Assembly: GCF_045679555.1 (NCBI RefSeq)
Contig: NC_092100.1
Coordinates: forward strand, 35,984,106-36,048,105
Origin: Salvelinus alpinus
Taxonomy: Eukaryota; Chordata; Actinopteri; Salmoniformes; Salmonidae
Reading direction: 5' to 3'
Length of the DNA: 64,000 bases
Every line of letters begins with the position of its first letter. Position 1 is the first letter of the stretch. Of this stretch, positions 1-64,000 are shown in pieces. The position numbers and the translations under genes are program-made. A model generated the notes under the pieces. That model was given only the letters and a program-made list of their open reading frames with translations. It made no database searches and was not told the origin of the DNA.

Positions 1-213
1 GTCTGATTACTTATTTACATAAGGTATTTCTGTTTTACATTTTTAATACATTTGCAAAAATGTCTAAAAGCCTGTTTTCACTTTGTCATTATGGGGTATT
101 TTGTGTAGATTGATGAGGAACATTTTGTATTTAATACACTTTAGTATAAGGCTGTAATGTGATACAATTTGGAAACAGGGAAGAGGTTCGAATACTTTCC
201 GAATGCACTGTAT
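1..213. mobile_element. Tc1/mariner-like element, one terminal end
   Basis: The stretch ends in 'gaatactttccgaatgcactgta' style terminal sequence and contains the 'cattatggggtattttgtgt' segment. It reads as the opposite end of the Tc1-like family seen at 59235 (there 'cggaaagtattcagaccc'). No transposase frame is left here. It lies downstream of the last impdh1 exon visible in the window, so probably in the terminal intron or 3' flank of that gene. Confidence 0.7.
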
Positions 214-10557
<10,344 letters not shown>

Positions 10558-12760
10558 TTACGGCCTCACTCACGTCTCAAATGCACATTCAATGACTAAC
10601 AACTACAATGAGTCACACACCTGACATGTCTCACACACACACACCTGTACATCAAATGCCACAAGAAAAGTCTTCCCCAGAGTGTGTGTTCTTTCTCTAA
10701 CACACTGCTGACACAGAGTGGTCTGTGTCACACTCGTTATAAGAAATACCCACAGACACACACTCTCACAGCTGTGTCTTATCTCTTATGACGATATCAG
10801 TAGGACAAATTGAAATCATCCGGTCTGTGTCTTTAGGGTATTCTCCTGTCTTCTAGCCTCTCTGCAGATACAGTGCATGGGAGTTGAGGCCTGAGAATGG
10901 AAACCCTGATGTTCCTGAGAGAATGAAAGTTCCCTCTCTCTCTCTCAGTCAGACAGACGAGGGAAGGGTGGGTCACGTTGCAGGCTCAGAAGGCCTTTGA
11001 GGAGGAGCCGGTTTTAGAGAGCCGAGCTGAAGTCCCAGGTCCTGGGTGAGGCTGAGTGAGTGTCACCTAGATGTCCCCTGGATGTTCCCCGGTCTCAGGC
11101 AGTGAGGTGAGCCCCAACAAGGAGCGAGGAGAGGATGCTGTGAGGGTAGAGCACCCCCCCTGAGTCCTGGAGAGCCCTGGGAGCTGAGCTAGTGGAAGTG
11201 TGAGAGATAGAGAGCAGTTTGTTTGAGACTACCAGACTCTTTTTCCTCCACTCTCCTCTCCTGTCTTGTCTTAGCTCTGTTTGTGACTGTAGCAGACGTC
11301 AGTCCTACAAAGAGGATTGGAGGAATTAAAGCAGGAGGGGGCAACTAGGTGGAGTGGAGGGAGGAGAGAGGGAGTGAGAGTGGAGTGATAGAGGGGGCGG
11401 AGGGAACCGGTTGGTGGTGGCGAGATGACACACTTTCCCTTCCCAGTATCGCCATGGTGAGGGGAGTGTGTGTTACCAGTCTCTGACAGCTTTGTGTAGG
11501 CAGGTTAGCTAAACTAAACTCTGTGCTGCTCTGAACCCATTGACTGGGTGGAGGGTGACTGGGTTGCTAGGGACGCTCTCAGGAACATCATCTGCAGATG
11601 ACTGCTTGTGACAATTACTGAGGGATTGGACCAAAAAAGCCTCTTCAATACTCACTTACAGTCTCTCTCTCGTATACTCTCTTTCTGTATGCCCTGTAGG
11701 GGAGAGTGGGGTAAATTGAGCCAAAAGGGTACATTTAGGAAACCATAAACAAAATTTATAATTTGACCAAATATTTAGGAAAAGGTCATAATTTCATCAG
11801 TTGGGACCTCTATCAGCTTCAATATGAGGCCCTAAACCTAGCATGAAAGTGCATCCTTATAGCTGTGTGGGCTAATATAGTCCAAATGTTTGCCTTTGGG
11901 TAAGTTGAGCAAATTGAAGTGTTTTCTTCCCAAGGGTAACACAAGGCATTATGGCTGGGATATGAGGTAACATCAGGGCCTGGCCTATGTTCCAAAAAAA
12001 GTTTTTTGTTTTTTTAGGTGTTAAGCCTGTCACACCGGTGTTAAAAGATGGTTAAAATTATTAAAAGACAAAAACATTATAGTGTTTGGGAAATAAAGAT
12101 AGACATTGTTTTAAAAAGGTAGTGTTAATATTTCATTCAGTACAGAAATGTGTAGGCGGCTTAACTTACCCTATAGTTCTTGAAACCCCTATGCGGCATT
12201 CTGCTTTCTCGCTACAGGTCTCGGCTGTTAGCTTCGACCACGACTGCCTCATGTGAACTACAATCCTGACGCTGTGTTTTAACGTTTAGAAACATAAACA
12301 ATCATCGCTTGCGATGCAGCTTTTGAAACATATGGCCCGTATCTTTCATCCGGAGAAATAATCCTTCAAATAAAAAAGATACACTTACTGTAGCAGTTTT
12401 TGCACAGATCCATACAGCTATGGGTGCCTCCATCTAAGGAAACTACACTTCCCAAGTTACGCTTACACACAGGTGTTCAGAGCATGCTAGTTAGGTAATT
12501 AGCACAGGTGGTCTTCTGTTTTCCATAAACAAGCACTGTAACATGGAGATATGGCTGTTTTGAAACACTAACCCTATCAAGGTTTGTATCAATTTAACCT
12601 TATTTTCTTTAATGCTGATATGTAAGATAAGGTGCTTCCAAAATGGCACTGCAAGCGATACATGTTAATATTCATACAGAGCGTCAGGGATCTCAACAAA
12701 ACTCCCCCCTATAGTAGATGTCTTCATCCAATGACTAACATTGTATGTCTAGTAGAGCCC
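10558..12760. other. Region upstream of impdh1; no gene recognised
   Basis: About 10600-11650 is 5' flank of the retinal-type impdh1 exon, with short CA/TG runs and GA-rich stretches. From 11700 the text 'ggggtaaattgagcc' and 'aacttaccctatag' belongs to repeat-like sequence that continues to about 13700. No exon with splice signals was found. Promoters for the two impdh1 starts could be near 10560-10700 and in the 9329-10282 interval, but no decisive motif is visible. Confidence 0.4.
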
Positions 12761-13478
12761 CACAGTGGAGGTATGATAATACCCATAAAACCTAGAAGTC
12801 AAACAGGGAAATGGTTCCAATTTTTTTTCCACCATTCAATTTTCCATAGGGGATTATAGAAACACTAAAAATAAGGGCTGTGTTTCATGTAGGCTTACCC
12901 TGGCATGATGTTTTTATAACCATATAAGTCTCTATCGGACAAGGTAACTTTTATCAATATATTTGGCTCTATTTACTCTTAGATTTGAAAATGCTAATTA
13001 GCATCAAAGTAAACATCCAAAACTACAAATCCCTGCAAGCTCCTGTAAGTCATTTCTAGCTGACACGTTTGCTAACAGGTATTGTGTCCATATAAACTTG
13101 CACAAGAAAGTTTACACAATTGTCCATTTAAAGAAATGTAGCCAATTTATTCACTACTACATTTAGTTAGTTAATACAGAGATTCTTACCTTTGCCTCGA
13201 TTCGGCAGTCTCGTCCAGATTATCATGGCATTTGTAGCTCTATTAGCAGCTCTATCATGGCATTTGTAGCTCTATTAGTCTTTCATTTGGGGGGGGGGGT
13301 GTTAAATACCAGCGAATATATTGATAAAAGTCACCTTGTCCTAGAGAGATTTACACAGTTATCAAAATGTCACACCAGGGTAAGCCTACATCCAAAATCC
13401 CCTATGGGAAAAACAATTGGAACCATTTTACTGTTTGACCACTGGGTTTTATGGGTATTATGACTCATACTGTGGTAG
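12761..13478. repeat. Long inverted repeat, MITE-like
   Basis: The left arm (about 12761-12968) and the reverse complement of the right arm (about 13310-13478) share 'aatacccataaaacc', 'aatggttccaatt', 'cataggggat', 'gtaggcttaccctgg' and 'cttttatcaatatatt' in the same order. The roughly 340 bp between the arms shows no coding frame. The structure suggests a non-autonomous DNA transposon or a folded duplication. A short direct duplication ('tatcatggcatttgtagctc') lies near 13223-13275. Confidence 0.75.
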
Positions 13479-13969
13479 TCTATGTAATGGAACTGAGAGT
13501 CACGATAAGGTTGTGCCAAGAGACCACTTTTTTGGGGACAAGCTATGTTTTCAAATCTGTTGTTTACATGGATTTTGATTATCTTCAGGGATACACAACA
13601 TTGTGAAATATATGTAGATATCTTTGTTAGTAAGAATACTATATTTCCATTGACGAAGTGATGCTGAATGTAAAAATTGGCTTGGCTTACCCCACGATCA
13701 CCTATTTACGCTACAATATTTGTATGTGACCAATAACATTTTATTTGGTAGCCTGAAGCCTCTCTATTCGAATCAACAACTTTGTATTTTCTATTCGCAT
13801 TGTCCATATTGGGGAAGAAATATGAATATGTTATTCTCTGGATGTATGCCTATCTGTATTCCACATGTCAAAAATGCATGTTTGTTTTACATAACACAAG
13901 GCTATTTGTAACTCTAACGTTCCATAACGTTGTGCCTGCTGAACGCGCCCCTAGTGGCGTCTGAGGTGA
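13479..13969. other. 5' flank of gcsh, AT-rich, no gene
   Basis: AT-rich flank following the inverted repeat. Two short reading frames here have no recognisable content. The GC content rises from about 13935 towards the gcsh start. Confidence 0.4.
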
Positions 13970-13975
13970 TGACGT
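13970..13975 (+). promoter_or_regulatory. CRE-like TGACGT motif upstream of gcsh
   Basis: A TGACGT half-site lies about 45 bp before the gcsh ATG, in a locally CpG-rich stretch. CREB/ATF factors bind such sites in many housekeeping promoters. Function is inferred only from motif and position. Confidence 0.3.
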
Positions 13976-14019
13976 CTAAAAAAGGCGACAGTCACCGCAG
14001 TCGTCAAAACGCGACGACA

Positions 14020-15067
14020 ATGGCTACATGTGTGATGCTACGTTGCTTGTCTTCCAACTTTACCTCTGCCTTGCTCTATCGTTTGGCAGAGCTACCTCCC
14101 TCTCGGCAGGTATCCAGGGCATACTTACTACGGACTTTGTCCACTACCACCCGACTCTCATCAGGTAACGCTAGTTAAGCGTGTAGATATAACTGTTTTT
14201 CGGTTTGTGTTTAAGTTTGTGTACTCGAACTAATTTTACTTTTCTCCTGAATTCCACAGCGCTTAAATTCACAGACAAACACGAATGGATACGAGTAGAG
14301 GGAGCGGTAGGAACGGTTGGCATCAGCAAATTTGCTCAGGTGGGTTGTTCTCACGAGCGTATACTCCCACTAGTTCGTATGAGCCGCATTGGGACCTGTG
14401 GTCTTAACTACCTAGTGTTAGCGTGTGTTGTGGCACACGGATCATGAAGTGACACATTTAGTTAATTTCTCATTATCTAAATCTGTCACGCAGGAGGCTC
14501 TAGGAGATGTGGTGTACTGTGGACTACCAGAGGTTGGCACACAGCTGGCACAGACTGGTAAGGAGCAATTACTTCCATACAGACTTGTGAGGAGAGTAAC
14601 GCGACCGCTGGTCCTCTAGGGTTATACTAGTCACCCTTCCTCAAGACCTGTTCATGACCTGACCTATCGCTGTCCTTTTTTAGATGAGTTTGGAGCATTG
14701 GAGAGTGTGAAGGCAGCTAGTGAGTTGTACTCTCCTCTAACCGGGGAAGTCACAGAGGTCAACACACTCCTTGTAGACAACCCCGGCCTTGTCAACAAGT
14801 CCTGCTACAAAGACGGTGAGCATACATACACACTCTACACCTGCAGACATGCATGCATACTCTAGTCTACACGTGCCCACAGATCAGTGATTATTTTAAG
14901 GAAAGACAGAATATTCAAACAGGGCCTATGTCTAGGCTAACCTCTGACCTGTAACCCCTGCTGGGACAGGTTGGCTGATGAAGATGACCATTGCCAACCC
15001 TAATGAGTTGGATGCTCTGATGGATGAGAAGGCTTATGAGAGATACATCAGATCCATAGAGGACTAG
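14020..15067 (+). CDS. gcsh: Glycine cleavage system H protein, mitochondrial
   Basis: H protein carries the aminomethyl group on a lipoyl arm between the P, T and L proteins of the mitochondrial glycine cleavage complex. Five exons: 14020-14164, 14260-14339, 14494-14557, 14684-14815, 14970-15067, all with GT/AG borders and consistent phase, giving 172 aa (human is 173). Residues 1 to about 48 are Arg/Ser/Leu-rich with few acidic residues, as expected of a mitochondrial presequence ([13 protein letters not shown]). The mature part starts near [11 protein letters not shown]. The lipoyl attachment site is in [19 protein letters not shown], with Lys at about residue 106. The C-terminus is [20 protein letters not shown]. 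No frame damage is seen, so this looks like a working copy. The promoter is compact and GC-rich, with no TATA box near the start. Confidence 0.97.
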
Positions 15068-16033
15068 CACCGCCTAGCCCCAACCCTTATCACCCCCTCA
15101 CCTGCCTGTCAATCACTAGTAGAGGAAGTGCACCAGTTGTGCCATGACACTACACCGGGGAACCAACAGAGATGCCAGAGAGACTGCAGAGCTCATCTGT
15201 ATTGACCTGCCAGTGTTATTGTGCTCTGAATGTTAGGAGTCTTTATTGTACTGGTAATGACTGACTTAATGGAGATGCTGAGGACAAGTGTCTTACACCT
15301 GTGACATGTACAGTATGTGGATGCGTGATACTGTACTCCTGATGATGAGTCCTGATGCAGCCTATGGAAGAATCTCAAGTCTTTTCCTTGATTTCTTGTC
15401 TGCTCTCTGCCTCCTTAATAAAACAAATCAGAGGGTTTCACTCTGTTTTGAAGAATTGAGGAAAAGGCTTTTAAGATTCATCCTCAATATCTCCTTGGCG
15501 CTCATGCCTGCCCCAAGCACAGGGTATGAGGAACTTAAGATTGTGAATACTACTAGGAAAAATTGTCCTCAGAATTTCACTCTATCAAATACAGCTGTCT
15601 AGATCAGTCCGTGTGATAAGGGAGTAGAGGGAAGGGACGAACAATAAAGCACTTTGAATCTAGTGCAGGCTGGTTTCTGCTGTATGTTGCGCCTCTGCAT
15701 GTACTGGCACTATCGAGAGGAGACTTAAAAATAAAATGTACACTTGTGTGTTTACTCTGAATGTGTTAGTACTGTATGTTTTCAACTTTACCCCCCCTTC
15801 AGCCTCCATTACAGAATGTTATTATAAATGGCTTTGGTAAATGACTCATTTAAATAAATTCATGTAAACAGCAGTTTGTTCCTGTTACAGCATAACCCAT
15901 AATGTGGTTCCTGACGTTGCAGCATGATTGCATGACCTGGAACATGCACCCATTTTGAAACAGTTTTTTAACTACCAAGGTAGTCTTGCCTTTTCTCATT
16001 TGGTAAAAATCCATCCTCCACCTTCTGTGACCT
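15068..16033 (+). other. gcsh 3' UTR and downstream spacer
   Basis: 15068 to about 15665 is the likely 3' UTR of gcsh. The remainder to 16033 is non-coding spacer up to the left arm of the large inverted-repeat element. Short reading frames here show no recognisable domain. Confidence 0.5.
15643..15648 (+). terminator. Poly(A) signal AATAAA of gcsh
   Basis: An AATAAA hexamer lies about 575 bp after the gcsh stop, followed within 25 bp by GT-rich sequence. An earlier AATAAA near 15418 is an alternative site. Confidence 0.6.
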
Positions 16034-16534
16034 GGGCCTTTTCTCAATTAGATTTGCTTAACTCCTGCGTCCTCTCCTCCGTCCTCGTTCGCCTCCTTAA
16101 AAAAAAAAAAAAGTTAGAGGTAATCGAGGAGAGGCGTCTGTGGACAAATGTGCTTGTATGAAATGAGAAGCTTCTCCACTCGCACGCCATCAGGCAAATT
16201 GTTTACAGAAGTGGATCCCAAAATGTGTAAAGTGATAAGAGTTGTGCAAGACATTTATAGATAAAAGGATAAGTAGCATATTGTTTTTAAATGTGTGCAT
16301 GCTTTCCTCCTCTCGACAATACAATATCCGATTTAAAGGGGGACTGGCAGATATCAAAACTCTCCGAGGTAGGATACACTTGTGCTTCCTCACCAACAGG
16401 CGGCTATCGAGGCGGGAAGGACAGTCTTCCAACTGACTTTTTGCCAAACGTGAAAAGGCCACTAAAACTGAGAAGATGTCAGTTTGTTAGTTGGCGATTG
16501 GAAGTGTCCTCCCCTCCTCGATAGTCACCTTTCA

Positions 16535-19500
16535 TCCTCACTAAGTTAGTGAATAAAACAGCTTTAGCAAACTCCACCAACCCTGATGTCCTAGCCATGT
16601 CTGAATCCTGGCTTAGGAAGGCCACCAAAAATTCTGAAATTTCCACCCCCAACTACAACATTTTCTTCCAAGATAGAACTTCCAAAGGGGGTGGAGTTGC
16701 AATCTACTGCAGAGAGACTGCAGAGTTCTATCATGCTATCCAGGTCTGTGCCCAAGCAGTTCGAGCTTCTACTTTTAAAAATCTACCTTTCCAGAAATGA
16801 GTCCCTCACTGTTGCCGCTTGTTTATAGACCCCCCCAGCCCCCAGCTGTGCCCTGGACACCATATGTGAATTGATTGCCCCCCATCTATCTTCAGAGTTC
16901 GTACTGTTAGGTGACCTAAACTAGGATATGCTTAATGACCTGGCCGTCCTACATTCTAAGCTAGATGCCCTCAAGCTCACACAAATTATCAAGGAACCTA
17001 CCAGGTACATCCCTAAATCTGTAAACACGGGCACCCTGTGTTAACAGGTATTATCCTGACCAACCTGCCCTCTAAATACAACTCTGCTGTCTTCAACCAG
17101 GATCTCAGCGATCACTGCCTCATTGCCTGCGTCCGTAATGAGTCCGCGGTTAAACGACCATCCCTCATCACTGTCAAACGCTTCCTAAAACACTTTGCGA
17201 GCAGGCCTTTCTAATCGACCTGGCCCGGGTATTCTGCTAGGATATTGACCTAATCCCGTCAGTAGAGGATGCCTGGTGATTCTTTAAAAGTGCCTTCCTC
17301 ACCATCTTAAATAAGCATTCCCCATTTAAAAAAAATTTGAACTAAGAATAGATATAGCCCTTGGTTCACTCCAGACCTGAGTGCCCTTGACCAGCACAAA
17401 AACATCCTGTGGCTTACTGCATTAGCATCGAATAGCACCCGCGATATGCAACTTTTCAGGGAAGTTAGGAACCAATATACACAGGCAGTTAGGAAAGCAA
17501 AGGCTAGCTTTTTCAAATAGAAAGTTGCATCCTGTAGCACAAACGCCCAAAAGTTCTGGGACACTAAAGTCCATGGAGAATAAGAGCACCTCCTCCCAGC
17601 TGCCCACTGCACTGAGGCTAAGAAACACTGTCACCACCGATAAATCTACGATAATTGATCATTTCAATAAGCATTTTTCTACGGCTGGCCATGCTTTCCA
17701 CCTGGCTACCCCGGTCAACAACTCTGCACCCCCCACAGCAACTTGCCCAAGCCTCCCCCATTTCTCCTTCACCCAAATCCAGATAGCTGATGTTCTGAAA
17801 GAGCTGCAAAATCTGGAACCCTACAAATCAGCTGGGCTAGACAATCTGGACCCTCTTTTTCTAAAATTATCCGCCGCATTTGTTGCACCCCCTATTACTA
17901 GCCTGTTCAACCTCTCTTTCGTATCGTCTGAGATCCCTAAAGATTGGAAAGCTGCCTCGGTCATCCCCCACTGCAAAGGGGGAGACACTCTAGACCCAAA
18001 CTGTTATAGACCTATATCCATCCTGCCCTATCTTTCTAAAATCTTTGAAAGCCAAGTTATCTTCTTGTCAATACGGGGGCGCTGTTTTCACTTTGGAAAA
18101 AATCGTGCCCAAATGAAACGGCCTCGTACTCTGTTCTAGGTCATACAATATGCATATTATTATTACTATTGGATGGAAAACACTCTGAAGTTTCTAAAAC
18201 TGTTTGAATTATATCTGTGAGTAAAACAGAACTCATTTGGCAGCAAACTTCCATACAGGAAGTGAAAATTCTGAAAACGAGGCTCTGTTTCAGGGCCTGC
18301 CTATTCAACTGGCTTTTAGTTTTCGATATGCATGCACTTCATACACCTTCCACTAGATGTCAACAGGCAGTGGAAGGTGGAATGGGGTGTCCAGCTTGAT
18401 CTGAGGCCGAACAAGAGCTTTTGGAGTGACAGGTCCGGTATTTTCTTTGTCTTCGACGGCGTGCGAGGGACCTCGACATTGTCTTCTGAAAAGCGTTCGG
18501 TATACACGGCGCAAATCTCCGGCTCTGATTTTATTTGATACATATGATAATAACATCATAAAGTAGGTTTTTTCAACCGAGTTTTATCAGTTTATTCAAC
18601 GTTTATTGGGACTTTTGGAGTTTTCCGTTCTTTGCGCCAAGAGAGGATGGGAATGTTAGCAACCTTGGCTAGCATTGTGGCGCGAATTCGACAGAAGAAA
18701 TAGACATTCTAAAACCAAACAACGATTTATTCTGGAAATAGGACTCCTTGTACAACATTCTGATGGAAGCTCAGCAAAAGTAAGACAACATTTATGATGT
18801 TATTTCGTATTTCTGTGTAATATGTTGATGTCTATTCTCCGCCGTGTTGGTGAGCACTGTCTCACAATAACCCAAGCTGTATGTTGTGGTAAAGTTATTT
18901 TTTTAAATCTAACACAGCGGTTGCATTAAGAACCAGTATCTTTCATTTGCCATACAACAAGTATTTTTATGTAAAGTTTATGAGTTCTTTGGTCAGATTA
19001 GGTGAGTGTCCAAAATATCTCCGGAGATTCTGGTGAATCGTTGCTACGTATTCACAATGTATAACCAGGATTTGTAGCTATAAATATGCAAATTTTCGAA
19101 CAAAACATAAATGTATTGTATAACATGATGTTATAAGACTGTCATCTGATGAAGTTGTCCAAAGGTTAGTGATTAATTTTATATCTTTTGCTGGTTTTTG
19201 CGAAAGCTACCTTTGCGGTGAATAAATGCGTTTGTGTGTTTGGCTATTGTGGTATTGGCTATTGTGCTATTGTGTTTTCGCTGTAAAACACCTGGGGAAA
19301 AAATTGGAAATATTGGCTGGATTCACAAGATGTTTATCTTTCATTTGCTGTACACCATGTATTTTTCATAAATGTTTTATGATGAGTATTTAGGTATTTC
19401 ACGTTGCTCTCTGTAATTATTCTGGCTGCTTTGGTGCTATTTTTGATGGTGGCTGCAATGTAAAACTATGATTTATACCTCAAATATGCACATTTTCGAA

Positions 19501-21462
19501 CAAAACATAAATGTATTGTATAACATGTTATAAGAATGTCATCTGATGAAGTTGTTTCTTGGTTAGTGACTAATTTTATCTCTATTTTGTCGGTTTTGTG
19601 AAAGCTACCTATGCGGTGGAAACATGGTGAAAATATGCGGTTGTGTGTTTGGCTATTGTGGTTAGCTAATAGAAATACATATTGTGTTTTCGCTGTAAAA
19701 CATTTTAAAAATCGGAAATGATGGCTGGATTCACAAGATGTTTATCTTTCATTTGCTGTATTGGACTTGTGATTTCATGAAAATTATATTATATGATATC
19801 CCTGTCCCGTTAGGCTAGGCTATGCTAGTCAGCTTTTTTGATGAGGAGGATCCCGGGTCCGGGAGGGTGATGAAGTAGAGGTTAACAAACAGATCATCGA
19901 CCATTTCGAATCCCACCTTACCTTCTTTGCTATGCAATCTGGTTTCCGTGTTGGTCATGGGTGCACCTCAGCCACGCTCAAGGTCCTAAATGATATAACT
20001 GCCATTGATAAAAGACAATACTGTGCAGCCGTCTTCATCGACCTGGCCAAGGCTTTCGACTCTGTCAATGACCGCATTATTATCGGCAGACTCAACATCC
20101 TTGGTTTCTCAAATGACTGCCTCGCCTGGTTCACCAACTACTACTCAGAGTTCAGTGTGTCAAATCGGAGGGCCTGCTGTCTGGACCTCTGGCAGTCTAT
20201 GGGGGTGCCGCAGGGTTCAATCCTCGGGCCGACTCTTTTCTCTGTATACATCAATGATGTCGCTGTTGCTGCTGGTGATTCTCTGATCCACCTCTACGCA
20301 GACGACACCATTCTGTATACATCTGGCCCTTCTTTGGACACTGTTAACAAACCTCCAGATGAGCTTCAATGCCATACAACACTCCTTCCATGGCCTCCAA
20401 CTGCTCTTACATGCAAGTAAAACTAAATGCATGCTATTCAACCGATCGCTGCCCCCGCCTGCCCGACTAGCATCACTACTCTGGACGGTTCTGACTTAGA
20501 ATATGTGGACAACTACAAATGCCTAGGTGTCTGGTTAGACTAAACTCTCCTTCCAGACTCAGATTAACCATCTCCAATCCAAAATTAAATTCCTATTTCG
20601 CAACAACGCCTTCTTCTATCATGCTGCCAAACACCCTCGTAAAACTGACTATCCTACCGATCCTTGACTTCGACGATGTCATTTACAAAATAGCCTCCAA
20701 CACTCTACTCAGCAAATTGGATGCAGTCTATCACAGTGCCATCTGTTTTGTCACCAAAGCCCCATATACTACCCACCACTGCGACCTGTATGCCCCCGTT
20801 GGGTGGCCCTCGCTTCATATCCCACTGGCTCCAGGTAATCTATAAGTCTTTGCCAGGCAAAGCCCTGCCTTATCTCGGCTCACTGGTCACCATAGCAATA
20901 CCCACCCGTAGCACACGCTCCAGCAGGTATATTTCAGTGGTCATCCCCAAAGCCAACTCCTCCTTTGGCCATCTTTCCTTCCAGTTCTCTGCTGCCAATG
21001 ACTGGAAAGAATTGCAAAAATCACCAAAGCTGGAGTCTTATATCTCCCTCACTAACTTTAAGCATCAGCTGCCAGAGCAGCTTACCGATCATTGCTTCTG
21101 TACATAGCCCATCTGTAAATAGCCCACCCAACTACCTCATTCCCATAGTTATTATTTTGCTCCTTTGCACCCCAGCATCTCTACTTGCACATTCATCTTC
21201 TGCACATCTATCACTCCAGTGTTTAATTGCTATATTGTAATTATTTCACCACTATGGCCTATTTATTGCCTTACCTCCCTTATCCTACCTCATTTGCACA
21301 CACTGTATATAGACTTACTATTGTATTACTGACTACATGTTTGTTTATTCCATGTGTAACTCTGTGTTGTTTGTCGCACTGCTTTGCTTTATCTTGGCCA
21401 GGTCGCAGTTGTAAATGAGAACTTGTTCTCAACTGGCCTACCTGGTTAAATAAAGGTGAAAT
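16535..21462 (+). mobile_element. LINE family B (CR1/L2-type), copy 1, interrupted and frameshifted
   Basis: The plus strand shows an endonuclease segment (LAMSESWLRKATKNSE, 16549-16800), a linker with PYKSAGLDNLDPLF (17525-18050), and a reverse transcriptase with MQSGFRVGHGCTSATLKVL, AAVFIDLAKAFDSVN and the catalytic HLYADDTILYTSG (19932-20420). A C-terminal part runs to about 21105. The tail ends in 'cctacctggttaaataaagg'. It is 5'-truncated at about 16535, and frames are broken by small indels and by the 1.8 kb insertion at 18060-19880. Related copies are at 32235, 60385 and 62575. Confidence 0.9.
18060..19880. mobile_element. 1.8 kb non-coding insertion in LINE B with internal ~400 bp repeats
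   Basis: LINE reading stops after 'gccaagtta' (18051-18059) and resumes at 'gttaacaaacag' (19881), leaving a gtta repeat (18056-18059 and 19881-19884) that may be a target duplication. The insert begins with 'caatacgggggcgctg' and ends near 'ggatcccgggtccggg'. Inside, 'tatctttcatttgc' recurs at 18937, 19335 and 19743, and 'ttcgaacaaaacataaatg' recurs about 400 bp apart, so a roughly 400 bp unit is repeated at least twice. No protein-coding content was recognised. Confidence 0.75.
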
Positions 21463-21563
21463 ATATTTTTTTTATTGAGGATAGTTATGTATCCTACTGG
21501 AGTTTTTAAATCTGCCACACCCCAGTTGAATCAGCTTTTGTTTTGTCGGAGCAGAAAAGCATG

Positions 21564-21625
21564 TTTATTGAGAAAATGTCTTGCACAACTAACTTAATTC
21601 ATTTTGATCACTTTACACATTTATT
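21564..21625 (-). terminator. Candidate poly(A) signals for the cryptochrome-like gene, inside a transposon arm
   Basis: On the minus strand AATAAA occurs at 21620-21625 and 21564-21569, the first such hexamers I noticed after the stop at 21856. Both lie inside the right inverted repeat of the element ending at 21812, so the gene's 3' UTR is probably transposon-derived unless a non-canonical signal is used closer to the stop. Confidence 0.4.
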
Positions 21626-21855
21626 TTTTGTGATCCACTGTAAACATAATTTGCTGGATGACATGCGAGTGAAGGAGAGACAATTGATACAAGCACAATT
21701 TTGTTCAAGTTCCCTCTTCCCCGCGTCTCCTTGATTTACCTTTGACCATTTTCAAAAGTAGGTGAGGAAGGACGCAGAAGTTAAGCAAACCAATTGAGGA
21801 AAGGCCATTGGGCACCACAGTGGCTCTATCGAACCTTTAGCCCCTGCCCTTATGG

Positions 21856-24800
21856 TCATCTGTGAGAAGTAGCCACTCCCCCAGGCACTGTGGAGAACCT
21901 GTCCTTGGCAGCGGGGGTCCTCTTTCCCCTTCCTTGAGCTGCAAGAGGGCGTGGTAGTCCCTCCATCCTCCTCTGGTCTCGCTCTTGTCTTTCCCTCCTC
22001 TCTGCTCCCTCGTTTATCACGCTGGCTGTGAAGTCTGTCTGGTTCAGGAAGGCGATGGTCTCATTCCGCCTGCGGCTCACGTAGCCCTTCAGAACGGCGT
22101 TATAGGGGTTAGAGGCAGCGTCCGCGTCTGGATCGTCTGATTGGTGCTTGAACTCCATACGGGTGATGACAGGCAGGAGGAACTGCCCACCTGTGTTGAC
22201 CATACCTCCCTGACAGAGAAAGGGAGAGAAGCTGTCACTCACTCAATTTAGTTCACAGTGTGACATTTGTATATAAAAAATTGTCTCAAGGCATACAAAA
22301 GCCATGTGGCCAAAGAAAGAAATCAAACAGGAAATACAGTACTGAGGACCACTCATGAGACATAATACGATAGAAGCAGTGAGTTGACGTACACCCATGG
22401 CCTCCGAGACCAGGCGGGGGGGCAGGGGGACCAGGTCGCACCCCGAGCAGGGGTCCACGTATTCCCCAAAACGCCTCCTCACCAATGCCACGTCCTGCAA
22501 AGACTGGCTCCTCCTCTCCTCCAGATCTGTCACCACACACTCTGGGTAGGACTGGCCTAGGACTACACCTAGAGGGAGAGGCTGAGGTTTAGCTAAAGTG
22601 TAGATGGATAAGGGGAGTTAAACACCAACAAGTCTATACAGGGAAACACATGAGAGTTGTGTTAGTGGTAAAGCTATAGTATGGTAAGGTTATGGTAACT
22701 CTATAGTAAGATAAGGGTAAGGCTATGGTAAAGTTATTACAATAAGGTTAGGGTAACTGGAAGTTTAAGTTAAGATTAGGAGGATAAGGCTGGTGTTATT
22801 GTCTCTCACCGGCACGGCGCAGCATGGAGGCTGGGCACTTCCAGGGTTTGTGTATGAGGTCATCAGGCAGCACCGCCAGCTCAGGGCACCACTTCCTGAC
22901 ATAGCTTCCGTAAGGGTCACAGGTCATGGCTGCGTCAACAGGGTGCATGACAAAGTTCCAGTGGTCCAGACCACACATGCCTCCATTCTGCCACATCATG
23001 GCATCTATGGCTACGTCAGCATCCACAAGGGTGTCCTACACACACACACAGTCCAACGTTATTAGCAAATCAAATGTTATTTGTCACATGCTTTTGTAAA
23101 CAACAGGTGTAGACTAACTGTGAAATGCTTGCTTAAATGGTCATTTTCCAACAATGCAGAGTTAAAGACAAAGTAAAAAATAAATAATAGAAATAGTGAC
23201 ACTGTGAATAACAAGTAAAAATAACATGGCTATATACAGTTAGCACCAGAACCAAGTCGATGTCCATGGGTATGAGGTTATTGCGGTAGACACTATGTCC
23301 ATATAGGTAGGGGTAAAGTGACAAAGCAACAGGATAGATAATAGGCAGCAGCAGCAGTGTGTGGTGAGTGTGTGGCATCAGTGTCCATGTGTGGGCATTT
23401 AGTGTGTGTGTGTGTGTTGGGGTGTCAGTGTAAGTATGGGTGAGTGAGTCCACTGTGTGTGCATAGAGTTTGTGCAAAAAAGGGTCAATGCAGGTAGTCC
23501 GGGTAGCCATTTGATTAGCTATTTTGCAGTCTTTTTTAGCAGTCTTATGGCTTGGGGTTATAAACTGTTCAGGGTCCTATTGGTTCCAGACTTGGTGCAC
23601 TGGTACCGCTTGCAGAGAAAAAAGTCTATGACTTGGGTGGCTGGAGTCTTTGACCATTTTTTGGGCCTTCCTCCGACACCGCCTGGTATAGAGGTCCTGG
23701 ATGGCAGGGAGCTTGGCCCGAGTGATGTACTGGGCTGTACTCACCACCATCTGTAGTGCCTTGCGGTCAGGTGCCTTGCAGTTACCGTACCAAGCGGTAC
23801 CAGTGCACCAAGTCTGGAAGTCATTAGTCATTAGTCATTAGGTATTCAAGTCATTAGGTATTCTAACTCAGGCGAGCAACAACTCGAGATGTAACATTAG
23901 AGATCGCAAATAAGCTGTTAACAGAGACACACCCCTCCTCCTTTCGTCTTACCCAAGTCTGCCATCCGGTCTTGACAATGCATAGAACAACCAGCGAGAT
24001 GTACACTCTCTCAGAAATAGAATGAGATTCACTTTCTATGATCTCTCTCCCTCTGCTCTGATAGATATGAGCCTGAAACTCTCATCTCTCTAGCATTGCA
24101 CTTCATACTTTTTTCCCTTATAAAATTATAGCTGCGCGAAGGGTTCTAGAGGAACTGCGGCACGCATGAGAAATGTAAATACATTTACCAAAGGTAGAGT
24201 TACTGCTCTGTTCAGAAAGAAATGAAATAATTCAGAATAGCCTACTACACTATGAGAAAGCCTACACTTTGCCACAGATGATAAATGGTTTATTTTCAAA
24301 ATAGCCAAGCTGTGGAATGTAGCCCAATACAAGGCAGAGCCTACAGTCGGGAACAGCGGCAAATATGTCAGTGAACAAACAGCATGCAGACAAAACTGGC
24401 CTTTCTCAATATTTGAAATAGCCTACAATCGTGGGAAAACACAGGTTGGAAAACAAATGGCTAATGCTGAAAAGAGAATACTCTAATATGTCAGCTTTAG
24501 GCTACCAAAACATTTGATCAACTTCCAAATATTGTTTTCCAAAGTAAAACAAGAGAGGCACGAACGCATAGGTGTGAGTCAGCGAAACTGGAAAGCTTTT
24601 TTTGGACTATAATTTCCTGATATTGTAGCCTACAATATGTGTCTCCACACAACTAGGCCTAGGCTATTGATGGATTCAAGACAAGGTCGTTTTCATTGAT
24701 TCATCTCAGATTCTCAGTTTGTCAGTGTCAAAGTAGCCGGTCATTTCGATCATTTGTGCAGTATTATGGTGCTTTCAAGACAACTGGGAACTTGAAAAAA

Positions 24801-27800
24801 CTAGATCAAATCATGATGTCAGTGATCTTCAGGTCAGAAAGTCAGAGCTCTAGAAAGAGGCCAGTTCCCCACATGGGATTCCGAGTTGGATGACCGGTCA
24901 AAACTAATTTTCCCAGTTGGAGCTAGTTTTTTCCCGATTTTCCAGTTGCCTTGAACGCACTGAAGTCGGGAGTCAGAGATTTCCCAGCTCCGAGTTCCCA
25001 GTTGTTTTGAACGCGGCATTAAAAAAGATGGATTTAACAAGTGACATCAATAAGGGATAATAGCTTTCACCTGGTCAGTCTGTCATGGAAAGAGCAGGTG
25101 TTCTTAATGTTTTGTATACTCAGTGTATATAATCCATGTCCTCGTTCAACCACGATTTTGAGAAACATAGGATATTACAGTTTTTCAGTTCCCGTTGATA
25201 GGATGGTCTCAAATGAAGCTCATCCAGTTTGTTCTCTAGTGACTGCACGTTCGCCAATAGAACAGAGGGCAATGCAGTCTATTTGCTGGCCGACGTTTAT
25301 TTGTCAGGATGCCGCCTCGCCTGCCTTTCGGTGCCGCTTCCTCTTTCGATTCCCGGGGACTAGGGGCCTGGTCCGGAGTAAGCTGAACATCCAGAGCTGC
25401 CGACTCGTCGCAGTAGACATTTTCATTTAACAGACAAAGCTCTATAGTCTGGTGTGTATGTCTGTGTGTGTGTGCGACCGTGTGTGCGTGAGTCTCACCT
25501 GGAACCAGCGATATCCCTCCTGCCATGGTAGATGGAGGTAAGCTATGAGGAAAGAAGCTACTACGTGTCTCATATAGTTGTTCATCCATCCAGTCAGCCA
25601 CAGCTGTCTCATTGCAGCATCTACTAGAGGATAACCTGTCCTGCCCTTCTGCCACGCCTTCAGATGACCCCTCTCATTGCTCCACCGAAGGGCCTGATTG
25701 GACAGAAACCAAGAAGAGAGTGAGTATCCTGCTTTCATTGGATACAAACTAGGAAGAGAGTGCTAGAGCTAGTGTTAACCCTGTCCTTGCCTTGTATGGT
25801 GGTCTGAGTGATTCCCAGGGCAGGTCTGGGAACAATGTTAGCTGCCAGTAGGCCAGGTCCCTCCAGGCCAGTTTTCGTATGAACTTGGGGGGTCGGCAGC
25901 GCGCCCCCTTAGTGTCCCACAGCAGCCAGCGAGCACTCAGCTGGCCAAAGTGCAGGTAAGGAGACAGACAGCTGGTGTTGGGGGCATCCGCACGCCCTGA
26001 TTCCTTCTCATATCTGTACACACCTGGAATACGTACACACACACACACATAACATATCTATTCTGTAGGGCGGTTTAATTCCGAGTACAAGTAGAGAAAG
26101 GGAAATGTGTGTGTCTCACCATCATTTAGAAAGGCCTCTAGACGTGACTGGGCCCCCTCCTCACTGAAGTCCCAGGAACTCCTGATGTTAGCCGCCCAGT
26201 CAATCTGGAACAGACACTCACATTAACATACAACCAACAATAACCCAGACCCCCATGTGCTTCAGTCCAAGGGGTTACTGACCGTGGTTCCATCCTTCCT
26301 GCAGGGCATGCGTGCCAGTCCTAGCCCCTCCAGAGGGCAGCCTCTGGGCCAGACAGAGGGTGAGGGGAGCGATATGGGGGGGTCCAGGGGAACCCCTAAC
26401 CCTGGGCCAGGGTTCATCTGACAGCAACTCATGAAGTGGGATACAGAACCAATACCTGAGGGAGGGAAAGTGTGTGAGAGAGTTACTGCTGTGTCATATT
26501 AAATGTTAATAACAGTAGTAGTGGTTGTAACAGTAGTATTACCATACCTCTGAGTCCCACCCCCTCAGTAGTAACAGTATAAGGGTCTCTGAGACAGTAG
26601 GAGTGGACCATGTTAACCTCCACCCTGTCTTTCTGCAGCGCTGACACCACTACCTGGTCCCGCTCTCTCAGCCACGGCTCATAGAGGGCGCTAGCCAGCA
26701 CCGTCTGCGCCCCCGTCTCTCTCACCAGACTCCTCAGGGCAAGCAGCGAGGAACCAATCCCCTCTCTCTCCTCATCCGTCCGAAGGAAAACAAGATGGCT
26801 GCCGATGTGTTCCAGAGCAGAGCTGAGACAGGACAGGGCCTGGTGCAGCCAGAATTTACCTGGGATGAGACAGAGAAGGATTAGACACAGATCAGGAGAC
26901 ACAGAAGCTGAGGTAAAGAAATAATGACATAATATGTATATGTTTATACTTACAGGCGCCTCCCATAGCCACGGTTACCCCGGGACCCTCCTCCTCCTCT
27001 GGGCACCAGATAAAGACGGGGATGACCGGCCCTCCAGCCGCCAACGAGCCAATCACAGCTGGGTTGTCATGGAGACGCAGGTCCCTGCGGAACCACAGCA
27101 GCACAGGGGGTGGAGCCGAGGGCCATCGAGGCATACCTACCACCTGCTGGCCATACCCCTTCCGCCGCTGACGTCGGTTCTTTGAGCGCTTTGGCTTCTC
27201 AGATTGGTCCACTTCGCACTCCACCACTGTGATGTCATCTTTGGCTTGGTTGAGATTGGATGTCAAAGAAGTGGCAATAGAGGCACACACATCCTGAGTG
27301 ACATTAGACCACTTTATGTCTGTCTGTTTCTGGGTCTGGGTTGGGCCTCTCTGTCTCTCTGTCTGAGGAGAGCTGCCATGTCCAGAGGATCTTCTGGGTG
27401 ATGTGGAGTCTTGGTGTTGAGCCTGAGTCTGTCTCCTTCCTCCTACTGCTGCTAGCTGGGCATAGCTCGCACCCTTGGGTAGAGGGGCTGGCGGAGGCTG
27501 GCTGGAGCTACCATTAGGAGAAACTGACTGACTCTGAATGGAGCTATTCTGGGGTCTGTAGGTTGCCGTAGCCTGGGTGTCTGTTTGACCCTGGAGTTTA
27601 GGGTCTGGGAAGAGGGGCTTGGTATCGGTCTGCTGTTGCCCTTTGACCTCTAATAGGGACAGAGCCAGAGCCACTGCCAACTCATCATCCTCATCCTGTA
27701 ACAGACAATTATGGTCATATATACAGCTTTAGTCATATATACAGCTTTACAATGTTAGAGGTTCGAAATAGTCTCTGTCTCTGCTTTACCTTCTTGACAA

Positions 27801-28261
27801 ATACAACTCAGCTGGAAAATCCAGCTGTACCAGCTCAAGCCAGTGAACAGCACAAAATCTGATCTGGTCTAAACTGGATTTTCCAGCAGGGTACGTTAGG
27901 CCTACAACACTAACAAAACACACACAACTATTAAACTAACAAATGTCATTGTGTTGAGACAGAGTATCTATAATACTTTTAGAAGATGACTGGACTATAC
28001 ACACCCACACACAAACAAACAAACCAACAGTCGTACCTTGGAGAAGTATTCCAAATAGATTGAGGTGAGGGTGGTGTGAAGGCTGTTGTGATCGGTGGCT
28101 AGGAGCTGGATGAGCGGCAAGAAATGTGTCCGTGTATCGTTGTGTCCCAGTACAGACACACACAGACAGAAGAAGCCCTCGGCGTTCTCTCTCCCCACAA
28201 GCAACTCTCTCAGCATCTGACGAACCTGGGACATGGGGTCCTCACCACCCGATACAGGCAT
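21856..28261 (-). CDS. Plant-type-like cryptochrome/photolyase-family protein with N-terminal UIM-like motif
   Basis: Ten minus-strand exons: 28037-28261, 26954-27695, 26548-26859, 26283-26455, 26120-26204, 25791-26023, 25499-25693, 22810-23035, 22395-22568, 21856-22205. They sum to exactly 905 codons including stop (904 aa). An in-frame TAG two codons before the ATG fixes the start. In order: a helical leucine-rich segment (1-75); [16 protein letters not shown] (76-91), matching the ubiquitin-interacting motif; a Gln/Ser-rich linker; a basic cluster [12 protein letters not shown] (about 243-254), a likely nuclear signal; the photolyase alpha/beta domain from [15 protein letters not shown] (about 272); and the FAD domain with [20 protein letters not shown] and [16 protein letters not shown]. 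The tail after about 755 is 150 aa and rich in Arg. W594, W647 and W670 keep the spacing of the Arabidopsis CRY1 Trp triad, and D666 fills the flavin-proximal Asp position where photolyases have Asn. One intron uses a GC donor (25791/25790). DNA repair or light signalling are both possible roles; neither is shown. Confidence 0.88.
23064..23822 (-). mobile_element. LINE family A fragment, 5'-truncated, in an intron of the cryptochrome-like gene
   Basis: The minus strand encodes the C-terminal end of the LINE A protein: [37 protein letters not shown] (23577-23831). It then runs through the family's 3' tail to 'acaaataacatttgattt' at about 23064. It lies in the 2.4 kb intron between exons 22810-23035 and 25499-25693, in the same orientation as the gene. 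Confidence 0.85.
23823..24765. other. Intron of the cryptochrome-like gene; nothing recognised
   Basis: AT-rich sequence with a small 'gtcattag' tandem repeat at 23819-23860. No coding exon was needed here: the flanking exons join in phase. Confidence 0.45.
24766..25019. mobile_element. MITE-like palindromic element
   Basis: The left end 'gtgctttcaagacaactgggaact' and the reversed right end 'atgccgcgttcaaaacaactggg' are similar, and the interior has several gtcgga/tccgac-like inverted pieces. About 250 bp long with no coding content, it resembles a short non-autonomous DNA transposon common in salmonid and other teleost genomes. Confidence 0.7.
25030..25131. repeat. Fragment of an interspersed repeat (second copy at 29728-29800)
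   Basis: 'aacaagtgacatcaataagg', 'tagctttcacctggtcagtc' and 'ggaaagagcaggtgttc' occur here and again at 29728-29800. Only one end of the element is present at either place. Confidence 0.65.
25132..25498. other. Intron sequence before cryptochrome exon 25499-25693
   Basis: No exon was recognised. The last 50 bp carry a TG-rich run next to the splice donor at 25498. Confidence 0.4.
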
Positions 28262-28984
28262 GGTCTATTGCTGGTGATGAAAAGCAATAAAACGGAGAGG
28301 AGTTCCCTACTGAAACTGTCAGTCTCTCTTAAAATTCAAAATGCCAAAAAATCCAGATTAGGTCGTAATCATCCATGAGAAGACAATGTTAAAGGTTGTT
28401 GATTTCTTTTGCATTTTTCGGGAAGTTTTCGATTAGTGGTGATAGTGGGACAGAGAGAATCGAGTATGCTGCAACGTGAATGAGTTACTCAACAGCTGAT
28501 AGCCAGTTACACAAACTCAATCCCACGCTGTTTTGTAATTACTTCGGATGTGATGCAATGTAACATTGTGACCAATAGAGGGCACACGTCTACAATATTA
28601 CAGTCATTAGTCTCACTTCCTACGCTCATGGTGCTCCTGAGAAACACACAGCTTCCCTCTCCACACTAAAGACAAATAAAATCATCATCCCTCTCCCACC
28701 AAGTGTCTTTTATACCGTTCATTTATTCTCTTGATCCTCATGCTATACGAGAGAGAGAGAGATCAATAGTGTTTAGACAAAGTATGTAGTCTCTAAGTGT
28801 GTGATCAATAGAGAACAGGGAGATTAGCTGGCTTCTCTCTGTCTCTCACTAACAGATAGATCAGTGAATGGACCAATCTGCCATAAGCCTAAACACATCT
28901 GTCTGCCGTCACATGCTATCAATAAAGATCTGTTTTGAATGTATACCTAAGAGATCAAAGAGAGAAAAAGAGGTGACAGGAGAA
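28262..28984. other. 5' flank of the cryptochrome-like gene
   Basis: This should hold the promoter and 5' UTR of the minus-strand gene ending at 28261. I see no TATA box or E-box/D-box arrangement that I would defend. A short GA repeat lies at 28748-28761. LINE A sequence begins at about 28985. Confidence 0.4.
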
Positions 28985-29404
28985 GAGATGAGGGCTCTCC
29001 AGAGGGTGGTGTGGTCAGCCCAACGCATCATCAGGGCACACTGCCTGCCCTCCAGGACATGTACAGCACCCAGTGTCACAGGAAGGCCAAGAAGATCATC
29101 AAGGACCTCAGCCACCCGAGCCATGACTGATAAATAGCTTTTATCTCCAGGCCATCAGACTGTTAAACCGTCAGCACTAGCTGGCCTCCTCCCAGTAACC
29201 TGCCCTGAACCTTAGTCAGTGTTACTAGCCGGCCACCTTCCGGTATGTACATAGAGACATTGAACACTGGTCACTTTATTCATGTTTACATACTGTTTTA
29301 TTCACTTTATATGGATATACTGTATTCTAGTCATGGCTCATCCTATATAACTACTGCTGTACACACCTATTCTATTCATATACTGTCCATACTGCCTATA
29401 CACA

Positions 29405-29803
29405 CCAAAAAAAGCATTTTGAAAGCATTCCACAGGGATGCTGGCCCATGTAGACTCCAATGCTTACCACAGTTGTGTCAAGTTGGCTGGGTGTCCTTTG
29501 GGTGATGGACCATTCTTGATACACACAGGAACTCAGCAGCATTGCAGTTCATGACACAAACCGGTGAACCTGGAACCCACCACATACCCCGTTTCGTAGG
29601 CACAAGATCTTTTGTCTTGCCCATTCACCCTCTGAATGGCACACATACACAATCCATGTGTCGATTGTCTCAAGGCTTAAAAATCCTTCTTTAACCTGTC
29701 TCCTCCCCTTCAGCTATACTGACATCAACAAGTGACATCAATAAGGGATCATAGCTTTCACCTGGTCAGTCTATGTCATGGAAAGAGCAGGTGTTCATAT
29801 ACA
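29405..29803. repeat. Truncated interspersed repeat inside LINE A
   Basis: It shares its right-hand 75 bp with 25030-25131. The left part ('aaagcattccacagggatgc') resembles known degenerate salmonid transposon sequence but has no intact frame. Confidence 0.55.
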
Positions 29804-31010
29804 GTACCAGTCAAAAGTTTGGACACACCTACTCATTCAATGGTTTTTCTTTATTTTTACTATTTTCTACATTGTAGAATAATAGTGAAGATATCAAAAC
29901 TATGAAATAACACATAAGGAATCATGTAGTAACCAAAAAAGTGTTAAACAAATCAAAATATATTTTATATTTGCCTTGATGACAGCTTTGCACACTCTTG
30001 GCATTCTCTCACCCAGCTTCACCTGGAATGCTTTTCCAACAGTCTTGGAGGAGTTCCCACATATGCTGACCACTTGTTGTCTGCTTTCCCTTCACTCTGC
30101 GGTCCAACTCATCCCAAACCATCTCAATTGGGTTGAGATCGGGTCATCTGATGCAGCACTCCATTACACTCCTTCCTGGTCAAATAGGGTCATTGTCCTG
30201 TTGAAAAACAAATGTGGCACACCAGGTGGGATGGCGTATCACTGCAGAATGCTGTGGTAGCCATGCTGGTTAAGTGTGCCTTGAATTCTAAATAAATCAC
30301 CAGCAAAGCACCATCACACCACCTCCATGTTTCCCGGGGGGAACCACACATGCGGACATCATCCGTTCACATACTCTGCATCTCACAAAGACACAGTGGA
30401 TGGAACCAAAAATATCAAATTTGCACTCATCAGACAAAAGAACCGATTTCCACCGGTCTAATGTCCATTGCTCATGTTTCTTGGCCCAAGCAAGTCTCTT
30501 CTTCTTATTGGTGTCCTTAAGTAGTGGTTTCTTTGCAGCAATTCGACCATGAAGGCCTGATTCACACAGTCTCACACAGTCTCCTCTGAACAGTTGATGT
30601 TGAGATGTGTCTGTTACTTGAACTCTGTGAAGCATTTATTTGGGCTGCAATTTCTGAGGCTGGTAACTCTAATGAACTTATCCTCTGCAACAGAGGTAAC
30701 TCTGAGTCTTCCTTTCCTGTGGCGATCCTCATGAGAGCCAGTTTCATCATAGCACTCAATGCTTTTTGCAACTGCACTTTTCCGCATAGACTGACCTTCA
30801 TGTCTTAAAGTAATGATAGACTGTTGTTTCTCTTTGCTTATTTTAGCTGTTCTTGCCATAATATGGACTTGGTCTTTTACCAAATAGGGCTATCTTCTGT
30901 ATACCACCCCTACCTTGTCACAACACAACTGATTGGCTCCAATGCATTCTAAAATGTAGAACATAGTCAAAATAAAGAAAAACACTGCATGACTAGGTGT
31001 GTCCAAACTT
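29804..31010 (-). mobile_element. Tc1-like transposon, degenerate, right end truncated
   Basis: The left end carries 'cagtaccagtcaaaagtttg', the same terminus as the element at 48521. The minus strand has transposase pieces in different frames: the N-terminal helix-turn-helix region with RHEGQSMRK and a central part with [19 protein letters not shown] (30562-30883), and a DDE-core piece with LLSDECKFDIFGS (30297-30635). Stops and frameshifts show it is inactive. The right terminus stops at 'gtgtccaaactttt'. Confidence 0.85.
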
Positions 31011-31090
31011 TTGGACACACCTACTCTGACATTGCTCTTTCTGATATTTCTTAATTTCTTTCTTTTTACTTTTTTGAATATGTGTGCATT

Positions 31091-31222
31091 GTTTTGTATT
31101 GCTAGGTATTATTACTGCACGGTTGGAACTAGTTGTTTTGTATTGCTAGGTATTATTACTGCACGGTTGGAACTAGTTGTTTTGTATTGCTAGGTATTAT
31201 TACTGCACGGTTGGAACTAGAA
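31091..31222. repeat. 44-bp tandem repeat, three copies
   Basis: 'gttttgtattgctaggtatt' recurs at 31091, 31135 and 31179, exactly 44 bp apart and nearly identical. It is an expansion inside the LINE A 3' tail. Confidence 0.9.
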
Positions 31223-31517
31223 ACGCAAGCATTTTGCTGAACCATCTGCAAATCTGTGCACGTGACCAATAAACTTTGATTTGATTTGAGCAACAGACAG
31301 GGAAGGGAGAGAGAGAAAGAGTAAAGGAGCAGACAATAGTGTTACTCTGTAGTCTTTGTCCTGCATACAAGGCACGTGGCCACAGCTCTGTCTCCTTAAC
31401 ACACACACATGCAGACTCCGATATAACCATAACATCTCCAGGAGAATGAATGGAAAGAGATTAAAAACTCAATTGAGGAGAAACAGGCCACTGGAATAGA
31501 TATATGCAACTCATAAA

Positions 31518-31657
<140 letters not shown>

Positions 31658-31737
31658 GACATGCAACACAGTTATTTCATTAGGTAGGTCTACCATATGG
31701 ATTACTAACAGGAAGGGAGGAGAGCACAAGCACATAC

Positions 31738-31935
31738 AGTGGGGCAAAAAAGTATTTAGTCAGCCACCAATTGTGCAAGTTCTCCCACTTAAAAAGATGA
31801 GAGAGGCCTGTAATTTTCATTTTTATCATAGGTACACTTCAACTATGACAGACAAAATGAGAAGAAAAAATCCAGAAAATCACATTGTAGGATTTTTAAT
31901 GAATTTATTTGCAAATTATGGTGGAAAATAAGTCT
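31738..31935. mobile_element. Tc1/mariner-like element, one end only
   Basis: 'cagtggggcaaaaaagtatt' followed by 'tagtcagccaccaattgtgc' is a Tc1-family terminus widespread in teleosts. Only about 200 bp remain before AT-rich sequence. Confidence 0.75.
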
Positions 31936-32234
31936 TTTTTATTTATTTTTTATATTACTTTTTTAAATTCATAATACAAAAATCAACTTACATTGCTACA
32001 TCAAACATGTCTAGCAAATCAAACACATTAACAATACTCAAACATACAAAAAATATCAATAAAAATAAATACAAAAAATAAACAATTTAAGTGCAATTAT
32101 ATTCACTCTAAAAAGATCTTATTATAATGATTCATGAAGATGTTATTCTTGTTGTTATTCACTAGGGTTAATGTTTTAATAAGATAATTAAATTCAATCA
32201 GAAAAATTTGTAATTTTGGTATAGAATTTTGGAA
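31936..32234. other. AT-rich spacer
   Basis: Simple AT-rich sequence between the Tc1 end and LINE B copy 2. No gene or clear repeat was recognised. Confidence 0.4.
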
Positions 32235-34908
32235 GGCCCTTCTGCTAACTTGCTAGCCCCGGTCTGCTAACTGCTAGCTTGCTAGCCTCGGTCTGCTAGC
32301 TTGCTAGCCCCGGTCTGTTAACTGCTAGCTTGTTAGCCCCGGCCTACTAACTGCTAGCTTGTTAGCCCCGGCCTGCTAACTGTCTGAATCGCCGTGTCCC
32401 CAGCCAGCCCAACCACTCACTGGACCCATATGATCACTTGGTTACACATGCCTCTCTCTAATATCAATATGCCTCGTCCATTACTGTCCTGGTTAGTGAT
32501 TACTGTCTTATTTCACTGTAGAGCCTCAAGCCCTGCTCAATATGCCTTAACCAACCATGTTGTTCCACCTCCTACATATGCGATGACATCACCTAGTTTA
32601 AACGTCTCTAGAGACTATATCTCTCTCATCATTACTCAATGCATTAGCATCGAATAGCCCCCGTGATATGCAACTTTTCAGGGAAGTTAGAAACAAATAT
32701 ACATAGGCAGTTAGGAAAGCCAAGGCTAGCTTTTTCAAACAGAAATTTGCATCCTGTAGTACAAACTCAAAAAAGTTCTGGGACACTGTAAAGTCCATGG
32801 AGAATAAGAGCACCTCCTCCCAGCTGCCCACTGCTCTGAGGCTAGGAAACGCTGTTACCATCGATAAATCCACTATAATTGAGAATTTCAATAAGCATTT
32901 CTCTACGGCTGGCCATGCTTTCCACCTGGCTACCCCTACCACGGTCAACTGCCCGGCACCCTCCACAGCAACCCGCCCAAGTCCCCACCATTTCTCTTTC
33001 ACCCAAATCCAGATAGCTGATGTTCTGAAAGAGCTGCAAAATCTGGACCCCTACAAATCAGCCGGGCTAGACAATCTGGACCCTCTCTTTCTAAAATTAT
33101 CTTTGTTGCAACCCCTATTACTAGCCTGTTCAACCTCTCTTTCGTATCGTCTGAGATTCCTAAAGATTGGAAAGCTGCCACGGTCATCCGCGTCTTCAAA
33201 GGGGGTGACACTCTAGACCCAAACTTCTACAGACCTATATCCATCCTACCCTGCCTTTCTAAGGTCTTCGAAAGCCAAGTTAACAAACAGATTACTGACC
33301 AATTCGAATCCCACCGTACCTTCTCCGATATGCAATCTGGTTTCCGAACTTGTCATGGGTGCACCTCAGCCACGCTCAAGGTCCTAAACGATATCATAAC
33401 CGCCATCGATAAGAGACCTGGCCAAGGCTTTCGACTCTGTCAATTAACACATTCTTATTGGCAGACTCGACAGCCTTGGTTTCTCAAATGATTGCCTCGC
33501 CTGGTTTACCAACTACTTCTCTAGTAGAGTTCAGTGTGTCAAATCGGAGGGCCTGTTGTCCGGACCTCTGGCAGTCTCTATGGGGGTGCCACAGGGTTCA
33601 ATTCTCGGGCCGACTCTGTTCTCTGTATACATCAATGATGTCGCTCTTGCAGCTGGGGATTCTCTGATCCACCTCTACGCAGACAACACTAATTCTGTAT
33701 ACTTCTGACCCCTCTTTGGACACTGTGTTAACTAACCTCCAGACGAGCTTCAATGCCATACAACTCTCCTTCCGTGGCCTGCAACTGCTTTTCCATGCAA
33801 GTAAATCTAAATGCATGCTATTCAATCGATCACTGCCTGCACCTGCCCGCCCGTCCAGCATCACTAATCTGGACGGCTTTGACTTAGAATACGTGGACAA
33901 CTACAAATACCTAGGTGTCTGGTTAGACTGTAAACTCCTTCCAGACTCACATTAAGCATCTCCAATCAAAATATTTAATCTAGAATCGGCTTCCTATATT
34001 GCAACACAGCATCCTTCACTCATGCTGCCAAACATACCCTCGTAAAACTGACCATCCTACCAATCCTCGACTTCGGCGACGTCATCTATAAAATAGCCTC
34101 CAACACTCTACTCAACAAATTGGATGCAGTCTATCACAGTGCCATCTGTTTTGTCACCAAAGCCCCATACACTACCTACCACTGCGACCTGTATGCTCTC
34201 GTTGGTTGGCCCTCGCTTCATACTCGTCGCCAAACCCACTGGCTACAGGTTATCTACAAGTCTATGCTAGGTAAAGCCCCGCCTTAGCTCAGCTCACTGG
34301 TCACCATAGCAGCACTCACTCGTAGCACACGCTCCAGCAGGTATATCTTACTGGTCACCCCCAAAGCCAATTCCTTCTTTGGTCGCCTTTCCTTCCAGTT
34401 CTCTGCTGCCAATGATTGGAACGAACTGCAAAAATCACTGAAGCTGGAGACTCATATCTCCCTCACTAGCTTTAAGCACCAGCTGTCAGAGTAGCTCACA
34501 GATCACTGCACCTGTACATAGCCCATCTGTAAACAGCCCGTCTATCTACCTCATCCCCATACTGTATTTATTTATTTATCTTGCCCCTTTGCACCCCAGT
34601 ATCTCTACTTGCACATTCATCTTCTGCACATCTACCATTCCAGTGATTAATTGCTATATTGTAATTACTTCGCCACCATGGCCTATTTATTGCCTTAACT
34701 CCCTTATCTTACCTCATTTGCACACACAGTATATAGACTTTTTGTTTTATTTTTTCTACTATTATTGACTGTATGTTTTATTCCATGTGTAACTCTGTGT
34801 TGTTGTATGTGTCGAATTGCTATGCTTTATCTTGACCAGGTCGCAGTTGCAAATGAGAACTTGTTCTCAACTAGCCTACCTGGTTAAACAAAGGTGAAAT
34901 AAAATAAA
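32235..34908 (+). mobile_element. LINE family B, copy 2, internally deleted
   Basis: It begins with a 5' leader containing the short repeat 'ctgctaactgctagcttg' (32238-32390) and 'tgacatcacctagttt'. At about 32640 it jumps directly to 'cattagcatcgaatagcccc', which in copies 1 and 4 lies well inside the ORF, so the endonuclease region is missing. The linker (FNKHFSTAGHAFHLATP), the reverse transcriptase and the C-terminal part follow with several frameshifts (for example 'gcagacaacact' at the catalytic box, giving YADN in place of YADD). The tail ends at 34908. Confidence 0.88.
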
Positions 34909-36330
34909 ATAAAAAAACAAGAAATAGAAATAAGAAAAACACGAGAAAGTAAGTAAGCTATATACAGGGTCAGTTCCAGGGTCAGTGCCAATTCCATATT
35001 TACAATGTGCAGGGATACTGGAGTGGTAGGGGTGTGTGTCTGTGCATGTGTGTGTGTGTGTAATCTGGGATTCCTTTCCTGGATTCCTGGTGCGTGTGTT
35101 AATTGTGTGATATGAGTTATGTATACCCCAGAGAAAGGGAAGTATTCAAACGAACTTCAGGGTTTCAGCTGAACTCAACACACTAACTTTGGAGAGAGAG
35201 ACAGAGAGTGAGAGATAGAGAGATGGAGATAGAGAGACAGAGTAAGAGACAGAATGACAGACTGACAGAGAGACAGAGTAAGAGACACAGACAGAGAGAG
35301 AGATATAGAGGGGGGGAGAGAAAGAGATGGAGGAAAGAGGGCAGTGAAGAGAGGAGCTGTGAATGAGGTTGGCACGGTGCCATCCACTCAGAGCTAGTTC
35401 CCACACACTGGGATGGGGAGGGTGGTGGAGAGAGACAGGGGGAAAGGAACAGGAACAGAGTCTTCCACACTGATACACCAGTGCCCACAGACAGACAAGA
35501 TACTCAGATGCCAGGTTGTCATTGCAAATAAGATTTTTTTTTGCAATTGACTTCTGGGTAAAATAATAAATAAAGAGGAGATTAAGAGAGAAGGAAGAGT
35601 CCTTGAGACCCCTGGAGGGGAGCCGAATCAGGACGACTAGATCTAGGAGGATGAGGAGAGGAAGGAGAAAAATAAGGGTGAGGATGGAGGGATGAAAAGG
35701 AGGACAATGAAGAGCATGGGCGGTTTGAGAGGTACATCAATGGCAGCTGGCTTTCAGAAGACAGGCATCATACCAACAATGAAGTGTCCACTCCCTCCAT
35801 CCTCCTCTCTTCCTCTGCTCCCATCTCTCTCTTCTCCCTTAGCCAGCAAGTGGACACCATGCCAGCCAGCTGCCGTGGCATGCTCACAAACAACAGAGCT
35901 AGCAGCAGAGAAACGCCTCGTTAGGAGATTGTTTAGAGAGGATTCATCGCTAATCAATGTTTATTTTTGTTGGACTGTTTGGACAAGGGTAACGGTTGCC
36001 AGCAACTCCACTTTCCAGCGATGGCATCTTTCAGAGGAGAGAGACAAACAGATAGTTGGCAGTATACCAGGGGAGAGTTGGCACTGCACCAAACACAATA
36101 TAACATAACGGGTGCGAAACAAGCTGATGAAATACTAAAGAAAGAGTTTACACATGCTTATGAGACCGATGGGGTTCAAACATGGGAATCGAAAAGTATT
36201 AGCCCGCTAAGTCAATGCAACTCTTCAGACGGGATCGAAATGACAAGAGGAGCTGGATACAGTTTGCAATGGAGGGAGAGGTGGGGAAGGAAGAGTGGTT
36301 GTAAATCTGGTTTTACCATAAGTATTTTAT
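34909..36330. other. Intergenic, purine-rich tracts; no gene recognised
   Basis: 35190-35330 is GA-rich simple sequence on the plus strand. Around 35580-36310 there are short open frames (for example 35692-36108 and 35967-36368) without recognisable domains, splice partners or codon bias I would trust. Confidence 0.4.
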
Positions 36331-36522
36331 TTTTATTTTTCCTTTATTTAACTAGGCAAGTCAGTTAAGAACAAACTCTTATTTACAATGACGGTCTACT
36401 GGGGAACAGTGGGTTCACTGCCTTGTTCAGGGGCAGAACTACAGATTTCAGCTCAGGGTTTCGATCCAGCAACCTTTCGGTTACTGGTCCAACGCTCTAA
36501 CCACTAGGTTCCCTGCCGCCCC
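36331..36522 (-). mobile_element. HpaI-type tRNA-derived SINE
   Basis: Reversed, the sequence starts with a tRNA-like head (A-box-like 'tagtggttagagcgttgg', B-box-like 'ggatcgaaacc'), passes through 'actgttccccagtagaccg' and ends in 'cttgcctagttaaataaagg'. HpaI SINEs are characteristic of salmonids. The tail resembles the LINE B tail, which fits SINE mobilisation by a LINE with the same 3' end. Confidence 0.9.
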
Positions 36523-36826
36523 AAAATGTTATACGATGAGGATGGGATATTGTATGATTACATCAATACTATTGAACATGTTCATGCAAATTCCATTTGC
36601 ATATCATTAAACGGTGAGTGCTCCTTTGATTCGTCCAGCCGGAATGGGATTGAATGAAGAAAAATGAAAAAGTCATTTCGTTATTAAACAGCAATGTTTT
36701 ATAGTCCGCCAACCAATCAATTTAATTTGGCCATAATTGAAATGTCAGAGCCAATCAATCAGTCTTCCAGGGATATTACCAACATCTCAATCTGGAAGAA
36801 CACTTGAAACTGAAAAGGAACCTGAC
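36523..36826. other. Spacer between SINE and LTR element
   Basis: 304 bp without a recognised gene or repeat. Confidence 0.4.
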
Positions 36827-37185
36827 TGTCACGTCCTGACCATAGTTCTTATGTGTTTTGCTTGTTTTAGGGTTGGTCAGGACGTGAGCTGGGTGGGCAT
36901 TCTATGTTGTGTGTCTAGTTTGTCTGTTTCTGTGTTCGGCCTAATATGGTTCTCAATCAGAAGCAGCTGTCAATCGTTGTCCCTGATTGAGAATCATATA
37001 TAGGTGGCTTGTTTTGTGTTGGGGATTTGTGGGTGGTTGTTTCCTGTCTTTGTGTTGTCTATGCACCAGCTAGGACTGTATCGGTAAGCCACATTTGTTA
37101 TTTTGTTCTGTAAGTGTTCACTTTTATTTGTCCGATCCCTGCTACACCTCCTCTTCTCATGAAGAGAGGGAAGGCTGCCGTTACA
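36827..37185 (+). repeat. Left LTR (44-bp deletion)
   Basis: It matches the right LTR except that 44 bp around an 'aattaaaa' poly(A)-like site is missing, between 'acttttatttg' and 'tccgatccctg'. The solo LTR at 58843 has the corresponding segment, so the left copy has lost it. Confidence 0.9.
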
Positions 37186-38005
37186 GAACCACCCACCAAA
37201 CTCGGACCAAGCAGCGTAGCAACGGGCAGCAGCGACAGCAGCAGCGGTACCAGGAGGAATGGACATGGGAGGAAATTCTGGACGGTAAAGGACCCTGGGC
37301 AGAGCCAGAGGAGTGTCGCCGCCCCAAAGCGGAGCTGGAGGCAGCAAAAGCGGAGAGGCGGCATTATGAGGCGCTAGCAAGGCAGAGCGGCTGGAAGCCC
37401 GAGAGGCTCACCCAAAAATGTCTTGGGGGGGGGGGGGGGGCTAAAGGGGAGTGTGGCGAAGTCAGGTAGGAGACCTGCGCCAACTTCCCGGGCTTACTGT
37501 GGAGAGCGAGAGTACGGGCAGACACCGTGTTGTGCGGAAGAGCGCACAGAGTCTCCTGTACGTGTGCTTAGCCCGGTGCGGTACATTCCAGCTCCACGTA
37601 TCGGCCGGGCTAGAGTGAGCATCGAGCCAGGTGCCATGAAGCCGGCTCAACACATCTGGTCTCCAGTGCGTCTCCTCGGGCCGGTGTACATGGCACCAGC
37701 CTTACGTATGGTGTCCCCGGTTCGCCAGTACAGCCCAGTGCGGGCTATTCCACCTCGCCGCACTGGCCTGGCTACGGGGAGCATTAAACCAGGTAAGGTT
37801 GGGCAGGCTCGGTGCTTAAGAGCTCCTGTACGCCTTCACGGTCCGGTATATCCGGCGCCACCTTCCCGCCCCAGCCCAGTACCACCAGTGCCTACACCAC
37901 GCACCAGGCTTCCTGTGTGTCTCCAGAACTCTGTTCCTCCTCCACGCACTCTTCCTATGGTGCGTGTCTCCAGCCCAGTACCTCCAGTGCCGGTACGTCT
38001 GCCCA

Positions 38006-38790
38006 GCGCCCAGCGCCGTCTGAGCCATCCGTCTGCCCAGCGCCGTCTGAGCCATCCGTCTGCCCAGCGCCGTCTGAGCCATCCGTCTGCCCAGCGCCGT
38101 CTGAGCCATCCGTCTGCCCAGCGCCGTCTGAGCCATCCGTCTGCCCAGCGCCGTCTGAGCCGCCCGTCTGTCCCGAGCCGTTAGAGCCGCCCGCCAGTCA
38201 GTAGCTGCCAGAGCCGCCCGCCAGTCAGTAGCTGCCAGAGCCGCCCGCCAGTCAGTAGCTGCCAGAGCCGCCCGCCAGTCAGTAGCTGCCAGAGCCGCCC
38301 GCCAGTCAGTAGCTGCCAGAGCCGCCCGCCAGTCAGGAGCTGCCAGAGCCGCCCGCCAGTCAGGAGCTGCCAGAGCCGCCCGCCAGTCAGGAGCTGCCAG
38401 AGCCGCCCGCCAGTCAGGAGCTGCCAGAGCCGCCCGCCAGTCAGGAGCCGCCCGCCAGTCAGGAGCCGCCCGCCAGTCAGGAGCCGCCCGCCAGTCAGGA
38501 GCCTCCCTCCAGTCATGAGCCGCCCTCCAGTCATGAGCCGCCACTCAGTCATGAGCCGCCACTCAGTCATGAGCCGCCACTCAGTCATGAGCCGCCACTC
38601 AGTCATGAGCCGCCCTTCAGTCATGAGCCGCCCTTCAGTCCGGAGCCGCCCTTCAGTCCGGAGTTGCCTCTCTGTCCTGAGCTGCCTCTCTGTCCTGAGC
38701 TACCTCTCTGTCCTGAGCTACCTCTCTGTCCTGAGCTACCTCTCTGTCCTGAGCTACCTCTCTGTCCTGAGCTGTCTCCTCAATTTAGTG
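38006..38790. repeat. Compound minisatellite inside the LTR element (27-bp then 18-bp units)
   Basis: 27-bp units around 'cagcgccgtctgagccatcc' (about 38007-38160), then 27-bp units around 'gctgccagagccgcccgcca' (38185-38440), then 18-bp units 'gagccgcccgccagtcag', 'gagccgccactcagtcat' and 'gagctacctctctgtcct' to about 38790. All units are multiples of three and mostly free of stops, which keeps frames open on both strands. The pattern suggests step-wise expansion of related Pro/Glu-rich codons. Confidence 0.92.
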
Positions 38791-38979
38791 GGGACCTTGG
38801 TGAGGATTCCTAGGCCAAGATCGGGGGCGAGGGTCGCCACTCAAAGGACGCTAAGGAGGGGGACAAAGACAATGGTGGAGTGGTGGCCTCGTCCTGCGCC
38901 GGAGCCGCCACCGCGGACCCAGACCCTCCCCTTGAGTTTTAGGGGTGCGTTCGGAGTCCGCACCTCAGGAGGGGGGTAC

Positions 38980-39382
38980 TGTCACGTCCTGACCATAGTT
39001 CTTATGTGTTTTGCTTGTTTTAGGGTTGGTCAGGACGTGAGCTGGGTGGGCATTCTATGTTGTGTGTCTAGTTTGTCTGTTTCTGTGTTCGGCCTAATAT
39101 GGTCCTCAATCAGAGGCAGCTGTCAATCGTTGTCCCTGATTGAGAATCATATATAGGTGGCTTGTTTTGTGTTGGGGATTTGTGGGTGGTTGTTTCCTGT
39201 CTTTGTGTTGTCTATGCACCAGCTAGGACTGTATCGGTAAGCCACATTTGTTATTTTGTTTTGTAAGTGTTCACGTTTATTTGTCGTAATTAAAATCATG
39301 TTGAACACGAGCTACGCTGCGTCTTGGTCCGATCCCTGCTACACCTCCTCTTCTCATGAAGAGAGGGAAGGCTGACATTACA
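38980..39382 (+). repeat. Right LTR
   Basis: Full-length partner of the left LTR; contains 'gtcgtaattaaaatcatg' and 'tacgctgcgtcttgg'. Confidence 0.92.
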
Positions 39383-39387
39383 CTGAC

Positions 39388-42300
39388 TGTGTATGGAGCT
39401 TAACATTACATTCCCCCATGACACATCCAGTATGTTTTACATTATAATTTCCTTTCCAGTTTTCCTTTTCTGAACTCTGTGATACTGTGGAAAGAAGTGA
39501 ACCACACATAAACAGTCAGATGGATCATATATCACATTTCACTGTGCCACAATGACCTTAGCATTGTGTGTGTGTACTATTAATACTGTACACCATTAGG
39601 GCTATTGCAGTGTAGTATTCCATCAATCAGCTCACCATCAGGACAGTGACTGTACTGGGATCCCTAGAGATGAAAAAAAACCTGATACCTTGATAATGTG
39701 AAACACACATACACACACACACACACACAAAAGAATCTGCTAGTGCGGGTGTTGAGGCTGGAGTGGGGGTGTTATCAGTGGAAACAGAGTCCTGTGTCTT
39801 TAACTGATGGCTGAGCCAAGAGACTCATGAATAAACATGAACTGGCTTTTCTCCTCTGCTCACACAGAACCAATTTAAATCTAAATGAGCCTACATACAC
39901 AACTATACCGATGACATTATAACCCTTCTGGTCTCTCTCCCTCTCTACTCTCTCTCCCTGACCCCTCCCCCAGGATCGCTGATACTCCAGTGCATGACAT
40001 TACATCCTACTATCCCCCCTCCTTAAACCTCCTCCCTGTACCCTTCTCCCTGTACCCCCACAGCATCAAATATGCATACACAAGTAGGTAATAAACATTA
40101 TATCCCCTACACACACAGATACACCCTCCCCCTACTTCAACCCCCCTCCACCATAACCATCCCAGCGTTAGCAGCAGTTTAATTCATGTTAGGTCATTAA
40201 TATTCATCATATAATTTTTTCACAAAGTAAAGTCATCTGGCTGGATGTCACTGATGTACTTACACAGTTTGTTTTACTATCCTTGTGGGGACCAAACAAA
40301 ATTGATTCCCTTTCAAAGCCCTATTTTTCCTAACCCCTAATTCTAACCCTTAAACCCAATTTCTAACCCCTAATTCTAATCCTAAAATAGCTTTTTACCT
40401 TGTGGGGACCGGCAAATAAAACACAAGCACGCACACACGCACGCACGCACGCACACACACAAACGAGACATGAGGCAAATATGTACACCAAACCAGACTT
40501 TATTTACCTCAGTGGCTATAGAGTGGGGAGGGGGAGAAAACATCTGTAGGAGAACTGGGGAGAACGAACAAACAACCACTGGAGCAAGAGACTGAGACAG
40601 GTGCACAACACAGGTATATTTTGGTTATCACTATGGCAACAGCCTCCGGGAACAATACAAAACACAATATTTACATCTTACAGTTAAATGATCAAATGAG
40701 GAAAAGGAACAAAACAACAATATGTACATAACTGCCATGTAGTACAGTATTTGGAATTTCAGTACAGAAAAAGATCATTGGTATTGTGGTTAGTTTTAGA
40801 GCTAAAACTGAGTTAGTTAGCATCCTTTGGAAGATTAGCCTGGTTTCTGTGTCCAGTTTCGCTGCATGGCTACATTGTTACAATCTGTGTGGCTACATGA
40901 CTATGTGGCTACTCCGCTACATGGCTGCATGGATAGTGTCTATGTCACTACATGGCTACATTGTTGCCTGGCCTAAAGCAGAGACAAACATGGCTAGCTA
41001 CATGGCTAAACAAGCCAGTGACACAAGAGCAGAAACAGACTGGTACACATAACTGTGGAAGGTTTAGGGCTAGATACAATCTAACCTGCAAAGCATAGCT
41101 ATGCAGGATCTTCAGTATAGAAGTATCTTATCTTCTTTGTAGCTTTGTTTAGAAACCACTGTCACATAGTAATTCATTAATGAGTAAATACTGGAGCCCC
41201 AAGTATCTCTTTGATAACATCAGAATTAAAGGTCAGGTTATAAACTGCATCATATAACAGTTATTACAATATTACAAAATACGTTAGCAGCAAACTGGAC
41301 GTCCTCAAAGACTGAGTTGAAACAATCTATCTGGTTGGTTACATTGAGGAAAGAATTTCAACCAATCTACTGCAATGGCTCTGAAGTAGTTCCCTACTGA
41401 GTACACTAGGAGCTGGGGTTTGGTTCCCTACTGAGTAGAGTACTTTTACTAAGTACACTAGGGAATGGGGTTTGGTTCCCTACTGAGTACTCTTCTACTA
41501 AATACACTAGGGGCTGGGGTTTGATTCCCTACTGATATATACCTAGTGCACTATGGCCTGGGGAGTTTGGCTTTGAGAAGTGCTACTCCATCCTAGTACA
41601 GTAGTAGGTTGCATGGAGATTTCAGTATACAGTCACCAGTGGCCTGGTGAAGAGGCAGATACAGCAGTTCTTATACAGTCTCTCTTCTTTCCATCATTCA
41701 ATTATACATTATCAAGCTAACTTTTCAAGTTGTTTTTGTGGGCTTTATGCACCAATGGTTACAGTGTTATTATGTCTTTGGGTTGTGTTTTAAAGCATTA
41801 TATATTAGCATAGTTATTACTGTTATTATCATCATCATAATTACTACAGTAATATTAATACAGAGAGAGTAAGAAGACGTCATACACAGAAAGAGAAATG
41901 GTTAGAGTGCGTGGTAACATCTTACCTAAACTCCACATCATAACGCATACATTATGTTCTCATAAACCACAAAATAACACTTGTCTTATCAAAGCATAAC
42001 AACAACCGTCAATCCATAATATTCATATTCATTAACATTTACTAAACAATGTTGTGTAATGTTTGGTTGGAGTTGTTGTGACATATATTGGTTGGACATG
42101 ATCAAAATAGCTTCTTATATGACGTCTCTCTTAAAGGACAAAGTGGACTTAGCTCAGTGCTATTTGGCCTATTATCCACATAAGGAACATTTACATGTGC
42201 ATTAGAGTCATCATTGGCTTGAGAAGGTTGAGGTCTGCTTCGGCACCACATAGGCCAGTCAGTCTTTTGGTGCACACCTGGTACTACACCGCTCTCAGAT

Positions 42301-43020
42301 CTACCCTTCACTGTATGGTCTGTACTGCAGTTCAGGTAATGAAAACCACCATGTTGACAACACAATCCAAGGACATGTAAGGTTTTGGTTACAAGCTTTG
42401 GAATCCAAGCCAGTCTTTGCAGAAGCTCTTTGTGAAGAATATTCTTTATTTTTGTTTCTTTCAGTTCTTTTACTTTGAAAGAACGTTCTATACACCAAAC
42501 GTCTTAGACTATCTTGATAGAATCTGTTCGTACTTGCAACAGAACTACAATACTAGTAAAGTCTTTAAACAGAAGTGGGAAGATTGATATGATGATATGG
42601 TCTCGACAGGGACATCTGTTGGCATGGAGGGGTTAACTCCTGAGGTATCGGTTGGAAGAAAGGACAGGAGAGGAGAGAGGGAGGAACAGAGGAGTGGTGT
42701 CTTAAAGCTCTAGGAGGTCTGCCCTGTGATGTTTTTGGGCTGAGGAAGGGGTGAGGTACACTGGTAGAATGATCTTTGGCTTCTTGGGCATGTGGTTGGT
42801 TCATCGCTGTGTGTGTGGTTGGTTCATCGCTGTGTGTGTGGTTGGTTCATCGCTGTGTGTGTGGTTGGTTCATCGCTGTGTGTGTGGTTGGTTCATCGCT
42901 GTGTGTGTGGTTGGTTCATTGTTGTGACTGACGTGCACTTGTTTCATGGCTGTGTGTTCTCTCCCCTGTCCTCTGCAGTCTTTCTCTCTATCCTGTGGTT
43001 GGGTCGACTCTAAGGCTCCT
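39388..43020. other. 3' flank of the ZFHX-like gene; repeats but no gene recognised
   Basis: It contains a CA repeat (39712-39728), a pair of direct 'ccttgtggggacc' repeats bracketing a 'taacccctaattctaa' stretch (40280-40412), an imperfect triplication of about 60 bp around 'ctggggtttggttccctact' (41395-41535), and a 23-bp minisatellite (42793-42925). Part of it may be the 3' UTR of the minus-strand gene, but I cannot place a cleavage site. Confidence 0.4.
42793..42925. repeat. 23-bp minisatellite
   Basis: 'gtggttggttcatcgctgtg' recurs every 23 bp, six copies with the last diverged. It creates an artificial Val/Trp/Cys-rich frame on the plus strand. Confidence 0.92.
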
Positions 43021-43024
43021 GGCC

Positions 43025-43175
43025 CTCTTCTCTTTGGCCCGGTTATTCTGAAACCACACCTGCACTACCCTGCATGCCAGACCCTCACACCGCAGGGGGC
43101 TGAGTTGCTCCCTGTAGCAGACGGAGTTGGGCAACCTGCTAGTGGGTCATCTGGGTACGCTGCCTCTGCTGCTGT
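43025..43175 (-). pseudogene. Decayed fourth homeodomain of the ZFHX-like gene
   Basis: On the minus strand RQRTQMTH is followed by an in-frame TAG (43139-43141), then QVAQLR, then a frame change, and then CYREQLSPLRCEGLA and CRVVQVWFQNNRAKEKR (to about 43025). This follows the fourth homeodomain of ZFHX3/4 (RTQMTNLQLKVL ... RVVQVWFQNARAKEK) but lacks about four residues before helix 3 and needs two corrections to read through. It lies downstream of the stop of the upstream ORF, so it is not translated as part of it. Confidence 0.8.
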
Positions 43176-43187
43176 CTCGGTACATGC

Positions 43188-43563
43188 CTATCCACACTCA
43201 GACAGACTTGGACTGGTGTTCTGGTCACAGTCTTGAACGTTGAAGCTCGCCATTCCATAATTGTATCCCAGAGACAACAGATTGCTACGGTTACCCTCAT
43301 GAGCCTGGTCAGACGAAGGGAATATTTTTACTGACAGATGCTCTTCCTTTTCTTTCTCCTCCTCTTCAATTTGGGGTTTGTTCAGATCAAAGGACAAATC
43401 GGTTTTCCCAGAAATGTATGTTCTCTCAGTGGGGACGCCCCCTGGGCTTGGGGAGGGATGAAATGGGTTTGGGGAGGGATGGAGGGAGGGAGAGAGAGGA
43501 GGATGGTGGGAGAGAGGGAAAAGGCTTGATGGAGAGAGAGGGACCCTCCCTGTCTCTGTAGGA
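43188..43563 (-). pseudogene. Frameshifted continuation of the ZFHX-like coding sequence
   Basis: Directly after the in-frame stop (SSFSHNH-stop, 43564), another minus-strand frame carries RVPLSPSSLFPLSHHPPLSP, DLSFDLNKPQIEEEE and YNYGMASFNVQDC to a stop at 43188. In ZFHX3 the segment after SFSH continues GVPLSP, so this is the original downstream coding sequence, one frameshift away. A second frame change separates it from the homeodomain 4 relic. An unspliced small intron is less likely because the homology is nearly contiguous. Confidence 0.7.
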
Positions 43564-46500
43564 TCAATGGTTGTGAGAGAAGCTGGAGTCATCTGCAGGA
43601 CCCATCTGATGAAATGAGCCATAGGCAGCTCTGTCAGTCTGTGAACAGTGGTGGGCCCTGACATGGGCGTCCAGGGCGTTCTGAGCGTTGAAGAGAGCCC
43701 TGCAGAACGGACAGCGCCTGTGGTTGTCACCGAGACACAGACCTCCTCCTCTCCCCAGGCTCTGGAGCTGGCCCTTCCTCTGACGAGCCCTGGTGTTCTG
43801 GAACCATACCTGAGGAAGGACAAACACAGCAGTGTTACATGTTATTACACAAAACATGCTCACCATTACATAATTATAGAAATGTTACTATGAGAATGAT
43901 AGAGTACCTGCACTACACGTTTCTTCAGGCCTGTGTCCCTGGTGATGCCCTCCAGTACAGAGCGGGTTGGGTTGGAGTTCAGACTGTAGCGCTGGTACAG
44001 AACCTCTAGCTGCGCCGAACTGATGGTGGTCCTCTGGCGCCTATCCCTCCTCTGCTCATCACCCTCTCTCTCTCCCTCTTCCTCTCTCTCACCGTCCATC
44101 ACATCCCTCATAGGCGTTACCGCTGTCCCTTCCTCCAGCCTACGCTTCAGAAAGGGCAGGGCTGGGCTAGGAGCACAGTGTGTGTTAGTGTATGAGGTTA
44201 GAGATGGGCTAGGAGCACAGTGTGTGTTAGTGTATGAGGTTAGAGATGGGCTAGGAGCACTGTGTGTGTTAGTGTATGGGGGTAGAGATGGGCTAGGAGC
44301 ACAGTGTGTGTTAGTGTATGGGGGTAGAGATTGGCTAGGAGCACAGTGTGTGTTAGTGTATGGGGGTAGAGATGGGCTAGGAGCACAGTGTGTGTTAGTG
44401 TATGGGGGTAGAGATGGGCTAGGAGCACAGTGTGTGTTAGTGTATGGGGGTAGAGATGGGCTAGGAGCACAGTGTGTGTTAGTGTATGGGGGTAGAGATG
44501 GGCTAGGAGCACAGTGTGTGTTCGTGTATGAGGGTAGAGATGGTTTGTGGGTGGAGTGAGCGTTGGTGAATAGGGATAGGGGTGGTTGGTGGCCCGATGA
44601 TAACAGGGACTGGTACTGAAGCATAGACTGGAGTGCTATGGGTTGCATTAGACCAAGGGGGAGGAGAGAGAGGTCTATGGGGAAGGGAAGAGTGGGGAGG
44701 CTTGGTAAAGGAAGAGGGGGCAGGGGGAGTTGGGATAAGGGGAAATGCATGGAGAGATTGGACTGGGGTATGATAGTTGGAGAGGGGGCAGAGGTGGTTG
44801 TCGATGTCATAGTGTCCTGCTGCTGCTCTGGAAGTGGTTGTGTTTGGGAAGAGGGTGGAGGAGGAGAGGGTGTTGGTGAGGCTTGGGCTGGGCAGAAGGA
44901 ATTAACTGGGGCTTGGTCTGTGGACAGGGTTACAGGTACAGATGCTGGTGTGGTGGGTACAGCTTGGTCTGGACCTATGGCTGAGGCTTGGGAGAGGGAT
45001 TGGGCTTGGATAAGAGACTGGTCCCTCCCCAAACCCATTTCATCCCTTGAATAAGAGACTGGTGCTGGGGGTAAGGGTGCAAGTACAGGTGCTGTGGCTG
45101 GGGTTAGACGTGCAACAACAGTATTATCATTGTCTGCCACAGGGAAGGGTGTGAGGGGGTAGAGGCAGTCATACTGTCTGGAGAACGTCTCCAACACTAC
45201 CGGAGTGATCATTTGCTGGTGAACAAACTCCTGATGGCTCTTCAGGATCAGAGAGTCAGAGAACTGCTTCCCACATTCTCCACACTGCTTCTCCTCCTCC
45301 AGGCATCCACCCGTCTCTCTGTTCTGTTGTCTCTGTCTGCTCTGATTGGATTGCAGGGCCAGCTCCCAGCCATATCTCTCCAGCAGAACTCTGAGAGCCT
45401 TCTCTGCTCCATCCCTCTTCTTGCTCTCCTGCATCTCTCCATCTCCCTCAGGAGAGGAGGATGGGTTTGACTCTTTCTCCGTCTGGTGAAGGGGGGAGTC
45501 ACTGTCAGCTGTCTCAGCCTGAGTCTCACATTTCGGGGCCTGGGCTGGAAACTGGATGCTAGTTGTCACCAGCTTTGGAGAGGGATGTTTAAGCCCATTT
45601 GTCTGAGAGGAGAGGGCAGAGATGGTCTGGAGGGAGAGGGCTGAGGTGATCTGACTAAAGTTCATGTTAGGGTTGAGCTGCAGACCTCCAGAGAGGTAGA
45701 AGGACTGGATCATCTGCTGCTGTAGAGAAAACAGGCTGTCTGGGGAGAACTGGAGGGGAGAGAGGAGGTTCCTCTGTTGGAGACTCTCTGCTGCTGAAGG
45801 GAGGAACTGCTTTAAGAGGTTCTGCTGCAGTAAGGGGAGGTGCGGGAGCAGTGTTGGACTAAAGAGCTGGGGCTGGAGGAGGGCTGTGTGTTCCTCTATA
45901 TGGGCCTGGGCTAACTTATGTTGCTGTTGTGGCATCTGGGCCTGTGCTACCTGCTGTTGGAGTAACGTTAGGTCCTGCTGTCCTCCAGATGCTGTCAGGT
46001 CCTCTACTCTCCGCCTCTTAGCCTGGTGGCCCTCAGCCTTCCCAGAGACACCCACACTCAGCTGGGCTTCACTGAGGGAGGAACAGGGACTTGGGGAGGA
46101 AGGGGCTGATCTGGTGGCTGTTGGGGTGGTTCCCCTGGTAGATACCTCTCCTCCCCCTGGTGAACGGCTGGAGGAAGTGGTCTGAACCAAGGCTGGAACT
46201 AGGGTTTGGCGGGTGTGGGGGTTCAGTGATAGCTGGGTCCGAGCTCCACGGGCTCGTGTCTGGTGCAGTACAGAGCGGAGGTGGATGTCCAGGGTGGAAC
46301 TCTGGCTGTAAGCCACCCGACACATTCTGCAGCGGTAGGAACTTGGGTCTGGGGCCGGGCTGCAGCGGGTGTCAGGGGGACTGGGGCTGGAGTCCTGCAG
46401 GACCCGTCTGGCTCTGGCTCGGTGGGACAGAGAGTTATAGAGGACCGGCAGGATGGTTCTCTGAGTGAAGGACTCACAGCAGAAGGAACACTTGTAGGGC

Positions 46501-49500
46501 TGAGCCGGGTCCAGGAACCGCTCCAGAGTGGGGTTGAAGCCCTTGCTGAAGGGGTTGGGTTCTGACCCTGCCTCCTTCTCCTCCTGCTGCCTTGAACCCT
46601 GGTCACTGTCACCAACCCCTGAACTGGGCCTCTCCTCCTCCTCATCTGGGTCATCCTTTTCATCCTCCTCTCCTTCATCTCCCTTTCCCTGCTCTCCCTC
46701 CTCATCATCTTCCTCCTTATCCGTCTCTTCTTCACTCATACTCTCCCCCTCCTCTTCCTCCCCCCCCAGGCTGATTGGTTGTTGGATGTGTGCTCCACTC
46801 TGGTCAGGGTGTGTACCCTGTAGGTGTAGGTCCTGTAGGTGTGTGTTGAGCAGGTGTCTCTGCAGGGCCTCTTGGCTGCGGCAGCGTCTGGGGCAGAGGT
46901 GGCACTCTGTCGCCGCCCTCATGGCGTGGTACTGCCAGTGCAGCTGCAGCTTCTTCTGCCTTCGGACCGCTAGACTGCACCTGCCGCAGCGAAACCTGTA
47001 ACCATGACAATCAGAGGGGGGAGGGGCATCACTGGGAGGAGACGGGGGTAAAGTGGATGAAGGGAGGTTGTTGGGGGAGAGAGAGGAAATAGTGGGTGGG
47101 GAAGGGGGAGAGCTGGGGGACTCAAGGAGGTGAGAGGTGTTGTCCTCTGCTGGGTGCTGGTCCTTACAGGGAGGAGTCAGAAGAGCAGGGACATCTTTGG
47201 CTGTGATTACTTTTTCTTTATGGTAGTCATTTGTTTGAGGCTCGTTTGTGAGGGATTCCTTCGTGTAAGAGCTGTTTGTGTTGCAATCGTTTGTTTGAGA
47301 TTCCTTTATATTTGAGTGGGACTCCATCTGCAGTGTCTCTTTCTGCAGAATCTCAGGCAGCTCCACTGCCACCTGGAAAAGAAATCAACAACAAAGGTTT
47401 AAAACGTCAGTCTGAATCTATCCAGATGACTGATTGCCTTTATAGTCAGTCAAAACAGTGTCTATCCTGTTTGATAGTGCAGATGGAATAATAATAGTGA
47501 TGCTCCTTTATTGTCTACATCACCTCATTCTCCCGTTACACACTAATAATAGATGGAGGAAAACCGAATCAAGAGTGTTTTTAAATCAACCACAAACACA
47601 CACACACACACACACACTGAAAGAAGACACACACACTTGCATGGCAGAGACAGAAGAGACGCATACACATAATACGTATATGCCCCAGTGAGAGAGTGAA
47701 GGTCAGGCTTAATCTAGACAGAGACATTGGAAAGCGCGGAACATAATGGCCATCATAATCCAAGTCTGAATTAATGAACATATGCTATTATCAGAGAGAA
47801 AGGGGGGAGGGGAAATGGGGGGTGGGGTGCAGAGAGAAAATGGGGGGCTGGTGAGGGGGAGGGGAGACAGAGACAGAACAAGGGGTGGAGAGATGGGAAT
47901 AGAGAAAGAACAAGGGGGCGCAGAAAGAAAGATGGAGAGGTAGAGAGTGGAAAGAAAGGGATAGAGAAAGTGAGAGAAGATGGAGAGATAAGAAAAGGGA
48001 GTAAAGAAAACGGGAGTAGGGAGAGGGTGAGAGAGGTGAGAGGTGAAAGAGGGATGAAGGGGGAAATAGGAAGAGGGAGTCAAAGAGGGAGACAAAGAGC
48101 ACTGATCATGCTGGGCAAAGTAATGGAGGTTGGTGATGTGGAGAAAAATGAGCACTCTTTGTTTGCTGGAGACACTATAAGCGAGCTCCTTCAGCTCGAC
48201 TGCCCTTCTGCTAATAAAAAGGTAGCTAGAACACACACAGAAACACACACACTTACCATACTCATGAGCTTGTCCACACAGTCCTGGACCACACTGTGTA
48301 TGAGTATGAGGTGGCGTCTCAGGTGTGTGTATACCAGTGTGTCCTGGCACAGTGGGCACTTGGCAGTAGCCTGTTGGTGAGTAGTGCGCTGGTCTGTTCT
48401 GGGGCGTTTGGGAGAGAGGGGGCTCTGTGTCTCCTCCAGCCCAGAGAACGATCGCTTGGCTGGAGAAAGGGAATCTCTCCTCTCCCCCTCCTCAATGCTT
48501 CCACCTAGAAAGGTAACACATACAGTACCAGTCAAAAGTTTGGACACACCTACTCATTCAAGGGTTTTCTTTATTTTTACTATTTTCTACATTGTAGAAT
48601 AATAGTGAAGACATCAAAACTATGAAATAACACATATGGAATCATGTAGTAACCAAAACATATATATATATTTTTTTCATAATATATTTTAGATTCTTCA
48701 AAGTAGCCACCCTTTGCCTTAATGACAGCTTTGCACACTCTTGGCATTCTCTCAACCAGCATCACGAAGAGTGCTTTTCCAACTGTCCTGAACAACTTCC
48801 CACATATGCTGAGCACTTGTTGGCTGCTTTTCCTTCATTCTGTGGTCCAACTTATTCCAAACCATCTCAATTGGGTTGAGGTCGGGTGATTGTGGAGGAC
48901 AGGTCATCTGATGAGGCACTTCATCTCTCTCCTTGGTCAAATAGCCCTTACACAGCCTGGAAGTGTGTTTTGGGTCATTGTCTTATTGAAAAACAAATGA
49001 TAGTCCCACTAAGCGCAAACCAGATGGATTCTGGGGTAGCCATGCTGGTTAAGTGTGCCTTGAATTCTAAATAAATCACAGATAGTGTCACCAGCAAAGC
49101 ACCCCCATACCATCACACCTCCTCCTCCATGCTTCCCGGTGGGAACCACACATGCGAAGATCATCCGTTCACCTACTCTGCATCTCACAAAGACACGGCG
49201 GTTGGAACCCAAAATCTCAAATTTGGATTCATCAGACCAAAGGACAGATTTCCACCTGTCTAATGTCTATTAGGTGCTTCTACACCTGCATTGCTTGCTG
49301 TTTGGGGTTTTAGGCTGGGTTTCTGTACAGCACTTTGAGATATCAGCTGATGTAAGAAGGGCTATATAAATACATTTGATTTGATTTTGATTTGCTTGTG
49401 TTTCTTGGATCAAAGAAAGTCTTCTTATTATTGGTGTCCTTTAGTAGTGGTTTCTTTGCAGAAATTCGACCATGAACGCCTGATTCACGCAGTCTCCTCT

Positions 49501-52500
49501 GAACAGTTGATGTTGAGATGTGTCTGTTACTTGAACTGCAATCTGAGGTGCAGTTAACTCTAATGAACTTATCCTCTGCAGCAGAGGTAACTCTGGGTCT
49601 TCCTTTCCTGTGGCGGTCCTCATGAGAGCCAGTTTCATCATAGGGCTTGATGGTTTTTGTGACTTTACTTGAAGAAAAGTTCAAAGCTCTTCAGATTTTC
49701 CGGATTGACTGACCTGACCACCTATTGATGGACTGTTGTTTCTCTTTGCTTATTTGAGCTCTTCTTGCCATAATATGGACTTGGTATTTTACCAAATAGG
49801 GCTATCTTCTGTATACCACCCCTACCGTGTCACAACACAACTGATTGGCTCAAAAGGAATTAAGAAGGAAATAAATTCTACAAATTAACTTTTAACAAGG
49901 CACACCTGTTAATTGAAATGCATTCCAGGTGACATCCTCATGAACCTGGTTGAGAGAATGCCAATAGTGTGCAAAACTGTCATCAAGGCAAAGGGTGGCT
50001 ACTTTGAATAATCTCAAATCTCAAATATATTTAGATTTATTTAATACTTATTTGGTTACTAGATGATTCCATATGTGTTATTTCATCGTTTTGAGGTCTT
50101 CACTATTATTCTACAATGTAGAAAATAGTAAAAATAAAGTGTGTCCAAACTGGTACTGTATGTTAATACACAGCAACAAACACAGCAACACACACACATA
50201 CTGTATACTAATTGATCCAGTATACATTTTCTATTAGGAAATCCTCTGGGGTTTAGACCAGTTCATTCAGACCGGATACCTGGTATTGACTGTTTAATAC
50301 AGAGTCGCAGACTGAGTTAGACCAGATTTAATCCTGACAGTTAGACCAGATTTAATCCTGACAGTTAGACCAGATTTAATCCTGACAGTTAGTCCAGATT
50401 TAACCCTGACAGTTAGTCCAGATATAATCCTGACAGTTAGACTAGAGGAAAGGAGTCATTAGAGTCATCAGAAAGGTACTCCCCCTTTATCTCTCTGTGT
50501 ATCTCTCTCCGTCTTCCGCACCTGCTCTCTCCATCTCTCTGTCTATCTCTCTCTCTACTGCACCTGCTCTCTCTACCTCTGAATGCTTGGCTATAAAAAG
50601 AAACTGACATTTACTCCTGAGGTGCTGACCTGTTGCACACTCTATAACCACTGTGATTATTATTTGTCCCTGCTGATCATCTATGAACGTTTGAACATCT
50701 TGAAGAACGATCTGGCCTTAATGGCCATGTACTCTTATAATCTCCACAGGGAACAGCCAAAAGAGGAGTGGCCACCCCTCAGAGCCTGGTTCCTCTCTAG
50801 GTTTCTTCCTAGGTTCCTGTCTCTCTAGGGAGTTTTTCCTAGCCACAGTGCGTCGACATCTGCATTGCTTGCTCTCTGGGGTTTTAGGCTTTAGGGTTTA
50901 GGGCTTTAGGGTTTAGGGCTTTAGGGTTTCTGTATAAGCACTTTGTGACATCTGCTGATGTAAAAAGGGCTTTATAAATGTATTTGATTGATACACTGAG
51001 GGAAGATTTCCCGGGTCCTGATTAAGCCTAGTGCTGCTAAACTAAAAATCATGCCGGAGAATCTCTATTGACAGTGCTTTTTAGTCCAGGATTAGGCTCT
51101 GAGTCTGGGTAACTGACCCTGAAATCTCTATTCTAGAACATTAAAGTTCAATAGCAGTGTCTCAGCGATGTCTCAAGTTAGCGTTGTCGGGGGCAATGTG
51201 GGATGTAACAAGCTTGTTTCGACAAATCAATTAACCCAATAGATCCCTGACCATAATCAATAATTCCTTCTCTCTCTTCACCCTGCTCCATCTCTCCAAG
51301 TTTCTTCTCTCCGTTGACATTATAGGCCTGCAGATAATTTTCTCCATTCTATTCGTCAACTTGTTCTGGACTGGTGTACAAATATGGTTGCCAATGCCTT
51401 AACTAATGATAAACTTTTAAATTCATCAGGGGAACTGAACAAGTGCACACTTCAGATAGGAGGGATTTGGAAATGACCAGCTAAGTCTCTTACCTGTCTC
51501 AGGACTGGGACACTTCCTAATGGTGAAAGTAGCCGCTAGCCCCTCCCCTTCCTCCAGGCTCCTCCCTCTCACTAACTGCAAGTAGTGAAGCTCCCTCTTC
51601 TGATGACCAGGGGAGTGGGTATGTCTCAATAGGTGGAGTTTAGAACAGGAGGAGTAGTTACACAGGACACAATGGAACAACCAGGACCCTCCATCTACTG
51701 CACTGTCATACTGCTGTAAGAACTAGAGAGAGAGGAACATAGGGTGATAGGTTGGAGTTAGACTGTGATAGAGAGAAAGATGCACTAAATAAATCTGGTC
51801 CCTGTGCTTTATTTGCTGTCTATATGCCAGATATTTAGAAATAATCTTATAGTCCAAGTACAGCAGTGACACAGGCCTCCAAATCGTGTGTGTGTGTACT
51901 GACCCTGTAGACTCTGAGGTTGGCCTGGTGTTGGGGGTTGATGCTGTGTATTTTCAGTTTCTCCAAGCTGGTGGTCTGGAAGTCACACAAGTTACACTTC
52001 AGCTGGACTGGGTTGCCTGTAGCAACCAACTTCACAAATTCCTCCCTGTCCCCGGCCTCCCAGAGGTGGGAAGCCAGCTGGTACTGGGCCCTGTGTCTGT
52101 CTGTCTGGCAGTGCAAGGTGAAGTTAGCCCTGAGGGGGGTGCTGTAGCCACACAGCCTGCAGTAGCAGCCTCCAGCCACCAGAGAGCGCCACTCAGACTG
52201 GGGCAGGGAGCAGGGGGCGCTCAGGTGAGACCTAAGAGACTCCAGACTGTCAGAGGAGAAACTGGAACACACCAGGCACTGGAACACACCACAGGAAAGA
52301 GGAGAAGAGGGGGAGAGAGACAGTGGAGGAGGGGGAGAGGAGGATGGAGAAGGGGATGGTGAGGAGGGAGGAGGAGAGGGGGAGGGGGTCAGGGTTGAAT
52401 CCGGGGCGACTGGCTCCTCTGCTGATAGTTGATGCATATCCAAAGACTGTTCGCCACCTAGAACACACAGCACACAAACAGGCCATGAGAAAACATACTG

Positions 52501-54180
52501 TACATATAAGCATGGATATAATCAAGTATCAACCTAACTTGATGTGCCAGTGAACAGAGCCCAACAGAACAGTTATTGAGTATGTGTGTGTGGTCTCTCA
52601 CCTATGCTGTGTAGCAGTGTGAGTTGAGGAGGCAGACTCCTGCAGTGGGCCAGGTAGTAGCTTCTCTGCAACACGTTGGGTGTTTGTTTCAGGCGCAGCA
52701 CGTTATGCATGTGTTTCTCGCTGGTGGTGTGTATGCGCAGATTCCGGGCAATGCTGGTCTCATAATCACACACCTCACACCGCCACCTCTTACCGTGGGA
52801 AGGGGGCTGGCTGGGGTAGGGTGTTGTGTGTGCAGGGGGCTGTGTGACTGTGGGGTGTGTGTGTCCGTAGCCCTGTTCGCCTGCCGTGTCTCTGACAGCG
52901 TAGCCACCATTGTGTGCGGAGTGTGTGTGAGTGCCGTGCGCAGGGTGTGTGTGTCCTGCTACCTGTACGTTGCTGAGGTGTTTGTCTGACTGCATGTGTA
53001 TGCTGAGGTTTCCTTTAGAGGAGGTTGTGTAATCACACACACCACAGTGGTAGGGTTTGTACTCACAAACATAACTCTCTCCCCGGGACAGACGAGGGTG
53101 GGCCTTCCCCGTGCTACAGTACACACACACACCCCTTGACACTCCACACACACACTTCTCCCCCGAGCCCCCACACACACACAAGCCCCCAGACGCAGGG
53201 TGTTTTTCTCTGAGGTGGGCATGCAGTGTCTGCTGGGACTTGTAGTGCCAGTTACATTTGGGGCATTTGAGCATCTTGCAGGAGTTCCAGGAGTGCATCA
53301 AGGCCATGTGACTGTTCAGTGAGCCAGGTGAGGACGGAGAGGGGTGGAGGTATTTAGAAACGGTCTTTAAGTTCTCATCTCTCTCTCTATCCTTATCTCC
53401 TTCTATCTCTCCATCTCCCTCTCTTTTTCCATCTGTCTCTTTTGGGTTGTTGTTTGGTTTTGGAACTTTGGCGGTGTCTCCATTGGCAATAAGGGAAGTG
53501 TGAGTGGTGTCTGTCCTCCTATCATCCGTAACAGGTGTGCTGGTGTACTCAGGCAGCGCTGACTTCTGGGGTTTAATAAAGCTCAGAGGAAAATTAGGAC
53601 TACTGCCCTGCACTCCTCTTGTATCTCTCATCTCTGTGATGAGGGTGTTATTGTTCAGTGTGCCACTGGCCATAACAGTGCAGGAGGCAGAGCTGTGCTG
53701 GCTCCGTCGAGGTAATAGACTACATTTGGAGTTGGTTTGGCTTTGGTTTGAGATGGCCTCTTCCCTCTGTTTCTCCTCCTTTCCTCCTCTGTCTTTGCTA
53801 CTAAATGCTGGTGCAAGGTTCTCTCTCTCCACCGTTTCCTCTCTGTCATCCACCAGTAATATTCTTTCTTTCTCCTTCTTCTCCTTTAGCTTCTCTTCCT
53901 CTAGTCTGCCTCCATGTGAGTGTCCAACCCTCTCCCCTCCTGGGGTCTCCTCTCTGCCTGCGGTCCCCTCTGCACCGCCCTGCTCTGTCTCTGTCTGGAT
54001 CAGGGTGGGGGGCTCTTTGGCAGGGGCCCGGGCTAAGGTTCGAGAGGACAACCCCTCACAGGGAATCACTTCCAGGGTCAGGAGAGGATGGGATAACAGC
54101 TTGTGGCTCTTTTCAGGTTCTCTCTCCTGTCCTCCCTCTCTTCCTCCATCCCTTCCTCTCCCTCCCTCACCACTGTTCAT
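43564..54180 (-). CDS. ZFHX-family (ATBF1-like) zinc-finger homeodomain protein, shortened
   Basis: Six minus-strand exons: 52602-54180, 51904-52457, 51494-51722, 48257-48504, 43908-47372, then from 43809 to the stop at 43564. Phases agree and the product is about 2106 aa. It is a nuclear DNA-binding regulator by family. The C2H2 order matches ZFHX3: [118 protein letters not shown], and five more in exon 5. One exon 5 finger has lost its first His (CSFCCESF...LYNSLSH). One homeodomain (about 1981-2038, [16 protein letters not shown] / [14 protein letters not shown]) equals the third of ZFHX3 and is followed by [11 protein letters not shown]. Homeodomains 1 and 2 are absent; a 14-residue repeat lies where they would be. 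The N-terminus starts much later than in ZFHX3. After the stop, homologous sequence continues in other frames, a sign of decay. ZFHX2, 3 and 4 are not separable by eye. Confidence 0.88.
44165..44570. repeat. 42-bp coding minisatellite in ZFHX-like exon 5
   Basis: About ten tandem units of 42 bp encode the 14-residue repeat [14 protein letters not shown] on the minus strand. Units vary at a few bases (for example 'tatgaggttag' versus 'tatgggggtag'), and the first and last are the most diverged. The length is a multiple of three, so copy number changes keep the frame. Confidence 0.95.
47373..48256. other. ZFHX-like intron with purine-rich tract
   Basis: Between exons 43908-47372 and 48257-48504. 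It contains a CA repeat (47593-47617) and a long G/A-rich stretch on the plus strand (47800-48100). Frames read there on the minus strand are simple Ser/Pro/Leu sequence. Confidence 0.5.
48521..50162 (-). mobile_element. Tc1-like transposon with both ends, in a ZFHX-like intron
   Basis: The left end 'acagtaccagtcaaaagttt' and the right end 'gtgtccaaactggtactgta' are inverted copies, followed on both sides by the sub-terminal 'attttctacattgtagaata'. Minus-strand transposase pieces include [20 protein letters not shown] and [20 protein letters not shown] (49343-49684) and [20 protein letters not shown] (48752-48940), a DDE-core motif. Several stops and a nested repeat (49263-49400) show it is inactive. 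It begins only 16 bp before the acceptor side of exon 48257-48504. Confidence 0.9.
49263..49400. repeat. Interspersed repeat nested in the Tc1-like element
   Basis: 'acctgcattgcttgctgttt' to 'gggctatataaatacatttg', ending in a TTTGATTTGATTT-like tail. A related copy lies at 50855-50995. It interrupts the transposase sequence. Confidence 0.75.
50317..50450. repeat. 24-bp tandem repeat, about five copies
   Basis: 'ttagaccagatttaatcctg' plus 'acag' repeats with a few substitutions, in an intron of the ZFHX-like gene. Confidence 0.9.
50720..50997. repeat. Teleost interspersed repeat with internal TTTAGGG-like expansion
   Basis: 'ctctctaggtttcttcctag', 'gggagtttttcctagccaca' and 'gggctttataaatgtatttg' mark a repeat common in fish genomes. 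At 50884-50930 the segment 'ggctttagggtttag' is locally duplicated. Confidence 0.7.
50998..51493. other. ZFHX-like intron, no feature recognised
   Basis: Unremarkable intron sequence leading to the exon at 51494-51722. Confidence 0.4.
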
Positions 54181-55519
54181 AAGGGTGCTTACAAAAGCCA
54201 CGCATTGCTACCCCACCTGAGAGGCAGATAGATTTTTTTTTGTATTCACAAAAATACTGTGAATAAATTAAGAAATGCATATACACTACCAAGAACTTTG
54301 TTACTGCAACACAATAACCAACAGACTTGTAGGCATTGGCAAGACTCTACTAACTTATAGCTGCTCCCCTGGCCCTAAAGGTTTTCATTTACACACAGAT
54401 AGATCAATAACCTGGGGCTATGTCCAAAAAATGTCGCCCCCAAAAAACTAAAAACAGTGGAACTACTGTATCTCTGACAGTAGCCTGCAACTGCTGCTGG
54501 TAACCAACATACACCGGCTGACACAGACATACATTATTTAACTGTAATGGTGACTATGGCGATGTTTATATTATTGTAGCCTACTTCTGTCTTCGTTTAA
54601 CCTACTCAAGAGAGAACAAGTACAAACAGCCTGCACCAGTTTACAAAGGCACAACGCTCTTCTTTCCAGTCAACAACCACAGCCAAACAAAGGTGACACT
54701 CAGAACTCGCACTGACGAAACAAACACATTTGCGTTAAGATAAACAATCCGCTGGTCTGTAGAATAATTATGTCTAGATTAGCCTATAATAAAGTAATAC
54801 GAATTTCGATATAACAGGCACCAGTAGCCTTCAACAACGAACCCATGCAGCTATCATTACCTGGGTTACATGGGCTGTCAGGGATTTCGCCGACAGTTAG
54901 AAAAATACGCAGACTCACATCTGTGCGGCGGTGTCGTCTGTGGACTCCTTGGAGCTGTAGTAATCCAGTCACATAGAGGGTCTACTGAACAGCCACATAT
55001 TACCTTTGGACCAGAGAGAGCAGCATAACAGTATGTGTTCCTAAAATCTTCTTCTTGAAGCTATATCTACTGTAAACATTGGGACGGAAGGGGAAGGTCT
55101 GATCATATAGGAGAGAAAAACACTTAGCTATTTATTATTCCTGCTAGTTGGTTTCCTGCAAATGGCTAAAACACCCCACTGCGCATGTGCGTAATTGCGC
55201 AGACATCATCAATGGGATGCCGCGGAGGAGAGCGAGGGGGAAGAGTGGGAGTAGTAGACGACGGAGGAGAGGATGAAGGATGGAGGGAGAAAATAGTGAA
55301 GTAATGGAATTATCATTGTAATGCTGATATTGGATGTTATAGAAAATAAGAAAGGGATGGAATAATTTATAAATTTTGACACAAAAATGCTTGAAATGTA
55401 GATTTATAGGCCAAATATAGTTGAGTTGTGGTTATACAGTATATCTAACCCATACACCTTGTATCATCTGTACCATCAGATCCATGCTTGAAATAGAACA
55501 CTAGGGTTTGTGAGTAATC
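54181..55519. other. 5' region of the ZFHX-like gene
   Basis: The exon-1 ATG chosen is at 54180. The frame stays open upstream to a GTG at 54201, and an 'ag' (tttgtaag) just upstream could be an acceptor, so a 5' exon is possible. A CpG-richer segment at 55170-55260 is a promoter candidate. No upstream coding exon equivalent to the ZFHX3 N-terminus was found. Confidence 0.4.
55180..55191. promoter_or_regulatory. NRF1-like site TGCGCATGTGCG
   Basis: A near-palindrome close to the NRF1 consensus (TGCGCATGCGCA type), in the only GC-rich segment upstream of the ZFHX-like gene. A second 'ttgcgcag' follows at 55194. It could belong to the gene's promoter; the evidence is motif only. Confidence 0.35.
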
Positions 55520-57440
55520 AATGGATATATGTAATGGATTACAAACAACGGTAACTGTAATCCGTTACATTACCTGCAAAAAATATTGTAATCAGATTAC
55601 AGATACCTTTGAAAAAATAGAGGATTACTTAAATTCAGAAAGGATGACACTTCTCTGTTGTTTCAATGACATTCAAATCAGCATTGAAAAAAGGCGCAGA
55701 TTTAAGTTTGTTCCACCAGAGCGAGTCTGACCACAAGTCAGAGACCACTATGATGACACACCAAATGTGTTTGATGGATCGTGGGAAAAGAGCAGGAATA
55801 GGCTTTTGTAGGCTACAGTCCAAGCTATGTCTTCCAATGGTGCAACTGCTGTCGGCATCCAAAGATTATCCAATTTGAATAAACGCTTAGAGGTACAGCA
55901 AGGAAGACAGCAGTGGGGTAGTCTACAGCGATACGGATAACACTTATTATTGATATCTACATAGCGCATTGATGTGAATCACACTGCTGCTCTCTCATTT
56001 ACCTATTTACGCCTTACGGATTGTGGTTGTTGTGGATGGTTGTTCACAAATCTAAATGTGTGTTTGAACCCAATAATGGTTGAATTCAAGAATTTAATCT
56101 GCCTATCAATCATNNNNNNNNNNNNNNNNNNNNNNNNNNNNNNNNNNNNNNNNNNNNNNNNNNNNNNNNNNNNNNNNNNNNNNNNNNNNNNNNNNNNNNN
56201 NNNNNNNNNNNNNTGTTTTTGAAACCAGTGGACAGCCAGTGAAAAATGCGCTCTTGCAACAGCTGCATAGTGCGGATCCCAGCCTATGGAATAAAAAAAA
56301 TCTAATTCATGCTGATAAAAAAAAAATTGCACACTTTTGATAGACTTAAAGGAGCAATCTGTAGTTGCTACATCCATTTTTTGACTTATAAATTATATAT
56401 ATATACTATATATCCATTGATTCTTGAAGAATAGAACTTATAAATGCCTCATGAGCTTAGTTCAACTGTCACACTCCATGAGAACCCACAATATAAGCTT
56501 GTTTTTCTCCAATGTTTGTAAACATTGTAAATATACACAAACACTGTATAGTCTCATAACATGGTTAAAACAATAATTGTTATATCATGGATGGTCAGTC
56601 CATAGCTCTGTCTATAAATCTGAGAGCTGTTACATTTCTCCAGGCCCATCTCTCAGCTTTTTAACAAAACAGAGGCGGGGTGGTCGTTTCGTTATTGTTT
56701 CATCTGTGGATTTGCACTTTAAACAGCTGCATATTATCAAGATATAAAAGTGTCACCAACAAAAAGGTAAACAATAGGCCTATAGCAAATGCAGCATTTT
56801 GCATTCATTTTTCACATGTAAATAGCACTTTTCAGTAGTGCTCAAAGCATGCCATTCCATGAGCGCAGCATTTATTTTTCAACTCGAATCAATGAGCCCA
56901 ATCAGACCTCCATGACAACACAATCATAAACAACAGAGTAGGGTTGGCTAATAAGTCCTTAGTTTTATGGTCCTGCTCAGGTAAAACAATTTGGCTAATC
57001 TATACTTCCATATTTCCAAGTTCTATTCTTGAAGATCAAGGAGTATAACATTTATTGGAATTACTGGATTTCTGATAGACATTGTTTTTTAATGTAAAGA
57101 TATAATGTCATCGTATTATTATATGTAATAGAAAGTGATGGGTTAGAAGAGGCCTACATAACCAACCCATAAAGTAAAATGTAACACCCATATAGGGCCA
57201 GCTATGTAAACTTTAACATTGATTTATCCTGCAATAGATGTCGTTCAATTGGTAACATACATTCTTGACTTCTTCTAATGCCTCTTAAGGGGAAAGTCAT
57301 CTAAAAGTAACGGAATGTAATCAGATTACGTTACTGAGTTTGGGTAATCCAAAAGTTATATTACTGATTACAATTTTGGACAGGTAACTTGTAACTGTAA
57401 CAGATTACATTTAGAAAGTAACCTGCCCAACGCTGTAAGA
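55520..57440. mobile_element. Element with inverted TAATCnGATTAC-type ends, containing the assembly gap
   Basis: The left end ('gtaatccgttacattacctg', 'ttgtaatcagattacag') and the reversed right end ('gtaatctgttacagttac', 'ttgtaatcagtaatataac') resemble each other. The pair encloses about 1.8 kb without a recognised frame. The N run at 56114-56213 lies inside, so the internal structure is uncertain. Confidence 0.55.
56114..56213. other. Assembly gap, 100 N
   Basis: Exactly 100 undetermined bases, a conventional placeholder for a gap of unknown size. Frames crossing it are meaningless. Confidence 1.
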
Positions 57441-58842
57441 ACACGTATTATTTGACAAGTATTTATTCTGTCCATCCACAGAAACCTTGACTAGGCCTAC
57501 TGGTCAGTTAACTGAAAAATCCCTTCAGATACATTGTTCATTAGTGTTAACAATCAGGTACTGTATATCTGCCACGGCTCTCGCTTTGCCTCGGAGAAAT
57601 AGGCCTACACTAGCCATATTTATGACTGAAAACATAAACAAAGAATTTAGCTTGTAAAACTTATTCTCTTTTTAGTCATAAATGGTTAAGGCCTACATGT
57701 CCTTATCATCCTTCCTGCTTTTTCCCTAGCAGAAGCTTATTCTCATAACATAATCTGAATTATTATGATAGGATTATTATTTTCAATAATAATAATGCAG
57801 ACCAATATAATAGAGGATCATATCATATTACATCATACAACAATTATATAATATATCATAATTTCAAATTATTATTATTTTCATAAATCACATGCAGTAA
57901 TTATATATCTGATAGGCTACGCAATTACAATATATGACTCATTAACATTTGAATTTCTGCTGATTTGTAATGGTTACATGTGGGAGAAATGTGAATAATA
58001 ATTAACATGCAGGTTGGTACATTTTCAGCAAGTGCATCTCTTCCTAAATTCCTCTATCTCTCTGTGCTCTCTTATCCAATCAGTTGGTATGCATTAAACA
58101 TTGATGGTTATTGTGAAATAATGCACTACAATATTAAATTCATCAATATAAACTGTTGTAGTCTACACCTTTCTGAGACAGAATTTAAAGGCATGTTGTA
58201 CTGAGATTAAAATATTGAAATTGTCCTCTGCACACCAGCTGTTGTTGCTTGTTAGGTCCTGAGAAAGGTAATATTATAAGACAATATTATGGATAAGACC
58301 CTTACCATTTCCAAAATGAACCTGATATTGATGCATAATAAAAGGCTTTTTATAGGCCTATTTTCACTTGGTTTCCATGTATTTGATGCCATTCAATTTG
58401 CTCGGCTCCAGCCATTATTATGAGCCGTCCTCCCCTCAGCAGCCTCCACTGATGTAAGCCTATACATTTCTATTGTTTCTGTTGTTGTTCTTGACAAGTT
58501 TATGCTGAATAAATCAGATTATTTTGCATAATAAAAAACGCATCAAAATAAACTCAAAAGAGCATCCCAGATATGCAGGAACGTTTTATGAGTTCCCCAT
58601 TTTAAATAGGTTAAATAGGCCAAGTAATAGGTTACTTATTTTCTTTCTCTCCATTGAAAAATGTGTTGCTAAGAATTATTGTATTTTTAAAAAACTTTTA
58701 AATGTAAATGACCATTTATTTCTGTATGCCTACATTATGATCAACATTTTAATGACTCCAGGGCCAGCTCCAAGTATAAGCAACATAAGGTTGCCTGTCA
58801 GACCCAAACCAAACCAAACCACACACACACACACACACACAC
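57441..58842. other. AT-rich intergenic sequence, no gene
   Basis: Runs such as 'aataataataatgcag' and 'attatataatatatcat' near 57780-57860. Short frames at 58007-58204 and 58524-58886 show no domain. A CA run directly precedes the solo LTR. Confidence 0.5.
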
Positions 58843-59229
58843 TGTCACGTTCTGACCTTAGTTCTTTTGTATTTTCTTTGTTTTAGTTGGTCAGGGCGTG
58901 AGTTGGGTGGGTTATCTATGTTTTGTGTTTCTATGTTGGGTTTTTCGTTTGGCCTGATATGGTTCTCAATCAGAGGCAGGTGTTAGTCATTGTCTCTGAT
59001 TGGGAACCATATTTAGGTAGCCTGTTTTCTGTTGTGTTTGGTGGGTGGTTGTCTTCCGTGTCTGTTTGTTCACGTTACGGGACTGTTTCGGTTTTCTTAT
59101 CTATGCACTTTGTTATTTTTGTATTGTTGTCGTGTTCAGTATTATTAAATAATATGGACACTTGTCACGCTGCGTATTGGTCCGACATTTCTTACTCCTC
59201 GTCAGATGAGGAGGACGAATTCCGTTACA
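58843..59229. mobile_element. Solo LTR of the same family as 36827-39382
   Basis: It starts TGTCACGTTCTGACC and ends TTACA, and shares 'atatggttctcaatcagagg', 'ctttgttattttt' and 'ctgcgtattggtccga' with the LTRs described above. CACAC flanks both sides (58838-58842 and 59230-59234), although the left copy lies in a CA repeat. Probably the product of LTR-LTR recombination. Confidence 0.85.
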
Positions 59230-59234
59230 CACAC

Positions 59235-59765
59235 AGCCTTCGGAAAGTATTCAGACCCATTGACTTTTTCCACATTTTGTTACATTACAGCCTTTTTCTA
59301 AAATGTATTAAATAAATAAAAAATGTCATCAATGTACACACAATACCCCATAATGACAAAGCAAAAAGAGGTTTTTGGAATTTTTTGCTAATTTATTACA
59401 AATAAATAACTGAAATATCACATTTACATAAGTATTCAGACCCTTTACTCAGTACTTTGTTGAAGCACCTTTGGCAGCGATTACAGCATCGAGTCTTCCT
59501 GGGTATGATGCTACAAGCTGGGCACACCTGTATTTGGGGAGTTTCTCCTTCCCTTCTCTGCAGATCCTCCCAAGCTCTGTCAGGTTGGATGGGGAGTGTT
59601 GCTGCACAGCTATTTTCAGGTCTCTCCAGAGATGTTCGATGCTCCCCATCCAACCTGACAGAGCTTGAGGATCTGCAGAGAAGAATGGAAGAAACTCCCC
59701 AAATACAGGTGTGCACAGCTTGTAACATCATACCCAAGAAGACTCAAGGCTGTAATCGATGTTGG
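59235..59765. mobile_element. Two Tc1-like fragments in inverted orientation
   Basis: 59235-59605 is the end of a Tc1-like element with its transposase C-terminus on the minus strand (LPIQPDRAWEDLQRREGETP). From 59640 the same sequence returns on the plus strand (LQRRMEETPQIQVCTACNII), so about 120 bp form an imperfect hairpin around 59620. Confidence 0.8.
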
Positions 59766-59821
59766 CAGGGATGCTGGGTTCAGGGGGCTATGACTCTGGC
59801 TCCTTGTAGACAACCATGTGG

Positions 59822-60190
59822 TTATTTCTGCACTCCACAGCCATGTGGATAAGCCTTTTGTACACTTTCTTCACCACCCACTGCAGATTTACTTATTTTC
59901 TGCAGAGCTGATGATGTTTGCTGATCGGATATTTCCCTCTTTGAAGTGAAGGGGGAAATCGATAGAATGGCATCCCCTTTCAAAGTTTGACGACATGGCA
60001 ACCCCATCAGTTGAGACTTCAGTTCCATTTCGAAATCATCTGGCTGAAAGTGCTGGCTACAAACACAAACATTTTGATATTTCTTACACCTCCACGGGGT
60101 GTTCCTCCACGTCCTGAAATCGCTATGAATTCTGGATATTGTGGTTTTCTTACAACCAGGTAATGTAGCTGCCCCGTTTCTACCAGTGAG
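59822..60190 (-). pseudogene. THAP-type zinc finger fragment
   Basis: The minus-strand frame contains CSQHFQPDDFEMELKSQL and LKGDAILSI, preceded by WRNTPWRCKKYQNVCV and LPGCKKTTIS. Cys-x2-His with a downstream Leu-x-x-x-Ala-(I/V)-(P/L)-(S/T)-I is the core of the THAP DNA-binding domain found in host THAP proteins and P-element-like transposases. The frame is open upstream to 60397, but the start of the domain is unclear and no splice partners were identified. It lies among transposons. It could be a dead transposase piece or one exon of an unrecognised gene. Confidence 0.55.
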
Positions 60191-60384
60191 ATGTAGAACC
60201 GCTTGTATTTGCATGTAGTGACGAAATTCTAAACTTTTATGACACATATTATATGTTAATAACATATTAATGGACATATATAGTGAAATAGAGCAGTGGT
60301 GAAATATCCCTTTAACATGGCATATGTCATGGCAAAATGTGTGGAATTGCAGGAAATTTGCTTTAAAACTGAAAATATATATAT

Positions 60385-62225
60385 ATTTTTTATTCACCTT
60401 TATTTAACCAGGTAGGCTAGTTGAGAACAAGTTCTCATTTACAACTGCGACCTTGCCAAGATAAAGCAAAGCAGTTCGACAGGTACAACAACGCAGAGTT
60501 ACACATGGAATAAACAAACATACAGTCAATAATACAGTAGAAAAAGTATATATACAGTGTGTGCAAATGAGGTAAAATAAGGGAGGTAAGGCAATAAATA
60601 GGCCATGGTGGCGAAGTAATTACAAAATACCAATTAAACACTGGAGTGATAGATGTGCAGAAGATAAATGTGAAAATAGAGATACTGGGGTGCAAAGGAG
60701 CAAGATGAATAAATAAATACAGTATGGGGATGAGGTAGTTGGATGGGCTATTTACAGATAGGCTATGTACAGGTGCAGTGATCTGTGAGCTGCTCTGACA
60801 GCTTGTGCTTAAAGCTAGTGAGGGAGATATGAGTCTCCAGCTTCAGTGATTTTTGCAGTTCGTTCCAGTCATTGGCAGCAGAGAACTGGAAGGAAAGGCG
60901 GCCAAAGGAGGAATTGGCTTTGGGGGTGACCAGTGAGATATACCTGCTGGAGCACGTGCTACGGGTGGGTGCTGCTATAGTGACCAGTGAGCTGAGATAA
61001 GGCGGGGCTTTACCTAGCAAAGACTTGTAGATGACCTGGAGCCAGTGGGTTTGGCGACAAGTATGAAGCGAGGGCCAACCAACGAGAGCATACAGGTCGC
61101 AGTGGTAGGTAGTATATGGGGCTTTGGTGACAAAACGGATGGCACTGTGATAGACTGCATCCAATTTGTTGAGTAGAGTGTTGGAGGCTATTTTGTAAAG
61201 GACATCGCCCGAAGTCGAGGATCGGTAGGATGGTCAGTTTTACGAGGGTATGTTTGGCAGCATGAGTGAAGGATGCTTTGTTGCAAAATAGGAAGCCGAT
61301 TCTATAATTTTTGATTGGAGATGCTTAATGTGAGTCTGGAAGGAGAGTTTACAGTCTAGCCAGACCCCTAGGTATTTGTAGTTGTCCACATATTATAAGT
61401 TAGAACCGTCCAGATTAGTGATGTTGGACGGGCGGGCAGGTGCAGGCAGTGATCGGTTGAAGAACATGCATTTAGTTTTACTTGCATGTAAGAGCAGTTG
61501 GAGACCACGGAAGGAGAGTTGTATGGCATTGAAGCTCGTCTGGAGGTTAGTTAACAGTGTCCAAAGAAGGGCCAGAAGTATACAGAATGATGTCGTCTGC
61601 GTAGAGGTGGATCAGAGCAGCAAGAGCGACATCATTGATGTATACAGAGAAGAGAGTCGGCCCGAGAATTGAACCCTGTGGCACCCCCATAGAGACTGCC
61701 AGAGGTCCGGACAACAGGCCCTCCGATTTGACACACTGAACTCTGTCAGAGAAGTACTTGGTGAACCAGGCGAGGCAGTCATTTGAGAAACCAAGGCTGT
61801 TGAGTCTGCCGATAAGAATGAGGTGATTGACAGAATCGAAAGCCTTGGCCAGGTCGATGAATACGGCTGCACAGTAATGTCTTTCATCGATGGCGGTTAT
61901 GATATCATTTAGGACCTTGAGTGTGGCTGAGGTGCACCCATGACCAGCTCTGAAACCAGATTGCATAGCGGAGAAGGTACGGTGGGATTCAAAATGGTCG
62001 GTAATCTGTTTGTTAACTTGGCTTTCGAAGACCTTCGAAAGGCAGGGTAGGATAGATATAGGTCTGTAGCAGTTTGAGTCTAGAGTGTCTCCCCCTTTGA
62101 AGAGGGGGATGATCGCGGCAGCTTTCCAATCTTTGGGAATCTCAGATGATACGAAGGAGAAACAGGCTAGTAAATAGGGGTTGCAACAATTTCGGCAGAT
62201 AATTTTAGAAAGAGAGGGTTCCATG
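60385..62225 (-). mobile_element. LINE family B, copy 3, 5'-truncated
   Basis: The tail ('tttatttaaccaggtaggct' on plus) is at 60385-60480. Reading leftwards on the minus strand, 61547-62224 is an open 225-residue reverse transcriptase segment with AAVFIDLAKAFDSVNHLI, SMGVPQGSILGPTLFSVYIN and the catalytic LIHLYADDIILYTSG intact. The C-terminal part (KAPYTTYHCDLYALVGWPSL) is at 60763-61164, with frame breaks between. Everything upstream of the reverse transcriptase is missing. Confidence 0.9.
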
Positions 62226-62574
62226 GCAAAATGAGTAGATTTGCATGAAATGTGTTATAAAATTACTACATTCTCTCTCCGTCCAATGGCAAAATGTGTA
62301 AAATTGCACAGATCACTGGAAAGGCATTCTGGTCTTGTTAAAGTCTACTGTAAATTTAAAATTGTTCATAAATTCGTCCAAGGTGGCTTAGCAGTTCAGA
62401 CGTCTTTTTCTGTTCCGTATTGTTGTGTCCTGTATATATATATATTTACACCTTTCTTCGCATATCTTTTATCTATTTTATTATCCAAGAACTCAACTAC
62501 AAAAGCTTTCCTGCAAAAGCTTTCCTGCAACCCGCTTCACCAAGTACAAAAAGTATTATTTACCTCAATCTGAA

Positions 62575-64000
62575 AATCCATCGTGGAAGCTAGCCAGGGG
62601 CTAATTCAGAAGCTAGCCTGAAAGCTAACCAGAAGCTACTCCGATAGCTAGCCAGAAGCTAATCTGTAGCTGCCCCGAAATTAGCCGGTTTGCTGGCTAG
62701 CGTTGGTGTTTCAGCTGCCCACGTTTAGTGGTCATCAGCTATTCCTTTAGCTCGATAATCTACCGGCACTTTTGTGCAACGCGACTCGGACCGGAGCATT
62801 CCGGGACTCTTTTTCTCTCAGTTTCCCCGGACTCCAGCCGCAGGCTCTGGACACTTGCACCTTGATTTCGCAGCTAGCTAGCTGCAAACCGTGTGACTAT
62901 TGGCTTACGTCGACCCCGGAGCAAACTCAAATCATTCTGGAGCTAGCCAGCTGAGGAGTTCCATCACCATCCGGACCCGTTTCTTTTGTTGCTACTGCCT
63001 GCAGAGTTCTGTTATACTATCCAGGTCTGTTCCCAAACAATTTGAACTTCTACTTTTAAAAATCCACCTCTCTAAAAACAAGTCTCTCACCGTTGCCGCC
63101 TGCTATAGACCACCCTCTGCCCCCAGCTGTGCTCTGGACACTATATGTGAACTGATTGCCCCCCATCTATCTTCAGAGCTCGTGCTGCTAGGCGACCTAA
63201 ATTTGAACATGCTCAACACCCCAGCCACCCTACAATCTAAGCTTGATGCCCTCAATCTCACACAAATTATCAATGAACCTACCAGGTACCACCCCAATTC
63301 CGTAAACACGGGTACCCTCATAGATATCATCCTAACAAACTTGCCCTCCAAATACACCTCTGCTGTTTTCAACCAAGATCTCAGCGATCACTGCCTCATT
63401 GCCTGCATCCGTAATGGGTCAGCGGTCAAACGACCTCCACTCATCACTGTCAAACGCTCCCTGAAACACTTCAGCGAGCAGGCCTTTCTAATCGACCTGG
63501 CCGGGGTATCCTGGAAGGATATTGATCTCATCCCGTCAGTAGAGGATGCCTGGTCATTTTTTAAAAATGCCTTCCTCACCATCTTGAATAAGCATGCCCC
63601 ATTCAAGAAATTTAGAACCAGGAACAGATATAGCCCTTGGTTCTCTCCTGACCTGACTGCCCTTAACCAACAGAAAAACATCCTATGGCGTTCTGCATTA
63701 GCATCGAACAGCCCCCGTGATATGCAACTTTTCAGGGAAGCCAGAAACCAATATACACAGGCAGTTAGAACAGCCAAGGCTAGCTTTTTCAAGCAGAAAT
63801 TTGCTTCCTGCAACACAAATTCAAAAAAGTTCTGGGACACCGTAAAGTCCATGGAGAATAAGAACACCTCCTCCCAGCTTCCAACCGCTCTGAAGATAGG
63901 AAACACTGTCACCACCGACAAATCCACTATAATTGAGAATTTCAATAAGCATTTTTCTACGGCTGGCCATGCTTTCCACCTGGCTACCCCTACCCCGGAC
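62575..64000 (+). mobile_element. LINE family B, copy 4, leader joined to ORF; open to the right edge
   Basis: 62575-62998 is a leader with the repeated motif 'gaagctagccagaagcta'. At about 63002 it joins a coding region at 'gcagagttctgttatac', part-way into the endonuclease, so the start of the ORF is absent. From there one frame stays open for about 1 kb to the window end: KSLTVAACYRPPSAPSCALD, LLGDLNLNMLNTPATLQS, DLSDHCLIACI, SPWFSPDLTALNQQKNILW, FNKHFSTAGHAFHLATP. It is the least damaged copy here. Whether the reverse transcriptase is also intact cannot be seen. Confidence 0.9.

Follow-up and report, generated by a model that had tools for sequence, protein, structure and literature searches.

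The minus-strand gene at 21856–28261 of the window (the whole 64,000-nucleotide stretch of Salvelinus alpinus DNA analysed here) raises the question of what a plant-cryptochrome-like protein with a UIM-like N-terminus is in a fish: to which family it belongs, whether it is a light sensor or a DNA repair enzyme, and whether its putative ubiquitin-binding arm is truly its own.

Gene model

Ten minus-strand exons running from 28261 to 21856 splice into one open frame of 2721 nt, which with exon borders at consensus splice sites encodes 906 aa and a stop. The donors are GT in eight of nine introns and GC in one (intron 6, AAG at the exon end followed by gcaagg), and the acceptors are AG in all nine. 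The ten in-phase exons of the first-pass annotation, with its coordinates, are borne out by the open spliced frame; its 905 codons (904 aa) come from an alternative, equally open exon 9/10 junction that puts the end of exon 9 at 22395 and the start of exon 10 at 22205, and the two forms differ by two glycines, aa 790–791. The other two frames of the 905-codon message contain 45 and 34 stops. Splice junctions within the photolyase domain fall in sequence that can be aligned with Agrobacterium PhrA and plant CRY2 chains, a check that covers that domain, the exon 9/10 junction lying outside it. The features are as follows.

21856..28261, minus strand: predicted CRY6 / PCRY-like gene, 10 coding exons, 906 aa (open spliced frame; PF00875, PF03441; pl1, pl2, pl3)
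28037..28261, minus strand: exon 1, aa 1–75 (spliced frame; without Pfam match; one genome match)
26954..27695, minus strand: exon 2, aa 76–322, with UIM, linker, basic cluster and photolyase-domain start (Pfam, alignment, UIM pattern; one genome match)
27648..27695, minus strand: UIM-consensus helix, aa 76–91 (Pfam 10.3 bits, sub-threshold; strict pattern)
27162..27191, minus strand: basic cluster, aa 244–253 (alignment; position as in frog NLS/NoLS)
26548..26859, minus strand: exon 3, with pl1 VGLR (aa 423–426) at its end (spliced frame, alignment)
26283..26455, minus strand: exon 4 (spliced frame)
26120..26204, minus strand: exon 5 (spliced frame)
25791..26023, minus strand: exon 6, GC donor; pl2 WRDLAY (aa 566–571) (spliced frame, alignment)
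25499..25693, minus strand: exon 7, FAD-binding core; Trp triad W594 and W647 (spliced frame, alignment)
22810..23035, minus strand: exon 8, with flavin-proximal D666, triad W670 and pl3 MWQNGG (aa 669–674) (spliced frame, alignments)
22393..22568, minus strand: exon 9 (alternative end 22395) (spliced frame)
21856..22209, minus strand: exon 10, C-terminal tail and stop (alternative start 22205) (spliced frame)

Among the three Pfam families for which the first-pass annotation had proposed a scan, PF00875 (DNA_photolyase; aa 273–421, 103.4 bits) and PF03441 (FAD_binding_7; aa 560–756, 225.3 bits) score over their cut-offs, and PF02809 (UIM; aa 76–89) falls below its own, with 10.3 bits against 21 (E 0.72). 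The N-terminal extension of ~270 residues stands as first described, and the C-terminal tail comes to ~145 aa as against the 150 claimed. With the PHR starting at aa 273, the extension is in line with the ~200 aa published for CRY6.

Identity as CRY6

The paper on the cryptochrome family used here for signature motifs, PMC9498864, we take to be Deppisch et al. 2022. All three signature motifs of the subfamily are present in the alignment, namely VGLR at aa 423–426, WRDLAY at aa 566–571 and MWQNGG at aa 669–674. These motifs (the last as MWQNxG) are reported in 74, 83 and 97 per cent, respectively, of the proteins there called PCRY-like, the other name of the subfamily being CRY6, and MWQNxG, or pl3, in 100 of 103 PCRY-like members and 0 of 2144 other family members (PMC9498864).

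The order of the parts—extension, UIM, basic cluster, PHR, tail—is likewise that published for frog CRY6. In Xenopus tropicalis CRY6 a conserved N-terminal extension includes a tetrahelical region and a ubiquitin-interacting helix (DI-UIM), the helix being conserved in the CRY6 of Takifugu and zebrafish as well; a basic NLS/NoLS, the plant-like PHR and the C-terminal tail complete the protein (Okano et al. 2023, PMC11520951). Okano et al. 2017 (PMC5394683) had earlier named fugu CRY6 and described it as nearer to the CRYs of plants than to the remaining CRYs of animals, and a zebrafish plant-like Cry is listed in PMC4564169; the 'Cry6' of PMC4350181 is a Drosophila-type CRY and a different protein.

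By published motifs and layout we are thus highly confident in assigning the gene as an intact teleost orthologue of CRY6 (PCRY-like, plant-like Cry), and it is these that carry the assignment; the tree described below agrees with a plant-like place but is weak alone. The reading of the locus as a plant-cryptochrome-like member of the fish cryptochrome family agrees with these motifs and with the best NCBIfam model. The accompanying statement that known vertebrate members are without a UIM does not hold, since CRY6 is a known vertebrate member with a published ubiquitin motif (PMC11520951), and the caution that fish annotations may already include the orthologue was right, CRY6 having been published in fugu and zebrafish. 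The gene and its arrangement of domains are already known, as is the idea of a link from light to ubiquitin, and the locus is an intact, unremarkable member of an established family. What is added here is the plant-type flavin-proximal Asp666, the intact Trp triad, the altered CPD-contact positions and a decayed duplicate of the gene; in the passages of PMC11520951 consulted, neither the flavin Asp of CRY6 nor its repair pocket is mentioned.

Placement among cryptochromes and photolyases

The best-scoring NCBIfam model is that for plant cryptochromes, at 286.9 bits (below its 603.85 cut-off), followed by 8-HDF photolyase (184.6), E. coli-type photolyase (184), DASH (130.8, under the CRY-DASH cut-off of 317.05) and phr2 (25.1). 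Among solved structures the ranking begins with chain 4u63, presumably Agrobacterium PhrA, at 288.7 bits, and continues with plant CRYs at 246–257 and with the RE11660p chains, which we take to be Drosophila 6-4 photolyase, at 163 and lower, and then the rest. In the alignment the protein is 36 per cent identical to AtCRY2 and 40 per cent to 4u63, and bacterial relatives reach up to 43 per cent.

These relatives are 80 loci kept of 590 confirmed in one scan of bacterial and archaeal contigs. A first tree of 40 rows held the window protein, three plant CRYs, PhrA, 29 of the 80 bacterial loci and six outgroups, and left the window protein without a starred partner; an outgroup row first labelled as a Vibrio DASH grouped with E. 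coli class I photolyase (100/98) and was relabelled. For a second tree of 27 rows a Haladaptatus protein (end branch 10) and 12 more bacterial rows were dropped. Both trees were built without animal cryptochrome, 6-4 photolyase or named CRY6 rows, and DASH is represented by one row in the second; neither the PDB search nor the scan of bacterial and archaeal contigs yielded a CRY6 sequence. In the 27-row tree the window protein joins the three plant CRYs (support 71/78.9), and these four sit together with 10 bacterial rows in a part of 14 rows (91/80); PhrA stands outside it, as do the class I rows and the one for DASH. The window row is a long branch (1.8) of unusual letter make-up, held by no starred branch. 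In AU tests, union with class I gave p 0.0395; unions with the PhrA pair (p 0.065) and with the one DASH row (p-AU 0.143) were not rejected. A FastTree grouping of the window protein with two Sporosarcina rows (0.881) was set aside. By sequence comparison, then, the union with plant CRYs appears weakly supported.

Flavin site and repair pocket

In alignment with the AtCRY2, ZmCRY2 and PhrA chains, the Trp triad of the window protein is intact (W594, W647, W670); the ZmCRY2 chain itself has Ala at the middle position. D666 stands at the position of AtCRY2 D393, where all three plant CRY chains have Asp and where 4u63 and all 80 of the bacterial relatives kept from the scan have Asn. We take six positions to be CPD contacts, namely K563, W566, N629, Y630, H633 and N672 in the window protein; the literature numbering of E. 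coli photolyase used for them runs one below the annotated protein, and the window positions fit the corrected numbering by adjacency. Two of the six are kept, W566 (W in 80 of 80 bacterial rows) and N629 (N in 80 of 80). At the other positions K563 faces E (69) or Q (11), Y630 faces R (all 80), H633 faces M (79) or L (1), and N672 faces W (all 80), this last being alignment-dependent, with a gap there in the AtCRY2/ZmCRY2/PhrA alignment. Four of the six CPD-contact positions, N672 with that dependence, are therefore replaced.

It is against this background that a class III CPD photolyase-type repair enzyme with an acquired N-terminal extension has to be weighed. The best structural match is indeed a photolyase chain, bacterial relatives reach 43 per cent identity, two contact positions survive, and fugu Cry6 is blue-light-induced and grouped with photolyases and repair genes (PMC5394683). 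Against it stand the four contact replacements, the residues lost being E, R, M and W in 69, 80, 79 and 80 of the 80 relatives, and D666 in place of a uniform bacterial Asn; union with the PhrA pair costs 16.3 log-likelihood, with a p-AU that is above 0.05. Asp as the flavin proton donor is what sets plant CRYs apart (review, PMC8653763). Asp666, the intact triad and the replaced contacts together favour a photosensor over a repair enzyme, and on this footing a photosensor role is probable and the repair enzyme a rather improbable alternative.

As a separate observation, WRDLAY or MWQNxG occurs in none and VGLR in three of 71 bacterial proteins (from 71 of the 80 loci); the PCRY-like signature was not seen in the bacterial relatives so covered (71 proteins from 80 loci, of 590 confirmed).

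A decayed second copy

Among the best candidates scored in the 2.37 Gb assembly, the exon 1 and exon 2 peptides have one match each at E 0.001 or better. A PF03441 search of the genome gave 27 exon matches, one of which belongs to a second CRY6 on C9 at 31.23 Mb (C9:31228500-31238400, at about 5058–8520 of that segment), represented by four pieces within aa 547–906 at 55–81 per cent identity. The pieces belong to exons 6–10, and exon 7 is interrupted and frame-shifted, with stops. The exon 6 remnant is directly adjoined by sequence that matches 28309–28993, upstream of the gene in the window, and exons 1–5 are thus missing from this copy. The genome holds one full CRY6 copy and one decayed duplicate without exons 1–5, a state that fits an old duplicate such as would remain after whole-genome duplication.

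That loss happens in this genome might suggest that the window gene is itself a non-functional duplicate, but the decayed copy is the other one, and in the window gene all 10 exons form an open 906-codon frame in which the splice sites and key residues are preserved, so that we regard this as very unlikely. The intact gene differs from the remnant in intron 7 (23036–25498), which measures 2463 bases when the other eight introns span 78–341; sequence probably entered it, because the matching gap in the decayed copy is far shorter.

A further exon at C8:45.65 Mb is CRY-DASH-like, its best plasmid match (73.6 per cent) being annotated as a DASH family cryptochrome and its other listed matches (49–59 per cent) mostly as photo-lyase; we take it to be DASH. 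Its presence is in keeping with the co-occurrence of the two families. Genomes with CRY6 / PCRY-like genes are reported usually to hold CRY-DASH as well (PMC9498864).

Elsewhere in the window a ZFHX-type gene occupies 43866–54207 on the minus strand, with a homeodomain and C2H2 fingers, a ZFHX3-type finger among them, in long open frames; the long frame also contains an in-frame tandem repeat. A LINE-like reverse transcriptase piece lies at 19845–20420, with PF00078, and further LINE-like reverse transcriptase pieces, alike by eye only, lie at 32707–33491 and 60435–62254.

The N-terminal extension and its UIM

The exon 1 peptide has no Pfam match, and by position it may correspond to the tetrahelical region in the frog protein CRY6. 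The UIM follows at the start of exon 2. Its strict pattern matches aa 77–91; when the residues of the protein are shuffled 20000 times, this pattern arises in 8 cases and a looser one in 187. A PDB search with the peptide gave three chains. C2HR4_8r reached E 1.9e-6 overall, although none of its individual segments was significant, and the others were AN1-type zinc finger protein 2B, at E 0.045, and, at E 1.2, proteasome subunit 4. A basic cluster at aa 244–253, NLS/NoLS-like by sequence, precedes the PHR.

Within exon 2 alone a single open frame runs from the UIM through the first 50 residues of the photolyase domain, so that the fusion is independent of any splice; the claim that the UIM-like N-terminus belongs to this gene is upheld by this exon and by the same layout in frog and fish orthologues. 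That the UIM exon was joined by mistake from another gene, a reading that draws on the sub-threshold Pfam score, is extremely unlikely given this exon, the same order in the frog protein and the conservation of the ubiquitin motif in Takifugu and zebrafish CRY6 (PMC11520951).

Proposed function

The isolated motif of frog CRY6 binds K48 polyubiquitin, and a light-to-ubiquitin role for CRY6 has already been proposed; frog GFP-CRY6 is cytoplasmic, and the difference in frog CRY6 mRNA between ZT0 and ZT11 is not significant (PMC11520951). For the window protein the most likely mechanism is as follows. The photolyase-homology domain would bind FAD, blue light would drive electron transfer along W670–W647–W594, and Asp666 would hand a proton to the flavin, giving a neutral semiquinone that would in turn lead to a change in the photolyase-homology domain. 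The N-terminal UIM would bind ubiquitin chains, and if it does the protein may act as a light-regulated adaptor for ubiquitinated partners, a tentative suggestion that is less likely than not. Diatom CryP is isolated with its FAD as a stable neutral radical, unlike plant CRYs, and has MTHF as antenna (review, PMC8591175), and since its flavin is already in that state the dark state of the window protein may also differ.

More broadly, CRY6 could conceivably be a vertebrate photoreceptor that unites a ubiquitin-binding arm with a flavin photocycle of the plant type, Asp serving as proton donor and the repair pocket being lost, so that blue light switches its hold on ubiquitinated proteins; we put this forward as speculation with the odds against it. 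If true, it would be an animal counterpart, by another route, of the way in which plant cryptochromes control degradation through ubiquitin. There is a concrete reason, in the flavin Asp of plant type and the changed repair pocket, to view CRY6 as a light sensor rather than a repair enzyme, and the ubiquitin arm offers a measurable output.

D-boxes were considered as a clue to light response and rejected: TTAYGTAA occurs 7 times in the window against 3.3 expected (7 being reached in 8 of 100 shuffles), the nearest more than 9 kb from the gene start, and a looser pattern occurs 127 times against 116 expected, with three one-mismatch sites at 28507–28558.

Comparison with known systems

With class III CPD photolyase (PhrA, 4u63) the window protein has the photolyase-homology domain in common at 40 per cent identity, but 4u63 carries Asn at the flavin position and a pocket of E, W, N, R, M and W, two of which are kept. 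With plant CRY1/CRY2 it shares the flavin-proximal Asp, the Trp triad and the best NCBIfam model, yet it scores below the curated plant-CRY cut-off and is 36 per cent identical to AtCRY2; motifs specific to plant CRYs are reported absent from PCRY-like proteins (PMC9498864).

The signatures VGLR, WRDLAY and MWQNxG of the PCRY-like proteins, such as diatom CryP and oyster CgPCRY, are all found in the window protein. CryP has a C-terminal tail of ~70 residues, and in the part of the review that describes it an N-terminal extension is not mentioned (PMC8591175), whereas oyster CgPCRY, like the window protein, has an extended N-terminus (PMC5224872). The vertebrate CRY6 proteins have the same plan. 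The window protein differs from them in the details of its UIM sequence, and its 906 aa compare with Asn862 as the highest frog CRY6 residue named in the passages of PMC11520951 consulted. XtCRY6, TrCRY6 and zebrafish CRY6 have in common with it the N-terminal extension with a ubiquitin-interacting helix, the basic cluster, the plant-like PHR and the tail.
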